Virus record (IMG/VR): IMGVR_UViG_3300032242_001353
Coordinates: 1-54,146 of that record
Source: a virus
DNA: 54,146 nucleotides
Reading direction: 5' to 3' (one strand)
In this document: piece by piece, positions 1-54,146 of the stretch
Layout of the letters: each line of letters starts with the position of its first letter
How positions within the stretch are numbered: the stretch's first letter is position 1
Made by a program: the position numbers and the translations under genes
Notes under the pieces: model-generated
What the model was told of the DNA's origin: nothing
The model's input: only the letters and a program-made list of their open reading frames with translations
Database searches by the model: none

Positions 1-1506
1 CATCGAGAACCAGTCTGGTGAATAAGCAGGATGTTTGCCTAAGAATGTCATGGCCGCACCTGCATTAGTAAATTCAGCAGCCGTCATTCTACTTGAGAAA
101 ATGTTAAACAACTGGAACTGACCTAGGTACAAATTAGATTCTTTGAATTCCTGCTTCAGTTGATTTACTTGTGAAGTTGCAAAAGCATACACTTCATAAG
201 GAATGCCAACTTTCTTACAAAACATTACCAATGAGAATAATTGTTTCATGGTATTGTTGATGTGGTTATGCATAGAACCAGACCAGTCAATGAACATCAC
301 CAGACCGTGTGATTTACCACCAGGAACAACGGTGACCTTTTTAAATATATCTTCACTGAACTGATATGAGAAAATCTTATTCAGATTCAAATCGCCAGTT
401 TTAGATACTGAAGCACGTTTCAATTGGTCAGCGTTTTTACGCAATTCAAATTCTTTGGCCAGATAAGAAACAACCTTATTGGTCTCATTACGAATTTTCA
501 TGAATTCAGCTCTGTCGTATTGACCGTCAGATGATTTGTACATGGCATACAATTGCTTGTGGTCTACGATAGCAGAATCTAAATCGACTTTAGGAACATT
601 TGTGTAAATGTAACCACGACTTTCATCGGAGACTAATTTCTTCTCATTACGTTTGAATGCCTCATCGGTAAATGATTTTAATTTGTCCTCGATTTTTTTC
701 TCATCATCATAAACACCACGGCCTTTTACTTGGTCTTTTTTAGATGTTTCACCGTCATCACTGGTGTCATCATCATCGGTACCTTTAGATGATTCATCTT
801 CACTTTCTTCATCACCAGAAGAACCAGATTGACTAGAATTTTGATATTGGCCATCTTCATCTTCATCAAATGAATCACCAAATTCACCATCATCATCTTG
901 TTCTTCTTCCTCTGGTAAACCATCCTTAGCACGTTCTTTTTGTTTTTCTTTTTCCTGTTCACGCATCAAAGCTTCAAGTTTTTTGGAAACTTCAATAACT
1001 TCATCATACGTATCGGTAGTTTCTACCTCATTTAGTAGAACACGCTCTTCAGGAGAAAAACGAATCATTTGACTAGCACCACCTTTGCAATGCAAATTGA
1101 TACGGTCAATCAGATTGTACTCATTGATGTTTGCACCTTTGGTTTCAAAGAAATCTTTTTCGATTAGTTCTTTGTAACCTTTGAGGAAAGATACACGTAG
1201 ACCTGGATAATTGTCTTTTACTTTACGTTCAATACGGGAATCTTCTACAACATTCACAATACTCATATTGATTTTTTCTTGTTTTGCTTTTTGCATACCT
1301 TCAAGCGGTGTGTACAAAGCATGGCCAACTTCATGACCAACAAAAAGGTCGTATAATTCTGGTGATAAATTTCTGTCGAGAATAGGTAATATCAATACAC
1401 GATTTTTAACATCAAAGGAGGCCGTTTGAACATTACGCTGTTCAACAACCAGATTTTCTGTTGCCATTAGTTTTGCAAGAATTGATTTAGTTTCAGCTAA
1501 TTGCAT
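1..1506 (-). CDS. CobT-like vWA-domain protein with HExxH metallopeptidase motif (3' end outside window)
   Basis: Open from ATG at 1506 to the window edge (at least 502 codons, no stop). About 50 residues in is HEVGHAL, a zinc-peptidase HExxH motif, followed by an EDSRIER segment that could give the third ligand. The middle (about positions 720-950) is a low-complexity Asp/Glu/Ser-rich linker. Near positions 255-305 is a vWA MIDAS signature, FIDWSGSM (DxSxS). This architecture is familiar from aquatic T4-like phages, where a CobT-like vWA protein pairs with a MoxR/CobS-type AAA+ ATPase. The partner is expected just beyond the left edge. The start is supported by GAGG eight bases upstream and a sigma-70-like promoter at 1536-1564. 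The substrate is unknown. Confidence 0.85.
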   Translation of the reverse strand, partial: MQLAETKSILAKLMATENLVVEQRNVQTASFDVKNRVLILPILDRNLSPELYDLFVGHEVGHALYTPLEGMQKAKQEKINMSIVNVVEDSRIERKVKDNYPGLRVSFLKGYKELIEKDFFETKGANINEYNLIDRINLHCKGGASQMIRFSPEERVLLNEVETTDTYDEVIEVSKKLEALMREQEKEKQKERAKDGLPEEEEQDDDGEFGDSFDEDEDGQYQNSSQSGSSGDEESEDESSKGTDDDDTSDDGETSKKDQVKGRGVYDDEKKIEDKLKSFTDEAFKRNEKKLVSDESRGYIYTNVPKVDLDSAIVDHKQLYAMYKSSDGQYDRAEFMKIRNETNKVVSYLAKEFELRKNADQLKRASVSKTGDLNLNKIFSYQFSEDIFKKVTVVPGGKSHGLVMFIDWSGSMHNHINNTMKQLFSLVMFCKKVGIPYEVYAFATSQVNQLKQEFKESNLYLGQFQLFNIFSSRMTAAEFTNAGAAMTFLGKHPAYSPDWFSM

Positions 1507-1535
1507 TTTGAATGCCTCATGAATTAAGAATACGT

Positions 1536-1564
1536 ATTATCTCACAAAAATCGTATACCGTCAA
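1536..1564 (-). promoter_or_regulatory. sigma-70-type early promoter
   Basis: Minus strand reads TTGACG (1559-1564), a 17-bp spacer, then GATAAT (1536-1541). It lies in the only gap before the vWA gene and would drive it. Confidence 0.7.
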
Positions 1565-1583
1565 GTGAAATCGTAAAATGGTA

Positions 1584-1599
1584 GTTGTTTCCATACAAC
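1584..1599 (-). terminator. GTTGT/ACAAC hairpin after a small ORF
   Basis: A 5-bp stem (1584-1588 with 1595-1599) and 6-base loop lie just after the stop of the 46-aa ORF and 19 bases before the -35 box of the next promoter. There is no strong U-tract, so termination is a guess. Similar hairpins occur at 2492 and 47444. Confidence 0.35.
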
Positions 1600-1603
1600 A
1601 CTT

Positions 1604-1744
1604 TTACTCGTACTGTTCCTTTAGTTTTTGATACCATTCCATGTCATTTTGATAATTACTTTTTGCTACCCACCCCCTGATAATCATTTCTAAATGGCTC
1701 ATAGGATCAAGTTCTTGTTCTGGAATCTGTACGGCTTCACTCAT
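1604..1744 (-). CDS. Small hypothetical protein, 46 aa
   Basis: ATG at 1744, stop at 1604. The acidic N-terminus (MSEAVQIPEQELDPMSHLE) is followed by a Trp/Tyr-rich C-terminal half ending in KLKEQYE. No family recognised. It is kept because it fits the tightly packed minus-strand run between two other small ORFs and has an upstream purine-rich stretch (AAGGAAA). Confidence 0.55.
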   Translation of the reverse strand: MSEAVQIPEQELDPMSHLEMIIRGWVAKSNYQNDMEWYQKLKEQYE

Positions 1745-1760
1745 TTTGTATTTCCTTCGT

Positions 1761-1928
1761 TTAATGATAAAAAGTTGATGTATCTACTACTAGGTTTCCT
1801 GCTTTTTTTGCTCCATCGAGCAATTCTATGAATGTCAGGAAGTCTTCCGCATTTTCTTCGGTGACTTCCTGCAATAATTCTTCTAATTCTGATAACTCAT
1901 CATTGTATTTTTTGCCGGAATCTATCAT
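1761..1928 (-). CDS. Small acidic hypothetical protein, 55 aa
   Basis: ATG at 1928, stop at 1761. It is rich in Glu/Leu (ELSELEELLQEVTEENAEDF), consistent with a short helical or coiled-coil protein. It sits 16 bases upstream of the 46-aa ORF on the same strand. Function unknown. Confidence 0.55.
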   Translation of the reverse strand: MIDSGKKYNDELSELEELLQEVTEENAEDFLTFIELLDGAKKAGNLVVDTSTFYH

Positions 1929-1929
1929 T

Positions 1930-2091
1930 TTAATACTCCAAAGTTAGGTTTTTTGCAAAATCTTGCTTATATTTGACTTTTCTTGAAAATTCAGCGTCAT
2001 TTTTGTGTCGAATTACCGGTTTTATCGGTGTCCGACAATGTGGACGAGCTAAATTTACAGTAAATTTGAGATTTTTTGTATTTTTCTTCAT
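1930..2091 (-). CDS. Small basic hypothetical protein, 53 aa
   Basis: ATG at 2091; the TAA stop ends at 1930, one base from the start of the next ORF (1928). Lys/Arg-rich (begins MKKNTKNLKFTVNLARP) with His/Cys residues but no zinc-finger spacing. The near-touching genes suggest translational coupling. Function unknown. Confidence 0.55.
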   Translation of the reverse strand: MKKNTKNLKFTVNLARPHCRTPIKPVIRHKNDAEFSRKVKYKQDFAKNLTLEY

Positions 2092-2096
2092 TTTTA

Positions 2097-2432
2097 TTAT
2101 CTCCGCATACTGGAAATTTCTACGGCCTGCTCAGAATTGAAAACCGGCACAGCATTAGATTTGTGCATAGTTGCAATTCCGACAATTTTATCGCCGGTGT
2201 ATTGTTTTGGTTGAGGTTTTGTTGCATTTCCGACACCACTGTCCAAGGATGCGTACTTCCGTGGGTTTCGGTCGTCAGGAATGGCCAGATGGTAACCTTT
2301 GAGAGGTTTAAACTTGGACGCCTTTACCTTCACGCCGGAAGAATGTTTATTCAACCACGCTTGGTATTCTTCACGCTCAGCTTTTGGCTTGAGTTTTGGC
2401 TTAGATTTTTTGAAATGTGTATGTATAATCAT
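2097..2432 (-). CDS. Hypothetical phage protein, 111 aa
   Basis: The protein has a Lys-rich N-terminus (KKSKPKLKPKAEREE) followed by a segment with Trp and Gly turns and a C-terminal half rich in small residues. It resembles conserved unknown proteins of aquatic T4-like phages, but I cannot name a family. It is first in line after the promoter at 2458-2485, so early expression is likely. The long plus-strand frame over it has no comparable support. Confidence 0.65.
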   Translation of the reverse strand: MIIHTHFKKSKPKLKPKAEREEYQAWLNKHSSGVKVKASKFKPLKGYHLAIPDDRNPRKYASLDSGVGNATKPQPKQYTGDKIVGIATMHKSNAVPVFNSEQAVEISSMRR

Positions 2433-2457
2433 ATAGAATCCCCAGTCAAGAATTATG

Positions 2458-2485
2458 ATTATACAGGAACCACCTACTTTGTCAA
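2458..2485 (-). promoter_or_regulatory. sigma-70-type early promoter
   Basis: Minus strand: TTGACA (2480-2485), 16-bp spacer, TATAAT (2458-2463). Both hexamers are perfect consensus. It drives the 111-aa ORF and the small ORFs after it. Confidence 0.8.
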
Positions 2486-2491
2486 GCAGAC

Positions 2492-2511
2492 CTGTTGTAT
2501 AAAAACAACAG
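2492..2511 (-). terminator. Inverted repeat between gene end and promoter
   Basis: CTGTTGT/ACAACAG form a 7-bp stem with a 6-base loop. It abuts the stop codon of the 58-aa ORF on one side and ends six bases from the -35 box on the other. It probably insulates the promoter by terminating or stabilising the upstream transcript; no long U-run follows on the minus strand. Confidence 0.4.
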
Positions 2512-2688
2512 TTATCTTCTTACTAAGTTGTCAATATTGAAATCATCATCATTTTGATAATATTTCATTTTTTTTAATTCGTTTCTTTCATTTTTACTAC
2601 GCTTTTTGGCCTTTTCGTAACCTTTTTCGTAATAATCATCATTCTGGTAATCTTTTTGCTTACGAAATTTTCCTACAGTTTTTGACAC
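2512..2688 (-). CDS. Small basic hypothetical protein, 58 aa, GTG start
   Basis: The frame opens with GTG at 2688, preceded by AGGAG at a good Shine-Dalgarno distance, and stops at 2512. Composition is dominated by Lys, Asp, Asn and Tyr (VSKTVGKFRKQKDYQNDDYY). It is a short charged protein without a recognised domain. It follows the TagD-like gene (2698) by nine bases and is likely co-transcribed with it. Confidence 0.55.
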   Translation of the reverse strand: MSKTVGKFRKQKDYQNDDYYEKGYEKAKKRSKNERNELKKMKYYQNDDDFNIDNLVRR

Positions 2689-2697
2689 AACCTTCTC

Positions 2698-3069
2698 CTA
2701 TTCCATTGTTTCGAATTTAATGCCTTTTATTTTAGCTTCCGGCATATTTTGCATATCTGTATTACTGACATAAGTTATATCAGCACCAGGATAACAAATC
2801 TTGACAATTTTTAACAACTGACAAACAGTTCCATCCAAGTCACCAAACGATAATATCTCATCTACGAATTTTACACTACTTACAATTTCCCTTCGGGTGT
2901 TATAATTCTCACCGATTGAACCACGACACCATTGTAACCACCAATCTGTGTGTATTCCTACAATAAGCCAATCTCCTTTGGATTTGCACTTTTGTAGGAA
3001 TTTCAAATCATCAGCAGTAAACGGATCAAACTCAGAACAAGTTACTATTATTTTTTCTTTTTTTGTCAT
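2698..3069 (-). CDS. Cytidylyltransferase-like protein with altered active site
   Basis: At 123 aa it has the length and layout of TagD/RfaE-type nucleotidyltransferases: SEFDPFTADDL near the N-terminus, then KSKGDWLIVGIHTDWWL and NTRREIVSSVKFVDEI. The family's HxGH nucleotide-binding motif is expected in the first segment but is replaced by T-A-D-D, so normal catalysis is doubtful. The strand-2 block (GDWLIVGIHTD) and the R-x-x-x-V-x-x-x-x-x-VDE block are intact. Its ATG overlaps the TGA of the upstream gene. It may be a non-catalytic relative or act on an altered substrate. Confidence 0.7.
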   Translation of the reverse strand: MTKKEKIIVTCSEFDPFTADDLKFLQKCKSKGDWLIVGIHTDWWLQWCRGSIGENYNTRREIVSSVKFVDEILSFGDLDGTVCQLLKIVKICYPGADITYVSNTDMQNMPEAKIKGIKFETME

Positions 3070-3491
3070 GGTAACATAGTTGGAAAGGCCTCTTTAACAA
3101 ATTGATATGTTAGTCCACTCACACACTGATCTTTCCTGAAAATCCCAATAATAACTTCAGCTTCACGAGGTTCTAGTGATTCGAGTAATTGTATTAGTAA
3201 TTCGGTTTGTTTTCTTGGAGTTATGTTTGCAGAGGAAGGATGTCCTTCTTGAAACAAATAGAGCTTTCGTAATTCTGTGCCTAATTGGCAATATGACATA
3301 CCAGCAATTGACACATCTGGTATTCTGTAGTTCTCAGGCATTTCTTTTACTTTCCATTGATAATTCGGATGGTAAGTTAATAGTAATACCTGATACAACG
3401 TTTTGGAAAGGTTCTTTTCTATAACCTTCATTTTTTCAATCTTTGATGAAGCTTCTTCAAACTCATCAAATACTTCATACATATTTTTCAT
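3066..3491 (-). CDS. Conserved T4-like phage protein (DUF6433-like)
   Basis: A 141-aa protein beginning MKNMYEVFDEFEEA, with a basic middle, a GMSYCQLGTELRKLY segment and a C-terminal VKEAFPTMLP tail. The pattern recalls the DUF6433 family found beside RNase H in aquatic T4-like phages; that name is from memory. The start is preceded by GAGGA in the end of rnh (TAATG junction) and its end overlaps the next gene by ATGA, so the three form a coupled unit. Molecular role unknown. Confidence 0.65.
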   Translation of the reverse strand: MKNMYEVFDEFEEASSKIEKMKVIEKNLSKTLYQVLLLTYHPNYQWKVKEMPENYRIPDVSIAGMSYCQLGTELRKLYLFQEGHPSSANITPRKQTELLIQLLESLEPREAEVIIGIFRKDQCVSGLTYQFVKEAFPTMLP

Positions 3492-4351
3492 TAAAATTCC
3501 TCAATTACGTCCATCAGATTTTTTAGTTTATACTCAATAAAATAGGTTAGGAGTTTACTCTTTGGTGCAGGCTTTGCTTCTTCATAAGTATTTATGATTT
3601 TCTCTTTTATCTCTAGTGGAATATTTTTAAGGTCAATCAATATTTGATTACGTGAAAAACCAGTTTGTGCTTCACTTGACCATTTATCCATGTTCTCTTT
3701 CAACAATTTATCCATTACACCTTTAGTAATAGGTTTTTGTCTTAGGTCACGGACAAAACAATCTGATGGTGAGAAGATATTTGGTATACCATCACCTTTG
3801 TCACCACGAATAATCTTTTCATTTAGTTCAGCCAATGGATTATCTGATTTGACAAATTTCTTCTGTGCAGGGTTATATTGCTTAACTGTGTACTTGCTAT
3901 GGCCATTATATTGTTGTAATTGTAAAAAGTCACCATCACTGGAAATAATTACAATATCTTCATGCATGATGTGACGAGGAACTAAAGTACCAATAACATC
4001 ATCGGCCTCAGCACCTTCAACATCAATTACTTTATAGGGGAAGTTTTCTTTTAGTTCAACTTTCATTTTAGCTAGAATGTCAAAAATCAAGTGCCAATCT
4101 AAATCAGACTTTTCACGTGATTTCTTACGACCTGCTTTGTAGAAAGGAAAATATTCTTTACGCCAGTATTTACGGTTATCACAACATAGTACAACTTCAC
4201 CATATTCCTTGCGGAAGGTTTTCATGTGGGTACGTATAATGTTCAATACCATATGACGTACCAAACCTTCTTCAATCTTGACACCTTTCTGTCCGGCAAT
4301 TTGTGCCATTATACCAGAAAGTAATACTTGGTTTAAGTCAACGAGAATCAT
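3491..4351 (-). CDS. rnh: T4-type RNase H / 5'-3' exonuclease
   Basis: A FEN-family nuclease that removes lagging-strand RNA primers. The metal-binding acidic residues appear in order: VDLN at the N-terminus, CCDNRKYWRKEYFPFYKAGRK (bridge/arch segment), EGAEADDVIG, SSDGDFLQL and GDKGDGIPNIF (the GDxGDGIPN helix-hairpin-helix signature). The 286-aa length matches the T4 enzyme (about 305). It acts with gp61/gp41, gp43 and the clamp encoded elsewhere in this window. A sigma-70 promoter lies just upstream at 4381-4409. Confidence 0.95.
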   Translation of the reverse strand: MILVDLNQVLLSGIMAQIAGQKGVKIEEGLVRHMVLNIIRTHMKTFRKEYGEVVLCCDNRKYWRKEYFPFYKAGRKKSREKSDLDWHLIFDILAKMKVELKENFPYKVIDVEGAEADDVIGTLVPRHIMHEDIVIISSDGDFLQLQQYNGHSKYTVKQYNPAQKKFVKSDNPLAELNEKIIRGDKGDGIPNIFSPSDCFVRDLRQKPITKGVMDKLLKENMDKWSSEAQTGFSRNQILIDLKNIPLEIKEKIINTYEEAKPAPKSKLLTYFIEYKLKNLMDVIEEF

Positions 4352-4380
4352 AACAAACTTTCAATAGTTTCAGTCCGTCT

Positions 4381-4409
4381 ATATTACAGGCTTTTATTTA
4401 AAATGTCAA
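4381..4409 (-). promoter_or_regulatory. sigma-70-type early promoter
   Basis: Minus strand: TTGACA (4404-4409), 17-bp spacer, TAATAT (4381-4386). It is embedded in the last codons of the upstream ORF and drives rnh. Confidence 0.7.
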
Positions 4410-4725
4410 GCGTTTTTTGGATGAATTTTTCAGAGGTAGTTGTCTTTTTTGCAACCATGCCATACCAGCCTTGTGGTATTAATTGAGAGATATATTCGAG
4501 GGGTTCGGAGAGTATTGCATCAAAATTATCTAAGTTAGTAAATGATTCTCCACCCTCTTTAAAAAGGATAACATGCCACCAATCACCCATTATACTTCCT
4601 GGTATTTTTTCACCAGGATTCTTATATAACTGACCTTCTATTTTTAAGGCCTTTTCTTCATAATCAGGAAAGAATGTAAGACAATCATAATCTTCGCTTT
4701 GTATATCATGGAACATTTCTAGCAT
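4384..4725 (-). CDS. Hypothetical protein, 113 aa
   Basis: The start is placed at ATG 4725 because AAGGA lies five bases upstream; a longer in-frame start (4755) would run further into the preceding gene. The protein has a DIQSEDYDCLTFFPDYEEKAL N-terminal part and a central PGSIMGDWWHVILFKEG stretch. No family recognised. It overlaps the 3' end of the GIY-YIG gene, so translation is probably coupled. Its last codons contain the rnh promoter. Confidence 0.6.
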   Translation of the reverse strand: MLEMFHDIQSEDYDCLTFFPDYEEKALKIEGQLYKNPGEKIPGSIMGDWWHVILFKEGGESFTNLDNFDAILSEPLEYISQLIPQGWYGMVAKKTTTSEKFIQKTLDILNKSL

Positions 4726-5131
4726 TATAATCCTTAATGTGAGATTTTCTAACACGTACCATTATCCACGTGTTGTAATAATCATCACTCTCTAGTACGT
4801 TGTTAGTAAACTGTTCTTTAGCTTCGAGATATCCACATTCTCCCTTTGACTTGCAAAGGTGTATAATCTCTCTTTTAAAGTTCTCTAGGCCGTATTGTAA
4901 CACATCTTGCTTCAATGTGTCACTACTCCCATAGTAAGTTTGCCAATCACTTGGTACTTTCACTTTTTTCTTTTTACCTTTGATTTGCTTGGTTTTGGTA
5001 GAATAAAAAAATTTCTTACCTATGTATTTTTTGTTATTCGCTAGATTGGTAATCTGATAAACGAATCCGTAGTTATCACCAATCAAATCTTCAGTAAAGT
5101 CTTTTCTATTATATTGCCAACTTAATCCCAT
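4706..5131 (-). CDS. GIY-YIG family endonuclease-like protein
   Basis: A 141-aa protein with a clear GIY-YIG core: GFVYQITNLANNKKYIGKK near residues 22-40, then a Lys-rich loop, a YYGSSDTLKQDVLQYG segment and the LEAKEQF block with the catalytic Glu. Such single-domain proteins in T4-like phages are free-standing nucleases of uncertain use (homing, or host DNA degradation). It overlaps the upstream zinc-ribbon gene by ten bases. Confidence 0.8.
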   Translation of the reverse strand: MGLSWQYNRKDFTEDLIGDNYGFVYQITNLANNKKYIGKKFFYSTKTKQIKGKKKKVKVPSDWQTYYGSSDTLKQDVLQYGLENFKREIIHLCKSKGECGYLEAKEQFTNNVLESDDYYNTWIMVRVRKSHIKDYNARNVP

Positions 5132-5310
5132 TTATCATCATCGTCCAAATCATCTTCATCCTCTATATAGGCTTCCGACAATTCTTCGATGATTTCACCA
5201 CAGAATGGACAATGTTCAGGTAATTCTTGTGACACTAGTTCCTCCATGAATTCGATATGATATGATGATTCGCAGTTATGACATTCTCCACTTATTATTT
5301 TGTTTGTCAT
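5122..5310 (-). CDS. Small zinc-ribbon protein, 62 aa
   Basis: Two CxxC knuckles (CHNC near residue 10, CPFC near residue 35) make a zinc ribbon, followed by a very acidic tail (EDEDDLDDDDKWD). The acidic tail may mimic nucleic acid or bind a partner. It lies between nrdB and the GIY-YIG gene. Small proteins of this type are common near nrd genes in T4-like phages; role unknown. Confidence 0.7.
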   Translation of the reverse strand: MTNKIISGECHNCESSYHIEFMEELVSQELPEHCPFCGEIIEELSEAYIEDEDDLDDDDKWD

Positions 5311-5319
5311 TGTTTTCCT

Positions 5320-6309
5320 TTAGTTAGCCCAAACATCACCCCAATCACCACTTAATGCACCTTTAGCATAATCAGTAGCACGATTCTCAAAGAAGTTGGT
5401 GTGAGTTGGTGCGTTAATCATTTCTTCTACCCATGGCAAAGGATTCTTCTTTACCTTGAATATACCTTTAAGACCAAGAGATATAAGCCTACGGTCGGCA
5501 ATATAACGGATATATCGTTTAACATCTTCGCTAGAGAGACCGTCAATACCGCCCATAGAAAAGGAGAGATCAATAAATTTGTCCTCAAGCTCCACCATTC
5601 TTTCAGCGATACTATAAATTCGTCCTTTAAGTTCATCGTTCCATATCTCTTTGTTTTCTTCTATATAGGTTCGGAATAATTTAATCATTGACTCTGCGTG
5701 TTGTGTTTCATCAACAATAGACCAAGTAACAATCTGACCCATACCTTTCATCTTACCCATGCGTGGGAAGTTTAATAACATAATGAAGGAACTGAATAGT
5801 TGCATACCTTCAGTAAATGCGGAGAATACAGCAATCTGTGTAGCAGTAGATGCTGCATCAGCACCATTTGAACTGATGTCTGTTACATAGTCATGCTTCT
5901 CACGCATCTCTGCGTATTCCATAAACTGATTGTATGTAGTTTCTGGTAGACCAAGTGTTTCAATCAAATGTGAATATGCTGCAATATGTAAGGCCTCTCT
6001 TGCTGAGAAACCAAGTAACATCATTCTTACTTCAGGTTGCGGGAAATGAGGTAGATAATTATTAACATACCCACCTGCAACATCAATGTCACCCTGAGTA
6101 AAGAATCGGAATATATGAGTAAGGAAATTCTTTTCATTCTCCGTAAGCTTTTTCTTCCAATCTTTAACATCTTCAAGCATAGGGACTTCAGTGTGTAACC
6201 AATGTGATTGTTCATGTTTTAACCAGGCATCATAAGCCCAAGGATAGTTGAATGGTTTGAAGTGAGTTCGTTCGTCTGTTAAATTTGTGTTAACTGCTTT
6301 TTTAATCAT
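5320..6309 (-). CDS. nrdB: Class Ia ribonucleotide reductase, beta subunit
   Basis: 329 aa. Dinuclear-metal ligands are visible in order: Asp in FTQGDIDVAGG, Glu and His in REALHIAAYSHLIE, Glu in FTEGMQLF, and Glu/His in VDETQHAESM. The Tyr of IAAYSH is at the radical position. It provides the radical for NrdA (7120-8904). Its ATG overlaps the stop of the 55-aa ORF upstream. The nrdA - amidotransferase - small ORF - nrdB order makes one operon. Confidence 0.95.
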   Translation of the reverse strand: MIKKAVNTNLTDERTHFKPFNYPWAYDAWLKHEQSHWLHTEVPMLEDVKDWKKKLTENEKNFLTHIFRFFTQGDIDVAGGYVNNYLPHFPQPEVRMMLLGFSAREALHIAAYSHLIETLGLPETTYNQFMEYAEMREKHDYVTDISSNGADAASTATQIAVFSAFTEGMQLFSSFIMLLNFPRMGKMKGMGQIVTWSIVDETQHAESMIKLFRTYIEENKEIWNDELKGRIYSIAERMVELEDKFIDLSFSMGGIDGLSSEDVKRYIRYIADRRLISLGLKGIFKVKKNPLPWVEEMINAPTHTNFFENRATDYAKGALSGDWGDVWAN

Positions 6310-6469
6310 GTTTTTCTTCTTCCTTTTTTTCTTCTTTCTTTTTATCTTCTTTTTTAACTTCTACTTTTTGTTCTATAGATGGAGGAAAATGTGGTTCAAT
6401 AACATAATGGTTAGCACTCCACCAACCGAAAGCACTTACGAAACCATATAGGAACATTTCACCGATCAT
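6302..6469 (-). CDS. Small protein with hydrophobic head and Lys/Glu tail, 55 aa
   Basis: ATG at 6469; its stop overlaps the nrdB start. The N-terminal part (MIGEMFLYGFVSAFGWWSAN) is hydrophobic, followed by EPHFPPSIEQ and then an almost pure Lys/Glu tail. This suggests a single membrane-anchored or amphipathic helix with a charged cytoplasmic tail. It is conserved in position beside nrd genes in related phages, from memory. Function unknown. Confidence 0.65.
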   Translation of the reverse strand: MIGEMFLYGFVSAFGWWSANHYVIEPHFPPSIEQKVEVKKEDKKKEEKKEEEKHD

Positions 6470-6470
6470 T

Positions 6471-7115
6471 TCAATTCTCCATCAACTCATTAACGAAATC
6501 TAATAATAATTTATGTTGTACACCACCATGATAATGATTCTTCATCCAACTGTGATATGTGTACCAAATAGGTGTACTTTCTGGATGACATCCTATAATA
6601 CCAATGTTATTCTGTATTATAGCCATTGGATCACCATTTGAATATCTTGCAATAGTTTTAAATTTACTTTCATCACCAGCTAAGGCACAACCATCAAAGA
6701 AAAACATTTTGTGTTCTTCACCTTTCCATGTTATTGGTAAGGCCTTAGCATGTGGTCGTCTCGTACAGGTATTCGGTCTTGTTATGTATTGTACTGCATC
6801 AACATCATTTAAGATATTAAAGTAATGTGATCCTGCCCAATAAGCACCCATACAGATACCAAGATACTTACCACCATTATTCAGAAAATCATATATCTTT
6901 GTTCCATTGTTATTGAATAAGTGATGCCATGATTCTGAATCACCTTCACCACCAGGAAATGCAACCAAATCAACATCATCAAAGAAATCTTTTTCCACTT
7001 CATGTTTGGTGAATATCTTAAATGTGTACTCGTCAGATAAAGCTTCGATTATACCATTACCACATTGGATGGAACATCTTGGGTGATGCAAAAAGAGAGC
7101 TATCTTACGTTTCAT
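6471..7115 (-). CDS. Class I glutamine amidotransferase-like protein (BPL_N type)
   Basis: A 214-aa flavodoxin-like fold with a nucleophile elbow GGKYLGICMGAYWAG (Cys about residue 89) and the later GCHPEST with the His and Glu expected of a GATase triad. A DLVAFPGGEGDSESW segment forms the oxyanion strand. The overall pattern fits the BPL_N domain rather than carbamoyl-phosphate or GMP synthase. It lies between nrdA and nrdB, so a nucleotide-linked task is plausible but not shown. Confidence 0.75.
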   Translation of the reverse strand: MKRKIALFLHHPRCSIQCGNGIIEALSDEYTFKIFTKHEVEKDFFDDVDLVAFPGGEGDSESWHHLFNNNGTKIYDFLNNGGKYLGICMGAYWAGSHYFNILNDVDAVQYITRPNTCTRRPHAKALPITWKGEEHKMFFFDGCALAGDESKFKTIARYSNGDPMAIIQNNIGIIGCHPESTPIWYTYHSWMKNHYHGGVQHKLLLDFVNELMEN

Positions 7116-7119
7116 TTAG

Positions 7120-8904
7120 CTAACCCTCACACGCAATACAATCATTACCTTGTGCAATTTCTAACATGTCTAACTCCTTAATAACTTGTCTTTCAATACG
7201 TTTTGATACTTTATCGGCCTTACCGATTTTCTCTGAACGGCAATAGTATAATGTTTTCAAACCTTTCTTCCATGCCATGAAATGAATAGCATGTATATAC
7301 TTGATATGTGCATCAGGTCTAAAGAATAGATTTAATGATTGTGCTTGGTCAATATAGTTCTGTCTATCTGCTGCCAAGTCAATCACCCATCGTTGGTCGA
7401 TCTCCATTGATGTCTTGAAGATGGCCTTCTCATTCTCATCAAGTATATCTAAATGTTGAACCGAACCATCATTGGCGATAATGGACGACCATATGTCTGC
7501 AAGTTGTTCTTCAACAATATTTTTGGATTTAAATAATGCCTCTAACCATTTGTTCTTGTTGAGGTGAGCACCTGACAAAGTATCTTGTCTGTATGCATTA
7601 GCACGATAAGGTTCAACAGAAGGGCTAGTATTACCCATAATAATGGAACTTGAAGCATTAGGAGCAATAGCCATAACATGAGAGAAACGTCTTCCAGTAC
7701 CAGCAGCATCTGGAGCTTCCCCACGTTCACTCCCAAGTTGTAGGTTTGCATCATCGAGGCCTTGTCTTATGTGTTTAAAGATACGATTGTTTGCGACCTT
7801 TGCCATAACACCTTCGAAAGCAATGCCGTTGCGTTGTAAGTAAGCATGAAAGCCGAGAGCGCCAACCCCAATGCTACGCTCACGCTCAGCAGAATACTTT
7901 GCTCTGGCAATTGTGTCAGGTGCATTATCGATAAAATACTGCAAGACATTATCAAGCATCTCAGCAACATCTCTGAGAAAGAGAGGTTCATCTTTCCATT
8001 CATCATAGGTCTCCAAATTCAAAGAAGAAAGGCAACAGACGGCCGTTCTTTGTTCATTAGTTGGTAATATAATTTCAGAACATAAATTAGATTGATGTAC
8101 TTTCAATCCTTTTTCTTTTAACCACTCAGGCAACATTCTATTACTTGTATCGATGAAGTGAATGTATGGTTCACCTGTATGCATACGTAGTTCTAGAATT
8201 TGTTGCCATAAATGTCTTGCTGATACAGTTTCTCTTATCTCACCAGATTTTGGATCAACTAACTTCCATTCATCACTAGCTTCAGGATCAACCATGCAGT
8301 TCTCAATTAGTTTCATGAAGTCATCAGTGATATTAATACCGTGATGTAAATTCAGGCAACGTACATTAGGGTCACCTGTTGGTTTACGCATCTCTAAGAA
8401 AGAAATAATATCAGGGTGGCTAATGTCGAGATAAGCAGCATAACTTCCACGGCGTGTTCTCCCTTGTCGATAAGCCAATGACGAAGCATCATATATTTTG
8501 AGGTGCGGCATAACACCAGTAGATTTGTCATCAGCAGAACGAATGCCAAATCCAATACCAACACCGCCACCAAGCATACTAAGCCAATTTGTTTCAGAGA
8601 GATTATCAACTAGTCCTTCCGCAGTATCTTCAATATAGTTAAGAAAACAAGAAATAGGCATCCCACGCTTAGACCGACCAAAGCTGAGAATGGGAGTAGA
8701 ATAAGATAACCAGTGCTTACTGGAATAATCGTATAATCTTTGTGCGTGAGCATCGTTACTAGCAAAAGACCTAGAAACAAAAGCGAAACGCTGTTGAGGA
8801 GATTCTTCATCTTCTCGCATATATGATTCTTTAAGTCTTTTGATTCCGAGTTCATCGAATAATTTATCTCTTTCTAAATCTATATTAATGCCTAAGTATT
8901 CCAT
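7120..8904 (-). CDS. nrdA: Class Ia ribonucleotide reductase, alpha subunit, lacking ATP-cone
   Basis: 594 aa, against roughly 750 for T4 or E. coli NrdA. The N-terminal ATP-cone is absent and the protein begins directly with the fold preceding the barrel. Active-site elements are present: PISCFLN (first redox Cys), NLCSEI (Asn-Cys-Glu), AVCCLSSLNL (second redox Cys), KTLYYCRSEK (Tyr pair of the radical path) and a C-terminal CIACEG that re-reduces the site. Loss of the cone implies loss of dATP overall-activity inhibition, useful for a phage that needs high dNTP pools. It pairs with NrdB. Confidence 0.95.
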   Translation of the reverse strand: MEYLGINIDLERDKLFDELGIKRLKESYMREDEESPQQRFAFVSRSFASNDAHAQRLYDYSSKHWLSYSTPILSFGRSKRGMPISCFLNYIEDTAEGLVDNLSETNWLSMLGGGVGIGFGIRSADDKSTGVMPHLKIYDASSLAYRQGRTRRGSYAAYLDISHPDIISFLEMRKPTGDPNVRCLNLHHGINITDDFMKLIENCMVDPEASDEWKLVDPKSGEIRETVSARHLWQQILELRMHTGEPYIHFIDTSNRMLPEWLKEKGLKVHQSNLCSEIILPTNEQRTAVCCLSSLNLETYDEWKDEPLFLRDVAEMLDNVLQYFIDNAPDTIARAKYSAERERSIGVGALGFHAYLQRNGIAFEGVMAKVANNRIFKHIRQGLDDANLQLGSERGEAPDAAGTGRRFSHVMAIAPNASSSIIMGNTSPSVEPYRANAYRQDTLSGAHLNKNKWLEALFKSKNIVEEQLADIWSSIIANDGSVQHLDILDENEKAIFKTSMEIDQRWVIDLAADRQNYIDQAQSLNLFFRPDAHIKYIHAIHFMAWKKGLKTLYYCRSEKIGKADKVSKRIERQVIKELDMLEIAQGNDCIACEG

Positions 8905-8917
8905 GGTTACCTTTTTA

Positions 8918-9562
8918 TTATTCTGAAATGAATTCTCTAATCATCGGGAAGATTGGTTCAATTGCATCTACACACGCCAAAGCTACTTCACGATGTTCCT
9001 TTTGTGTACCGTTTGCCGACCTGAGTTGTATATAGTGAACCCATGACCGCAGAGTTCCATTCATATACATTTTAGATTTTGTCATACCCTCAGGTAATAC
9101 TGCTCTTGCTTGCTCTTTTGCAATACCATTATTAATAGCCCACTCATAGGCCTTTTTCACTTGTTCTTCTACTGCTGCTTGAGCATATGCCCATTGATCG
9201 TGTAAATTTTCATTATCTGTTTCTACACTATTTTGTCTATTTTTATTATCTTGTAATCTTGCTTCACGTAATTCAAACTCTGTATTTACTTCTGCATATC
9301 GTTGACTAAATTCCTGAAAGGAAAAGGAACGATGCCTGAGTATTTGTCTGGCTATATCTCTAGTTGTATTAATTTCTAAACAGACTGAAACCATTTCTAG
9401 TGGAGACCAATGTTGATTATTGATAAGATATCTTACCAACTTTTCAGCGGTATCACTATTATTTTGGTTTGCGGGATTTGATACTCTTGCAGCATAGGCC
9501 ACTTGTTCAAGCAAATTCTTACCATCAGGACTTTGCGAATAATTAATCAATTCTACTTTCAT
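8918..9562 (-). CDS. thyX: Flavin-dependent thymidylate synthase
   Basis: It makes dTMP from dUMP with FAD and methylene-tetrahydrofolate. The ThyX signature is RHRSFSFQEFSQR (RHRxxSxxxxSxR). LPEGMTKSKMYMNGTLRSW provides the C-terminal dUMP-binding region. The start at 9562 (MKVELINYS) is chosen because GGAG lies eight bases upstream; longer frames would overlap the previous gene more. It lies next to nrdA in the deoxynucleotide operon. Confidence 0.95.
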   Translation of the reverse strand: MKVELINYSQSPDGKNLLEQVAYAARVSNPANQNNSDTAEKLVRYLINNQHWSPLEMVSVCLEINTTRDIARQILRHRSFSFQEFSQRYAEVNTEFELREARLQDNKNRQNSVETDNENLHDQWAYAQAAVEEQVKKAYEWAINNGIAKEQARAVLPEGMTKSKMYMNGTLRSWVHYIQLRSANGTQKEHREVALACVDAIEPIFPMIREFISE

Positions 9563-10025
9563 CACCATAACTCCATATCTCTTTTTTATATTCATCTTCC
9601 CAATAATCATAATACTTTGTTTTCTTCAAAGTATTTCTGGCAACCATTAATTTACCTTTTGGTTGCGCCAGAATTATTGGATATTCTTCATTGCCTGTAC
9701 TAACACCATTGATAAAACCGGGTTCACTAGGATGATCTTTTAGAAAGATTATATCCGAAAAACTTTTGTTTAACCGGCCAATTATATCAATACAATCTTG
9801 ATTTGTCAAGTTCTTTGTAACATTAAAGAATATGATTACCTCATAATCTTCCGTGTTAGCTTCCATATACCGAGATATGTAATCTTCTACCTCATAACCA
9901 ATATATGACCAAAATACCTTTTTATCTTCTAAGGCTTTCTTGGCAAATGGACATATTGAGAAGCCACCAAGTTCATCTCTTTTCTGAGATAATCTTTTCA
10001 CCCATGCAATTATATTTTCTTCCAA
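9543..10025 (-). CDS. Conserved hypothetical protein, 160 aa, TTG start
   Basis: The frame has no ATG at its beginning; a TTG at 10025 with GGAG eight bases upstream fits best and overlaps the primase end by 16 bases. The sequence reads as a compact alpha/beta protein: GGFSICPFAKKALEDKKVFW, then YEVIIFFNVTKNLTNQD and FLKDHPSEPGFINGV. The CPFAKKAL block looks conserved, with one Cys that could be functional. I recognise it only as a recurrent unknown of aquatic T4-like phages. Confidence 0.65.
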   Translation of the reverse strand: MEENIIAWVKRLSQKRDELGGFSICPFAKKALEDKKVFWSYIGYEVEDYISRYMEANTEDYEVIIFFNVTKNLTNQDCIDIIGRLNKSFSDIIFLKDHPSEPGFINGVSTGNEEYPIILAQPKGKLMVARNTLKKTKYYDYWEDEYKKEIWSYGDESRID

Positions 10026-11023
10026 TTCACAAACTCCGCTTTAGCTCTCAGATTCACAAATGTATGGTTACTTATGATGTCTTGGATTTCATCTGGTGAG
10101 AACCCATCCAGTACCATCTCATTAATGTCTTTAGAATCAATCATTTCTGGCCATATTACTACATTGAAATGATTTTCAATTGATTTATCAATAATTTTCA
10201 CCAATTCTTTATTGCGTGGTTCATTGTCATATACCAATGTGACCTTTGTCTTATCATATATCTTGGTAATTGATTCCAAGTTAGAATCGGCAGTGGCCAC
10301 CGCATTTTCTAGAAATAAGGAGTCAATAGGACCTTCCACCACATAGATCATCTTCTCCGGGTCTATCCTATCAAGTCCAAAGACTTTGTGGCCGTCAGCA
10401 TGTAGTTTTACAGTGATATACCGCATCTTGGATTCACCAAGAGCTCTACCCTGAATGGCAATAAGTTCTTTGTCTTGATTGTAGAATGGAAGAATCAATC
10501 GAGGGTCATCCTCTTTTAAATTCTCTTTCTCAATACCAAGAGATTCTACAAACTTCTTAAAGTCTGGTGCAAAGTATAGGTTCTTGTGGTGTTCAACAGG
10601 AATCTTTCTACCATTAACGTAATCTTTGGCATAATGGCCATCTGGTAATGAATCGATTGATTCTAGTTCAAATTTTGTTTTCTTGAATACTGGTGTTGTC
10701 TTGTATTCATCAAATGTAGGTTTCTTGTAGTTATTGTTACCAGTCTCACCATCTTTAAATCTTTCCAGTGCATACTCTTTGACAAGGCGTGAATCCAATT
10801 TATCAAGGAAATTATAAAAGGTAGTGGATGCACCACAGTTGTGGCACATATAGAAATAGTCGTTTTTCTTACGGTAAACATACCCACGTGATTTGGTTTT
10901 ATTCTTTTCAGAATCTCCACAAAGTGGACACCGAAAGTTATAAAGGTCAGTTTTCTTTTGAGTAAACCTTTGTAACTTCGGTGATACCATTAATAGGAAT
11001 TTACGATCAATATAGACACTCAT
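10010..11023 (-). CDS. 61: DNA primase (T4 gp61-like)
   Basis: 337 aa with an N-terminal zinc site (CPLC about residue 33, CHNC about residue 60) and a TOPRIM core: MIYVVEGPIDSLFLENA (catalytic Glu) and VTLVYDNEPRNKE (Asp acidic motif). It synthesises RNA primers on the lagging strand in the gp41/gp61 primosome. Its own sigma-70 promoter lies at 11052-11080. Confidence 0.92.
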   Translation of the reverse strand: MSVYIDRKFLLMVSPKLQRFTQKKTDLYNFRCPLCGDSEKNKTKSRGYVYRKKNDYFYMCHNCGASTTFYNFLDKLDSRLVKEYALERFKDGETGNNNYKKPTFDEYKTTPVFKKTKFELESIDSLPDGHYAKDYVNGRKIPVEHHKNLYFAPDFKKFVESLGIEKENLKEDDPRLILPFYNQDKELIAIQGRALGESKMRYITVKLHADGHKVFGLDRIDPEKMIYVVEGPIDSLFLENAVATADSNLESITKIYDKTKVTLVYDNEPRNKELVKIIDKSIENHFNVVIWPEMIDSKDINEMVLDGFSPDEIQDIISNHTFVNLRAKAEFVNWKKI

Positions 11024-11051
11024 GATATTATATAATAGTTCAGATCACAAC

Positions 11052-11080
11052 ATTATAACAAACAATGTGTGGTATGTAAA
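11052..11080 (-). promoter_or_regulatory. sigma-70-type early promoter
   Basis: Minus strand: TTTACA (11075-11080), 17-bp spacer, TATAAT (11052-11057), in the short gap between the lysis-region end and primase. It separates late lysis genes from the early primase-nrd operon. Confidence 0.8.
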
Positions 11081-11091
11081 GCAGTATTTAA

Positions 11092-11502
11092 TTATCTGCC
11101 AAATAATGTTGCCACAAATTCCATGTGGGAAACTAACCAAGATAATGCAATTATCCCACCGGCAATCATCCACTTCCATTGCAGAAGTTTATCCAAAGAT
11201 TCTTTTTCTTTGTTATTATGTATTTGCATATCATTACGTAAGGCCTTAAGCTCTTCCATCAATCTTAACTCAGAAATCTGTAGTTTGTCAAGCACCGTGT
11301 CTATCCTATCATGGATTTCTTTGATGTCTGCCTCTGTTTCTAATCGGCGATCTTCCATTGTAGCATAAACCTTTATTAAGTGTTTGTCGTGTTGGTCTAC
11401 CAACTTCTCGATTACTTTATCCATCTTGTCACATAACATACAAAGGGTGCTGACTTGCTGCTTCAGTACACCAACATCAACTTGTATTTGTGTATCAGAC
11501 AT
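11092..11502 (-). CDS. Coiled-coil protein with C-terminal membrane helix
   Basis: The start at 11502 (MSDTQIQVDVGVLKQQ) is preferred because it follows the stop of the 57-aa gene by one base; a longer frame to 11601 would lie inside that gene. The 136-aa protein has heptad-like helices throughout and ends in a hydrophobic segment (WMIAGGIIALSWLVSHM) plus a short tail. It lies at the end of the lysis/late operon, so an accessory lysis or inner-membrane role is possible. No family assigned. Confidence 0.7.
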   Translation of the reverse strand: MSDTQIQVDVGVLKQQVSTLCMLCDKMDKVIEKLVDQHDKHLIKVYATMEDRRLETEADIKEIHDRIDTVLDKLQISELRLMEELKALRNDMQIHNNKEKESLDKLLQWKWMIAGGIIALSWLVSHMEFVATLFGR

Positions 11503-11503
11503 T

Positions 11504-11677
11504 TTATTTTTTCTTTTCTGGTATTGCTGTCCCGTCAAGTTTTTTGTGGACTTTGATGGTTTTGCACTCTTGAACTGTTTTTCCTTTTTTGACTGTATCA
11601 TGGCAAACTTTTTTCTCCTCAGCTGCGTATGTCGTAATTACGACGGAAGCGAGGATTAATGCAAGAATCATTCTCAT
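11504..11677 (-). CDS. Small secreted protein with signal peptide, 57 aa
   Basis: ATG at 11677 with GGAGATC upstream. The N-terminus MRMILALILASVVITTYAA is a textbook signal peptide with an Ala-x-Ala-like end. The mature part is Lys-rich with two Cys (EEKKVCHDT, VQECKTIK) that could form a disulfide. I recall similar small exported proteins in aquatic T4-like phages. It sits between holin and the coiled-coil gene, so a periplasmic role in lysis or exclusion is possible. Confidence 0.7.
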   Translation of the reverse strand: MRMILALILASVVITTYAAEEKKVCHDTVKKGKTVQECKTIKVHKKLDGTAIPEKKK

Positions 11678-11687
11678 AATGATCTCC

Positions 11688-12122
11688 TTAAATTTCTGGT
11701 TGTGGTGCAGGTGGTGGTGCTAACTTACCACCAAACCCTGTTGTAATTGCCGGTGCCGATGCAACAACTGGTGCTGGTGCAGGCGATGGTGTAAATGCTG
11801 GAGGTGCCGATGACAAGGTAGGTGTATCGACACTTGTTGAAGTATTTGAAGCACCAGCAATCTTTTCTTGTGTTCTACCAAATGCAGATACACCAAGAAC
11901 AGCACCCATTGCAACGTGGAACAATCCACCACCTTGTAGTGTGATTGGTACCCACTGTCTGAAGGCATCATTCGCAGCTTGTGTTTCCCAGAATTGTACA
12001 ATCGTAAACATAATAGGGAACAATGCAAAGTCACATATGCAACAAATCATGTACATGATGGCCATCATAGGACGCCACTTCTTTGTCATCCAATCTTCTT
12101 CTTTTTTTTCTACTTTTGCCAT
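11688..12122 (-). CDS. Holin (GTA_holin_3TM-like)
   Basis: 144 aa: a charged N-terminus (MAKVEKKEEDWMTKKWRP), hydrophobic segments MMAIMYMICCICDFALFPIM and LFHVAMGAVLGVSAF with an intervening WVPITLQGGG, then a Pro/Ala/Ser-rich C-terminal tail. The first transmembrane part matches the three-helix GTA-type holin family in style. It follows the endolysin gene by one base. The Pro/Ala tail, longer than needed, may set lysis timing. Confidence 0.8.
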   Translation of the reverse strand: MAKVEKKEEDWMTKKWRPMMAIMYMICCICDFALFPIMFTIVQFWETQAANDAFRQWVPITLQGGGLFHVAMGAVLGVSAFGRTQEKIAGASNTSTSVDTPTLSSAPPAFTPSPAPAPVVASAPAITTGFGGKLAPPPAPQPEI

Positions 12123-12123
12123 C

Positions 12124-12747
12124 TTATACTCCCAAAACTCTTAATGCTTGTTCGTAATGTTTTTTGCGTTCTTCTAAACCAAGAGTACCACCATTGATAA
12201 TCTTGGTCATCTTTTCAATATCACCAGCATCTGCCCACTTATTCAAGTTATTTGTTTCCCAGAACCAACAGGCTGATTGTGCTGCACCTTCGAATGTTGC
12301 CATATATTGTGCTGCATCTTCTGGAGAGATTTCTAGTGAATCAGCAAAACTCTGGTAGTTTGATTTACCGGTCAATTGAATTAGACCACGACCACGGTAT
12401 TTGAAACCGTCACCAGAGGCCTCATCACCATTGCCCATACGATTTGCGTATATACGATTAGCGATAGCTTCTTGTTTGTTTACCTTACTTGCATATTGTT
12501 GTGCAAGTTCATCTGTAGGAAAATACTTTTTAAATAAAGCACGTAGACTTGCGGCTTTATAGTTTAAGTTCTCTTGTATTGCGGTGAAGTTGTTTGATTC
12601 ATGAGCGCACTGTGCAATGAAAGCAGCAATACGATGTGGTGTGTCTATATCATAATCTGGCAACAATTGTTCCAATGCATGATACCAATGATCGACATAA
12701 GGATTATTTGGTATCAATTGTTTCAGTTGTGCTAATGTTAAGTTCAT
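12124..12747 (-). CDS. Endolysin, GH19 chitinase-like
   Basis: A 207-aa glycoside hydrolase family 19 domain. FIAQCAHESNNFTAIQENLN carries the catalytic Glu in HES. YRGRGLIQLTGKSNYQ is the conserved substrate-cleft block, and GAAQSACWFWETNNLN lies near the C-terminus. There is no signal peptide, so release depends on the holin downstream. It cleaves peptidoglycan glycan. It overlaps the o-spanin gene by four bases. Confidence 0.92.
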   Translation of the reverse strand: MNLTLAQLKQLIPNNPYVDHWYHALEQLLPDYDIDTPHRIAAFIAQCAHESNNFTAIQENLNYKAASLRALFKKYFPTDELAQQYASKVNKQEAIANRIYANRMGNGDEASGDGFKYRGRGLIQLTGKSNYQSFADSLEISPEDAAQYMATFEGAAQSACWFWETNNLNKWADAGDIEKMTKIINGGTLGLEERKKHYEQALRVLGV

Positions 12748-13004
12748 TTAACTTCCTCAAATATTTTCTTCTGTTCTGTATACCACTCAATCCATGATTC
12801 TGTAGTCAAACGACATTCATGATACTGAGCATAGTTCTCTGTAACTACAAGTAAAACATCACTTAGTTTAGTTGTACCATCAGGTACTTCTTTCAGTTCA
12901 GGACATGGTGTAGTTAATTCTTTAGGAACACTAGGAAAGTTTCTTTTAACTGGTACTGTAGTAGAACATCCAGCTAACAACAAACAAATTAATAATCTTT
13001 TCAT
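12744..13004 (-). CDS. Outer-membrane spanin lipoprotein (Rz1-like)
   Basis: 86 aa with a short signal and lipobox MKRLLICLLLAGC (Cys at residue 13), then a Pro-rich segment with Cys (TTPCPELKEVP). It is the o-spanin of a two-component pair with the i-spanin three bases upstream. Spanins fuse inner and outer membranes at the end of lysis, so the host is Gram-negative. Confidence 0.85.
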   Translation of the reverse strand: MKRLLICLLLAGCSTTVPVKRNFPSVPKELTTPCPELKEVPDGTTKLSDVLLVVTENYAQYHECRLTTESWIEWYTEQKKIFEEVK

Positions 13005-13007
13005 TGT

Positions 13008-13466
13008 TTAGTCTTTCTTCAACGGTTCTACATCAACTGTTGCTCTTAGTTTTGCAGAATCATTTAATATTTTAATTGCTTCAGGTGGTACTTCACACTT
13101 TGCATCAATAATCTTTTCTTGTTGTACTATTCTATCTTTAGTAACAACTTGTATTTCTTTTACTGTCTTAATCTTTTCAACTAATTTAGTTTTGATTACT
13201 GTATTTACTTTTTGACTTTTTTCCTCAGAAATCTTAACTTTTTCTTCTAATTCTTTTACTCTGGCTTCCCATACATTGTTGTTATAGTTTGCACCTTCCA
13301 TAAACAAACCAAAACACAATATTGCAACAGAGAGTAGTCTAACTGGTATCAAGTATTTACCAATAAGTGGTAACCAAGAAGAAAATTGGCCAATAATGAC
13401 ACTTGCTAATCCAAGTAACACTATTGCATGAAATATCCAATCAGGTAAAAAATGAAGTATCCACAT
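13008..13466 (-). CDS. Inner-membrane spanin (Rz-like)
   Basis: 152 aa. The first part has two or three hydrophobic segments (IFHAIVLLGLASVIIG; YLIPVRLLSVAILCFGLFM), more than a classical single-pass i-spanin. A long periplasmic coiled coil rich in Lys/Glu/Val/Ile follows, then a C-terminal portion with one Cys. Placed directly before the o-spanin lipoprotein. Confidence 0.75.
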   Translation of the reverse strand: MWILHFLPDWIFHAIVLLGLASVIIGQFSSWLPLIGKYLIPVRLLSVAILCFGLFMEGANYNNNVWEARVKELEEKVKISEEKSQKVNTVIKTKLVEKIKTVKEIQVVTKDRIVQQEKIIDAKCEVPPEAIKILNDSAKLRATVDVEPLKKD

Positions 13467-13467
13467 A

Positions 13468-13722
13468 TTATCTTGTCAGTTGTAATATACTATCTTGTCC
13501 AGTTTTTTCTATTTTAATCCAGCCGTTGTTACCGAACTTGTAACCTTCTTTTTCTGATACTGATACTTTTAGTCCTTCTAAATTCTGTACAATATACTTA
13601 GCTAAACTATTGTTATCCAAACCATTAACTTTTAATAACATTATATTTGAAACTATTGAAGATGTTACTTCTAAACCAAATCTTTCTTCAACAAATTTTT
13701 CTATATCACTAAAGTCAATCAC
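13468..13722 (-). CDS. Hypothetical protein, 84 aa
   Basis: It begins MIDFSDIEKFVEERFG, with a short helix that weakly resembles the head-targeting leader of neighbouring proteins (ends FVEE). The rest forms an alpha/beta pattern with GWIKIEK near the end. It overlaps the 56-aa gene by ATGA. No family recognised. Confidence 0.6.
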   Translation of the reverse strand: MIDFSDIEKFVEERFGLEVTSSIVSNIMLLKVNGLDNNSLAKYIVQNLEGLKVSVSEKEGYKFGNNGWIKIEKTGQDSILQLTR

Positions 13723-13889
13723 TTGGGTGCCTTTCTGAAGAATGTAGGATATTTCTTTTTACGTTTCTTCATATTAACAGCAGTAGCACTAACTGGATCG
13801 GTTGCACTTTGTGGTCCTGTTACATTAGTTGGACCTGCTGCAGCAACACCACCGGCCATTTCTGTTACGAACTCTTTGAATGTTTTCAT
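13719..13889 (-). CDS. Small basic protein with capsid-targeting-like leader, 56 aa
   Basis: The start at 13889 gives MKTFKEFVTEMAGG and forms an ATGA overlap with the preceding stop; an ATG four codons earlier also exists. The first ten residues match the T4 internal-protein leader type (T4: MKTYQEFIAE). The rest is Ala/Gly/Thr/Pro-rich, ending in a Lys/Arg-rich tail (KKRKKKYPTFFRKAPK). A small, basic, DNA-compatible head protein is a reasonable guess. Confidence 0.65.
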   Translation of the reverse strand: MKTFKEFVTEMAGGVAAAGPTNVTGPQSATDPVSATAVNMKKRKKKYPTFFRKAPK

Positions 13890-14773
13890 CTGCATTTCCA
13901 TTTACGTAATGCTAGTGCTTTTCTTGTTGGTTTACCATTTGGTTTCTTCATAGGTCCTTTCATACCGGACATACGAGCACAAAATGATTTTCTACGCTTG
14001 GCAGCCTTACTTCCTGGTTTTACTTTACCAGTAACAGCTTTCTTTAATTTTGATCCGGGATTTTCTCTACGATATGATGCAATACCTTTTGCATTTAATC
14101 CACCAGTAGGACTCTTTCCTTCTTTACGTTTCCATGCAGCAGATTCTTCTAACCATTCATATTGTTCATCTAGTTCTTCTTTACGATTTTCCCAATCAAG
14201 AAGTTCTTTAATTGTTTCGATATGGCCTTGTAGATAACCATGTTCCATACGCATCTCTGGAGATGTCATTGATAACATACGGTCTAATTGGTCTTTGATA
14301 TTTTGTGCCATCAAAAGATAACCCATGTCATCTTCTTTTGGTGAACCTTTTTTCTCTTTCAAGTGTTTCTCGATGAAGAAGATACAATCTTGTAATTTGG
14401 CCATGCCCTCAAATAAATCATACTCATCATCTTCAATCTTATCTTCAATGTCGTGGTATAATTTTGTTGCTGTTGGACACACATGAAAATAATTTGTGTC
14501 GTAATCAAATACTGTTACTTCATGATCCGGCATATCATCATCGTCATCTTTTTTTGCTTCCCAAATAACTTCAACTTCTTCTTTGGTACTTCTCCAACCA
14601 CCACCCATCGCTTTGTATTTTTTGGATGCCCAAGCATTAGCGTAAGCAGAAGGATAGACAGCAAACTTTGATTTTGCTGCGGCCTTAGCACGAGCCCATT
14701 TTTCAGGTTGTGTTGGCTTATTTTTTTCTTGTAGAGATTGTATTTCGTTTATGAATTTATTAAATGGTTTCAT
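13886..14773 (-). CDS. Basic protein with targeting-like leader and two phage/virus domains
   Basis: The 295-aa protein opens MKPFNKFINEIQSL, a leader with an I-x-E cleavage-type end. Residues about 22-60 (WARAKAAAKSKFAVYPSAYA) form a small basic domain seen in many phage and giant-virus proteins. The middle is helical and acidic. The C-terminal 80 residues (WKRKEGKSPTGGLNAKG, SFCARMSGMKGPMKK, RKALALRKWKC) resemble the DUF6321 type, which is Arg/Lys-rich with conserved Cys. Domain names are from memory. The charge and leader suggest a DNA-binding head protein. Confidence 0.75.
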   Translation of the reverse strand: MKPFNKFINEIQSLQEKNKPTQPEKWARAKAAAKSKFAVYPSAYANAWASKKYKAMGGGWRSTKEEVEVIWEAKKDDDDDMPDHEVTVFDYDTNYFHVCPTATKLYHDIEDKIEDDEYDLFEGMAKLQDCIFFIEKHLKEKKGSPKEDDMGYLLMAQNIKDQLDRMLSMTSPEMRMEHGYLQGHIETIKELLDWENRKEELDEQYEWLEESAAWKRKEGKSPTGGLNAKGIASYRRENPGSKLKKAVTGKVKPGSKAAKRRKSFCARMSGMKGPMKKPNGKPTRKALALRKWKCR

Positions 14774-15274
14774 TTATTTTGTCCTAACATTTATTGCTTT
14801 ACCACGGCGTTCTGGATTTGGATCTTCACGGCGCTTTCTTCGTGCGGCCTTCGCTCTACCTTCTTTACCTAAAGAATTTGCTTTTGATCTAGGTAAACAT
14901 TTTGGTTTTCCTTCACCTGGATTCCTAGCACATTGACCTTTGACATTGCCTTTGGTATCCATACGAACCCAGTCTTGTTTAAACCATTTGCGTAAATCTT
15001 CATTAATCCAATCATCAGGAGTTTTTCCGTGTTTAGATTTAAAATCATCATGTAAATCTTTTCCTGTTATGCCATGATTTTTAGATATTTTTGTCATCAA
15101 CTTATCAATACTATCATAGTCGTGACTATCTAATTGTTTCAACCCATCTTCTAATTCTTTTACGTGATCTTCTTTTTTACAACTTCCTGGAGAAAAAGGA
15201 GTTTTACCTGGTACAGGTTTATAACCAGACCAACATCTACCTTTTTCGTTTACAAATTGTTTGAATGTTTTCAT
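14774..15274 (-). CDS. Basic protein with targeting-like leader (DUF5872-like C-terminus)
   Basis: 166 aa starting MKTFKQFVNEKGRCWSGY, again a leader ending V-x-E. The middle contains a helical GITGKDLHDDFKSKHGKTPDDW segment. The C-terminus (RKWFKQDWVRMD, KCLPRSKANSLGKEG, AARRKRREDPNPERRG) matches a recurring Cys/Arg/Lys-rich module of large DNA viruses and T4-like phages. It sits one base from the following gene. Likely a DNA-associated virion protein; the domain name is from memory. Confidence 0.7.
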   Translation of the reverse strand: MKTFKQFVNEKGRCWSGYKPVPGKTPFSPGSCKKEDHVKELEDGLKQLDSHDYDSIDKLMTKISKNHGITGKDLHDDFKSKHGKTPDDWINEDLRKWFKQDWVRMDTKGNVKGQCARNPGEGKPKCLPRSKANSLGKEGRAKAARRKRREDPNPERRGKAINVRTK

Positions 15275-15657
15275 ATCTGCCTTAATATCGCTGCGACATT
15301 AGTTTCTATGGGAATTTTGGTAACATCAATATCGTAACCCTTTATTCCTCTTACCTCATTTGGCAGTATATTTAGATAAGCCAGGAATGTTTTTAATATA
15401 TCATAATCTCGTTCATCTATCTTATAGAATAGTATTCTTGATGTTGCTTCTATACCAAAAACATTATTCAATAAGATAATATGATTGAGTATTAATCTTT
15501 CTTTTAAAATCTTAGTGACCTTATACCTGCGAAACAAGCGTTTAAGATACTTGGTTCTTTTAAGGTCACTTTCAAATTCTGAAATAATGCACAACGGTGA
15601 AATGTAACACTTCATCGCATATATCACAAAGTTGTCATCATTAAGATCGTCAAACAT
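15271..15657 (-). CDS. Conserved T4-like phage structural-region protein, 128 aa
   Basis: MFDDLNDDNFVIYAMKCY starts a mainly helical protein with a basic block (KRTKYLKRLFRRYKVTKILKERL in overlapping parts) and a hydrophobic LNHIILLNNVFG core. I recognise the pattern from aquatic T4-like phages, where it lies next to small structural genes (DUF7207-like, from memory). It shares a one-base TAATG junction with the gene before it. Its exact role is unknown. Confidence 0.65.
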   Translation of the reverse strand: MFDDLNDDNFVIYAMKCYISPLCIISEFESDLKRTKYLKRLFRRYKVTKILKERLILNHIILLNNVFGIEATSRILFYKIDERDYDILKTFLAYLNILPNEVRGIKGYDIDVTKIPIETNVAAILRQI

Positions 15658-16139
15658 TATTGTCTCGGATCCAACTCACCTTCAGGTTCAATAATATCTT
15701 CATCTTTTACATCCAACAAATCATTTAATCTTTCTTCATCGACCACAACAGCAAATGTTTCATAGAAACCATCTTCACCTATTCCATAATTAAAATATAG
15801 ATAGTATTCATCTTCTGTTGAATGATTTGGTGTTGTTTGTGTGCCATCTAATTCAGCACCAAAAGCACCACCAAATTGGTTGATGACAACAACTTCTTCA
15901 CTTTCTTCTTCATCTTGAAACACTACTCTCGGTAAAGTAATACCATACATTGATAATACTTTACTAATTCTCAACCATGCACTATATGGGTTTATCCATT
16001 GTCTTGATAGTTCTAATGTTAAATTTAGATTTATCTCATTGCGTGTATCGGCCTTTGATAAATCAATTTTCTCTTTAGACAATGAAATGACGGGTACATT
16101 GTACCCGCCTTCCAGGATAAACTCACGAAAACCCAGCAT
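15657..16139 (-). CDS. Hypothetical late protein with leader MLGFREFILEGG
   Basis: 160 aa. The start has a leader-like helix ending I-L-E-G-G, a good T4 gp21-type site. The body is beta-rich and acidic (FQDEEESEEVVVINQFGG; DEYYLYFNYGIGEDGF). Unlike its neighbours it is not basic. Junctions at both ends are TAATG-type, so it is translationally linked to the structural protein before it. Could be a processed virion protein; no family assigned. Confidence 0.6.
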   Translation of the reverse strand: MLGFREFILEGGYNVPVISLSKEKIDLSKADTRNEINLNLTLELSRQWINPYSAWLRISKVLSMYGITLPRVVFQDEEESEEVVVINQFGGAFGAELDGTQTTPNHSTEDEYYLYFNYGIGEDGFYETFAVVVDEERLNDLLDVKDEDIIEPEGELDPRQ

Positions 16140-16789
16140 TATAGTCCGCCAAAGATTGCGTTAGCAGATGTATTACCAGATTGAGTATTTGCAGCAGTTG
16201 GGTTAGCAAGAGCAACGAGTGTTTCTTTTAAGAAACGAACTGTACCGTCATTGTTGATCTTACGAGTGATTCTGTTCCAACCAGTATTTAAATTACCAAG
16301 TTTAGTATTGGCTACATTAGAACCTGCACCATACAGTGTACCTTTGGTATTTCCCAGACGAGTAGTTGTGACTAGAATAACGTCATTTGCATTGAAAGAT
16401 ACTGGTTGATTTGTGTGATTAATACCAGTACCAAACCAAACTGTTGCACCGTTGGCCAATGTTCCCATAGTAGGATTTACTAATGTGAGAACACCGTTTG
16501 CACGGTCAGTAACAGAAGCAACTGTATTGTTTGAACGATAGAAATCGATATCGTTTTGGTCAACGATTGTCAAATCTTTAAATAAACGAGATACTGAATT
16601 ATTAGCATCGTTAGAATAAACATACAGGCCAGTATTAACTGAAGCTGGAATTGCTTTATTAAATTTGATGGTAGTAACACCAGCTGTTGTCGCATTGGCT
16701 GTAACCAATGATGCAACTGGTCTAACTTCTCTTAATTCTGGAAACAAAGGAATACTGTTCGCTTTGTCGTTATTTCCCCATAATGGCAT
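16139..16789 (-). CDS. Putative virion structural protein, 216 aa
   Basis: It begins MPLWGNNDKANSIPLFPELR and is dominated by Thr/Asn/Val/Gly beta-rich stretches with repeated V-x-x-x-NG turns, typical of surface or tail-associated phage proteins. I recall similar WGN-type proteins in aquatic T4-like virions. A late promoter box (16822-16829) and a strong SD (AAAGGAGAAAAAA) directly precede it, implying high late expression. Confidence 0.7.
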   Translation of the reverse strand: MPLWGNNDKANSIPLFPELREVRPVASLVTANATTAGVTTIKFNKAIPASVNTGLYVYSNDANNSVSRLFKDLTIVDQNDIDFYRSNNTVASVTDRANGVLTLVNPTMGTLANGATVWFGTGINHTNQPVSFNANDVILVTTTRLGNTKGTLYGAGSNVANTKLGNLNTGWNRITRKINNDGTVRFLKETLVALANPTAANTQSGNTSANAIFGGL

Positions 16790-16820
16790 TTTTTTCTCCT
16801 TTAAACCTAGGGTTTGTTTA

Positions 16821-18143
16821 CTATTTATCTTTCTTATCTTCCTTCTTTTCTTCTTTTTTCTTTTCGTCTTTTTTGGTAGGGTCAGGTTGACCTGGACGAA
16901 CTCTCATCGATGGGTCTATTTCTACAGTATCTCTACCTTGACCCGTCAATGTGGTACCACCAGACACTACAGCTGCAGCAGAGGGTTTCTTTTCACCCGT
17001 ACTGTCATCTTTGTCTGCTTTTTCAAACTTTGGTTTCTTTCCGTATGTTGCAACTGATTTGTCCTCTTTTTCATGGTCATATAAATCTTCTTTGACCATT
17101 TTTTTGTTCTTATAGATGGACTTAATCATTTTTGCTGACTTTGACATACGATCCTCAATCTCCATACCAACTGTTTGTGTTGGTGCTGCCGGATCTTGAT
17201 ACTTATCTTCTCTCATACCATAAGAATAAGCACGTGTCTTTGTACCACCATGCCAAGTTGGATCTTCAGTACCTTTGTCTGTTGTTACTTTGACTGTATG
17301 ACTTGGGTTCTTCTTCTTATGTTCGTTAGCGTGTTTCTCAGCAGATTCTCTATCTGGGAACTTCATAATGTGTTTACCAGATGGTGTAGTCTTTAATGCG
17401 TTATTCACTTTGATGTAGTGAATCGCATCTTGTTTCTTACTAGACTTCTTCATGAAGTCGAGTAGGCCTTCTTCTATCTCAGCTTCTTCTTTTTTAATTG
17501 GTGCAGAAACTAATTTGTTATCCTTCTTATAAGGATTACTTGTCTGGCCTTTTGATGTGTTTGGTGCAACTTTTAGTTTCTCTGTTTCTTCTTTTGCATA
17601 CAGATGACCATATTTCTTCTCATGCTCTTCACGGTCTTTCTTTTGTTTAGCAATTAAATCGGTTAAACGTTTAGCACCTTTATCAGGATCGTAACCAGAC
17701 TTCTTCAGACCAGATTTAAATTTCTCTTGTGGAGTTTGTGTTTCTTCTGGAGTTAATTGACTCATTTGAGATTTAGATTCATGACGAGAACCTGGTCCAT
17801 GTGGTGTCTTAACTTCTTTATAGGCAGAAATCGTCTTAGTCAAAGAACTAGCTCTCTCTTTTGTTTTACCACCAGCACTTTGAGTTGCCATATGGCCAAC
17901 ATCTTCTGGAACATATTCTTCAACCTTACGATCTTGCATCCATTTCTGAAATTGTGTAGATTTAGAATGTGCGACCTTTTGATTTGTACTAACAAATCTT
18001 GGATCAATACCTCTAGACAATAGATACTTGTCTAATGCACTTTCAGCAAGACCAGCTTTGGTAGACCAAGGATCCATTGGATTGGTACCAAATGTCTCCT
18101 TGCCCTTAACTAATTTTTTAATGTAATTAGCTTTGTTTTTCAT
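16821..18143 (-). CDS. Large basic low-complexity protein, 440 aa
   Basis: It begins MKNKANYIKKLVKGKETFG, then a DKYLLSRGIDPRFVSTNQKV block seen in other aquatic T4-like phages. A long Lys/Glu/Ser-rich disordered region follows, with a small folded module (SGKHIMKFPDRESAEKHANE) and a Lys-rich tail. Possible L/I-x-E cleavage sites are scattered through it. It is the third of four large late genes with touching ends. Composition suits an internal head protein; no enzyme motif was seen. Confidence 0.65.
   Translation of the reverse strand: MKNKANYIKKLVKGKETFGTNPMDPWSTKAGLAESALDKYLLSRGIDPRFVSTNQKVAHSKSTQFQKWMQDRKVEEYVPEDVGHMATQSAGGKTKERASSLTKTISAYKEVKTPHGPGSRHESKSQMSQLTPEETQTPQEKFKSGLKKSGYDPDKGAKRLTDLIAKQKKDREEHEKKYGHLYAKEETEKLKVAPNTSKGQTSNPYKKDNKLVSAPIKKEEAEIEEGLLDFMKKSSKKQDAIHYIKVNNALKTTPSGKHIMKFPDRESAEKHANEHKKKNPSHTVKVTTDKGTEDPTWHGGTKTRAYSYGMREDKYQDPAAPTQTVGMEIEDRMSKSAKMIKSIYKNKKMVKEDLYDHEKEDKSVATYGKKPKFEKADKDDSTGEKKPSAAAVVSGGTTLTGQGRDTVEIDPSMRVRPGQPDPTKKDEKKKEEKKEDKKDK
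16822..16829 (-). promoter_or_regulatory. T4-type late promoter box GATAAATA
   Basis: The minus strand reads GATAAATA overlapping the stop of the 440-aa gene. It drives the structural protein at 16789 and probably everything down to the holin. Confidence 0.65.
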
Positions 18144-19522
18144 TATTGATTCCCAATTTTTCCTAAAGTCTCAGTTTTAACACGATGTAATGCTCTCTTT
18201 GCAATATCTTTTGCACGAGAAACAGGACTTGAAGTTGTATTCTCACCTTTAGCAAAGTCTGGTTGTGAACCAACACCAGCATCCATCATTGGATCCTTTC
18301 CTTCACCAACAACTGCACCCGGCTTAATTTCAACTTCAGGTGAATGTGTTACTCTTGAAGCACGTGCAGGTGTAGAAGATAAACTTGGTTCATCATCTTC
18401 TGGATTAGGACGCTTGATACCATCACCTTCAATCTTTACTTTGAAAGATTTGAAATCATTTGACTTTGCAACACCTTGTACACGACCACGTAACATATCA
18501 GTTGCAGTGTCCGAATCAGCTGATGCTTGATGTGAAATGGTTGATACTTCATCAATTTGTTCAACATCTTCTTTGATTGGAGTATGTCTTTCTACACGTG
18601 ACAAACGGCAACCATCTTTACATTTTTGGTGTGCTTGACGAATAGCATCTTCATCGTCTTTTGCAACAAACAGATTCATTCCTGTCCACTCACCTTTTTC
18701 ATTTTCATAGTGAGCAGCATGAGTATGAGATTCATTCTTTTCTTGTAATTCGAATGCCTCTTTCATCTTCTTTTGTTTGTCCCACTCTTTGTTTGTCTTT
18801 ACATTATATTCTTTTCCACCAGGTCCAATATCTGCAACTCTTGTACCAATTGGTTTATTTGTTTTTACAACTGCTGGTTTAGTTTCTTCACCCATGGCCT
18901 GCTTAGTTGCAGTTGCATACATTACTTCTTTCCAACGAGTACCATATTTCTTCTTAAAGTAATCAGTCTTGTCCTTCATTGACATTACGATTTTTTCTTT
19001 TTTTTTAGTCTCAGCCGATGTCATTTCACGTTCAAGTAAACGATCTTTGAATGATGAATCTTCTTTAACAGTAGACTTTTGGCCTTTGTGCATAGTTACA
19101 TTGTGATGGCCAACTTCTTTCTTAGCAATCTTCTTTGCTTGAGGAGCTGTAACACAATCAGCATCTTCTTTCATATCTTTTGCTGGTTCATCTTTCTGTT
19201 TACCACCACCATACTTTGAACCTTGTTTCTTACCAGCACCACCACTTGGTTGTGGTTTGTTTTTATCTTTTAGGTATTTTTCCATATCATCGAAGCCTTC
19301 TTCCATCTCGATAGCTTCTTTATGTGACTTTGCAGTAACAGGATACTTTTTACCTTGAAACTCAAAGTGTGACTGGTTTGCTTTCTTAGCAGCATGAGCG
19401 GCCTTATGGAAACCTGTTTCATCAAGGTCACCATCGTTTATCATGCGTTTCTTTTCAGTGCCTTCAAGAATTTTCTTGACTGCTTCGGCTACTGGATCGG
19501 TTTTTAATTTGTTGTAGAACAT
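18143..19522 (-). CDS. Large basic low-complexity protein, 459 aa
   Basis: The N-terminus (KTDPVAEAVKKILEGTEKK) is helical and ends I-L-E-G, a plausible prohead-protease site about 20 residues in. It continues with FHKAAHAAKKANQSHFEFQG, Lys-rich linkers, and two short folded modules (HYENEKGEWTGMNLFVAKDD; QAHQKCKDGCRLSRVER). Much of it is disordered. Ends touch both neighbours through TAATG junctions. Candidate internal head protein; no enzyme motif recognised. Confidence 0.65.
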   Translation of the reverse strand: MFYNKLKTDPVAEAVKKILEGTEKKRMINDGDLDETGFHKAAHAAKKANQSHFEFQGKKYPVTAKSHKEAIEMEEGFDDMEKYLKDKNKPQPSGGAGKKQGSKYGGGKQKDEPAKDMKEDADCVTAPQAKKIAKKEVGHHNVTMHKGQKSTVKEDSSFKDRLLEREMTSAETKKKEKIVMSMKDKTDYFKKKYGTRWKEVMYATATKQAMGEETKPAVVKTNKPIGTRVADIGPGGKEYNVKTNKEWDKQKKMKEAFELQEKNESHTHAAHYENEKGEWTGMNLFVAKDDEDAIRQAHQKCKDGCRLSRVERHTPIKEDVEQIDEVSTISHQASADSDTATDMLRGRVQGVAKSNDFKSFKVKIEGDGIKRPNPEDDEPSLSSTPARASRVTHSPEVEIKPGAVVGEGKDPMMDAGVGSQPDFAKGENTTSSPVSRAKDIAKRALHRVKTETLGKIGNQ

Positions 19523-21459
19523 TATTTTGCTCCTTTAATTTTCTTCTTTTTAATTTTGAGACCGTAATCGTTTTGTATGTTGCGATTCACATCTTTATAT
19601 GAATCCATACCTTCTTTATTACTGGCACCACCTAATACGCCACCTAGTCCAGAATCACCGACACCGGGGTCATCAATGGCTTCTTTTACTTTTCTAAACT
19701 TACTAAAAGGTTTCTTTTCTGCTAGTGGATTCGGTTGCGGACCTTTCGTTAGTCCTGCAAAATTTGACACATCAGCATTACTTGCTGTCGGTGTAACCGT
19801 ATCTTCACTGTATGTTTGATTTCCTAAGCCGGCGCCTGCTGCGGCACCCTGTCCACCTGCTCGGGTATCATACTCAGGTCCAATGCCTGGTGGTCTTCCG
19901 AGTTTAGATGCACTTATCGATTTATCGCCAAATTTCTTTCTCTTTATTTTGTCTTTGTCTTGTTGGAAGTTGGACTCTTTTGGCTCTGGCCTGACCGTGA
20001 TCGTTGGGCTTTTGGCTTCTGTGTACGATCTGAAGGTGTAACCGCCTCGCTTTTTATTTCCATCCCACTTGATGTCTCCGGCACTTGGGTCTCCTGCTCG
20101 GTTGTCTGGCTTGATGTCTGCTGGACTATCGGCTCTTTCACCTGAGCTGTTCTTTCTGTAAACTCCAACGGATGCTTGTCGCTTTTCGTTGAACTTTTGA
20201 ATAAACTTAGGAGTTTGCTTAACATTTTGTGTTTCCTTGAACAAAGATTTAATTGACTCATTTATATTTAACATATTATGGTTTTCTAACCAAGAATATG
20301 CAATATCATTCGTTGTTTTAGTTTCAATAAAGGTATTTATCGTTTGATAGGTGTCGGTTATTGATTCCTCAATATCTTCCAAAGATGCACTATTATCAAA
20401 GTGGATAAAGTTCTCAAACAGATTTGAATATACTTCCTTGTTCTTTTGTGCTTGTTGCCACTTGTCTTGTCTGACTGATTCGATAATCATCTTTGTCAGT
20501 TTTGCATTTCGATCTTTGCTAGCCTCATTTGTGGTATCTACAAATACCATCAAGGTTTCATAACCCAATTCTTCTAGTTCTTCCTTGATGTGAAGTATCT
20601 TTTCTTCAGTATCAGCAGGACCATTAATGATTAGAGGTGAACGGTTACGCAAGGCTTCTCTACGATAGTCGTTTGATTTCTCAGATAATCTTTGTTTATC
20701 ATTCAAGTAATCCAGTGCTTGTACTGAATTGAGTTCTACTGCCTTTGCTTCAGCAATGGCCTCACGTAAGACAACATCTTTACCAGAACCAGGTCCACCA
20801 GTAACAAATACTGCTTTAAACATACCACGATTAACAGATTCGTTTAGACCCATACCTTTACGTACATCACGCATTAATTCTTTTGCATGATGATCTGGCA
20901 CATGACTAGGTACACCTTGTCTAAATGAACTGAAATCATTGTTCTTAGCGTGTTCACGCATTTTAGTACCAGACATACCTTCAGCACCTTCAGCATCAGG
21001 ATCACGGTGACCAGCAGAAACTACTTCAATCTTTTTGAAGTGATAAGGTACATGGCCATCTTTATTTGGCTTACCATTATATTGATGTAACTTATCATGA
21101 TATTCTTTTACACGATCTGAACCAGCAACAACAACTAAGTGGTCATGTCCTGCTTTATGTAACTGCTCAGCAGCATGAAAGATTGTTGGATGAGTTTTAG
21201 ATGAAGCCTTGAAATTAACACCTGGAGCATATCTCTTTAGATGTTTAATTTTTTGTGCAGATGATAATGGATTCTTCTTACTATCTTGTGAATGAGAAAT
21301 CATTACAACGTGTTTAGCACCACGTTTCTCTGCCTCAGACTTTACCTTGTCAACAAGTTTTAGATGACCAGTTGTTGGTGGATTCATTCGACCAAAGGCC
21401 ATCACGACAGGCTTACTTGTCTTTTCTTTTTCCTCTACTAACTCTAGGAATCTTTTCAT
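19522..21459 (-). CDS. NMNAT-like nucleotidyltransferase fused to P-loop kinase, with leader
   Basis: A 645-aa multidomain protein. A short leader MKRFLELVEEKEK is followed by a nucleotidyltransferase (about residues 17-190): FGRMNPPTTGHLKLV holds the H of the HxGH-type motif, and MSGTKMREHAK is the ISxTxxR motif. Residues about 210-360 form a P-loop kinase (VFVTGGPGSGKDVV, Walker A). A long disordered, Gly/Pro/Lys-rich tail follows. The order NMNAT then kinase resembles NadR, the bifunctional NAD-salvage enzyme, also known in phage KVP40. The targeting-like leader and late operon location are odd for a metabolic enzyme. Confidence 0.8.
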   Translation of the reverse strand: MKRFLELVEEKEKTSKPVVMAFGRMNPPTTGHLKLVDKVKSEAEKRGAKHVVMISHSQDSKKNPLSSAQKIKHLKRYAPGVNFKASSKTHPTIFHAAEQLHKAGHDHLVVVAGSDRVKEYHDKLHQYNGKPNKDGHVPYHFKKIEVVSAGHRDPDAEGAEGMSGTKMREHAKNNDFSSFRQGVPSHVPDHHAKELMRDVRKGMGLNESVNRGMFKAVFVTGGPGSGKDVVLREAIAEAKAVELNSVQALDYLNDKQRLSEKSNDYRREALRNRSPLIINGPADTEEKILHIKEELEELGYETLMVFVDTTNEASKDRNAKLTKMIIESVRQDKWQQAQKNKEVYSNLFENFIHFDNSASLEDIEESITDTYQTINTFIETKTTNDIAYSWLENHNMLNINESIKSLFKETQNVKQTPKFIQKFNEKRQASVGVYRKNSSGERADSPADIKPDNRAGDPSAGDIKWDGNKKRGGYTFRSYTEAKSPTITVRPEPKESNFQQDKDKIKRKKFGDKSISASKLGRPPGIGPEYDTRAGGQGAAAGAGLGNQTYSEDTVTPTASNADVSNFAGLTKGPQPNPLAEKKPFSKFRKVKEAIDDPGVGDSGLGGVLGGASNKEGMDSYKDVNRNIQNDYGLKIKKKKIKGAK

Positions 21460-22457
21460 TGATCTTCTGACTTTCTAAAAACTAATGGTTTATGGCCTAA
21501 TGTTTTAGCCATTGCAGATAAATGTTCATCATCATCTAAATCAACATGACTTTTATCTGCGTGTTTAACCATAAATTGTATGGTACGTTTCATTGGATCA
21601 TCTGTTTTTTGACGAACTCTCCATTGCCCTTGGCCTGTCATCTTAGGTAGGCCATGGCCAGTTTTATCTTTTGCACCAACTCTATATGTTCCATGTTTAC
21701 CAACTTGAACAACATCAACATGATGATCTTTTAAGTATGAGTTTGCTGGTTCTAAATCATCGTGGTCGAATTGAACAATCTTAGCTTTAGGACCACCAGG
21801 TACTAGACCTCTTGGTTTGTGGTGCTTGTTCATGTGTTCAATGATACCTTTTGCTTGAATGTGTTTTGCATAACCTGGACGATTCTTCCTATTTTCTTCA
21901 GGTACGTGCCATCCACCTTTTTTCTTATCGTATGCAATGGTGAGTTGGCCGAATGCTGCCGTTTTACCTAATTTTGTTTCACCTTGTAATGCAGATTCAT
22001 TATGTACTTGACCTTTATGCTTGGTCTTATTTTTCTTATTGATTAAATTGAAATCATTACCAGATGAGAAACCGGCAGCATCACCTTCCATCAATCCATG
22101 TTTCTTTAATCGTTCAACAAATTTTTGTTCGTAATCAAAACCTTTATTCTGTTTCAATTCACCTGGCTTATGAATCTTTGAAACAGGTATCCAATGTTTC
22201 TGTTTAGTGTTTTCATCTGTGGCATGAACATGAAGTTTACCATCTAGATACTCAGATTTATGTAAACGTAACTTAGAACCAGCTGGAACTCCTTCGTGTT
22301 CTTTACCTAATGTGTGAGTATATTCTTTTGAACCAATATGTGGTGTGATATACTGTCTTTCATGTCTAGGTGCATCCATACCAACACCTTTGATGAATCC
22401 ACGACCCATCTGTTCATCAAGTTGTTCACAAAAAGATTTAAATTTTAAAAAGTTCAT
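21456..22457 (-). CDS. Putative PD-(D/E)XK-fold nuclease-like protein, basic
   Basis: 333 aa starting MNFLKFKSFCEQLDEQMG (leader-like, L-D-E). A KOW/SH3-like HWIPVSKI segment comes first, then a possible restriction-endonuclease core: FDYEQKFVERLKKHG (helix with Glu), SGNDFNLIN (Asp), QGETKLGKTAAFGQL (ExK then Gln). That E-D-ExK-Q order fits the PD-(D/E)XK superfamily, but it rests on motif spacing alone. The rest is His/Lys-rich. It overlaps both neighbours by ATGA. Could nick or repair DNA after injection, or act in packaging. Confidence 0.55.
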   Translation of the reverse strand: MNFLKFKSFCEQLDEQMGRGFIKGVGMDAPRHERQYITPHIGSKEYTHTLGKEHEGVPAGSKLRLHKSEYLDGKLHVHATDENTKQKHWIPVSKIHKPGELKQNKGFDYEQKFVERLKKHGLMEGDAAGFSSGNDFNLINKKNKTKHKGQVHNESALQGETKLGKTAAFGQLTIAYDKKKGGWHVPEENRKNRPGYAKHIQAKGIIEHMNKHHKPRGLVPGGPKAKIVQFDHDDLEPANSYLKDHHVDVVQVGKHGTYRVGAKDKTGHGLPKMTGQGQWRVRQKTDDPMKRTIQFMVKHADKSHVDLDDDEHLSAMAKTLGHKPLVFRKSEDQ

Positions 22458-23653
22458 TTTCTCACCTTTAAAAGATTAGCTCTTGCAAATTCAGCACGAT
22501 TAACCAATTTAGTTGGTTCACCAGCATGATTGACAACAAATCCTTCGGGTTTGCTTCTCTTATTACCTATATGATGTTCAAGCCCACCTTCATGTTGTTC
22601 TAGGTGAGATACTAACACATTTTTTGCCTTTTGTAAATGGTTATGCATACTTAAAAGGTTATCATAGTGTTGTGTATTTGCATCAATATGATTATGGTGT
22701 TGTTTTAAACTTGCACCAGAGAGTGATTGGGCTCTTGATACACCAGCTGGTGTTTTTAATTTTTTAACTTTTGAAGCAAGGTCTTTATCATGTTTATTTT
22801 GTAAGAATGATTTAAAACCTTCTGCATGAGGTTCTTCTCCTGTTCTTACTGTATGATTAATGTATTGTTCTAAATGGCCACCTGAACCACGATGCATTTC
22901 TGTTGCTTTATACATTGTGCCTCTGTTAGCATCATGTATTTGTTGTGCAGCATGAATGTGTTCTTTATATTCTTGTTGTGCTTCTTCAGGATAATGAATT
23001 TGTTTTGTATCATGATTTGCAGATTGATGCCACACATCTGGATGATGAGAGAAATTATGTAAATCAGGATGCGGATCAGCTGACATGGTATGGATGTCTT
23101 TACCATGATATTGAGTATGTACAATTATACCCATTTTAGAATTCTTAATCTTTTCTCCCATATCACCTTTTGCAGTATAGCTAATTGTGTTAGGAGTAAA
23201 GGAAACTTTGCCACCTTTTTTCTCTTTTTTATCGCCTTCAGAATACATTAGATCACCCTGATACACACCAGACTTAGGTGAAATCTTACGTAGGTGATTA
23301 AGTGCTGAATGTAGTTTTTCCACCAGACCAGGTGCATGGCCATGGTTCTTCATTATATCTTTATGTGTATAGTTAATTTTTGGATCTTTGTTAAAGGCCG
23401 ACTTACTTGCCACAAAGAACTTACCTGTTTCTGGATGGTGTCCGAAAACAACAGCAGGAGAACCATCATATTTCATGGTCAACGCACTACTGTGGCCACC
23501 ACTTTTTATGTGTTCATGTGCCTGATTCAAAGCATTTACTGCGTGTTTAAACCCCTCAGAACCATGTTGTAATGGTCTGTCCTCGGCATGAACGATATGC
23601 TTGAGTTTTTCTCCCTCGGCTTCTTCTACGAGAAACTTTTTAAAAGATAACAT
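22454..23653 (-). CDS. Ligase-fold nucleotidyltransferase-like protein (DUF6267-like) with leader
   Basis: 399 aa. It opens MLSFKKFLVEEAEGE, a targeting-like leader ending L-V-E. The region TMKYDGSPAVVFGHHP contains K-x-D-G, motif I of covalent nucleotidyltransferases (DNA/RNA ligases). SGVYQGDLMY fits motif III, SKPEGFVVNH motif IV, and KLVNRAEF motif V. A His-rich helical insert lies between. The family is, I believe, DUF6267 of aquatic phages, which is not experimentally defined. It is the first gene after a strong late promoter (23696), so it is made late and perhaps packaged. Confidence 0.7.
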   Translation of the reverse strand: MLSFKKFLVEEAEGEKLKHIVHAEDRPLQHGSEGFKHAVNALNQAHEHIKSGGHSSALTMKYDGSPAVVFGHHPETGKFFVASKSAFNKDPKINYTHKDIMKNHGHAPGLVEKLHSALNHLRKISPKSGVYQGDLMYSEGDKKEKKGGKVSFTPNTISYTAKGDMGEKIKNSKMGIIVHTQYHGKDIHTMSADPHPDLHNFSHHPDVWHQSANHDTKQIHYPEEAQQEYKEHIHAAQQIHDANRGTMYKATEMHRGSGGHLEQYINHTVRTGEEPHAEGFKSFLQNKHDKDLASKVKKLKTPAGVSRAQSLSGASLKQHHNHIDANTQHYDNLLSMHNHLQKAKNVLVSHLEQHEGGLEHHIGNKRSKPEGFVVNHAGEPTKLVNRAEFARANLLKVRK

Positions 23654-23695
23654 TGTTTTCCTTCAGAATTGCAACACACTTTGGTTGCCCTGTTT

Positions 23696-23703
23696 TATTT
23701 ATA
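23696..23703 (-). promoter_or_regulatory. T4-type late promoter box TATAAATA
   Basis: Perfect TATAAATA on the minus strand, 42 bases upstream of the ligase-like gene. It heads the late operon of large basic proteins. Confidence 0.8.
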
Positions 23704-23707
23704 CAAC

Positions 23708-24415
23708 TTATATGTAGTGTAGATTTTCCCGTTCAAACATACAGTCCCCTTTGGCTGCATCGTTTCGTTTTTCTAGGTGAACCTTAATTTTTAGTGCTTC
23801 CGCAACAGCATATATTAGACTTTGGTTTGCAACCAGATGTCCAGAATGTTTCAATATTAGTGCAAGTTCCAAGGCATTATTTAATGGATAATAGGGTATT
23901 TGACCATACAGACCCATAAAAATACTGTGTTCCTCCATGGTTCCGACAAATACAGGTTTAACATTTTGATCTGCCAATAAATCTACATAAAACTGATTCT
24001 TCTGTTCACGGTCATGTAAATATATAGTTCTAGACACCAACGTTATGCCATCAAATGGCATGGCCAGTCGCATATCTGGGATCTCTATCCATGGCTTATT
24101 GTGAAAGTCAACATCGTTTGGTTTCTCAAAAAACTCAAAATAACTTCCAGCCAATGTTCCATGGTATCTAACATTCATTATTGATCTAAATTTATCCAGA
24201 TCATAATCCACTTCTTCACCAGACCAGGTTCTTATTTCACCAATAAAGTCTTGTGCTTTTAATAAAGGTATCAGAAAGTTGTGGGCTTCTTTGTTGAAGA
24301 AATATTCTGGGAAATCTTCTAGGTATAGTATTTTCGCACCACCCATTTGTTTGATAAAAGGTAATGATAGTATCACATCTCCCATTTTACCACGATGTTT
24401 GAATGTTAGTTCCAT
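23708..24415 (-). CDS. GT9 (heptosyltransferase)-like glycosyltransferase
   Basis: 235 aa. The N-terminus MELTFKHRGKMGDVILSLPF matches the G-x-x-G-D-x-x-x-x-P start of the heptosyltransferase family, and SGHLVANQSLIYAVAEAL is a GT-B C-terminal nucleotide-binding pattern. It probably transfers a heptose or similar sugar. It is shorter than bacterial WaaC/WaaF (about 320 aa), so one lobe is trimmed. Last gene of the sugar operon, overlapping the next GT9-like gene by ten bases. Confidence 0.65.
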   Translation of the reverse strand: MELTFKHRGKMGDVILSLPFIKQMGGAKILYLEDFPEYFFNKEAHNFLIPLLKAQDFIGEIRTWSGEEVDYDLDKFRSIMNVRYHGTLAGSYFEFFEKPNDVDFHNKPWIEIPDMRLAMPFDGITLVSRTIYLHDREQKNQFYVDLLADQNVKPVFVGTMEEHSIFMGLYGQIPYYPLNNALELALILKHSGHLVANQSLIYAVAEALKIKVHLEKRNDAAKGDCMFERENLHYI

Positions 24416-25116
24416 CTCGTACCTTCGAAATCCAACCAGTATGATTCTAATTTACCTTTGCCACCTAACATATGAAATGGCATTGTATGCATCAGTCCTC
24501 TGTTTGACATAACATAACGTAAACTTTCTGGACCACCAACTAAAGACCATGCAAAGTGAGATGTGCCAGTATCACCACCAATAAACCTTCTACAAGTTTT
24601 GATGTGCTGTAAGTTATCTAAGAAATTTGTACTTATCGTGTAATTACTATAGTCACCTGGTGGTAACATTTTCTCATCAGTAATACAGATCACTCTTTCC
24701 CATTCAGGATAATTGACAAAGTATTTTTCTATCTTTTCAAAGAAAACTTCTTTAGGCCAATTACGATATGTGTTATACGGTGCATCAAAGAGTGGAAACA
24801 TTACAACTTTATTTGTAACTTTTTCTTCGTTTGGTATAGAAACTAAATCACCACAGATTGCTCTAAAGTCCCACACATTAACTCTATTCCACGTTAATTC
24901 TTGCATACCAACATTCTCAGCAAAATAGTTTGTATTCTCTTTCATGTAAGAGAAGAATTGTTGGCAGTGTGGTGCTTCATTGATAGTTCCTGGTTGCATA
25001 AAGAATTTCAACTCAGGATGATTATTCCTTAGATATTGAATGATATTACATATACCAACAATATCACCAACACGAGCTGGACCACCAAAAGTACCAGGTT
25101 TAATGTTTAATATCAT
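24406..25116 (-). CDS. GT9-like glycosyltransferase
   Basis: 236 aa beginning MILNIKPGTFGGPARVGDIVG, the G-x-x-GD core of GT9 proteins. The C-terminal half contains RRFIGGDTGTSHFAWSLVGG, the donor-binding GDTG-x-x-H pattern of heptosyltransferases. It overlaps both neighbours by a few bases. Its acceptor is unknown. Confidence 0.65.
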   Translation of the reverse strand: MILNIKPGTFGGPARVGDIVGICNIIQYLRNNHPELKFFMQPGTINEAPHCQQFFSYMKENTNYFAENVGMQELTWNRVNVWDFRAICGDLVSIPNEEKVTNKVVMFPLFDAPYNTYRNWPKEVFFEKIEKYFVNYPEWERVICITDEKMLPPGDYSNYTISTNFLDNLQHIKTCRRFIGGDTGTSHFAWSLVGGPESLRYVMSNRGLMHTMPFHMLGGKGKLESYWLDFEGTRWN

Positions 25117-25850
25117 TCGAAATCTTTTGCGTGTATTAGTTTAGATTTTCTATTTGCGTAGAAGTGTTTTTTGAAAATTGAGTTGATGTCTTTACCATTA
25201 TCCCAATTAATATTCTCACCGTTTCTAAATTCAGGATTCCAATCTTCTGCTTTCCATATAATAAACTGTTCTTTATTTAATAGGTCGGCCAATACAGATA
25301 CACCAGTTAGATTGGTGATAAATGGTTTTGTAGATTCTTTGATGTAATAACAATTAGTCAATAGATCATTATTGTAATCAAGGAAATTAAATTTGTCATT
25401 CATGTGTGATAGTACACCAGTTGCTCTGCGTGAATCAATATCACCAACGTTCCAACGATCACCAGCATAAGACTTATCATCGATAGGTAAATCTAACTTT
25501 GGAAATTTAATTTCAAAATCATCATCTACTTCAAATTTAAAATTGTAAGTATCTTTTAGAAAATTCTCATAACGACAGGTTTCAATAGGCCTAATAACGC
25601 TATTCCTATCTTCTCTGGTCCATGAACTCAGTACAACAACATTGTTATTGTATAAGAAAATCTCATCATCAAAATTAACATCAGAGAATAACTCTTGATA
25701 CATTAAGAATTCTTTAATGCCTTTGAATTTCTTTAATTCTTTTCGAATGATAAAATCTAATTTACCATAACTCTTAACAAGGCCTGAGATTACAGGTAAT
25801 GCATTTAGGAAATCACCTAAGTTACCAGTTGAATTAAGATATACTCTCAT
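25113..25850 (-). CDS. GT9-like N-domain protein
   Basis: 245 aa. The start MRVYLNSTGNLGDFLNALPV again shows the G-x-x-GD-x-x-x-x-P signature. The remainder is less conserved, and the GDTG donor motif is not seen. It may be a divergent GT9 enzyme or a partner subunit of the two next to it. ATGA-type overlap with the following gene. Confidence 0.5.
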   Translation of the reverse strand: MRVYLNSTGNLGDFLNALPVISGLVKSYGKLDFIIRKELKKFKGIKEFLMYQELFSDVNFDDEIFLYNNNVVVLSSWTREDRNSVIRPIETCRYENFLKDTYNFKFEVDDDFEIKFPKLDLPIDDKSYAGDRWNVGDIDSRRATGVLSHMNDKFNFLDYNNDLLTNCYYIKESTKPFITNLTGVSVLADLLNKEQFIIWKAEDWNPEFRNGENINWDNGKDINSIFKKHFYANRKSKLIHAKDFE

Positions 25851-26634
25851 TATAATCCTTAAACGCTACAAACCAATCATCTTCTTTTACAGGATGCAAT
25901 TCAAACACTTCAGGTAAAGAAAGATATGACATCAATAGTAATGTTTGGTCATCATCAATCAAACCACTCTTTAACAAGTTGTTCAGGTTATGATTCATCA
26001 TTGAATAAAGATTATTCCAACCTGTTCTACCTGATACAATACATGGTCCAGTCATATACACAATATTGTTAGCAATGATATTGATTAGTGGTCGACCATC
26101 GTATTCACGTAGATTGAATAGATGAATCTTGTACTTATCAAAATTATATTGCCACCTAGTCTTACCGTTTAATGCATCAGCAGTTCTACAATAACCGAAA
26201 TCCATCCATGCAACCAATTCATTAGTTGCAAAACCATTCTCGATGGCCTGCATTGCAAAGGTAGATTTTAATGAATTGACCAAAACATAATCAGGATTCC
26301 AGTATTCTGGATTTGATCTTTGATTCTCACTGATCTTTGATTGATATTCTGGATTCTGTTGTACTTGAGAAATACGTTTTCTTAATTCATCATAATTATA
26401 CTTGAAATCAATTACAACTATTTCCGTTTTTCTGTCACCACGTAATTCTTTAACTCTACTTTCAAACTCAGGTGCAGTATAGACAACCATTTCATTTTCA
26501 AGTTTAGCCATGTGACTAAATCGTTCAAAGTAGGTGTCATTAGTTCTTTGTAGATAATGTGGCAAACCTTTATCAGGTGTCCATTCACCACGACCTATAT
26601 CAAAGAAGGCCGTTACAATTGTAATGTCATTCAT
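25834..26634 (-). CDS. HtrL/YibB-like glycosyltransferase-family protein
   Basis: 266 aa: ITIVTAFFDIGRGEW at the start, TYFERFSHMAKLENEMVVYT, and a later AWMDFGYCRTAD (D-x-G-x-x-R). This pattern fits the HtrL/YibB family linked to surface polysaccharide synthesis. It shares a start-stop overlap with the methyltransferase. Specificity unknown. Confidence 0.7.
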   Translation of the reverse strand: MNDITIVTAFFDIGRGEWTPDKGLPHYLQRTNDTYFERFSHMAKLENEMVVYTAPEFESRVKELRGDRKTEIVVIDFKYNYDELRKRISQVQQNPEYQSKISENQRSNPEYWNPDYVLVNSLKSTFAMQAIENGFATNELVAWMDFGYCRTADALNGKTRWQYNFDKYKIHLFNLREYDGRPLINIIANNIVYMTGPCIVSGRTGWNNLYSMMNHNLNNLLKSGLIDDDQTLLLMSYLSLPEVFELHPVKEDDWFVAFKDYNESIS

Positions 26635-27290
26635 TTCTTTTTCGCCACTATAGTTAAGATGTTAGGCCACATATCAACTGGTTTTCTAATTTCATCTTCT
26701 TCATTACCAACGTGTAGTATTTCATAATTTGCTTCAGTTAGTAAGCCAACTAAACCATGCATGTCAAAGTAATGGAAGTGTTCGTTGTCTTTCTTATGCT
26801 TCCATTTACTAAACCATTCTGGTCCTAGAAACTCATGGAACCAAGGCACAGATATAACCACATTCTTTGTTCTTAGGCCTTTTAAGAATGTAACCAAATC
26901 TTCATCTTCAATATGTTCAATTGAATCAAAGAATGTTATTACATCAACTTCAACTTCATTAATATCGTTGATACGTTGAACGCCTTTTGGTGCAGGGTAA
27001 TCTGATACATCATATGCATATGTCTTACATCTCATGTCACGGCAGTAATTTATAAATGCACCGTTACCATAACCAAAGTCACAAACAGAATTAAATTCTC
27101 TGACATGATTCTTCACTACATTCCAACGAATCCTCGACATTGCATCAGATGGTATTCTGTTATAGTAATTACTATACTCAATAGAGTACGTTGGACCAGG
27201 TCCAGTTCGTTCAACTTGATGCCAGTGACCAGGTCTTAATTGTTTAAAGTTATCAATCATAATAGTTTTTATATCCATGGACGATTTCAT
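26631..27290 (-). CDS. SAM-dependent methyltransferase
   Basis: 219 aa class I methyltransferase: FNSVCDFGYGNGAFINYC is motif I (glycine-rich SAM loop) and DVITFFDSIEHIED the post-strand-4 region. The C-terminal HFHYFDMHGLVGLL is typical of small-molecule or sugar methyltransferases of the Methyltransf_23 type. AAAGG five bases before ATG 27290 supports the start. It probably methylates a sugar made by this operon. Confidence 0.8.
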   Translation of the reverse strand: MKSSMDIKTIMIDNFKQLRPGHWHQVERTGPGPTYSIEYSNYYNRIPSDAMSRIRWNVVKNHVREFNSVCDFGYGNGAFINYCRDMRCKTYAYDVSDYPAPKGVQRINDINEVEVDVITFFDSIEHIEDEDLVTFLKGLRTKNVVISVPWFHEFLGPEWFSKWKHKKDNEHFHYFDMHGLVGLLTEANYEILHVGNEEDEIRKPVDMWPNILTIVAKKK

Positions 27291-27975
27291 ATTGACCTTT
27301 CAATGTATCTAAATCAAATGTCTTAGATACAGGAAAGATGTTGTACATTTTTTTATTGCCAGTATATGGTTTACCAGATAAAAAGAAGAAATATGTAGTA
27401 AAGCAGTCCAGCCAACCTAACGTAGGATACAGGTTATCCTGTATATTGTCTAGATTATTTTCAAAGAAATGATAAACTTTACCAAAATTTTGTAACACAG
27501 TTTCCACTTTAAATATACTACCACCACCACTACCATAAGAACGTGTCTTTGGTAGTGTGCCACAAAACTGTTCGCAGAAATTGATTAGTGGTTCTGGTAT
27601 AAGATTACCATCTACAATATCATGTCCTGCAATTTCCCAATCATCTTGCAATGTAACTTTATCAATTAGTACCACATCATCTTCAACCATCATAATATGT
27701 GTCGAGTTACATTTGAGGCAAGCAATATAGAACCTTTTCAACCACTCCAGAACTTTCTCTTTTCTGTATCCGTATGGTTGAACGGGATAACCTAAGTTAT
27801 CATTGCAATATAAAAAATCACAATTATATTTCTTGGCCAAATCGGTGTGGTCAACACCACCATCACCAATCAACATATAATAAGAATCAGGATAGAATTG
27901 CCTAATAGTCTGTAAGGAGAATTCTGTTGCTCTTTTATTATTATATACTGTACTGAAGAATGAAAGGGAGGTCAA
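27253..27975 (-). CDS. GT-A type glycosyltransferase-like protein
   Basis: 240 aa. The N-terminal SLSFFSTVYNNKRATEFSLQ plus IGDGGVDHTDL and the later HIMMVEDDVVLID (acidic metal/nucleotide motif) fit a GT2-like Rossmann fold. A Trp/Tyr/Phe-rich C-terminus could bind acceptor sugar. It overlaps the following methyltransferase start by 38 bases, strong evidence of coupling. Confidence 0.65.
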   Translation of the reverse strand: MTSLSFFSTVYNNKRATEFSLQTIRQFYPDSYYMLIGDGGVDHTDLAKKYNCDFLYCNDNLGYPVQPYGYRKEKVLEWLKRFYIACLKCNSTHIMMVEDDVVLIDKVTLQDDWEIAGHDIVDGNLIPEPLINFCEQFCGTLPKTRSYGSGGGSIFKVETVLQNFGKVYHFFENNLDNIQDNLYPTLGWLDCFTTYFFFLSGKPYTGNKKMYNIFPVSKTFDLDTLKGQYEIVHGYKNYYD

Positions 27976-28538
27976 TTTTTTCTCACAATGAACATGATAT
28001 TATCAGGGAAACCAGCAATCTCTCTGGTGTCAACAATTTCATAAGTGCAATCTTCTGGTACTAAAGTTTTGAAATCTTCGGTTGATGCATAGTCTTGAAT
28101 ATCTTCAATCACCAACACACCACCAGAATTTAATTTGTTTGCATATAATCGTAAACACTCCATCTGACTTTCTTTTGTGTGTTCACCATCATCAATAATA
28201 ATATCAAATTTACCTAAGAAGTTTGCAAAGTTTTCACTGAGTGCATTTTGTATATACACCATAACATCATTTAAATCTTTGGTATTATATAATGAACCAA
28301 AGTCAATGACATCTACACCAACAATTTTGGCCTTGCTGAAGTATTCTCTCCAAAGAATAAGACTACCACCACGGAATATACCAATCTCTAACAATCTAAT
28401 ATCTTTATCTTGGTACTTTGCAAATTCTTTATCATAGAATGTACTGCAATACTTATGTACTTCTTTGTCGGTGCCATTTGTGTGATTTGTTCTATTATCA
28501 AGGCCTTTTTCTTCAATAATTTCAACTAATGTTTTCAT
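27972..28538 (-). CDS. SAM-dependent methyltransferase (Methyltransf_24-like)
   Basis: 188 aa: DIRLLEIGIFRGGSLILWRE is motif I with the E-x-G-x-x-x-G loop, followed by AKIVGVDVIDF and FDIIIDDGEHTKE. The DDGEH block is characteristic of the macrocin O-methyltransferase/cephalosporin-hydroxylase-like group. It probably O-methylates a sugar or glycan end. ATGA overlaps with both neighbours. Confidence 0.75.
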   Translation of the reverse strand: MKTLVEIIEEKGLDNRTNHTNGTDKEVHKYCSTFYDKEFAKYQDKDIRLLEIGIFRGGSLILWREYFSKAKIVGVDVIDFGSLYNTKDLNDVMVYIQNALSENFANFLGKFDIIIDDGEHTKESQMECLRLYANKLNSGGVLVIEDIQDYASTEDFKTLVPEDCTYEIVDTREIAGFPDNIMFIVRKN

Positions 28539-29419
28539 GCACCCACCTTATATGTAAAAAATTGCGATTCATCTTCTTGTTCATATTTTTCCATAACATT
28601 TTTCTTCCATTCTGGTACACGATCATATTGATGTACAATAACAAAAGGTGTTTCTTTTTTATAATTGTAACTATCTCGACCTGTTAATACTAAACCGTCT
28701 TTGAAAATGGGTTCAGCATCCAATAGATGTGGCCTGAATTGTTCCATTTTTGATGGGTCAGCAGTAGTACCAGCTTGACATGCCCAAGCATCAGATTGAT
28801 CGGCAAACATCGTGATGTCTTTATATGGTTGAGTATTCAATAGAACATTATATACTGCTTGGTCAACGATAGGAATAGGCCTATTGATTGAATTAAAGAA
28901 TATGTTGAACATCAAGTCTTTAACATACTCTGTGTAACCACCGATGGTTCCTACGTTGTATATCTCATTCTTTTTAAATTGTTCATGTACATACGGACCA
29001 TAGGCCTGCATCAAGTTTTCATTGCCCCATGGTTCATCTTCATACTTCATACTTTCTGAACCAGCAACTAGTTTAAGTTGAGTTAAATTTTCTCCTAACC
29101 ATGTAAATGGATCACGTTGAAAGTAAACATCTTTCACATCAGTGGTAACAACAAATTTATAATCTTGCCACGTATCTTTAAGATAATTATAGATAGCCAA
29201 GAAACGACCTACATGAATAGGTACGTTTGGAATTTGTGGCATATCAATTAAGAGGAAGTCTTTTGCTACCAGTTTTTGTCTTGTTTCTTGTGATATGTTA
29301 CCAACAATTAATACTCTATCTGTATATACATCACAAACTTTATCAATTGATTCTACCCAAGGTTTTAGTTGATTGTAATTGTAACCAGTTGCTGCACCTA
29401 TAATTAGATTTCTTTCCAT
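28535..29419 (-). CDS. Putative glycosyltransferase, GT-A like
   Basis: 294 aa. The central FVVTTDVKDVYFQRDPFTWL resembles the DxD-type site of nucleotide-diphospho-sugar transferases, followed by AGSESMKYEDEPWGN and NVGTIGGYTEYV. This layout recalls capsular polysaccharide or DUF616-like transferases. It overlaps the preceding GT2 gene by 16 bases. Donor and acceptor unknown. Confidence 0.6.
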   Translation of the reverse strand: MERNLIIGAATGYNYNQLKPWVESIDKVCDVYTDRVLIVGNISQETRQKLVAKDFLLIDMPQIPNVPIHVGRFLAIYNYLKDTWQDYKFVVTTDVKDVYFQRDPFTWLGENLTQLKLVAGSESMKYEDEPWGNENLMQAYGPYVHEQFKKNEIYNVGTIGGYTEYVKDLMFNIFFNSINRPIPIVDQAVYNVLLNTQPYKDITMFADQSDAWACQAGTTADPSKMEQFRPHLLDAEPIFKDGLVLTGRDSYNYKKETPFVIVHQYDRVPEWKKNVMEKYEQEDESQFFTYKVGA

Positions 29420-30114
29420 GGCAATTTCCCTTCATATTGTTCCATCATCTTTTTGTTACCTTCATCAAAAAATTCTTTAGTCACAGAACCTGGATTACCA
29501 TCTAATCTATAGTTTACTGTATAAAGTTTTGTACATTCCCACTTCTTAAAGTGTGTAGATATGGTTTGTAAGAATACTCTATCTTGACCCCAACCACCAT
29601 GCCATACAGAAGCCAATCGAATCAAAACTTCTCTACGTATGCAGTAAGAATTTGTATCGATATGATTTACTTTTGTCCATGCCAACCATTGACCTAGACT
29701 TTCACAATCATCGTTGCAGATATAGTTACCATCTTTATCTACAATTTTTCTTAGTGAATAAGACCAATCAAGATTCTTCTGTTTGATTTTGACCACACAT
29801 TCACCAACGTGTTCTTTATCAAACCAACAATCTTGGTCTAAGAATAAAACATATTCTTCATTGACCAGATGTGAGAAAGCTGCATAGACACGATGGCCAT
29901 AAAAACCATTTGCACCTACGTTGTCTGGTAAATAACAAACTCTAAAGTTAGGATTTCCCAAGTATTCATCTGCAATAGTTTTGACTTTGCCTTTGAATTG
30001 TTCACCATCACATACCAAATATAACTTGGTGGGATATGTTTGATTTAAAACACTTTCGATTGCAGTACGTACTTCAGGTTCACCTGTTGTAGGTAATATA
30101 ACAACAGCACTCAT
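29404..30114 (-). CDS. Family 2 glycosyltransferase
   Basis: 236 aa. AVVILPTTGEPEVRTAIESV is the GT2 opening strand; YLVCDGEQFKG and EYVLFLDQDCWFDKEH give the DxD-like metal site. It is a compact GT2 without membrane segments, so cytosolic. It lies in the middle of the sugar operon, immediately after the HAD phosphatase gene. Confidence 0.8.
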   Translation of the reverse strand: MSAVVILPTTGEPEVRTAIESVLNQTYPTKLYLVCDGEQFKGKVKTIADEYLGNPNFRVCYLPDNVGANGFYGHRVYAAFSHLVNEEYVLFLDQDCWFDKEHVGECVVKIKQKNLDWSYSLRKIVDKDGNYICNDDCESLGQWLAWTKVNHIDTNSYCIRREVLIRLASVWHGGWGQDRVFLQTISTHFKKWECTKLYTVNYRLDGNPGSVTKEFFDEGNKKMMEQYEGKLPWKEI

Positions 30115-30455
30115 AATATATCTCCTAGTCCTTTATTTCTTTCCAAATTAATTGCTATAGCTGTTTGTAATCCACTAGGTTTGCTATCATTAATAACAAT
30201 ACGTTCACCCAATGGCATATTAAACATTATATGGTCAAATGTTATTTCGTTTTCTTGTAGAAATTTAATTGTTGATTTGTCGTATTCAGATGGACGACCC
30301 GTGACAAGTACAACACAATCACCTTCAGGTATCTTTGCCCAGAATTCTTTAACACCAGGTAATAGTTTTTCAATTCCTGTTTTGTATCCGTTATGTTCTA
30401 GTACAGTTCCATCCAGATCAATAAACCAAGTATGACCAAGTTCACTTAAATTCAT
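30111..30455 (-). CDS. HAD-superfamily phosphatase
   Basis: 114 aa: TWFIDLDGTVLEHNG is HAD motif I (DxDGT), VVLVTGRPSEYDK motif II, and GERIVINDSKPSG motif III/IV. No cap domain. It could dephosphorylate a sugar phosphate such as the GmhB step of ADP-heptose synthesis, but GmhB is larger and has zinc Cys not seen here. It overlaps the nucleotidyltransferase-kinase fusion by four bases. Confidence 0.8.
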   Translation of the reverse strand: MNLSELGHTWFIDLDGTVLEHNGYKTGIEKLLPGVKEFWAKIPEGDCVVLVTGRPSEYDKSTIKFLQENEITFDHIMFNMPLGERIVINDSKPSGLQTAIAINLERNKGLGDIL

Positions 30456-32002
30456 AGTTTTTTAATTCCTTCTTCTAACCAATATAGGCCATAGTAGAAT
30501 GAACCGATAATACTGTCTATATCATCTTTCACATAACCACTTAGTGCCAACCAAATGAGTCCATGTATCACCTCAATCTTGCCTTTGTCTGCACCAAAGT
30601 AATCATTGAAGATTAATTCGGCACATTCGGTGAACTTTGGTTTCTCCATTAATATTTCAACTGTTTCATCATCAACGTGCAATTTAAATTTTCTACGATT
30701 GAAGGCATCATAACCACCTACCGCAGAATAATACAACTTTGCAAAATCATACATCTTATCACCATAGATACCAGGTGTTGAAAAGTATCCACGAGGGTCA
30801 ATATACCATGTTCTTAGATTATTGTCAACCAGTGTATTACTGAAAGTTGGATCACCATGAATTGGATGGAATGTTTTAGGTATCAAATGTTCGTGTACAA
30901 TAGATGCCAGTAAATCTTTATCTAACAAAATGTTTTTACATTTTCTACCATTTACAGTAATAGAATCTTTATCATAATTAGGAATTAATTTACTAACACT
31001 TTCAACTCTATTGATTGTTTTATAAAGATAAACATCTGATGTTTCATGTACAACAGAAGGCTTTGTTCCTTTGTCATGCAATGCACTTAATGAATCGATG
31101 TAATCACACATGACAGCACGACGCTCACGATCAGATAGATCATCCATTTGATATGCGTGTCTGCCATTAATCTTTTGTAATGTGTATGGTGTTGTAGATA
31201 ACACTTCAGGTATACGTCTGAAACCTAAGTTCTTAGCAGTCTTATACCACTCTTGTTCTTTGTCAATTAGATGTTCGTAATTAGGATCGATGGCCTTTTT
31301 AGTTACAACCTCATCACCAATAACAACTTCATTGAAGAACCTACTAAACCCTGCTTGATCGTTTTGTAATTCAATTGTATCAAAGTCACCAAGTTCTTCC
31401 ATGTCATTGAATTGCAGTGTATCATATTGTGTGACATTATTACAGAACCACTTAACAAATTCTGCATTGTCTGGAGGTATTGGAAAATGTGAGTTCTTAT
31501 AGAAGTGAAATATACCAGGAACACCTGTTTTATTTGAGGGTTTATTTTGTAATCTGAAGTTATCATTAACCGACCATCTACAAGTAAATGCAGATGTGAT
31601 ATAAACAATCGGTAACATATTCTGTGGTAATTGAACAGGCCAACTGTAAGGTACTAATTCGGGTATATCAAGTGGTTTGGTCAACAACAAATCACTCCAC
31701 ATTAAAATGACTTGTGCATTTTCTGGAATGTTTTCTAAGACTTCAGAAATACCTGATGAGGTACCTTTGCCTTGTGCTTTATAGAGTGTGTATTCAACAC
31801 CTGGATCATTAGTGTTTAGATAAGCATCTAACTGTTCATAACCATAATCACCAATGATATGAAAATGTGCATTGGTAAATTTATCAAACAAATGATATAA
31901 TATTGGTTTACCTTTGACTGAAACTAAACACTTTGGTTTGTTCCATGTGAAGTGTCTCAACCTACTACCACGGCCACCGGCCTGTACAATAACATGAATC
32001 AT
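30452..32002 (-). CDS. Sugar-phosphate nucleotidyltransferase fused to aminoglycoside/choline-kinase-like domain
   Basis: 516 aa. The N-terminal half starts IVQAGGRGSRLRHFTWNKPK, the GxGxRL...K signature of NDP-sugar pyrophosphorylases. The C-terminal half has FHPIHGDPTFSNTLVDNN (HGDxxxxN catalytic loop) and TWYIDPRGYF (D-x-x-G metal site) of the APH/choline-kinase family. A kinase making a sugar phosphate and a transferase activating it in one chain is comparable to LicC/LicA-type logic. Substrate unknown. Confidence 0.8.
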   Translation of the reverse strand: MIHVIVQAGGRGSRLRHFTWNKPKCLVSVKGKPILYHLFDKFTNAHFHIIGDYGYEQLDAYLNTNDPGVEYTLYKAQGKGTSSGISEVLENIPENAQVILMWSDLLLTKPLDIPELVPYSWPVQLPQNMLPIVYITSAFTCRWSVNDNFRLQNKPSNKTGVPGIFHFYKNSHFPIPPDNAEFVKWFCNNVTQYDTLQFNDMEELGDFDTIELQNDQAGFSRFFNEVVIGDEVVTKKAIDPNYEHLIDKEQEWYKTAKNLGFRRIPEVLSTTPYTLQKINGRHAYQMDDLSDRERRAVMCDYIDSLSALHDKGTKPSVVHETSDVYLYKTINRVESVSKLIPNYDKDSITVNGRKCKNILLDKDLLASIVHEHLIPKTFHPIHGDPTFSNTLVDNNLRTWYIDPRGYFSTPGIYGDKMYDFAKLYYSAVGGYDAFNRRKFKLHVDDETVEILMEKPKFTECAELIFNDYFGADKGKIEVIHGLIWLALSGYVKDDIDSIIGSFYYGLYWLEEGIKKL

Positions 32003-32703
32003 AATATACCCGCTTTAACCATTTCCTCTCTAATCACATCAGAACTATTTGTGTAAAGTCCATCACCACAATAGTCTGTCCAATTTCTTGTTGTCAATCT
32101 ATGTATGTGTTGTGTTCCTTCATTCAACACAGGTTCAACAAGATACTTTCTCAACAAAATTTCAATTGGGTCTGGACCTTCTGGTAATGGGAAATGATTT
32201 GCAATTCTTTTTGGTCTGAATGCCATGATGCAAGCATTTGCTTCACGATCTTGACCAGGATATACGGCAACCTCGGCACTGACAGCAACAGGACCAATGC
32301 AAAGGCCATAATCTTCATTGACAACTTCTTTTAGTGTTGCACCAGTGGTAAAGAAATGATCTTCACATAAACATAAAACTATATCGTCAACATCTTTAAA
32401 GGTATCGTGTATCAGATTGAAACTCTCGGCAAAAAACATTCCATTGTGTGGATGTCCTGCACCTGAAGTTCCATGAATGTGTGGACTATCATGTACGTCT
32501 GTTCTACTAGCAGTCCACTTTGTTTGATGATTGGTGTTTTTTATCCAATCATATAAAGGTTCTTGGTTGGCATACTCAGCCACTGGATTATGTTTGTAGA
32601 AAGTAAAACAATGAAACTCAGCATCTGGTATAAAATGTTTCACACTTAATGCAGTCAAATTCACCATCTTATTACGAAAATAATTACGAAATGCAACAAT
32701 CAT
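31999..32703 (-). CDS. Hypothetical protein in sugar operon, 234 aa
   Basis: It begins MIVAFRNYFRNKMVNLTALS and contains HIHGTSGAGHPHNGMFFAES and DDIVLCLCEDHFFTTG, the latter like a GT-A acidic strand. It could be a divergent glycosyltransferase; no family is confident. First gene of the sugar operon in transcription order, after the small 93-aa ORF. Confidence 0.55.
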   Translation of the reverse strand: MIVAFRNYFRNKMVNLTALSVKHFIPDAEFHCFTFYKHNPVAEYANQEPLYDWIKNTNHQTKWTASRTDVHDSPHIHGTSGAGHPHNGMFFAESFNLIHDTFKDVDDIVLCLCEDHFFTTGATLKEVVNEDYGLCIGPVAVSAEVAVYPGQDREANACIMAFRPKRIANHFPLPEGPDPIEILLRKYLVEPVLNEGTQHIHRLTTRNWTDYCGDGLYTNSSDVIREEMVKAGIL

Positions 32704-32729
32704 TTTAAGTCCTTTTCACTTTTGAACAT

Positions 32730-33011
32730 TTAACCTCTTGTTAGTTTTATTATTCTTTCTATCTGCTTCTCAATAACTGGCTTACGGTTTGGCCAGTATA
32801 TGTATTCTTTGTCTCCCGTAGAGTGTAGTTTCTGCAAGAAAGGTATAATTAGTTTTTCAACTTCATCTAACCTTGTCTTATAATCGTCAGCAGTTTCGGC
32901 TGTCTTGTTGATTATAGAATTATATTCTTCTTCAGATACGGCAGAGAAACCAAAATCATCTTCGACATTTTGGTATTCTTTGAATAGTTTGTCAAAATCA
33001 GTGAGTGGCAT
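32730..33011 (-). CDS. Hypothetical acidic protein, 93 aa
   Basis: MPLTDFDKLFKEYQNVEDDFGF begins a mostly helical protein; the C-terminal IEKQIERIIKLTRG is amphipathic. Similar small proteins are known in aquatic T4-like phages but without function. Its promoter (33038-33066) lies 27 bases upstream, so it is the first gene of that early transcript. Confidence 0.65.
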   Translation of the reverse strand: MPLTDFDKLFKEYQNVEDDFGFSAVSEEEYNSIINKTAETADDYKTRLDEVEKLIIPFLQKLHSTGDKEYIYWPNRKPVIEKQIERIIKLTRG

Positions 33012-33444
33012 TTATCTCTTTCTTAATATCATTAAACATTATATACAATTCTATTAAAGATGTCAAGTACAAATAGTTACCTTTAAAGAATTTTGTTACA
33101 GTATTCTTTTCAAATTGCCTATTTCTTCTTGTATCTGCTTCTTTTGCGGCAAGTATTCTTCTATTTGAATCTTGTTCGGCATTATCGATAACTCTTACCG
33201 CTGTTACTATTACATTACTACCAACATGTAATGCCGTTTTTATATAATCTTTATATCTTTGTGTGGTTGCAATTTGATTAGAAAAGGCAACAGGTATAGA
33301 AAGTCTTTTCAGAGAAGCAAGTCTTGCCATTTCTTTTACTCTAACTTTATTATGTTTTGTTGCCCAATCATTAACTAGGTTTAAGGCCTTTTCTATTGCC
33401 TTATCTCCTAAAAAGATTGAATCTTGAATATCGTCTAGTGTCAT
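32998..33444 (-). CDS. Hypothetical helical protein, 148 aa
   Basis: The start at 33444 (MTLDDIQDSIFLGDKAIEKA) is chosen because it follows the upstream stop at once; a longer frame would lie inside that gene. The protein is Lys/Arg/Ala-rich and helical (RILAAKEADTRRNRQFEKN). No family recognised. Its 3' part contains the sigma-70 promoter for the sugar operon. Confidence 0.6.
   Translation of the reverse strand: MTLDDIQDSIFLGDKAIEKALNLVNDWATKHNKVRVKEMARLASLKRLSIPVAFSNQIATTQRYKDYIKTALHVGSNVIVTAVRVIDNAEQDSNRRILAAKEADTRRNRQFEKNTVTKFFKGNYLYLTSLIELYIMFNDIKKEINATH
33038..33066 (-). promoter_or_regulatory. Consensus sigma-70 promoter for sugar operon
   Basis: Minus strand: TTGACA (33061-33066), 17-bp spacer, TATAAT (33038-33043), both hexamers perfect. 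It sits within the 3' end of the 148-aa ORF and faces the glycosyltransferase block. Confidence 0.85.
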
Positions 33445-33445
33445 T

Positions 33446-34546
33446 TTAACTATACTTAATAAAAATACTACTATTTTCTGTGGCAGAAGAACCATAACCA
33501 TATAACCATTTAGTTACAGCATCTTCTTTCTTTTGTTTTTTAATTGTATAACAATAATCTACACCAATATACTTAGACATCCACCAGGTCTTATCTTTGC
33601 GTTGAGCTGCTTTTGCTTGTGTAATTAAAGATTCTATTTTCTCAGAAGAACCAGATAGTTCTTTAAACATCGTTGCAAACTTTTTAAATGTTTCCTCAGT
33701 TGGTTTTAGAATTTCAGGTGCAAACTGTTGAGGTGTGGTTAATTTACTCTGTTGAACTCCACACTTTATTGCTGCACTCATTACAATACCACCACCGATT
33801 TTACCACCAGCAGCAGTCTTACCTTTAATCTCACCTTGCCAAGAACTAGGTACTGGACGACTGGAGAAATTTCTCAATTGAATCTCACCATCTTTACCAT
33901 TTGATTTAAATTGAATGTATATGTCTTTTGAATCAAACATATTTTTACCTAATTTAAACCCAGTAAAATCGGCCAAAGGTGGTTTTCCATTATTGTATAT
34001 CTGTGAGTGTGCATCACCTTTTGGTACCTTCTTCAATGAAATGCCAATCAAATTAGTTTTGGCAAATTCATTATAGATGTAATCATTATACTCAGCTAAA
34101 GTTTTAAATCCACCTTTAAAGTTAAAACCTTTTTTTACCATCCAGATGTCTGCTGGATTCCACTTATCATCACCAACAATTCCACTATCTTTTCTGAATT
34201 TAGCAAACTCAGAATAAATCTGCCCAACTAATTTACCACCACGATAGAATGTAAACTTGTTTGATTTGTTATCTGGAACATCATGAAAGATGGCATTAGC
34301 AGTTACAATAACACTATGAAACCAACCTTCATCAAGGCCTCTCATACAAGCAGATAATGACCGATCACAGTCCGCATCTTTTATTGTCTTATCGGTTATC
34401 TGAGATACATCGGTTAAATCTTTACCTAGATGTTGTCTTGTGGCACACGCATATGCTTGTAAACTTTCACCTAGTGCAGTCACCTCAGAACCAGCACCAG
34501 AACCCATGGTCGGTGCAGCTTTGACTGTCTTTGGAATTGCAGGCAT
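33446..34546 (-). CDS. Hypothetical late protein, 366 aa
   Basis: MPAIPKTVKAAPTMGSGAGS opens an Ala/Gly/Thr-rich region, then a globular part with FTFYRGGKLVGQIYSEFAKF, NPADIWMVKKGFNF and KGKTAAGGKIGGGIVMSAAI. Strong SD (GAGGAG) and both an early and a late promoter upstream predict high expression across infection. No domain recognised. Confidence 0.65.
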   Translation of the reverse strand: MPAIPKTVKAAPTMGSGAGSEVTALGESLQAYACATRQHLGKDLTDVSQITDKTIKDADCDRSLSACMRGLDEGWFHSVIVTANAIFHDVPDNKSNKFTFYRGGKLVGQIYSEFAKFRKDSGIVGDDKWNPADIWMVKKGFNFKGGFKTLAEYNDYIYNEFAKTNLIGISLKKVPKGDAHSQIYNNGKPPLADFTGFKLGKNMFDSKDIYIQFKSNGKDGEIQLRNFSSRPVPSSWQGEIKGKTAAGGKIGGGIVMSAAIKCGVQQSKLTTPQQFAPEILKPTEETFKKFATMFKELSGSSEKIESLITQAKAAQRKDKTWWMSKYIGVDYCYTIKKQKKEDAVTKWLYGYGSSATENSSIFIKYS

Positions 34547-34573
34547 TTAAATACTCCTCATTGATTGGTGGAG

Positions 34574-34581
34574 TATTTATT
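34574..34581 (-). promoter_or_regulatory. T4-type late box AATAAATA
   Basis: Minus strand AATAAATA, 28 bases upstream of the 366-aa gene and overlapping the -10 of an early promoter. Confidence 0.6.
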
Positions 34582-34606
34582 TTACACGATTACCGGATAA
34601 TGTCAA
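34579..34606 (-). promoter_or_regulatory. sigma-70-type early promoter
   Basis: Minus strand: TTGACA (34601-34606), 16-bp spacer, TAAAAT (34579-34584). The -35 lies in the final codons of the DruA-like gene. Confidence 0.65.
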
Positions 34607-35693
34607 TAGGTTTACCGCTTGTCCAGACCTCTAATTCTGTTCTTAAACGACCTTCAGATTGAAGCGTCTGGAATCTAGTAGTGGCCTTGTTTTTCCACCA
34701 CGCAACAATGTTCTTAAAATCATGTTTACCATAGTTGTCGCCTTTTAACAACACATCGGTCTTTCCGTTGACATAATCGACCATGTTTTTGAAACCATAA
34801 TCAGAGATATAATACCTTTTTTGCTCTGTTAAGTTTTTTGCATTATCGATAGTTGTTTGAAATGCAACACCTTCTGGAGTACCTTTCAGTGCGGCCTTAG
34901 TCAAGGCAATAATCTTCATACTGATTTTAAGTTTCTTACTTGATACATCTTTATCAACCAGTTCACCAACTTTAGATTGTACAAAATCTCTTAGGTCAGA
35001 ATATGGTTTACCATGCATCATTGGTAAGAAATCAGATTCAGTTAGGCCTTTGTAACGAATATATGGTTTCATACCATCATACTGTGAAGTTGTTTTGGTA
35101 CTGCCATATAAACTAGTAGTTTCAAAGAGGCAAAGATTCATATTGTATTTCTTGTTTACAATCTCACGCATTTCATGTGAGGCACATATTGCAGCAAGAA
35201 GTTTACCACCAAGGTAATTATAACCAAATGGTTGACTAGGTACAATAACAAAACCCATCATTGCAGAGTTATTGAATCGTTTGGCACCTTCAGGAGTCTG
35301 TGTAAAGACCTGTCCAAGCATTTCATTACGAGGTTTACAGTTGATTACAGGTGAACCTAATCGAATGAATCCTACGTACTTTCCTGTATTCTTCTCTCTC
35401 ACTGCCACTTTGATGTTACGGCCAACTGGTGCAATGTTAATATGTGATGATGTAATACTCAACATTGATTCCCAAGATTCAGATGGTATTTCTACCACTT
35501 CTAAATCCATATCATTTGGATGCATGGTGAAATCAGAAAACAAATCATCTTCAACTGGAAATAAACCTTGTGGTATTTCTGATAATGAGTTTAACTTTTG
35601 ATCTCTCATGTATTCATCGATACGATCAAAGTTACTGAAATAATCATGAAATGCCTTGGCACAAACCATTGCATCTTCTTTAGTCAACATCAT
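34590..35693 (-). CDS. DruA/DUF4338-like protein
   Basis: 367 aa. The segment KYVGFIRLGSPVINCKPRN, then NNSAMMGFVIVPSQPFGYNY, LGGKLLAAICASHEMREI and LCLFETTSLYGSTKTTSQYD follows the order of blocks in the DUF4338 family, whose best-known member is DruA of the Druantia defence system (G-x-x-G-F/S-P, NN-x-R/M-F-x-I-x-P, LLETF-x-x, G-T). The match is by pattern only. It lies between gp41 and late genes, overlapping the helicase stop. Its role in the phage (nuclease, recombination, defence) is unknown. Confidence 0.55.
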   Translation of the reverse strand: MMLTKEDAMVCAKAFHDYFSNFDRIDEYMRDQKLNSLSEIPQGLFPVEDDLFSDFTMHPNDMDLEVVEIPSESWESMLSITSSHINIAPVGRNIKVAVREKNTGKYVGFIRLGSPVINCKPRNEMLGQVFTQTPEGAKRFNNSAMMGFVIVPSQPFGYNYLGGKLLAAICASHEMREIVNKKYNMNLCLFETTSLYGSTKTTSQYDGMKPYIRYKGLTESDFLPMMHGKPYSDLRDFVQSKVGELVDKDVSSKKLKISMKIIALTKAALKGTPEGVAFQTTIDNAKNLTEQKRYYISDYGFKNMVDYVNGKTDVLLKGDNYGKHDFKNIVAWWKNKATTRFQTLQSEGRLRTELEVWTSGKPIDIIR

Positions 35694-37096
35694 ACTTTAA
35701 ATCCATTAAATGATTTCTTAGGAAAACTAGATAGTCGTTCACGTTCACCAAATGAATTTAGTGGCTTGTCATCTTGACCAGAATCAGCAATGCCATTTTG
35801 GCCTGATTGTTCAACATCATATAGTTTCATTTTTGATCGATCAATACCTAGAGTGAATCTCTTATCGGTAGTTGGATCATTATATCGATTCTTCAACTGC
35901 TTCACCATAATCTGATTCATTTCTTCCAATTGTTCAGAAGAAATAAGAGCAAACATCAAATCAGCGGTAGCTGGGAGTCCGAATGATTCACTTGTATCTT
36001 CGAGTCCTGGATCACTACTTGTGAATCCACTTCGTGTGGTCTGTGTTGCTGTAACAACTGGGACATTGAATTCAACTGCAAGTCCACGCAGCTCCTCAGC
36101 GATTGCCTTAACGTAGGTGTAGGAATTAATAGAAGCCCCAGGTTTAATACGAGAAGAACAGCAGATGTTAAGATAATCAATAAAGATGATATTAGGTAAA
36201 AAACTACGTTTGAGATTAAGTTCATTTAATAGTGTCCTAAAGTGGATGACCGATGCACTGGCCGTTGGATATTCTTTAATAATAAGTTTCCCTGTTGTCT
36301 TACTCTTTACACGTTCAACTCTTTTATCATAAATGTCTTTTGGTAAATTAACCAAATCATCAAGTGCTGTATTCAAAAGATTTGCATCTATTCGTTCCGC
36401 AATCTTTTCTTCAGCCATTTCCATAGTAATGTACAGTACGTTATAACCTTGTGACATACAACCAGCGGCAACATGACACATAAAAAGAGACTTACCAACA
36501 CCAGTACCAGCCAAGGCGACATTAAGTGTTTTCTTAGGTAACCCACCTTTTGTGATCTTATTAAGAAATTGTAGGTCGAAAGGGATTCTTTCTTCTTTTC
36601 TGTGGTAGAATTCATATCGTGCATCGGAGTTTTCTAGGTAATCATGGCCAATGTTTGTATCGAATCCTACAGCCAGTGAGTCAGCCAATATCTGGGGAAT
36701 CGATCCTTTGTCTTGTGTTTTATCCTTTCCATCGAGAATAGAAATAGCGGCCAAGACAGCATTATAAACAGCTTTCTCTTGACAAAATGCCTCGGATTTG
36801 TCGATGAGCCAAGCGATTTTGGTTTCATCCTTTGAAGTTTTTTCAATTTCTTGTAGATATGTTTGACATTGCGTAACTTCGTCAGATGAAAGATTTTTCT
36901 TTTCTTGCACGGCAAGTACAACAGCTTCAATCGTTGGTGTACTGTTGTACGTAGATATGAATGATGATATTTCATTGAAAAGAGTTCTTTCTATTCTGTC
37001 TGAAAAATATTCAGACTTCAGGAAAGGTAAAACCTTCCTGAGGTATTCTTCATTATAAATCAGGTTCTTTAATATCGTCTGTTCCAGCCTCATCAA
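35690..37096 (-). CDS. 41: Replicative DNA helicase (T4 gp41-like)
   Basis: 468 aa DnaB-family helicase. Walker A ALAGTGVGKSLFMCH, Walker B NIIFIDYLNICC, and the downstream VPVVTATQTTRSGF segment (arginine-finger and glutamine-switch region) are evident. It unwinds the fork with gp61 primase (10010-11023). Its ATG lies inside the 3' end of the preceding 105-aa gene. Confidence 0.95.
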   Translation of the reverse strand: MMRLEQTILKNLIYNEEYLRKVLPFLKSEYFSDRIERTLFNEISSFISTYNSTPTIEAVVLAVQEKKNLSSDEVTQCQTYLQEIEKTSKDETKIAWLIDKSEAFCQEKAVYNAVLAAISILDGKDKTQDKGSIPQILADSLAVGFDTNIGHDYLENSDARYEFYHRKEERIPFDLQFLNKITKGGLPKKTLNVALAGTGVGKSLFMCHVAAGCMSQGYNVLYITMEMAEEKIAERIDANLLNTALDDLVNLPKDIYDKRVERVKSKTTGKLIIKEYPTASASVIHFRTLLNELNLKRSFLPNIIFIDYLNICCSSRIKPGASINSYTYVKAIAEELRGLAVEFNVPVVTATQTTRSGFTSSDPGLEDTSESFGLPATADLMFALISSEQLEEMNQIMVKQLKNRYNDPTTDKRFTLGIDRSKMKLYDVEQSGQNGIADSGQDDKPLNSFGERERLSSFPKKSFNGFKV

Positions 37097-37370
37097 TTAT
37101 TTCCTGTTCAATGTTAGATGACATTAGTTCGACCAACATATTGCCAATATAGTTTTTAAAATCCACATCTTTTTCCAACTTCTTTGCTTTGATGTCGGAT
37201 TCTAACACATCAAATGCAAAAAGTAAATGCATCTGTTCATCTTTTTCCTCAAACTTTACTTTACCATATTTGAATACGGTATCTTTATAAGGACCATCAA
37301 GTAGTTTGATGTGGACAGTTTGTGCATCTTCTTTAGGGTAGATAAAGCAATAATCTATTCCTTCTGTCAT
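37053..37370 (-). CDS. Small conserved protein between uvsX and 41, 105 aa
   Basis: The start at 37370 (MTEGIDYCFIYPKEDA) uses the GGA seven bases upstream inside the uvsX end. An acidic alpha/beta protein with KLLDGPYKDTVFKYGKVKF and an Asp/Glu-rich end. A gene at this position in aquatic T4-like phages is usually a small unknown of the replication set. Overlaps gp41 by 44 bases. Confidence 0.65.
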   Translation of the reverse strand: MTEGIDYCFIYPKEDAQTVHIKLLDGPYKDTVFKYGKVKFEEKDEQMHLLFAFDVLESDIKAKKLEKDVDFKNYIGNMLVELMSSNIEQEIIDEAGTDDIKEPDL

Positions 37371-37371
37371 T

Positions 37372-38439
37372 TTAAGTTCCATTCATAGTTTCTACATCAA
37401 ACGTTTCGGCCACATCATCTTGAATAATACTACCAGAAGCAATTTGATATTTGTTTACAATATACTGCTGAAATGATTTTTGTTTTAGTATTGGTAACCA
37501 AAACTCTTTTGTATCAGTTTCTTTGATACGATACTTCTTATCTTCATATACACCATCTTCATCACGTTTAGAATACCAACCATTACTTGGTTTCGTTACG
37601 TGACCACTTTCGAGTGCAATATCAAGGAGACCAGACCACTTACTAATACCACCATCGAAAGATACAGAAACAGGTATCTTAGATTTTTCTTTAACATAAC
37701 GACTCTTTTCTACATTAATAATAAAATTATAACCAACAACTTCTGTACCTTCTTTTTCTTGCTGACGACCAAGAATAAAGATATTATCTGCTGAGTAATA
37801 TGAACCTGTACCACCACCAACGATGTCTTTAGGGAACATACCAATCTCTTTGTAAGTATGATTAACAACAATCATAGGAACATCTTTCATTGTTAGATGT
37901 GGTGTTACCATTCTGAACAATGATTTAACTTGTTTGGCACGTGACATATCGGCCACTGATTTACCTTCTAATGCATCATCAACTTCTTTCTTCGATGCCA
38001 AGTTACCAATAGAATCGATAACAATAATCAACTTATCATTTCTATCTAAGTTGTTTAACTGTTGCATTACATCAAACTTTAATTGTTCAATATCAGTAAG
38101 AGGAGTATGAAGGACACGATCTGTGTCGATGCCAAAGGAATCAAAGTAGGACTGTGGAGTACCAAACTCTGAGTCATAGAATAATAATGCTGCTTCAGGA
38201 TATTTGTCAAGATATGATTTCGCCATTAAAAGTGAAAAGGCAGTCTTAAAATGTTTTGATGGACCTGCCCACATCGTAAGACCAGGAGTTAAACCACCGT
38301 CCAACCGGCCAGATAAGGCCACATTAATGATAGGAATAGATGTTGGGATCATATCCTTATCAGTAAAGAATTTCGACTTCGATAAGATAGCCGATTCTTT
38401 AATAGAACTATTCTTTTTAATTTTGTCAAGTATGCTCAT
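37372..38439 (-). CDS. uvsX: RecA-like recombinase UvsX
   Basis: 355 aa. The phage-type Walker A is MWAGPSKHFKTAFSLLMAKS; Walker B LIIVIDSIGNLAS; VPMIVVNHTYKEIG and GGGTGSYYSADNIF give the L2 and stacking regions. It catalyses strand exchange in recombination-dependent replication with gp41 and gp43. One-base junction to the following gene. Confidence 0.95.
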   Translation of the reverse strand: MSILDKIKKNSSIKESAILSKSKFFTDKDMIPTSIPIINVALSGRLDGGLTPGLTMWAGPSKHFKTAFSLLMAKSYLDKYPEAALLFYDSEFGTPQSYFDSFGIDTDRVLHTPLTDIEQLKFDVMQQLNNLDRNDKLIIVIDSIGNLASKKEVDDALEGKSVADMSRAKQVKSLFRMVTPHLTMKDVPMIVVNHTYKEIGMFPKDIVGGGTGSYYSADNIFILGRQQEKEGTEVVGYNFIINVEKSRYVKEKSKIPVSVSFDGGISKWSGLLDIALESGHVTKPSNGWYSKRDEDGVYEDKKYRIKETDTKEFWLPILKQKSFQQYIVNKYQIASGSIIQDDVAETFDVETMNGT

Positions 38440-39497
38440 TTTTTATCCCTCAATGTTGGTATTTCATATGGTGCTGATTCTTTTTCACGAAATGCAAAAG
38501 CATCATCGTAATCGTACTTAGGTTCAATCTTCTTAACTGGTACATGTTCTTCTGAATACACACCGGGTGAATGGTGTGTTACTACCTTTTCCATTTGCAC
38601 ATCTTCTTCTACTTTGGCAATATTTTCGGTATCAACCACAACTTGTGTTGGATTCCAATCTTCACTTTCTTTCTTTGCCGTTTTAAGTATATTCAATCTA
38701 TCGTTTACTCTTTCCTTAAACACGACAAGTGGATCCTTTTTCTTTTCTTCTTCCTCATTCTCTTTCATTGTCATGTTACCTGCTATCAATAATAACACAG
38801 CCAATGGGTCAAACACAAGCATAATTAAAATGATTACCAATCGAACGGCCTTATCAATAATATCCCGATCAGAACTACCATATATTAATTCGGCTACATA
38901 CTTGATCGGCCCAAAATCCGATTCAGCCTTACGTAATTCGTTCGCAAAAGGTGCTTTCTTTTCGGTAAGATCCGTGATCTCCTTTTGTGCTGTCTGATTT
39001 TCCTCATAAAGGCGGTTACGTTCTTTCTGCTGAGCTTTGCGTATTTGGACCGATCTTTCAGCTCCCTTCTCGTCCTCCGTTCGTGCCATGACCTGATCCA
39101 CTGCCGCATCAAGCTGTTTAAGAGCCAACTTATTTGCATCAATATTCTCCTTCAATATTTTAATTCTATCATCATACATTGCCACCTTATCGGCAACAGG
39201 ACCAATCATTGTAGATTGTTCTAAATGTGACTTTGATAGATAACCAAAAATGCCCATTGAAGTAATGAGCATCAAAATAACCACAGCAATAGTCAAATAA
39301 GTTTTGAGTAATAGTGGTATCTTACTCCAGTTTCTATATAGCCAAGATGTTGTAATCACTTTGGCAAATTCTAAACTAGAACCCATGAATACAACAGGCC
39401 AAAATGCACCAACGAATATTGATGCCAGACCTACAACGGAATAGTATGCAGCAATACCAGAAAGTAATAATGCTGCTAGAAATGTTAAGTAAACCAT
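38436..39497 (-). CDS. Membrane protein with long periplasmic or cytoplasmic coiled coil, 353 aa
   Basis: Hydrophobic helices at the N-terminus (FLAALLLSGIAAYYSVVGLA; a second about residue 70, IAVVILMLITSMGIFG) are followed by a long Lys/Glu/Gln helix (residues about 100-200), another membrane segment (LVIILIMLVFDPLAVLLLIAG) and an acidic soluble tail. Such a protein between gp43 and uvsX is common in aquatic T4-like phages. It might anchor replication or alter the host envelope; unknown. Confidence 0.7.
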   Translation of the reverse strand: MVYLTFLAALLLSGIAAYYSVVGLASIFVGAFWPVVFMGSSLEFAKVITTSWLYRNWSKIPLLLKTYLTIAVVILMLITSMGIFGYLSKSHLEQSTMIGPVADKVAMYDDRIKILKENIDANKLALKQLDAAVDQVMARTEDEKGAERSVQIRKAQQKERNRLYEENQTAQKEITDLTEKKAPFANELRKAESDFGPIKYVAELIYGSSDRDIIDKAVRLVIILIMLVFDPLAVLLLIAGNMTMKENEEEEKKKDPLVVFKERVNDRLNILKTAKKESEDWNPTQVVVDTENIAKVEEDVQMEKVVTHHSPGVYSEEHVPVKKIEPKYDYDDAFAFREKESAPYEIPTLRDKK

Positions 39498-39498
39498 T

Positions 39499-42063
39499 TT
39501 AAAAGAAGTCCTCTAAGGAAAAGTTTTTCTCTGTAGTCCAACCCATACAATCTAAAACAACTTTGATTGGTTCAACAAATGTCTTGTCGAATTGGGTATC
39601 ATAATCAATGTAGTTCTGCAAATTAAACTCAACAGGTAATCTACTTGGAAAAGAAATGACCATATCTTTAAAATGATTTGGTAATTTCAGATAGGTGAAT
39701 TTAAGTTTTTCACCTTCTTGAATTAATGGATACTTCTTTGTTAAATCCATTTGTTTCAAGAAATGATTATACAATATTGCACCCTTTACATGAATCGGTG
39801 TGCCTTTCTTATATAATGTTGCTGCATCATAATAAGTGGCCAATCCATTACAACCACGAGGAAAAGAAATCTCCTCAACTGGCAACTTATTAAATTCTTT
39901 TCTAAAGTTTTCAATAAAGGCGTGTAAATCATCTTGAGTGCCACTCACCATAATCTTGATGGCTTGTTTCATCTTCTCACGTATGATTGATGGTGTGGAT
40001 GATTTGACCATTTCTAAACCCATGACTTTCATCTTAGGTTCAGCATACTGTACGCCTTCATTATTATACACATTCAATATGTAACGCTTCTTGGCAGTCC
40101 AGATACCTTTATCTGAAAGTCCTTCACGTTTCATTTGCATTTTTTGTTCGTATGCGTGGACATACGTAGCAAGCTCCTGATAACTTTCATCAATATACGG
40201 TTGTATTTTATCTTCACAGACACGGTCCATGAATTCAATAACTTTGGGTCCAGAGATTGATAACTTGCCGTCTTGACCATACACTTTATTAACAAGTGGA
40301 CCAAGTTTGAGATAAATCGAATCTGTGTCTGAGGCGATAACGTAATCATCTTCTGTCTTTAATAATTTATTTAAATAGTCATTTAGTTTTTGTTCAATCC
40401 AACGGATAGACAACTGGCCAGCAGTAGTAACACCCAACGCCATTCTGAGGTCGTAGAATCTAAAATATTGAGAACCAAGAGCACCGTAAGCGCTGTTAAG
40501 AGAAACTTTCTTCGCCAACTGTAAGTTGTTGTATCTGGAGATTCTTTTTTCGATGTCGTATTTTTTGGATTCATCTTTTTCATTTTCATATTCTTGTTGT
40601 GCGGTCAACATTAATTTCTTAAACTTCTTACGATCTTCATACATTTCTTCCATCATACTTGGTAAGAAACCACGAACATCTGTTCTAAAAAATTGTCCGT
40701 TTGGTGTAATCGTAACGTCAACCAAACTTGAAGTGTCTATCTGTTTCTTTAATAAGTTATCTACTGAAACACGAGAAATAATACTACGCATTTCATCCGT
40801 GTAATCTTCTGGTTCAACCAATGTCTCTGGTGAGATATTGTATTGCATGATAAGATGTGGATATAGACTGTTCAAGTCAAATGATGCAACCCAATCATGT
40901 AGGCCTTTTTGTACTTCTTTTACATATGCACCTTCAAAGGCCGAATCTTTACTTTGATGACTACGTGGTGGAACAATGATATTCTTCTCATACAGATATG
41001 CATAAGTCAAAGAGTCCCACATACGAGTTTGTGCAAATACATCTTCGTAATTACACTTCGTATCATAACCGAGAGTTAAGGCCATCTCGACCAATTTAAG
41101 TTTATCTTCCAACTTCAAAACAAGTCTAACGTCTTTGATGTTGTATTCAATAAACTTTTGGTGATCTAAACGATAGAGTGCATGTAGATTATCATACTCA
41201 TCATAAGATAGTTTACCTTCACCCAATTCAATCTGTGCAATATTATCTAGGCGATAGGACTCCTGTGATTTACCACCAGGTGCATACCATTTGTATAACT
41301 CAATATAATCAAGTGATGATACACCAACTAAAGTGTAATCAATCATTTGACGGTGATTAACATTTACTTTACGTTCAGTAATAAAGTTCCAAGGCGATAA
41401 GGCCTTCGTTGGTTGTTCACCAAGTATTTTAGTGAAACGATTTACAAGATATGGAATATCAAAGAACTTCGTATTCCAGCCAGTTACTACATCTGGACAT
41501 TCAGACTTCCATAATTCTAAGAATTGTTTACAAAGAGAATACTCATCTTTGCACTTAATGTAAGTAACATTTGATGTGTCATTCTCTTTGTCTTTTTCTT
41601 TATCATAATCACCACAAGCAAACAGCCAAGTTTTGCCATTTAGATATTCAATACAAATGGCAGTGATTGGTTCTTCTGCTTTATATGGGTCTGGGAAACC
41701 ATTCTCAGAACCAACTTCAATATCTATAAACGCAACAGAGATTTGGTCTTGGTCATAATCAACCATGCCATTATATTGTTCAGCAATAAAGGCATACTCG
41801 AATCTATTTTGACCATAGATTTTAGGTGCACCAGACACATCCTCAAATTGCTTTAAAAATTCTCTAGCCTGTTTGATGTCCTCAAATTTTTTGGGAGCCA
41901 AATTAGAACCAGATAACGTTCTAAATTTTGTATCTTTATTTGTCGGTATGTAAAGTGTAGGTCCATAATCAACTTTATGTTTGACCCGTTTACCATCGAT
42001 TACTCCACGAAAGAGAATCTTACCGCCAAAACTTTGTACGTTTGTATAGAAATTGGAACTCAA
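39499..42063 (-). CDS. 43: Family B DNA polymerase (T4 gp43-like)
   Basis: 854 aa. The 3'-5' exonuclease is intact: AFIDIEVGSENGFPDPY (Exo I) and VVTGWNTKFFDIPYL (Exo II). Polymerase motifs: DLNSLYPHLIMQ (A), KVSLNSAYGALGSQ (B) and VIASDTDSIYL (C). A C-terminal LEDFF hints at a clamp-binding tail. It replicates the genome with gp44/62, the clamp and gp41/61. Not interrupted by an intron or intein. Confidence 0.97.
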   Translation of the reverse strand: MSSNFYTNVQSFGGKILFRGVIDGKRVKHKVDYGPTLYIPTNKDTKFRTLSGSNLAPKKFEDIKQAREFLKQFEDVSGAPKIYGQNRFEYAFIAEQYNGMVDYDQDQISVAFIDIEVGSENGFPDPYKAEEPITAICIEYLNGKTWLFACGDYDKEKDKENDTSNVTYIKCKDEYSLCKQFLELWKSECPDVVTGWNTKFFDIPYLVNRFTKILGEQPTKALSPWNFITERKVNVNHRQMIDYTLVGVSSLDYIELYKWYAPGGKSQESYRLDNIAQIELGEGKLSYDEYDNLHALYRLDHQKFIEYNIKDVRLVLKLEDKLKLVEMALTLGYDTKCNYEDVFAQTRMWDSLTYAYLYEKNIIVPPRSHQSKDSAFEGAYVKEVQKGLHDWVASFDLNSLYPHLIMQYNISPETLVEPEDYTDEMRSIISRVSVDNLLKKQIDTSSLVDVTITPNGQFFRTDVRGFLPSMMEEMYEDRKKFKKLMLTAQQEYENEKDESKKYDIEKRISRYNNLQLAKKVSLNSAYGALGSQYFRFYDLRMALGVTTAGQLSIRWIEQKLNDYLNKLLKTEDDYVIASDTDSIYLKLGPLVNKVYGQDGKLSISGPKVIEFMDRVCEDKIQPYIDESYQELATYVHAYEQKMQMKREGLSDKGIWTAKKRYILNVYNNEGVQYAEPKMKVMGLEMVKSSTPSIIREKMKQAIKIMVSGTQDDLHAFIENFRKEFNKLPVEEISFPRGCNGLATYYDAATLYKKGTPIHVKGAILYNHFLKQMDLTKKYPLIQEGEKLKFTYLKLPNHFKDMVISFPSRLPVEFNLQNYIDYDTQFDKTFVEPIKVVLDCMGWTTEKNFSLEDFF

Positions 42064-42065
42064 AA

Positions 42066-42380
42066 TTAACCCGTTATGATTTGTTTTGTTGGAGGAACAA
42101 CTATACCTGCACCGAATATCTGGTTGTAATTATTGATAAAGTCCTCAGCAGGAGTATAATAATACAAAACGTGTTTTTTGGCAATAGGATATGTGGTGTC
42201 CTTTTCTCCTTGTGGAGCATGGAGTGGCCATGGTGCAAAACCGATGTTAGGTCTACCATCTTGACCTCTAACGATTGCCACACCTACAGGGTTGGTAAGT
42301 ATAAAGTCGGTATCATCGGATTCAACCTCCGCCATGATTTCTTCATTATTTACCAGCTTCAAAATTTGAATATTTTTCAT
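42066..42380 (-). CDS. Conserved T4-like small protein, LSm-fold-like
   Basis: 104 aa: KNIQILKLVNNEEIMAEVES, then NPVGVAIVRGQDGRPNIGFA and PWPLHAPQG. The beginning resembles beta-barrel LSm-like proteins seen upstream of polymerase in aquatic phages; this is a weak guess. It is transcribed from the sigma-70 promoter at 42407-42435 and ends two bases from gp43. Confidence 0.6.
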   Translation of the reverse strand: MKNIQILKLVNNEEIMAEVESDDTDFILTNPVGVAIVRGQDGRPNIGFAPWPLHAPQGEKDTTYPIAKKHVLYYYTPAEDFINNYNQIFGAGIVVPPTKQIITG

Positions 42381-42406
42381 ACTTTCTCCTTAGATAAATG
42401 TTCGTT

Positions 42407-42435
42407 ATTATAACACGAAATTTTAGATAAATCAA
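42407..42435 (-). promoter_or_regulatory. sigma-70-type early promoter for gp43 operon
   Basis: Minus strand: TTGATT (42430-42435), 17-bp spacer, TATAAT (42407-42412). Divergent from the plus-strand late box at 42448. Confidence 0.75.
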
Positions 42436-42447
42436 CAGTTTATCTGG

Positions 42448-42455
42448 TATAAATA
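42448..42455 (+). promoter_or_regulatory. T4-type late box TATAAATA, plus strand
   Basis: A perfect TATAAATA 26 bases upstream of the 75-aa plus-strand ORF, back-to-back with an early promoter on the minus strand. Confidence 0.75.
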
Positions 42456-42481
42456 GGTAAACAACTAAAAACGGACAAAAT

Positions 42482-42709
42482 ATGTATTGGGCACCTAATC
42501 TCCAACAATCACCCATTACAATTACTGATGTGGTAGAAAGACACAAGACTTTCTTGTGTGAATTTGTTGACCTAAAGAGAAATGGTTGGTTACATTACTC
42601 TAAGGCCTTAAATACTTTGACATACGGTTTCTGGAGTCCTTTACTAAAGGATTCAGACAAGTATATAGAAAACTTGGCAGAAGATATGAAAAAGTCTATA
42701 AGGACATAA
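42482..42709 (+). CDS. Plus-strand late hypothetical protein, 75 aa
   Basis: MYWAPNLQQSPITITDVVER begins a compact helical protein with WLHYSKALNTLTYGFW in the middle. GGAC lies before ATG. The perfect late promoter box makes it a confident real gene, though no family is recognised. It is the first gene of the plus-strand island. Confidence 0.7.
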   Translation: MYWAPNLQQSPITITDVVERHKTFLCEFVDLKRNGWLHYSKALNTLTYGFWSPLLKDSDKYIENLAEDMKKSIRT

Positions 42710-42789
42710 TGATGCAGACTTTATATTTGTTTATCTAATAATAATCTTTGTTATGGACATCATAATGTATAACATACTAACACATATAA

Positions 42790-43443
42790 ATGGATCCATT
42801 ATCAGCATTTGCGGCCGCTCAAACTGCTTTGGGTTTGATCCGCAAAGGAGTAGATTTTTACAAAGAGTGCAAGGCGACCTCGGCTGACGTATCGCAAATT
42901 ACGACCGAGGTTACTGGATACATTGGTAGATTTTTAGATGCAAAGTCAGTAGTACAAGAATCAGCAAGAAAAGCAAAAGAACAAAGTGAAGATCCAGAAA
43001 ATGCAGGTGATCTAAACTCTCAAGCACTAAACAATGTTATGTTACAGATGCAACTCGAAACGGCGGAAAAAGAGTTGCGTGAAATGTTGATCTATGAATC
43101 TCCTGGTTTAGGTGCAATCTGGACAAAGTTTGAAAAAGAAAGAGAACGCCTTAATCAATTAAGAATCAAACAACAAGAAGCAGCTGAAGCTCGTCGCCAA
43201 GAAGAAATACAAGAAGCCAGATTAAGAGCAGCAAGACGTAAAGCAAAGATTCGTGAACTATGGGAAGAAGCACACTGGGCTGCTTTAGTATTATCACTTG
43301 TCATATTCTACGGTGGTTGTATGTATTTGGTTTGGCAAGATAGAATATCACAATATCCAGAATTAGGAACTTGTTTTATACCAAAAGGATCACCCGGATA
43401 TAAAACTTGGAGTAACTTGAGATGGGTTGATTGTGAAAATTAA
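42790..43443 (+). CDS. Coiled-coil protein with C-terminal membrane segment, 217 aa
   Basis: It starts MDPLSAFAAAQTALGLIRKG, followed by long Glu/Arg/Ala-rich helices (EAARRQEEIQ-type) up to about residue 155, then a membrane segment (WAALVLSLVIFYGGCMYLVW) and a short Trp-rich tail with Cys residues. Structural or lysis-accessory roles are both possible. No Shine-Dalgarno is evident; the ATG is part of a TATAAATG stretch. Confidence 0.7.
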   Translation: MDPLSAFAAAQTALGLIRKGVDFYKECKATSADVSQITTEVTGYIGRFLDAKSVVQESARKAKEQSEDPENAGDLNSQALNNVMLQMQLETAEKELREMLIYESPGLGAIWTKFEKERERLNQLRIKQQEAAEARRQEEIQEARLRAARRKAKIRELWEEAHWAALVLSLVIFYGGCMYLVWQDRISQYPELGTCFIPKGSPGYKTWSNLRWVDCEN

Positions 43444-43455
43444 CTTAGGATAAAA

Positions 43456-43914
43456 ATGAAAAAACTACTTCTTATTATTATGGCCACACTGTCATTGAAT
43501 TCTTATTCAAAAGAATTTCAAGTTGAGATTGACATTACAAAAACTCCACCTATAGTCAAGTATGCACCAAATGATTGGGTATTTCTTAAGCATGAAAATG
43601 ATTATTCATTCTATATTAACAACGGTGGATTTGAAACATATTCAGATTTATTATTAATATACACACTAGTATCTTTTGATAAACCAAGAGATATTAAAGA
43701 CACCGATATTAAGATAGATAAGATTTACAGTTTTGGTTTATTGGATTGTAACAACGCATTGTTCTCTTTGGTTGGTGAAATGTATGTTGATGTAAATGGT
43801 ATTATACATCAGAATTCACTATATGATGAGGGACAATATGTTGTGAAAATGAATTCTCCTGATACAGCAAGAAACGAAGCATATCTTTCGGCCTGTGTAA
43901 ACAAGAGAATTTAA
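43456..43914 (+). CDS. Secreted hypothetical protein, 152 aa
   Basis: AGGA before ATG 43456. The N-terminal MKKLLLIIMATLSLNSYSKE is a clear signal peptide, with likely cleavage after residue 18. The mature beta-rich protein (KTPPIVKYAPNDWVFLKHEN) has two Cys. It resembles the periplasmic proteins in T4-like phages of unknown function. Follows the coiled-coil gene by 12 bases. Confidence 0.7.
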   Translation: MKKLLLIIMATLSLNSYSKEFQVEIDITKTPPIVKYAPNDWVFLKHENDYSFYINNGGFETYSDLLLIYTLVSFDKPRDIKDTDIKIDKIYSFGLLDCNNALFSLVGEMYVDVNGIIHQNSLYDEGQYVVKMNSPDTARNEAYLSACVNKRI

Positions 43915-43916
43915 TT

Positions 43917-43991
43917 TGGTTGCGGAGGATGGAATCGAACCACCGACCTACGGATTATGAGTCCGTCGCTCTACCGCTGCGCTACTCCGCT
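43917..43991 (-). tRNA. tRNA-Met(CAU), initiator-like
   Basis: A full cloverleaf with encoded CCA. The anticodon loop is CUCAUAA and the T-arm is GGUGG/CCAUC with UUCGAUU. Stem bases 2-7 (GCGGAG) pair 66-71 (CUCCGC); base 1 A faces A72, the unpaired 1-72 end that marks initiator tRNAs. The D-stem 11-24 pair (C-G) and the A at 31 are elongator-like, so identity is mixed. It follows groES by five bases and is probably in its transcript. Confidence 0.88.
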
Positions 43992-43996
43992 ATAGA

Positions 43997-44242
43997 TTAT
44001 TCGTAAACGAAAATGATTTCTGTAACTGGCACTACATACATTTCACCTTCAAACTTGGTGGCTTTGTTCCAGTTTAACAACACTCTCTCACCAACTGCAA
44101 CTTCATCAACTTCAGGTCCAAGTGCAACAATAACGGCCTTATCTGGTTCTTGTGATGACTTGAGAATAATACCAGACTCGGTTGTATTCTCTTTTGTTGC
44201 TTCACGTTCAACTACAACTTTGTTACCTAATGGTTTAATCAT
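43997..44242 (-). CDS. groES: GroES-type co-chaperonin
   Basis: 81 aa (bacterial GroES about 97). IKPLGNKVVVEREATKENTT is the beta-barrel start; TTESGIILKSSQEPDKA is the mobile loop with the hydrophobic GIIL tripeptide that contacts GroEL; VGERVLLNWNKATKF and EIIFVYE complete the barrel. The roof loop is shortened. It caps host GroEL to fold phage proteins, like T4 gp31 but from the bacterial Cpn10 family. No groEL is in the window. Confidence 0.92.
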   Translation of the reverse strand: MIKPLGNKVVVEREATKENTTESGIILKSSQEPDKAVIVALGPEVDEVAVGERVLLNWNKATKFEGEMYVVPVTEIIFVYE

Positions 44243-44262
44243 AATATCTCCATAAATAAAAC

Positions 44263-44412
44263 ATGATTAAGTATCCTACACTAAATCTAAACTACCGGCA
44301 AGCAAATAATTCATTTACACCAATTGAATTATACCAGTCACCACCTTCAGATTTTAGACCAATAGTATGGCCTACAATTGGTAATATATTTGGAATTAAA
44401 TCTAAGAATTAG
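44263..44412 (+). CDS. Possible small plus-strand protein, 49 aa
   Basis: ATG 44263 to TAG 44412 between two minus-strand genes. The protein (MIKYPTLNLNYRQANNSFTP) has many aromatic and Pro residues. It fills the gap but has no Shine-Dalgarno; an ATAAATA string ends four bases before its ATG. It overlaps the next minus-strand gene tail to tail by 11 bases. It may be an accidental frame. Confidence 0.35.
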   Translation: MIKYPTLNLNYRQANNSFTPIELYQSPPSDFRPIVWPTIGNIFGIKSKN

Positions 44413-44965
44413 TTAATAACTTATAAGCTTCTGAAAAAGGTATATCTAAAAATACCTGAATGATTGTCCTAGTTTCATCTAAACTATTAGTATCAATTAC
44501 AGAATGTGCTTTCCTAGTATTCAAAAGGTAAACTTCACCACTTGATGCGGTATAAGAAATAACTTCTTTAAGTTTATCTTCATTCACCATATAATAACCT
44601 TTTCCAGAATCTTCTGCGGAATCGGTTACTATTTCATACTCACCGTCATAAAATATTGTTTTTTCTCCATTTGTTTTATGGTAGAAATTAATAACACATC
44701 GTTCTCTAGTATGGATATGTGGAGGAAGTGAAAGTATGGATGTTTTTGTAACACCACTACAATATCTTTTTATATTTTCTGGAAGTAATTCTAAAATTTT
44801 ATTTGTGTTAACGCTAGAAACATAATCACGAACAACACCGTATTCTTTTCTATTTTTTAATTTAACGTGTTTTTCTATAGACCTAGTTTTCCTATCAACA
44901 TCCATATCAATAGTAGAAATATTTAATTTGACTACAAAATCATTATATGTTGATAAAGAATCCAT
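44402..44965 (-). CDS. Hypothetical protein with double-stranded beta-helix pattern, 188 aa
   Basis: The start at 44965 is favoured (GGAAGA upstream, overlap with previous gene). The segment SLPPHIHTRERCVINFYHKTN, then GEVYLLNTRKAHSVIDTNSL and ETRTIIQVFLDIPF, follows H-x-H ... H ... R, an order seen in Fe(II)/2OG oxygenases and cupins. Oxygenases of this kind are common in aquatic phages. The assignment is by pattern only. Confidence 0.5.
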   Translation of the reverse strand: MDSLSTYNDFVVKLNISTIDMDVDRKTRSIEKHVKLKNRKEYGVVRDYVSSVNTNKILELLPENIKRYCSGVTKTSILSLPPHIHTRERCVINFYHKTNGEKTIFYDGEYEIVTDSAEDSGKGYYMVNEDKLKEVISYTASSGEVYLLNTRKAHSVIDTNSLDETRTIIQVFLDIPFSEAYKLLTNS

Positions 44966-45458
44966 AAGAATCTTCCAGTGCTGTAACCGTTTTATTTCCA
45001 GATGAAAATTTAATTCTGTTTGTACCAGAATAAGTTTTTCCTCCAATGTCTAAAGAACCAAAGGCCAAAAATAATTTTTTACCTTGTTCAACTTCAGTAG
45101 ATTGTCCAGATAGTAATTTAAAGTATGTTAACTTTTCACGCAAAGGTAAATAGTCTACATTTAAAGATGGTGCAAAACAGAAATAATCAAATTCATCTTC
45201 AAAAATAACTTGATATTCACCTTTATTCAATGGAGTATCTAGATTAGTTGTATCACCAATGAAGCGTACAAGTTCTTCTCCAGTTTCAATATTTTTAAGT
45301 ATTACTTTACCGCCGTTTGATTGTAATGTAATGTAATCAAAATTTGACCCCACATATAAGATGTTATTTTCATAAGGAGGTGAGTAAATAATTTCACCGG
45401 CTGGTACTTTGACTTCAGCACAAGTTAATTCAAAAGCACCGTGTAATTTTGTTTCCAT
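44943..45458 (-). CDS. Hypothetical beta-rich protein, 171 aa
   Basis: METKLHGAFELTCAEVKVPA starts an all-beta pattern with repeating turns (NGGKVILKNIETGEEL). A cupin or tail-associated domain is possible; no family recognised. GAGG precedes its ATG. It is co-transcribed with the 122-aa gene from the late box at 45857. Confidence 0.55.
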   Translation of the reverse strand: METKLHGAFELTCAEVKVPAGEIIYSPPYENNILYVGSNFDYITLQSNGGKVILKNIETGEELVRFIGDTTNLDTPLNKGEYQVIFEDEFDYFCFAPSLNVDYLPLREKLTYFKLLSGQSTEVEQGKKLFLAFGSLDIGGKTYSGTNRIKFSSGNKTVTALEDSYGFFINI

Positions 45459-45459
45459 T

Positions 45460-45828
45460 TTATACCTCGATAACTGGATGATCTTCTGGACTCATTGCTT
45501 CGGTATTTATGATTTCAGGAACAATTATATCTGCTGCATCATATTCAAAGGTTGAGCCAACTAGACCTTTTAGGAAGTCTTGTCTAGACTTATTTGCGGC
45601 CAAAGATTCTCTGGCCACCTGTTGTTGAATAACGGGTATTCCAGCAATGGCAATTTTTTTCTTTAATTCTTCAATATCTGTAATGTCCGACCAATGATTA
45701 TCAACCTGAATTGCTACTGGTGGATAACTTGCAGGGTCAATTGATTGTGTTTCATCTGATGCAAAAGATACTTGCAAAGAATGATTTACTGAATCATATG
45801 ATACGATTTTTAGTTTTATTTTTTCCAT
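45460..45828 (-). CDS. Conserved T4-like late protein, 122 aa
   Basis: MEKIKLKIVSYDSVNHSLQV leads a small beta domain, followed by an Ala/Lys-rich helix (ELKKKIAIAGIPVIQQQVAR) and an acidic tail. A late box lies 29 bases upstream, with SD AGGAAC. Likely virion-associated; role unknown. Confidence 0.65.
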   Translation of the reverse strand: MEKIKLKIVSYDSVNHSLQVSFASDETQSIDPASYPPVAIQVDNHWSDITDIEELKKKIAIAGIPVIQQQVARESLAANKSRQDFLKGLVGSTFEYDAADIIVPEIINTEAMSPEDHPVIEV

Positions 45829-45856
45829 GTTAGTTCCTATAAAAACTTTACATGAC

Positions 45857-45864
45857 TATTTATG
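45857..45864 (-). promoter_or_regulatory. T4-type late box CATAAATA
   Basis: Minus strand CATAAATA upstream of the 122-aa gene, positioned between it and tRNA-Trp. Confidence 0.65.
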
Positions 45865-45874
45865 TGAGATAATC

Positions 45875-45948
45875 TGGCTCCGGTGGAGGGAATCGAACCC
45901 CCACTAACGGTTTTGGAGACCGCTGCGCTGCCATTACGCCACACCGAA
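45875..45948 (-). tRNA. tRNA-Trp(CCA)
   Basis: Acceptor UUCGGUG pairs CACCGGA (one U-G), discriminator G, encoded CCA. The anticodon loop CUCCAAA gives CCA. T-arm with UUCGAUU. Lies between the CGCGRS protein gene and the late box. Confidence 0.92.
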
Positions 45949-45953
45949 ATATC

Positions 45954-46196
45954 TTATTCTTTTAATAGTTGTTTACTTTCGGTCAATTGTTGTTCTTGTA
46001 ATTTGACCTTATATTCTTCATTAGTTAGGGAATGCCAACCAATACATTGTCCGGTAGGACTACGGCCACAACCACAAGGTGTTGATTTTTGTTCACTCAT
46101 TTTACTCCCCTTAAATATTTTATCCCAATTGTCCTCAAATGTTTTTTTATCTACACTGTAAGGCCTTGGCACACTACCTTTTCCACCGTCACTCAT
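45954..46196 (-). CDS. Small Cys-rich protein, apparent fusion of two phage mini-proteins, 80 aa
   Basis: Residues 1-32 (MSDGGKGSVPRPYSVDKKTF, then WDKIFKG) match a familiar phage mini-protein. Residues 33-80 (CGCGRSPTGQCIGWHSL in the middle) match another. An internal ATG at 46100 has GGGGAG upstream, so both the full 80-aa and a 48-aa product may be made. Three Cys of the second part (CGC, C) may bind a metal. It overlaps the preceding gene by ATGA. Confidence 0.65.
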   Translation of the reverse strand: MSDGGKGSVPRPYSVDKKTFEDNWDKIFKGSKMSEQKSTPCGCGRSPTGQCIGWHSLTNEEYKVKLQEQQLTESKQLLKE

Positions 46197-46444
46197 ATTG
46201 TTACATCAACCTTATTTCTAATTTTTATTCCAACATATGTGCCACAAAATGCACCTAAACAAGCAGGTATTAATAACCAATGGTCGGCAGTATATTCAAT
46301 CACAGCAATACTACCAATCAACCATATTACAGCACCCCAAAGGCCAGATTTGATAGCCTTATTCTCTGTTATGGATTTTAAATAGTATGTATAGAAAATA
46401 TCTACAACAAATACTGCAACAAAGGTAGTTATATAACTTAACAT
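46193..46444 (-). CDS. Small membrane protein, 83 aa
   Basis: The start at 46444 (MLSYITTFVAVFVVDIFYTY) has AAGGA upstream; a longer frame to 46492 is rejected because it would run into the tRNA-like element. Three hydrophobic segments with a central SGLWGAVIWLIGSIAVIEY and a C-terminal ACLGAFCGTYVGIKIRNK. Similar proteins are frequent in aquatic T4-like phages. Confidence 0.75.
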   Translation of the reverse strand: MLSYITTFVAVFVVDIFYTYYLKSITENKAIKSGLWGAVIWLIGSIAVIEYTADHWLLIPACLGAFCGTYVGIKIRNKVDVTI

Positions 46445-46458
46445 ACTATTCCTTAAAT

Positions 46459-46526
46459 TGGAGCGGAAACTTGGATTCTCACCAAGACACATGAGGGGTA
46501 CTCACGTGCGGTTAATACCTTTCCGC
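46459..46526 (-). ncRNA. tRNA-like element without a normal anticodon arm
   Basis: 68 bases ending in encoded CCA. The acceptor GCGGAAA pairs perfectly with UUUCCGC (7 bp), discriminator U. A T-arm is present (CUUGG/CCAAG) but the loop is UGAGAAU instead of UUCGAAU. The D-arm is reduced to GGU-AUUA-ACC. In place of the anticodon arm is an 8-bp stem (CACGUGAG/CUCAUGUG) with a 5-base loop UACCC, with no standard 7-base loop. Spacing to tRNA-Arg is seven bases, the same as between true tRNAs here, so it probably shares their transcript. Confidence 0.7.
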
Positions 46527-46533
46527 ATAAACT

Positions 46534-46608
46534 TGGTCCGGCGCACAGGAATCGAACCCATATTCTAGAGGTAGAAGCTCTATGTATTATCCGTTATACG
46601 AACGCCAG
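46534..46608 (-). tRNA. tRNA-Arg(UCU)
   Basis: Acceptor CUGGCGU pairs GCGCCGG; anticodon stem UAGAG/CUCUA with loop CUUCUAC gives UCU (codon AGA). CCA is encoded. AGA is a rare codon in many hosts and frequent in low-GC phages. Confidence 0.92.
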
Positions 46609-46615
46609 TAAAACT

Positions 46616-46689
46616 TGGAGCGGAGTGTCAGAATCGAACTGACAACTAGAGCTTGGAAGGCTTTCGTTTTACCATTAAACTAACCCCGC
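46616..46689 (-). tRNA. tRNA-Gly(UCC)
   Basis: Acceptor GCGGGGU/ACUCCGC with one G-U pair, discriminator U, CCA encoded. The anticodon loop CUUCCAA gives UCC. One A-C mismatch lies inside the anticodon stem. Confidence 0.9.
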
Positions 46690-46695
46690 TTTGTT

Positions 46696-46769
46696 TGGTG
46701 CCCCTTGATGGAATCAAACCAACGATTGATGCTTACAAGGCAACTGTTATATCATTTAACTAAAGGGGC
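46696..46769 (-). tRNA. tRNA-Thr(UGU)
   Basis: Acceptor GCCCCUU/AAGGGGC, discriminator A, CCA encoded. The anticodon loop CUUGUAA gives UGU. One U-U mismatch in the anticodon stem. Confidence 0.9.
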
Positions 46770-46980
46770 AAAATAAAATGCTCTGACGGACCCCGGAGGT
46801 AATTATACCGCATCAGACTCGCTTTTTGGAACTCGTCATCACGCACGGCCTCCACCCTCTCCCCGACGGGTCCCGTTCTCGCATTGCCAGCGCACTTTCG
46901 GTTTAAAGTGTACCACCCGTGAGAGTCACCTCACTTCTCATCCTGCGGGTCACAGTATCCGCTAACAAAGCGGAACGGCT
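46770..46980 (-). ncRNA. GC-rich structured spacer inside the tRNA array
   Basis: These 211 bases between tRNA-Tyr and tRNA-Thr hold no convincing ORF, tRNA or CCA end. About 56% GC by hand count (100 of 180 over 46801-46980), while the flanking genes are about one-third GC. Hairpins seen on the transcribed strand: CCGCU/AGCGG (46959-46973), ACCCG/CGGGU (46915-46950), CACUUU/AAAGUG (46893-46910) and UCUGAUG/CGUCAGA enclosing GGUA-UAAU-UACC (46782-46817). A possible -10 (TATAAT) lies within. Candidate structured noncoding RNA; no family recognised. Confidence 0.6.
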
Positions 46981-47064
46981 TGGTGGGTAACCAGGGAATC
47001 GAACCCCGTATGCCGAAGCGCCTGATTTACAGTCAGGTGTAGTCACCAATGCTACTCGTTACCC
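46981..47064 (-). tRNA. tRNA-Tyr(GUA)
   Basis: Class II tRNA: acceptor GGGUAAC/GUUACCC, anticodon loop CUGUAAA gives GUA, a long variable arm (GCGCUUCGGC region) and encoded CCA. Confidence 0.92.
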
Positions 47065-47069
47065 TAAAA

Positions 47070-47161
47070 TGGCGGAGATAGTTGGATTCGAACCAACGGT
47101 ACTGTTTAACCAATACGACGGTTTAGCAAACCGCTGCCTTAAACCTCTCAGCCATATCTCC
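47070..47161 (-). tRNA. tRNA-Ser(GCU)
   Basis: Class II tRNA of 92 bases: acceptor GGAGAUA/UAUCUCC, anticodon loop UUGCUAA gives GCU, long variable arm, discriminator G, CCA encoded. Confidence 0.92.
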
Positions 47162-47166
47162 ATGTT

Positions 47167-47241
47167 TGGCGGTCTCAAGGAGAATTGAACTCCTATCAAC
47201 GGCGTGACAAGCCGCTATACTAACCATTATACTATGAGACC
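47167..47241 (-). tRNA. tRNA-Asp(GUC)
   Basis: Acceptor GGUCUCA/UGAGACC, discriminator G, CCA encoded. The anticodon loop UUGUCAC gives GUC. Confidence 0.92.
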
Positions 47242-47247
47242 AAAATC

Positions 47248-47322
47248 TGGTACACCGTAGGAGAATCGAACTCCTCTTACTGCCGTGAAAGGGCAATGTC
47301 CTAACCGATAGACGAACGGTGC
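47248..47322 (-). tRNA. tRNA-Glu(UUC)
   Basis: Acceptor GCACCGU/ACGGUGU, CCA encoded. Anticodon stem UUGCC/GGCAG with loop CUUUCAC gives UUC. Confidence 0.9.
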
Positions 47323-47323
47323 A

Positions 47324-47397
47324 TGGCAGGGGATATAAGAATCGAACTTATAACCTCGGAATCAAAATCCGGTGTGATACCACTTCACCAATCCCCA
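47324..47397 (-). tRNA. tRNA-Gln(UUG)
   Basis: Acceptor UGGGGAU/AUCCCCU (one U-U end), typical of tRNA-Gln. The anticodon loop UUUUGAU gives UUG. It is the first tRNA in the transcript, 12 bases after the -10 box. CCA encoded. Confidence 0.9.
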
Positions 47398-47408
47398 ACA
47401 AAGAGAAC

Positions 47409-47437
47409 ATTATATAGGACATTTAGCTCTTTGTCAA
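47409..47437 (-). promoter_or_regulatory. Consensus sigma-70 promoter of the tRNA array
   Basis: Minus strand: TTGACA (47432-47437), 17-bp spacer, TATAAT (47409-47414). Both hexamers are perfect. It starts the array tRNA-Gln to the tRNA-like element. Confidence 0.88.
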
Positions 47438-47443
47438 GCGGTT

Positions 47444-47470
47444 TGTTGTAAAAAAACAACACTTTTTTTG
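47444..47470 (+). terminator. TGTTGT/ACAACA hairpin followed by T-run
   Basis: A 6-bp stem (47444-47449 with 47456-47461), 6-base A loop, then seven T's on the plus strand. It fits an intrinsic terminator for plus-strand transcripts. On the minus strand it separates the preceding gene (47487) from the tRNA promoter six bases away. Confidence 0.5.
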
Positions 47471-47486
47471 TTACTTATTTGACAAT

Positions 47487-48224
47487 TTATTTGAAACCGA
47501 ATGGACATTTAGATTGTTTTTCTAAAGTTTTTTTACTTACAACATAACTATTTCTAAATTTAGATATCCTTTTTTTACCACTTCTAACATACATTTCACG
47601 GTCATCAACCAAATGATGATGTAGTACAATTTTTTTCTCACTCATTGGTATGAATTGTAATAATGGCTGACCAGCTTCCATTATGAATTTCTGTTTTTCT
47701 TCTTTTCGTTTCAAGAAGAAGTTGAAATTTGTTCCAATTTGATATTTAAAATTTAACATACCTTGTGGAATTATTAATGAAGGATCATCAAAACACCACG
47801 TAATTCCTTGTGTCATCCAATGCAAATCTTCTTTACATTCAAATAACCAAGGACTTTCTAATTTCAGATGTTGAAAATGTGTTTCGGGTAAATAAGTACC
47901 ACGTTGGCCTGCTGTATGAATTTCAGCATTACTTTTACTGTCTGCATACTGCCACATAAATTCATTTGATCCTATTTCACCCAAATATAAAACTAAATCA
48001 GTCCATAAAGGTAACACTACACCTTTACGAAATAGGTCAATAAGTCCATAACAGGATTTCATCGAACCATAAGGATGAACTTGTGTTTCATCATACTTAG
48101 ATAAGTTTTTCCACCATTCAGGAATAAAATATCTAGTGTGATTTATTTTATTAAAAGTGTAAGCTTCTGAGTTAGAGGTAAAACAATCTAGGTGTATGAC
48201 ACCAGGACGTCTGAACCAATTCAT
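47487..48224 (-). CDS. Conserved hypothetical protein, 245 aa
   Basis: MNWFRRPGVIHLDCFTSNSE begins an aromatic-rich protein: HTRYFIPEWWKNLSKYDETQ, FIMEAGQPLLQFIPMSEKK and a basic C-terminus with KCPFGFK. It recalls the DUF6065-like proteins of aquatic T4-like phages (from memory); no biochemical role known. Separated from the metallopeptidase gene by 21 bases. Confidence 0.65.
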   Translation of the reverse strand: MNWFRRPGVIHLDCFTSNSEAYTFNKINHTRYFIPEWWKNLSKYDETQVHPYGSMKSCYGLIDLFRKGVVLPLWTDLVLYLGEIGSNEFMWQYADSKSNAEIHTAGQRGTYLPETHFQHLKLESPWLFECKEDLHWMTQGITWCFDDPSLIIPQGMLNFKYQIGTNFNFFLKRKEEKQKFIMEAGQPLLQFIPMSEKKIVLHHHLVDDREMYVRSGKKRISKFRNSYVVSKKTLEKQSKCPFGFK

Positions 48225-48245
48225 AATATATTCCTCAAATACTAA

Positions 48246-48752
48246 TTAATATTTCCACTTAATGGTTTTCTTTTTGATGGGTAAAGCAGGGTTTCTAAAA
48301 TCTTTGAACACTTCCCATAATGCATTTTTTGTCACAAAATTATATAGTAGACCGGGTTCTATGCCGTAAGCATCTAGTTCCCAAGGATGTGACCAATAAT
48401 CAATCAAATTCGAATTAATCTTCTTGCCTTTCCATCGAGATAATTCTTCATCGGTTTCATTATAAACATACTGTTTTATGTGTACCATCTCATGTGCCAA
48501 GGTTGCAAATATTTCTCTGGCACCTATATGTGGATGTAATCCGATTAGAAACTCTCTGGCCTGTTTCTTTGAATTATACCCAACAGTTTGAGCATAACCT
48601 AGTGCATCCATTGTATCATGAAACTTAATCGTTGTCAAGCAATTGTTTCGGATTCGAGTATTTGGTATTAGAGATTTTGAATAAAAATCTACCGCATCCA
48701 TTATGTACGGTTTTAGATTTTTGTCGGGACAGTTGAGAATACGTAACTTCAT
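48246..48752 (-). CDS. SprT/HExxH metallopeptidase-like protein
   Basis: 168 aa with IFATLAHEMVHIKQYVYNET (HExxH catalytic zinc motif) and HPWELDAYGIEPG downstream, which could give a third ligand (E/D). No secretion signal. A late box (48775) and GAGGAG before ATG imply late synthesis, so it may process a structural or host protein. The zinc-peptidase motif is certain; the substrate is unknown. Confidence 0.75.
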   Translation of the reverse strand: MKLRILNCPDKNLKPYIMDAVDFYSKSLIPNTRIRNNCLTTIKFHDTMDALGYAQTVGYNSKKQAREFLIGLHPHIGAREIFATLAHEMVHIKQYVYNETDEELSRWKGKKINSNLIDYWSHPWELDAYGIEPGLLYNFVTKNALWEVFKDFRNPALPIKKKTIKWKY

Positions 48753-48774
48753 GGTTACTCCTCGTTAGTCCCAT

Positions 48775-48782
48775 TATTTATA
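48775..48782 (-). promoter_or_regulatory. T4-type late box TATAAATA
   Basis: Perfect TATAAATA on the minus strand, 22 bases before ATG of the metallopeptidase-like gene. Confidence 0.8.
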
Positions 48783-49142
48783 TTATCCAGCGTCCCTAAA
48801 CACCATCCTAATATCGATATTCTCCGGAGAAAAGAAATCGTCAATTACTTTTCTTACAGTTGCAGGTTCAAACGATTTGCAAGAAAAAACGTCCAGATAA
48901 AGGTCTCCATTTATGTCAAGAAAATGACCAACGATACTGGAGGTGGTAATTAATTGTATGACTGTCCATCCTGCCTTTTCTGTATTATCCGCAAAGTGAA
49001 CAACTTGTGGTTCTCCGTGCGGTATCATATCAATTTCTTTGACCAACTGTTTAACAAAATCTCTGATATAAACAGGATCTCTGGCTCGATTTATCTCACA
49101 AGCCTTTACATTAACGATTGCAGATTGTCCCCAATATTTCAT
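48783..49142 (-). CDS. speD: S-adenosylmethionine decarboxylase-like protein
   Basis: 119 aa, like SpeD of aquatic T4-like phages. IQLITTSSIVGHFLDINGD includes the Ser that becomes pyruvoyl after self-cleavage and the conserved His; YLDVFSCKSFEPATVRK holds the active-site Cys. It makes decarboxylated AdoMet for polyamine synthesis, possibly to neutralise packaged DNA. ATGA overlap with the deaminase gene. Confidence 0.82.
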   Translation of the reverse strand: MKYWGQSAIVNVKACEINRARDPVYIRDFVKQLVKEIDMIPHGEPQVVHFADNTEKAGWTVIQLITTSSIVGHFLDINGDLYLDVFSCKSFEPATVRKVIDDFFSPENIDIRMVFRDAG

Positions 49143-49630
49143 GATTGTATCACTTCCACATTACAGTCTTTTAAGAATTCTAAACCACTACGACTCTTAT
49201 ATGATTCACCATAATAAACCGTTTTAATTCCAGCGGTGTAGATTTGTTTTGCACAATCTAAACATGGTGCATGAGTGAGAAACATCACTGCACCTTCTCC
49301 TGATTCTATACCTTTGGCCAACTTAGCAATAGCATTGGCCTCTGCATGTATCACTTCTGGTTTAGTTTTTAATTTATATCTTCTATTACCATCTTCATAT
49401 GGATACATTTTCCATAATTCATCTGGCATTAACCAACCACCAGAATCTATTGGCATAAACTCTTTAGTTTCACAGTCATTAGTCCAACCAGATGGCATTC
49501 CATTGTAACCAATAGATATGATTCTATCATCTTTTACAATAATGGCACCAACTTGTAATCGTTTTGCAGTTGATAATTGTGCGAACCTTTTGGCCACATC
49601 CATGTAGGCCTTAATGAATTTATATTTCAT
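49139..49630 (-). CDS. dCMP deaminase
   Basis: 163 aa with start at 49630 (ATGA overlap with the epimerase stop). The HAEANAIAKLAKG motif (HAE) and FLTHAPCLDCAKQIYTAG (PCxxC) are the zinc and proton-shuttle residues of the deaminase family. It supplies dUMP for ThyX. Confidence 0.92.
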   Translation of the reverse strand: MKYKFIKAYMDVAKRFAQLSTAKRLQVGAIIVKDDRIISIGYNGMPSGWTNDCETKEFMPIDSGGWLMPDELWKMYPYEDGNRRYKLKTKPEVIHAEANAIAKLAKGIESGEGAVMFLTHAPCLDCAKQIYTAGIKTVYYGESYKSRSGLEFLKDCNVEVIQS

Positions 49631-50406
49631 AGTTCTTGACTCTCTAAAGCTTTCCAAGTTTTCTTCATATCAGCACACGTATATTTTTGATATGAATGTT
49701 TTAAATTTTCAGGCATAGGAATTGTTTCTATTTTTGCATCATACAATGTTGCAACTTGATCTGCAACATCCATAAAACTTCTTGTTGCACCATTACCTAA
49801 ATTAAATATTCCACTAACATCCGTTTGCATAAACATTTTATGAAATGAAATTATCTGACTAACGTGAATGAAATCCCTCTTATACATTGCACTATTTTCA
49901 AATACTTTAATTACACCAGTTTCTTTGGCTTGTTTCTCAAACTGGCAATAAGGCGATGCTTGTGAACCTTTATGTTCTTCATTAGGGCCATACACATTAA
50001 AATACCTAAAGAGTTGCACTGTAGCAGTTTGTTTATGATCCATTACATACTTCTCAAACATATACTTACTCCATGAATATGGAGTTCTAGGATCAACAGG
50101 GTCATCTTCATTGAAACTTTGTTTTAATCCGTATATACTTGCAGAACTAGCGAATTGGAAGTTGACCTGATGATGCCTACAATCTTTATATAAGTCAACA
50201 CTAAAATCATAATTCTGCAACATGATTTTTTCAACATTAGTTTCTGTAGTAGAACTAATTGCACCTAGATGAATTACCCAATCGTATTTCTTGACTTTAG
50301 GATAAGCATCAACCCAATCAAAAGTATCCACATCATGTTCTCTTTCCAAAAAAGGAAGCATATTACTTCCAATAAATCCTTTATGGCCAGTCAATAATAT
50401 TTTCAT
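49627..50406 (-). CDS. ADP-L-glycero-D-manno-heptose-6-epimerase-like SDR
   Basis: 259 aa short-chain dehydrogenase: LLTGHKGFIGSNMLPFLE (Rossmann GxxGxxG), FASSASIYG (Ser), and PYSWSKYMFEKYV (YxxxK). FRYFNVYGPNEEHKGSQAS and MYKRDFIHVSQI fit the HldD/RfaD subgroup. It would make the last epimerisation of ADP-heptose. Overlaps the cupin and deaminase genes. Confidence 0.82.
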   Translation of the reverse strand: MKILLTGHKGFIGSNMLPFLEREHDVDTFDWVDAYPKVKKYDWVIHLGAISSTTETNVEKIMLQNYDFSVDLYKDCRHHQVNFQFASSASIYGLKQSFNEDDPVDPRTPYSWSKYMFEKYVMDHKQTATVQLFRYFNVYGPNEEHKGSQASPYCQFEKQAKETGVIKVFENSAMYKRDFIHVSQIISFHKMFMQTDVSGIFNLGNGATRSFMDVADQVATLYDAKIETIPMPENLKHSYQKYTCADMKKTWKALESQEL

Positions 50407-50759
50407 TTCTGAGAATCCCCAGGCATCACACGATAATTATCTTCAACTGAATCTGGTGTAGATACTTCTATTATTGTTCCTTCTTCATAACAAATTAACT
50501 GATGTGGCATAAGTGGTTCATTGTGCCATACATCTCCTTCTACAAGTTTTTTAGTTTTATAACTTGCATCTTTAGTGTCAATCCAACGAACTTCAAATTC
50601 ACCTTTCAACACATACCATGTTTCATCTTTGACTGCATGAAAGTGCATAGAGAATTTTGCACCTTTGTCGAAGTGCATAAACTTACCACAGTATTTGTCA
50701 TTCGTACACCAAATCTCCTCATGACCCCAACCTTTTTTAACCAATCCATCAAGTCGCAT
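50403..50759 (-). CDS. Cupin-fold sugar isomerase/epimerase-like protein
   Basis: 118 aa single cupin: KFSMHFHAVKDETWYVLKGE is cupin motif 1 (HxH...E), and EPLMPHQLICYEEGTIIEVS motif 2 (H). It resembles the C-terminal domain of mannose-6-phosphate isomerase/GDP-mannose pyrophosphorylase. Overlaps the kinase by 11 bases. Confidence 0.75.
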   Translation of the reverse strand: MRLDGLVKKGWGHEEIWCTNDKYCGKFMHFDKGAKFSMHFHAVKDETWYVLKGEFEVRWIDTKDASYKTKKLVEGDVWHNEPLMPHQLICYEEGTIIEVSTPDSVEDNYRVMPGDSQK

Positions 50760-51513
50760 TTATTTCCTCCAGTGTTGGTGCATATACACCTAAATGTTGT
50801 ACAGTAATCGATGCTGCACGATTAGCCCATAGTATAGATTGTTCAATATCTTCTGTCTGACAAAACATATAGGCCAATGCAGATAAGTGTGTATCACCTG
50901 CACCACATACATCAGATACATTTACTTTAGGTGTAGAATATATTTTATCTTTATATCTTGCACCGTCTTTACCTAAAGTAACAATCAGATTTCTAGCATT
51001 TTTATATTGCAACTTGCTATGTTCTAATTCATTAATCTTAATGTATATTTTACTTGGTGGATAAATCATATCTAAATGACTTAGATCCGTTTTTTTAGTG
51101 TCAACAAAAATAGGACCGTGATATATCGTTAATAGTTTATCGAATGTATCATTAGTAATAGAACCTTTATTGTAGTCAGAAATAACTACACAATCAAAAT
51201 TTTGTTCAAATAATTCTTCTGGTAAATCAATAGGTTCACTGATGAAATCTTCATCCATTCTCAACAATTGTTGGCCTGTTCTAATATCAATGAATCGTGT
51301 TTTAGTTGATTTAGATTGTCCATTAATCCATGTAACATTACACTCTAAGGCAAGTAGATTTTGAAAAACGTTACCTGACATACCAGGTTTAGATTCTTTG
51401 TTGGATAATTCGAAGATGGGGACTGGAGCTTCTGGACTAATTCTATTCACATGGCCATAAGCATAAACATCTATACAATCATCACCTAGTAATAATACGT
51501 TTAATTGTTTCAC
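50749..51513 (-). CDS. PfkB-family kinase (HldE N-domain-like)
   Basis: 254 aa. KPGMSGNVFQNLLALECNV is the N-terminal PfkB signature region and VSDVCGAGDTHLSALAYM the C-terminal signature with the GAGD anion hole. DCIDVYAYGHVNRISPEAPV matches the start of heptose-7-phosphate kinase domains. It phosphorylates heptose-7-phosphate at C1 in the ADP-heptose route. It overlaps the next gene by 32 bases, as if the two HldE domains had been split. Confidence 0.82.
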   Translation of the reverse strand: MKQLNVLLLGDDCIDVYAYGHVNRISPEAPVPIFELSNKESKPGMSGNVFQNLLALECNVTWINGQSKSTKTRFIDIRTGQQLLRMDEDFISEPIDLPEELFEQNFDCVVISDYNKGSITNDTFDKLLTIYHGPIFVDTKKTDLSHLDMIYPPSKIYIKINELEHSKLQYKNARNLIVTLGKDGARYKDKIYSTPKVNVSDVCGAGDTHLSALAYMFCQTEDIEQSILWANRAASITVQHLGVYAPTLEEINAT

Positions 51514-51874
51514 TTGTCGAATAACCTTTCAACAGATTAAAGAATATAATTTCACGACATACTTCTTGACCTACTATGTCTTTACCTATGTAGTCACTTC
51601 CTTTAACCATAGCATCATGTTCTGATATTAATTTTATCAATTCTTCATCTGAATTAAAAACGAATACTTCATTTACTGGTTTTAAATTCATGAGAAGAAA
51701 CCACCTCTCATCAACAGAATTGATAGGTCTTGTTGGACCTTTTAGTGATTTAACTCTCTCATCACCATCAATAGCAACTGTCAACCAATCACCTTGCTTT
51801 CTAGCAAAGTTTAACATTTCTATATGACCACGATGTATTATATCAAACGTACCATTAACAAATATTTTTCTCAT
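51482..51874 (-). CDS. HldE C-domain-like heptose-1-phosphate adenylyltransferase
   Basis: 130 aa. KIFVNGTFDIIHRGHIEMLN has the HxGH motif, GDWLTVAIDGDERVKSLKGP and the R-P-I-N-x-x-x-x-R block follow, and MVKGSDYIGKDIVGQEV matches RfaE2/HldE. It transfers AMP to heptose-1-phosphate. Together with the kinase, epimerase and cupin it forms a module. Confidence 0.85.
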   Translation of the reverse strand: MRKIFVNGTFDIIHRGHIEMLNFARKQGDWLTVAIDGDERVKSLKGPTRPINSVDERWFLLMNLKPVNEVFVFNSDEELIKLISEHDAMVKGSDYIGKDIVGQEVCREIIFFNLLKGYSTSETIKRIITR

Positions 51875-51878
51875 ATAA

Positions 51879-52085
51879 TCAATCTAAAGTCAACATACTC
51901 TTAACCATTTTATCTTTAATCATATCTGGTATAGAAAGATATGGCCATTCTAACCAAAATGGGCAAACGGTTTCCCATGAGTTATGTTCAACAAAATATT
52001 TGTATTGTTTAAGATGTTCTTTACTCTTAGGATTAAATGTTGTACGTCTTGCAAACATTTCCTGTGATAGTTTATTCAAAATCAT
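51879..52085 (-). CDS. Hypothetical protein, 68 aa
   Basis: MILNKLSQEMFARRTTFNPK begins a Trp-rich helical protein (CPFWLEWPYLSIPDMIKDKM). Small unknown of T4-like phages. Coupled with the following ORF (four-base overlap). Confidence 0.6.
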   Translation of the reverse strand: MILNKLSQEMFARRTTFNPKSKEHLKQYKYFVEHNSWETVCPFWLEWPYLSIPDMIKDKMVKSMLTLD

Positions 52086-52276
52086 TTTACGGTCTCCAAA
52101 TTATCCTTACGCATATAGAACACTGGTTGTTTCTTATGCTTTTCTGGATATTGTTTAACAACGGGTACAAATTGTACACCATCAATGTCCTTGGAATCCC
52201 AATCAGACATAGTATAATAGGTATCCGTGTTTAAACGAGACCTAACTTGTTTAACGATAGATTGATTTTTTTTCAT
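52082..52276 (-). CDS. Hypothetical protein, 64 aa
   Basis: The start at 52276 (MKKNQSIVKQVRSRLNTD) is favoured over 52294, which would start inside the -10 box. The leader is then only a few bases long. Basic with a central TYYTMSDWDSKDIDGVQFVP. Function unknown; first gene after the 52286-52314 promoter. Confidence 0.6.
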   Translation of the reverse strand: MKKNQSIVKQVRSRLNTDTYYTMSDWDSKDIDGVQFVPVVKQYPEKHKKQPVFYMRKDNLETVK

Positions 52277-52285
52277 AGTGTCACC

Positions 52286-52314
52286 ATTATACATGTAGAA
52301 AGAGGGGTTGTCAA
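52286..52314 (-). promoter_or_regulatory. Consensus sigma-70 promoter within a hairpin
   Basis: Minus strand: TTGACA (52309-52314), 17-bp spacer, TATAAT (52286-52291). The -35 hexamer falls in the loop of the inverted repeat 52299-52325. Confidence 0.85.
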
Positions 52315-52325
52315 GACCCCTCTTT
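52299..52325. terminator. 9-bp inverted repeat with T-run (bidirectional terminator)
   Basis: AAAGAGGGG/CCCCTCTTT (52299-52307 with 52317-52325), 9-base loop. T-rich tract on the plus-strand side (TCTTTTATTATT) and TTTCT on the minus strand. It terminates the hsp20/22-aa transcript and separates it from the next promoter, whose -35 is its loop. Confidence 0.7.
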
Positions 52326-52330
52326 TATTA

Positions 52331-52399
52331 TTACCGTTCAGGATAATTTGAAAAATTTAACTGGTCCCATTCCTCATCGGATACAGGCCACCAATTCAT
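52331..52399 (-). CDS. Tiny ORF coupled to hsp20, 22 aa
   Basis: Its ATG shares ATGA with the hsp20 stop; AAGGAAAC precedes it. The product (starts MNWWPVSDEEWDQLNF) is Trp-rich and acidic. The tight coupling and placement before a terminator suggest it is real rather than chance. Confidence 0.5.
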   Translation of the reverse strand: MNWWPVSDEEWDQLNFSNYPER

Positions 52400-52836
52400 T
52401 TTGTTTCCTTATCTTTGATAGCAATTTTTTTAATTGTTTCTTGTGTTTGGTATATGTTTTCTAACCAGACCTTTAACATACCATTTGCAATCTCAGCATC
52501 TTTAATCTCAATCTTATCATTAAGTGTAAAGGTACGTTGGAAAGCACGGTTAGCAATACCTTTCCAGAGGAAAGTTTCATCCTCGGCATCCTTAGATTCA
52601 CCTTTAATCACGAGATCATTACCACTTAAAGTGATTTCAATATCTTGTTTGGCAAAGCCAGCAACAGCCATCTCGATAACATATTTGTCATCAGAGACTT
52701 GTTTGATATTGTATGGAGGCCAGTTAGGTGCGTTTTTGGCCATGGTGGATGATGCCTCTTGCAGTTGTTTGAATACTTTGTCAAACCCAATTGCAAACGG
52801 ATCCAATGAGCGTAGTTGTGGAAATAGAGTTGTCAT
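52396..52836 (-). CDS. Small heat-shock protein Hsp20/IbpA-like
   Basis: 146 aa alpha-crystallin domain: PPYNIKQVSDDKYVIEMAVA, GFAKQDIEITLSGNDLVIKG, then IANRAFQRTFTLNDKIEIKD and NGMLKVWLEN (the [A/G]-x-L-x-[I/V] core). N-terminal arm MTTLFPQLRSLDPFAIGFDK. It holds unfolding proteins for refolding. Aquatic T4-like phages often carry one. Its leader (52837-52983) is folded and GC-rich. Confidence 0.92.
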   Translation of the reverse strand: MTTLFPQLRSLDPFAIGFDKVFKQLQEASSTMAKNAPNWPPYNIKQVSDDKYVIEMAVAGFAKQDIEITLSGNDLVIKGESKDAEDETFLWKGIANRAFQRTFTLNDKIEIKDAEIANGMLKVWLENIYQTQETIKKIAIKDKETK

Positions 52837-52983
52837 ATAATTCTCCTTGAATTAAGCGAGTTTAAGTTTTGTTACCCCGAAGGCGTAACGGTAAATACTG
52901 GTTACGGGTTCCAGTGACACCATATCGTTGTGCCCGATTTAATCACGCTCCTAAGGTAGAAGAGCCCTCCCATCCCGATGGGA
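52837..52983 (-). promoter_or_regulatory. Structured 5' leader of hsp20
   Basis: About 147 bases between the likely start of transcription and ATG. Hairpins on the transcribed strand: CCCAU/AUGGG with loop CGGG at the very 5' end (52969-52982), ACUGG/CCAGU (52897-52915), GUUAC/GUAAC enclosing CC-UUCG-GG (52871-52889). The SD (AAGGA) lies in a loop between TAATTC and GAATTA. Possible regulatory RNA (thermometer or stabiliser). No match to a riboswitch I can recall. Confidence 0.55.
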
Positions 52984-52988
52984 CTAGG

Positions 52989-53017
52989 AATATATCTTAT
53001 TTATATATTTCTGTCAA
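52989..53017 (-). promoter_or_regulatory. sigma-70-type early promoter for hsp20
   Basis: Minus strand: TTGACA (53012-53017), 17-bp spacer, TATATT (52989-52994). It begins in the last codons of regA. Confidence 0.8.
52998..53005 (-). promoter_or_regulatory. T4-type late box TATAAATA within the early spacer
   Basis: TATAAATA on the minus strand lies in the spacer of the early promoter at 52989-53017, so the same region can serve early and late polymerase. Confidence 0.6.
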
Positions 53018-53421
53018 GTTTTTTGGAATTTTTTACCAATGTTATATTTTGGTACCAGTTCCCATTCATCTTTTTCCTTGTGGGAAATAATCTTAATTTG
53101 GGAAAGGAATATAGGTGTTGGTACTTCTGTTTGTTGTGGTCGAACAACAGTTACCAGACCCCAATCTTGCAACAGGTTAATAATGGCATTCCTACGAGAA
53201 AGGTCATTCTCTGTAATATCTGTAGGTTTACCATCTAGTGCAAATAACTCCTTGAAGTGTACAATGTAATATTGTCCTCTCTTATGGAGTATGTGACAAG
53301 ATTGGAATAGGGTTCTGTCTTTCTTGGATGCAACACCGATTCTGGTCAGTGTTTCACGAACTTTTAAAAAGTCGTCCTGTTCGTTTAAAGTAACTTCTAC
53401 TAAATCTTTAATGTCAATCAT
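53014..53421 (-). CDS. regA: RegA translational repressor
   Basis: 135 aa and close to T4 RegA over its length: DFLKVRETLTRIGVASKKDR, LFQSCHILHKRGQYYIVHFK, LLQDWGLVTVV and EWELVPKYNIG. RegA binds the start regions of early phage mRNAs and represses them. Overlaps gp62 by four bases. Confidence 0.95.
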   Translation of the reverse strand: MIDIKDLVEVTLNEQDDFLKVRETLTRIGVASKKDRTLFQSCHILHKRGQYYIVHFKELFALDGKPTDITENDLSRRNAIINLLQDWGLVTVVRPQQTEVPTPIFLSQIKIISHKEKDEWELVPKYNIGKKFQKT

Positions 53422-53810
53422 GATTTCTTCACTCCGCCTCGATCTGTTTTTGTTTTTATATCAGCGATTTGTTCATCAGATAGAATACGCAAGGCCTCTT
53501 TAGCCTTAGCGTTAGAAAAACCAAAGTATTCTTTTACGCAATCAATATTCTTATCCACTTGCGACTTATTCCACGGTTGGAATTTCCGTTTAATAGGTCG
53601 TATGGTATTTAGAAGATACTGGTATTGCATATCTTTATCTAACTGAGAATGAAGGTTTATCTCATTCGCATACAGGACACAATCCAAGTGATTAGACAAG
53701 GCACGATTAACCAGAAATGGATTATAATCCTTCTGGTCTATATCGTCATTTATCACACATTTTTTAGTCTGTAGGATAGACGGAACGATTTCCTTGAATA
53801 AATCTGGCAT
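53418..53810 (-). CDS. 62: Clamp-loader small subunit gp62
   Basis: 130 aa, shorter than T4 gp62 (about 187). DLFKEIVPSILQTKKCVIND, NPFLVNRALSNHLDCVLYAN and KFQPWNKSQVDKNIDCVKEY are its conserved blocks. It joins gp44 to load the sliding clamp. One-base junction to gp44. Confidence 0.9.
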   Translation of the reverse strand: MPDLFKEIVPSILQTKKCVINDDIDQKDYNPFLVNRALSNHLDCVLYANEINLHSQLDKDMQYQYLLNTIRPIKRKFQPWNKSQVDKNIDCVKEYFGFSNAKAKEALRILSDEQIADIKTKTDRGGVKKS

Positions 53811-54146
53811 TATACAAACTCACAGTCTACCATGATTTCTGTAATGCAGGCCACCAGATTGATTTCTTGGTCTGCAACAAATGCCGATTGATATTGATAC
53901 TTAGCCAGAATCAAAACAACCTGAGGAATAGATTGAGGTTTAATATAGTCATACATGCTGTCATATATCTTACGATAGATACGAACAGGATCATTGTCTA
54001 TATTATTTGTAACCCACTTACGAGCAGAGGAGAAATCTTTCTCTTTGATTGACTTAATTAATTCTTGAATTTGAACATCCACGACAGAACTAAGAATACC
54101 CTTATCTATCGAGCCAGAAACCGAGTATCTCTGGAGTTCATTTAGA
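53810..54146 (-). CDS. 44: Clamp-loader ATPase gp44, C-terminal end (5' part outside window)
   Basis: Open to the right edge in the frame that reads LNELQRYSVSGSID just before VDVQIQELIKSIKEKDF; the internal GTG is not the start. Residues SARKWVTNNIDNDPVRIYRK and SIPQVVLILAKYQYQSAFVA belong to the C-terminal collar of gp44. The AAA+ motor with Walker motifs lies beyond the edge. Confidence 0.88.
   Translation of the reverse strand, partial: LNELQRYSVSGSIDKGILSSVVDVQIQELIKSIKEKDFSSARKWVTNNIDNDPVRIYRKIYDSMYDYIKPQSIPQVVLILAKYQYQSAFVADQEINLVACITEIMVDCEFV

Follow-up and report, generated by a model that had tools for sequence, protein, structure and literature searches.

A late operon of a freshwater T4-like phage encodes proteins with T4-type capsid-targeting leaders and is very probably a source of head cargo

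RESULTS

Organization of the locus

The window, meaning the whole stretch of DNA analysed, is the 54,146 nt of IMG/VR record IMGVR_UViG_3300032242_001353, a 54-kb genome fragment of an uncultured freshwater T4-like phage. No match to the window was found in phages by a DNA-level search. The locus studied here (13719-23653) contains 11 ORFs on the (-) strand, lettered A to K. Their N-termini were scored with a leader rule taken from T4 mutagenesis (hydrophobic at positions 4 and 7, I/L/V/M at 8 and E at 10); a relaxed version of the rule was also run, post hoc. The features are as follows, in the direction of transcription.

23696..23703, (-): T4-type late promoter -10 element TATAAATA; exact match, ~43 nt upstream of K, the first leader-bearing gene
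23671..23688, (-): 5'UTR stem-loop GCAAC-CAAAGTGT-GTTGC; conserved, between the late promoter and the ribosome binding site
22454..23653, (-): K, DUF6267 protein (Pfam E 1e-96), leader MLSFKKFLVE
21456..22457, (-): J, basic protein, deviant leader MNFLKFKSFCEQLDE; regular leader in 4/5 homologs
19522..21459, (-): I, cytidylyltransferase/NMNAT-like plus P-loop domain, leader MKRFLELVEE (CTP_transf_like E 4e-8; phrog_3041 E 1e-63)
18143..19522, (-): H, basic low-complexity protein of 459 residues; its N-terminal helix ends in KILE/G, a different leader type
16821..18143, (-): G, 440-aa basic low-complexity protein; leader absent in 17 homologs
16139..16789, (-): F, MPLWGNND protein without leader; weak profile match (E 8e-4) to S-SZBM1_136
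15657..16139, (-): E, acidic protein (pI 4.1), leader MLGFREFILE followed by G; strict rule match
15271..15657, (-): D, DUF7207 (Pfam E 4e-35), without leader
14774..15274, (-): C, basic protein, leader MKTFKQFVNE; strict rule match
13886..14773, (-): B, DUF6321 protein (E 5e-23), leader MKPFNKFINE, K/R-rich C-terminus
13719..13889, (-): A, 56-aa protein, leader MKTFKEFVTE, GPTNVTG, then KKRKKK; leader in 6/6 homologs

Late promoters had been proposed at 23696 and 16822 by a sequence-only reading of this DNA. The former is exact and conserved: TATAAATA is present ~50 nt upstream in 25/32 distinct relatives versus 1.1% of random 120-nt windows, which points to late transcription. The latter is only GATAAATA, with one mismatch. 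Since TATAAATA is not enriched window-wide (4 observed versus 5.8 expected), only its conserved position counts. In the 5'UTR stem-loop, all five pairs have changed on both sides and 99% of cells are paired, a score reached by 0/500 shuffles; an Rfam search gave no match.

The leader agrees with the T4 capsid targeting sequence

The leader rule was matched by 6/11 ORFs of the locus versus 1/72 other ORFs of the window (Fisher p=8e-6), the sole match outside being ORF 27972 (MKTLVEIIEE). Shuffled N-termini gave an expectation of 0.25 matches for the whole window. As a control, the same rule applied to T4 returned only IPII, IPIII, gp24 and gp61.1, and the first three are known gp21 substrates. 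The T4 capsid targeting sequence (CTS) has been defined by experiment, with residues 4 and 7 serving in targeting and residues 8 and 10 in cleavage (PMC9026906). The locus leader agrees with it at each position, which bears out the earlier suggestion of a T4 internal-protein leader with a gp21-style site. Such leaders are present in A, B, C, E, I and K, and for J in homologs only; T4 processing was defined with I/L at P3, so that V at P3 in locus leaders is an extension.

The leader ORFs were all located where the sequence-only reading had placed them, but not "in a row," since D, F, G and H interrupt them. J (22457), also listed there, has the deviant form, and the leader is regular only in homologs (MKSFLEMLSE, MISFKSFLKE, MLTFLSFLGE). 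The related ILE-G site proposed for H at about residue 20 is real insofar as [ILV]xE is kept near that residue in most homologs, but its helix is of a different type and is not a CTS. Likewise, the proteins were described as basic or low-complexity, and 10/11 are indeed basic (pI 8.8 to 10.4), the exception being E. D, F, G and H lack the leader, as do their homologs, and a CTS-type leader for G and H was rejected on these grounds. Four of the 11 locus genes therefore carry no leader, an observation that runs against the cargo view.

To this can be added the pattern of conservation. In an alignment of 24 DUF6267 homologs, the conserved leader positions were 4, 7, 8 and 10, whereas positions 2, 3, 5, 6 and 9 varied. 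F4 (24/24) is written with both Phe codons, E10 is found in 24/24, position 7 is F/Y/L, and position 8 is L/I with several codons. The leader is retained in 29/30 homologs of K, 25/30 of I, 12/15 of B, 8/10 of C and 6/6 of A; among E homologs it is kept in MIKFHDFVVE and lost in MFRFNEFVRN. One leader is thus common to dissimilar protein bodies, those of A, B, E, I, J and K being unlike one another.

Short hydrophobic N-termini are common, and B and C share related segments. The leaders might accordingly be ordinary amphipathic helices or translation-start sequence, spread by gene duplication among proteins that act unpackaged in the infected cell. We regard this as very unlikely, because conservation falls exactly at the T4 targeting and cleavage positions despite synonymous codon variation, because the bodies are dissimilar and because the rule, run on T4, picks out known gp21 substrates.

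Predicted functions of the encoded proteins

K scored 324.7 bits against the DUF6267 Pfam profile (cut-off 27) and contains ligase/nucleotidyltransferase-like motifs (K61-x-D-G, E370-G and K382). M1, F4, E10 and the catalytic-type residues are invariant in 24 homologs. An AF2 model (pLDDT 86.6; residues 1 to 15 below 50) gave weak Foldseek matches, mostly to DNA/RNA/tRNA ligases (best E 0.0097, TM ~0.2), and a DUF6267 sequence search against PDB returned nothing credible. K may function in nucleic-acid end joining. In J homologs, E110 and D135 are invariant, and a GNDF...GETK, E-x-K pattern was read by eye. J is putatively PD-(D/E)XK-nuclease-like; a fold search gave no clear match and only SH3-like partial matches, leaving the motif pattern as the basis of the nuclease assignment. 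I has a NadR-like domain order, with the cytidylyltransferase/NMNAT-like domain preceding the P-loop, suggesting a role in NAD or nucleotide metabolism. In Kyanoviridae, D marks the locus by synteny; it is present in Melnitz, HTVC008M, S-SZBM1 and S-CREM2. No literature on DUF6267, DUF6321 or DUF7207 was found.

Homologs of locus proteins occur in published virion proteomes

Homologs of four locus proteins, B (13886), C (14774), I (19522) and, via gp160, A (13719), are found in published virion proteomes. Detected proteins include gp137, gp154 and gp160 in S-CREM2 and S-SZBM1_136, S-SZBM1_139 and S-SZBM1_140 in S-SZBM1. B matches gp137 (E 4e-35), and the C profile matches gp160 (E 3e-27), gp137 and S-SZBM1_139 (E 7e-8). 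The virion-detected I homologs, S-SZBM1_140 (leader MRFRQFIIE) and S-CREM2 gp154, both bear leaders. F occupies the same position as the virion protein S-SZBM1_136 and is a probable virion protein. Whereas C matches S-SZBM1_139, neither H nor G has detectable homology to it, and packaging of H is not otherwise supported beyond its conserved [ILV]xE near residue 20.

In S-CREM2, the products of 4/5 leader genes were detected in virions (p=0.0016 within the set of non-structural genes). In S-SZBM1 the figure is only 1/2, which counts against the cargo view. The leaderless DUF6267 homologs of these two phages are not among the virion-detected proteins. The S-CREM2 and S-SCSM1 authors caution that such proteins are possibly carry-over from CsCl purification, which, for late, abundant proteins, might explain the proteomes even if the leaders were ordinary helices. 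Against this, carrying a leader goes together with detection in the virion in S-CREM2.

Prohead protease in relatives

A search for a gp21-like protease, proposed together with the leaders, found no gp21 gene within the 54-kb fragment, and gp21, gp22 and gp23 of the source phage lie outside it. The protease is, however, encoded in 6/18 related contigs and in both complete relatives checked, Melnitz and HTVC008M. Relatives have a gp20-gp21-gp22-gp23 module in which the major capsid protein (MCP, gp23) propeptide ends LNE/LME/LSE/LGE.

Relatives also have a leader-like N-terminus (MKNLKEFLAE) on the product of a gene located between those for portal and protease, and G and H, with their low complexity and many [ILV]xE sites, resemble core proteins. 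Both observations would fit proteins that are parts of the prohead core or scaffold, cut and mostly expelled in maturation and not delivered to the host. The enzyme domains with conserved catalytic-type residues and the persistence of homologs in mature virions make this unlikely.

A segment of protein A resembles the mature capsid N-terminus of relatives

A has the layout FVTE/MAGG...GPTNVTG...KKRKKK, with an [ILV]xE site before the GPTNVTG segment and a basic tail after it. This segment resembles the mature MCP N-terminus of relatives. On sequence grounds, A appears to belong with T4 gp61.1 and S-CREM2 gp160, carriers of a copy of the mature capsid N-terminus ("N-fist"). The similarity was tested in relatives, T4 and S-CREM2, the source phage's own MCP lying outside the window. 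The copy scored z 12 to 21 against MCP in Straboviridae and S-CREM2 (T4, 14.8; S-CREM2, 20.2) and 3 to 6 in most closer relatives (G005, 6.2, rank 1/132; G009, 3.6). S-SZBM1_134, matched by the profile of A (E 2e-11), was not significantly similar to its own MCP (z 1.8).

Only annotation-level mention of gp61.1 was found in the literature. We tentatively propose, as a reading slightly less likely than not, that T4-like phages package a small mimic of their own capsid N-fist (gp61.1, A and gp160). Mostly released by the prohead protease, it would sit at the shell's N-fist sites, such as those near the portal vertex, and hold on to DNA or other cargo by its basic tail; A would in this way bind the shell and tether it to DNA. 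A and gp61.1 could instead be degenerate remnants of a partial capsid-gene duplication, given that the similarity is limited to ~30 residues and is short in Kyanoviridae except S-CREM2. This is doubtful: gp61.1 has matches in 1437 phage records and adjoins or lies near primase gene 61 in 8/8 Straboviridae examined, its copy is usually preceded by an [ILV]xE site and followed by a K-rich tail, and gp160, with its copy, is present in the S-CREM2 virion.

DISCUSSION

We conclude that 13719-23653 is very probably a late operon of leader-tagged head cargo, presumably cut by a gp21-type protease and ejected with the genome, in which A would be a tagged N-fist copy. Packaging of the leader proteins, as the sequence-only reading had held, is well supported by leader enrichment, by the T4-defined positions and by homologs in virion proteomes; D, F, G and H stand outside the leader argument. 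The 10-residue N-terminal targeting sequence on A, B, C, E, I, K and probably J would dock each protein in the assembling prohead core via residues 4 and 7. A gp21-type prohead protease would then cut after E10 ([ILV]-x-E), as is presumed for the source phage, and the mature basic protein or enzyme would stay among the DNA in the head. At infection, the cargo would exit with the genome, and delivery into the host cell may follow.

The locus thus combines a packaging principle already known, a new cargo set and a candidate capsid mimic that is apparently unreported. The ten-residue rule appears to predict head-carried proteins of lake and sea T4-like phages. It offers a likely reason for the presence of the cytidylyltransferase, SAM hydrolase, APH-like kinase and possibly Cas9-like nuclease in cyanophage virions, enzymes that the authors of those studies could not tell from contamination. 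Mass spectra already recorded can be read again to test the cargo question. Even in T4, studied more thoroughly than any other phage, the capsid mimic would be a part of the head that has escaped examination.

Comparison with known systems

Like the locus proteins, T4 IPI-IPIII and Alt are basic products of late genes and carry a ten-residue N-terminal leader that agrees at the key positions; the group of the source phage, too, encodes a T4-type prohead protease. In contrast, the locus leaders often read F..F(L/V)xE, and the cargo is larger, enzymatic and clustered in one conserved late operon, its ejection being predicted. The cyanophage virion-associated cytidylyltransferase/NMNAT (T4-GC190) has a homologous N-terminal domain in the same gene neighbourhood, with the leader on the S-SZBM1 and S-CREM2 copies, but I has an extra P-loop domain and a long C-terminal region. 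Ejection proteins of phiKZ and SPN3US, which have a gp21-like protease, likewise lose a propeptide cut off after Glu by the prohead protease and are released with the DNA; their sites are S/A-x-E and their propeptides long, and the comparison made here is one of processing and release. Finally, A and T4 gp61.1 (phrog_1823/phrog_2086) both have a leader, a copy of the capsid-protein N-terminus (in A, a putative one), a K-rich tail and a site upstream of primase gene 61. The copy in A (GPTNVTG) is shorter because the capsid N-terminus of its lineage itself differs.

Leader conservation in the late locus

The window, a 54,146-base IMG/VR sequence, is a T4-like phage fragment. A DNA-level search of the phage collection found no relative of it; by protein, two cultured Kyanoviridae come closest, Methylophilales phage Melnitz and Pelagibacter phage HTVC008M. 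Searching with DUF6267 yielded 63 related viral contigs. In the T4 capsid targeting sequence (CTS), residues 4 and 7 of 10 govern targeting and residues 8 and 10 processing, and the prohead protease gp21 cleaves after L/I-x-E (PMC9026906). After a looser rule had been tried, a strict rule was fixed from these experiments (hydrophobic at 4 and 7, I/L/V/M at 8, E at 10), V and M being additionally permitted at position 8. It matched 6 of the 11 locus ORFs versus 1 of the 72 other window ORFs (P = 8e-6; 0.25 matches expected from shuffling across the whole window), confirming the CTS-like N termini of late ORFs noted by the sequence-only reading, which took the products for cargo that is packaged and then ejected. 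Among all T4 proteins, the rule returned IPII, IPIII, gp24, and gp61.1; the first three are cut by gp21, gp24 after residue 10 (PMC9958956).

The leader was kept in homologs of the DUF6267 protein K (29/30), the cytidylyltransferase-like protein I (25/30), the DUF6321 protein B (12/15), and the ORF products C (8/10), A (6/6), and J (4/5), and in none of the homologs of D (DUF7207), F, G, and H. Within the locus the leader stands in A, B, C, E, I, and K, and for J in its homologs. In 24 DUF6267 homologs, F4 and E10 were invariant, position 7 was F/Y/L, position 8 was L/I, positions 2, 3, 5, 6, and 9 varied, and synonymous codons were mixed at conserved positions. The predicted structure of K is confident except for residues 1 to 15 (pLDDT, <50). 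Conservation at the T4-defined positions and persistence across homologs of unlike proteins show that this common leader is under selection.

The sequence TATAAATA lies ~50 nt upstream of DUF6267 in 25/32 relatives. A hairpin with covariation (compensatory changes) at all five pairs follows; an Rfam search matched it to no family.

23671-23688, minus strand, conserved 5'UTR hairpin GCAAC-CAWAGTGT-GTTGC, present once in each locus, after the late promoter and before the DUF6267 RBS

Prohead protease

The expected gp21-like protease was not found in the 54,146-base fragment; it was present in relatives, with PF03420 (gp21) in 6 of 18 related records and both complete relatives, Melnitz and HTVC008M. 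There, gp21 sits within a gp20-gp21-gp22-gp23 module. Major capsid protein (MCP) propeptides of relatives end in LNE, LME, LSE, or LGE directly ahead of the conserved part, so that the cleavage rule holds there too. In one relative, a gene between portal and protease starts MKNLKEFLAE.

Proteins resembling the capsid N terminus

Protein A (MKTFKEFVTE, predicted cut, MAGGVAAAGPTNVTGPQSA...KKRKKK) resembles the MCP N terminus exposed after cleavage in relatives (LNE, cut, ASDGPTNVTGGVQN). The resemblance is stronger in other phages. T4 gp61.1 (L098:18966-19130) has a perfect CTS-like leader, a copy of the N-fist (the N-terminal part of mature gp23), and a lysine-rich tail, aligning with gp23 residues 68 to 93 over 26 residues. 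It was the top gp23 match among 343 T4 ORFs (score, 69 versus 39 for the next), as was S-CREM2 gp160 for its own MCP among 298 (95 versus 39). Similarity of gp61.1 to MCP gave z values of 12 to 21 in eight Straboviridae. These eight copies adjoin or lie close to gene 61 and mostly have an I/L/V-x-E site ahead of the segment (only V-x-E forms in KVP40-like and Aes508 copies) and a K-rich tail behind. The short copies of closer relatives gave z values of 6.2 (G005), 5.5 (Melnitz), 3.6 (G009), 3.4 (HTVC008M), and 1.8 (S-SZBM1). Copies follow their own family: those of Straboviridae match Straboviridae capsids, and that of S-CREM2 matches cyanophage capsids. Such proteins go under the name "major capsid/head protein" in some records and in PHROG 696.

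The N-fist binds to neighbouring subunits and is disordered in the five portal-facing subunits (PMC9958956, PMC7136217), so that, speculatively, sites near the portal could serve a capsid mimic. The literature searched, with subscription journals mostly outside its reach, contained no report of a capsid-mimic protein and no functional report on T4 gp61.1. What is newest here is the proposed capsid-mimic protein, an idea that can be tested in T4.

Melnitz gp29 (L070:22079-22687) and HTVC008M gp141 (L071:25551-26153) are homologous to the N-terminal domain of CC31/KVP40-type long gp61.1 (phrog_2086); this domain can therefore stand apart from the capsid-mimic segment or be joined to it.

Predicted enzymes and neighbouring genes

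Protein I couples a domain of the cytidylyltransferase/NMNAT type with a P-loop domain that scores weakly, and NadR has the same domain order. Like the cyanophage authors, we guess that it supplies NAD as infection begins. In K, the KxDG, EG, and K motifs are invariant, and the best Foldseek matches of its model are weak and mostly ligases; K is a putative covalent nucleotidyltransferase. In J, the E, D, and E-x-K pattern of PD-(D/E)XK nucleases can be read; a fold search did not confirm that fold. In L045 and L047, DUF6267 ORFs of ~590 residues match the cytidylyltransferase domain as well; the two are naturally fused there, with a single leader in front. A Melnitz RimK-like ATP-grasp ligase (L070:82-1131) starts TQKFSQFITE and is a candidate packaged enzyme. 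The ORF run at 23708-32703 possibly comprises surface-sugar modification genes.

23708-32703, minus strand, ~11 ORFs between cargo operon and replication genes, several glycosyltransferase-, nucleotidyltransferase-, or methyltransferase-like by eye

34590-35693, minus strand, PF14236 (Druantia DruA) match (34.6 bits; cut-off, 27), phrog_19197 over its whole length, adjoining replication genes

Homologs in virion proteomes

S-SZBM1 has a syntenic operon (DUF6267, cytidylyltransferase, a 457-residue protein, ..., DUF7207), and its virion proteome includes SSZBM1_140, _139, and _136 (PMC9146016); SSZBM1_140 begins MRFRQFIIE, with the predicted cut before A. Virions of S-SM1 (PMC3037559), S-SCSM1 (PMC9602691), and S-CREM2 (PMC10665884) were also reported to contain the cytidylyltransferase or an NMNAT-like protein related to it. 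The strict rule matched 5 of 219 S-CREM2 genes, four of them in the virion proteome (P = 0.012 for the whole gene set; P = 0.0016 when counted within the nonstructural genes):

SAM hydrolase, MKDFDSFLEE
APH-like kinase, MKRFDAFLTE
gp13, MKDLHSFLTE
cytidylyltransferase, MKNFSSFLTE

Profiles of B and C match virion-detected S-CREM2 gp137 and gp160, and gp136 has MQTFSMFFSE. The leaderless DUF6267 homologs S-SZBM1_141 and S-CREM2 gp87 were undetected in the published virion proteomes. The S-CREM2 authors allow contamination as the source of such virion proteins, and a text search of their paper found the leader nowhere mentioned (PMC10665884). Virion-associated, Cas9-like S-CREM2 gp12 (L102:7704-10313) carries a CTS-like RFASFMAE at residues 18 to 25, which would fit a Cas9-type nuclease carried in the head.

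Through the four S-CREM2 proteins and SSZBM1_140, the proposed packaging in the head gains support. The packaging principle is already known; what is new is its apparent use on a conserved enzyme operon, for which homologs supply the virion evidence.

Follow-up and report, generated by a model that had tools for sequence, protein, structure and literature searches.

The phage element described here is, judged by the covariation of its relatives, a conserved, structured noncoding RNA gene, and it represents a previously unlisted RNA family, the family, its fold and its swappable arm being new as far as Rfam 15 and the open literature show. With moderate confidence we read it as a single-copy gene of about 200 nt, accessory in aquatic T4-superfamily phages, whose product would be a folded RNA of phage translation islands that acts in trans and carries an exchangeable arm. 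A literature search, with subscription papers and supplements outside its scope, returned no paper describing the RNA and no match to its sequence strings. Phage tRNA islands are already known to hold structured RNAs whose role is unclear.

The element lies in a stretch of viral DNA of 54,146 nucleotides (IMG/VR record IMGVR_UViG_3300032242_001353, positions 1 to 54,146), which was analysed at its full length and is called the window here. The original prediction described a GC-rich segment (56% of 180 bases) bounded exactly by tRNA ends, free of ORFs and tRNAs and matching nothing known, and on all these points the measurements, the Rfam scan that it had called for and the literature agree with it. 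ARAGORN places 46770-46980 as the exact gap between tRNA-Thr (tgt; 46696-46769) and tRNA-Tyr (gta; 46981-47064), both on the minus strand and both recognized by the Rfam tRNA model. The minus strand is also the sense strand of the RNA; tRNA-Tyr is directly upstream and tRNA-Thr directly downstream on the transcribed strand. The GC content of the 211 bases is 54.5% compared with 35.6% for the window, and the GC maximum of the whole 54 kb falls here, the richest 211-base stretches starting at 46808-46834. No ORF of 60 or more amino acids overlaps 46770-46980, and no tRNA or tmRNA is found inside the element by ARAGORN or Rfam. Rfam 15 returns only tRNAs at the gathering score across the window and nothing credible within 46770-46980 even at E<=10. 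Folded as a single sequence the segment reaches -74.2 kcal/mol (z -1.55), only modestly better than shuffled sequences, of which 16 of 200 are equally stable, and relatives were therefore needed to decide. The element proper, about 200 nt as defined by a covariance model (R1) and by the boundaries of 144 members, occupies 46779-46978 on the minus strand, and 46770-46778 is an AU-rich spacer before tRNA-Thr. R1 matches the window at 46778-46988 with 210.8 bits (E 6e-63), a score that is not independent, as the window copy is one of the 62 sequences used to build the model.

Relatives were found by gene neighbourhood and by sequence pattern. Three IMG/VR contigs (L002-L004) were reached through a nearby ORF. 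L004 holds a copy with 98% identity despite a rearranged neighbourhood, the copy following a tRNA-like RNA and not standing directly before tRNA-Thr, and L003 has the same flanks as L004 without the element. An exact pattern of 20 core bases matched 64 IMG/VR contigs and a second pattern at least 119; nearly all of these matches align over their full length, with changes that keep the stems, and two of them (L079 and L155) were rejected as members. Model R1 finds about 178 loci in IMG/VR including the window, a total that is a lower bound and in which the conservation of the 19-20 pattern bases is overstated, because members were found by exact patterns; some member contigs may also be different assemblies of one phage. 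Stops in all three sense frames of 135 of the 144 members rule out a coding gene. The mean GC content of the element is 52.8% compared with 40.7% for the surrounding loci, and it is the higher of the two in 143 of 143 cases.

The comparison of these relatives carries the case for a structured RNA. In alignment A2, composed of 62 members less than 90% identical to each other, 96.3% of pair cells hold standard pairs, compared with 81.1+-0.4% after reshuffling of the partners and 34-49% with a slid partner, the slid control being biased in favour of the structure since this was drawn from the same 62 sequences. Changes on both sides occur in at least one sequence for 32 of 48 pairs, double-changed cells number 405 versus 103+-8 in shuffles, and none of 500 shuffles attains any of the observed covariation measures. 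RNAalifold, given no input structure, proposes 38 pairs, 27 of them with compensatory changes, and an earlier version of our structure gave the same covariation picture. The original prediction was to stand or fall by covariation in related phages, and this speaks strongly for a structured RNA. Its number of hairpins, four, fell short: the model has five local hairpins (P1-P5), the long-range elements P6-P8, a pseudoknot and a likely second one.

Read from the 5' end on the minus strand, the order is P1, P2, P3, the sequence GGUGGU, P4, P5, the P6-P7 domain with its P8 arm, and the tail AGCA. Hairpin P1 (46958-46974; 46974-46970 with 46962-46958) has all five pairs double-changed in some member. 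P2 (46943-46955; 46955-46951 with 46947-46943) is paired in 98.7% of cells with three pairs double-changed, and its loop ACC makes pseudoknot PK1 (46915-46950), in which 46950-46948 face the first GGU (46917-46915). PK1 is well supported: ACC/GGU becomes GCC/GGC, ACA/UGU, AUC/GAU or GUC/GAC in different members, at least four compensated alternatives. P3 (46919-46934; 46934-46931 with 46922-46919) follows with four of four pairs double-changed in some member, and P4 (46893-46910; 46910-46906 with 46897-46893) with four of five. The P4 loop (46902-46900) probably pairs with the second GGU (46914-46912) in a further pseudoknot, PK2 (46900-46914), which is 98.9% paired, almost invariant and altered in two members only (L070 and L168). 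P5 (46880-46892; 46892-46890 with 46882-46880) shows a CG/UA exchange in 15 of the 62 sequences, and beside it lies a lone pair, 46883-46876 (U-A in 89 and C-G in 10 of 100). The long-range helix P6 (46783-46875; 46875-46868 with 46793-46783), seven of whose eight pairs are double-changed, encloses P7 (46865-46854 with 46800-46794), which is 100% paired with CG, UA and AU exchanged at one pair. The variable arm P8 (46808-46848) has a covarying base (46848-46845 with 46811-46808) and an apex at 46844-46812. The 3' tail AGCA (46779-46782) corresponds to the nearly invariant columns 267-270 of A2. A mutual-information scan added the lone pair next to P5 and two P6 extension pairs. Another short helix, P0 (46977-46975 with 46876-46874), has partial support, being 85.5% paired and covarying to some extent, but excludes the P6 extension and the lone pair, for which the support is better; the conflict might reflect a conformational switch or be a matter of alignment.

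The P8 arm is exchangeable: 117 distinct RNAs carry 80 different arms. Arms of 31-59 nt recur unchanged on cores that share as little as 53-56% identity, and copies with identical 5' halves can differ in their arms, a distribution which shows at the level of sequence that the arm has been swapped between divergent copies. Such mismatches of arm and core suggest that recombination often takes place within this RNA gene of 200 nt. L085 keeps only a short loop in place of the arm. At the base of P8 (around 46845-46839 and 46817-46811 in the window) a GUGAUG/UUGAUG internal loop recurs that could form tandem G-A pairs, and some members have GUGAGG/UUUCUG there instead, which could pair in the ordinary way.

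The setting of the gene changes as well. The RNA starts immediately downstream of a tRNA in 84 of the 144 members, at a distance of 1-4 nt from CCA, with 2 nt the commonest spacing and G, A or T as the base that follows CCA; the upstream tRNAs belong to at least ten different species, and every one of the 1598 tRNAs lying within 3 kb shares the strand of the RNA. Another 28 members lack a tRNA within 500 nt; most of these are flanked by unrelated protein genes, often starting just behind a stop codon, and some copies stand 17-27 nt before an ORF. Downstream are unrelated genes, tRNAs or other RNAs, with no constant class such as a riboswitch or leader would have. The neighbours are interchangeable, and the RNA is the constant. 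With ten or more tRNA species preceding it, unrelated ORFs around other copies and no constant downstream gene, the RNA appears to be independent of its neighbours.

Which phages carry this RNA? The carriers are aquatic T4-superfamily phages, some with genomes above 300 kb. Among 20 records searched whole (54-367 kb) every one has exactly one copy, and 19 encode a T4-type DNA polymerase (phrog_262); the polymerase of the window is 51% identical to that of Synechococcus phage S-BM3. When contigs were chosen by polymerase only, 3 of 19, many of which are fragments, carried the RNA, one of the three being a divergent member. The RNA is absent from two long relatives chosen in this way (G022, 167 kb, and G023, 133 kb), and because some relatives do without it, it is probably an accessory gene. 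In the collections searched the RNA is restricted to viral contigs. No credible member came from 84,980 bacterial and archaeal genomes scanned with two patterns: one pattern had zero matches, and the two matches of the other, with 9-13 bits over part of R1, were taken as chance in view of this low partial score, one of them (L186) lying apparently within coding sequence. Five BLAST queries against 50,697 phage records gave no homologue, only fragments of at most 45 nt with E above 0.1, the longest of which (Dolichospermum phage Dfl-JY45) fails the R1 model, and one query against plasmids gave no match; divergent homologues could escape both pattern scans and BLAST.

The same phages carry a permuted tmRNA (RF04321), the two-piece type, often in the same tRNA region; its gene is distinct from the element and has its own coordinates in these records. 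It scores above the Rfam cut-off in 16 of the 20 carriers (for example L095 3059-3603, with ARAGORN tag ANDEQFALAA, and L016 8312-8586) and also in 7 of the 19 polymerase-selected contigs, including relatives without the RNA. A specific link between the two genes was thus dropped, as the tmRNA marks the phage group and not the RNA. Six of the 20 carriers encode ribosomal protein S21. A weak match to permuted tmRNA (22.7 bits, model positions 36-95) overlaps both the element and the last part of the tRNA before it in two records, G019 (110204-110425) and G032 (4315-4536), and is probably due to chance. The element itself has no tRNA fold and no tagged tmRNA by ARAGORN or Rfam, nor a tmRNA match at the gathering score, and does not belong to either class.

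RNA C and RNA D of phage T4 are structured RNAs of the tRNA cluster whose function is unclear. Like the present element they are small stable RNAs of a T4-type tRNA cluster (species 1 and 2 RNA; AF158101), but they measure 139 and 119 nt, and a search of T4 69.5-74.5 kb with R1, filters off, gave a best score of 3.1 bits outside the RNA C and D genes, which gives no support to homology. GOLLD and ROOL are structured phage RNAs with pseudoknots, often near tRNA islands, and their function is likewise unclear (PMC12286853). The RNA family described here shares with them the pseudoknotted structure and the setting, whereas they are much larger, many GOLLD RNAs exceeding 800 nt (PMC12286853), and form cages, of which an RNA known here from sequence alone gives no sign. 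The original prediction hinted at kinship with GOLLD and ROOL; their Rfam models give this no support, with no match at the gathering score or at E<=10 in the window and none in 26 member or related loci. RNase P, SRP, 6S, riboswitch, T-box and intron models likewise have no match above the gathering score overlapping the element in the window and the member loci. A TnpB-type guide RNA (omega-RNA, HEARO) is disfavoured, as PF07282 occurs in none of 20 carrier records and Rfam gives no HEARO match, IscB-specific domains being outside this search, and so is a Y RNA partner of Ro60, as TROVE (PF05731) occurs in none of the 20, some of which are fragments.

What does the RNA do? In the reading we favour it would be transcribed together with the in-line tRNA genes, probably, or in some phages with protein genes. 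Where it lies in a tRNA array, it would be set free as the tRNA before it matures at the 3' end and RNase P cuts the tRNA behind it, a plausible route for the window and the 84 tRNA-adjacent members. This route cannot be general, because 28 of 144 members have no tRNA within 500 nt, and it counts against our reading that copies between protein genes would need another one. Once released, the RNA would most likely act in trans as a pre-folded molecule, its rigid pseudoknotted core (P2-PK1-P3, P4-PK2, P5, P6-P7) binding a protein, the ribosome or another translation component, with the exchangeable P8 arm added to this binding core. A role linked to translation is our leading guess from the genomic context, in which RNAs of translation abound, and since the tmRNA also occurs in relatives without the RNA, the link is drawn from location only. 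More tentatively, the RNA could be a new class of phage machine whose core works on host translation or defence while the hypervariable, swapped arm sets specificity, or else a new catalytic RNA of tRNA operons, a proposal we consider possible but less likely than not.

The accessory distribution and the arm swapping make an anti-defence role the main alternative to one in translation. The RNA would be a decoy that ties up a defence protein of the host such as a nuclease or toxin, and P8 swaps would follow host variation. A gene carried by 3 of 19 polymerase-selected contigs and missing from two long relatives, confined to viruses in the collections searched and exchanging a hypervariable arm between divergent cores, is what such a decoy might look like. 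We nevertheless consider it unlikely: the core is conserved far beyond a simple decoy's need, no defence gene or target is linked to the RNA, and the arm that should track the host is nearly absent in L085.

Somewhat less probable still is a self-cleaving RNA that would detach itself from the tRNA before it as a functional analogue of theta ribozymes, its job being to make the tRNA 3' end. Theta ribozymes offer a phage precedent: they are HDV-like, 56 nt in the example given, present in gut phages, flush with tRNA 3' ends and mostly behind tRNAs without encoded CCA (PMC10879173). The position of 84 members directly behind a tRNA, mostly 2 nt after CCA, and the nested pseudoknotted fold suit this idea. 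The variable junction of 1-4 nt with G, A or T after CCA and the 28 members far from any tRNA do not, and the RNA, at about 200 nt with five hairpins, is unlike the 56-nt theta type; its upstream tRNAs encode CCA, unlike most theta-associated tRNAs (4.5%; PMC10879173). A theta or HDV-like ribozyme proper would have a nested double pseudoknot and a fixed 5' cleavage site, and is not supported given the different fold, the varying junction and the absence of any Rfam ribozyme match.

That the RNA regulates the following gene in cis, as a riboswitch, leader or T-box-like sensor of tRNA, seems improbable to us. The copies 17-27 nt before an ORF would fit, and so would the mutually exclusive helices P0 and P6 extension, for which conformational switching as in a regulator is possible; the GGGUGG of the RNA, which we take to resemble the T-box sequence, is a lead. 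Against this, the downstream neighbours are unrelated genes, tRNAs or other RNAs, Rfam gives no T-box or riboswitch match, and the second UGG-type site (GGU 46914-46912) is occupied by PK2. We give least credit to the idea of selfish or mobile DNA, for instance a degenerate intron or the gene for a transposon's RNA component, which could account for the many different sites, for L004 with and L003 without the RNA between the same flanks and for the exchanged arms, but not for exactly one copy per record, the lack of PF07282 in all 20 carriers and of intron or HEARO matches in Rfam, and a position between genes and not inside them.

Whatever its role, the RNA adds to phage tRNA clusters a further family unrelated to GOLLD, ROOL and T4 RNA C and D, and extends the RNA set of aquatic T4-like phages beyond tRNAs to a permuted tmRNA and the family found here. 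Its small size suits structure work and chemical probing, and its many members suit comparative analysis; with an alignment, a pseudoknot and a covariance model at hand, a 200-nt molecule makes the role of tRNA-island RNAs a testable question.

Other RNAs appear to share these neighbourhoods. Among 150 Rfam matches listed, no family but tRNA falls in L003, L004 or L005. At 46459-46528 on the minus strand the window has a tRNA-like molecule missed by ARAGORN and Rfam, in which GCGGAAA/UUUCCGC forms an acceptor-like stem with UCCA after it, a hairpin resembling a T arm has the loop UGAGAAU, and the anticodon-like stem is long; it is about 90% conserved in L002-L004, and an exact degenerate pattern matches only these three relatives. 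A tRNA-like sequence ending in CCA, without an ARAGORN call, lies at 3413-3505 of L003 and 615-705 of L004, in the latter directly upstream of the element. Recurrent stretches free of tRNA calls (L003 2500-3140, L004 1-350, and downstream of the element in L005, L074, L057 and others) resemble further structured RNAs (e.g. ATTGAAGCACATTAAAGATAGGGTCGTAGCGG).
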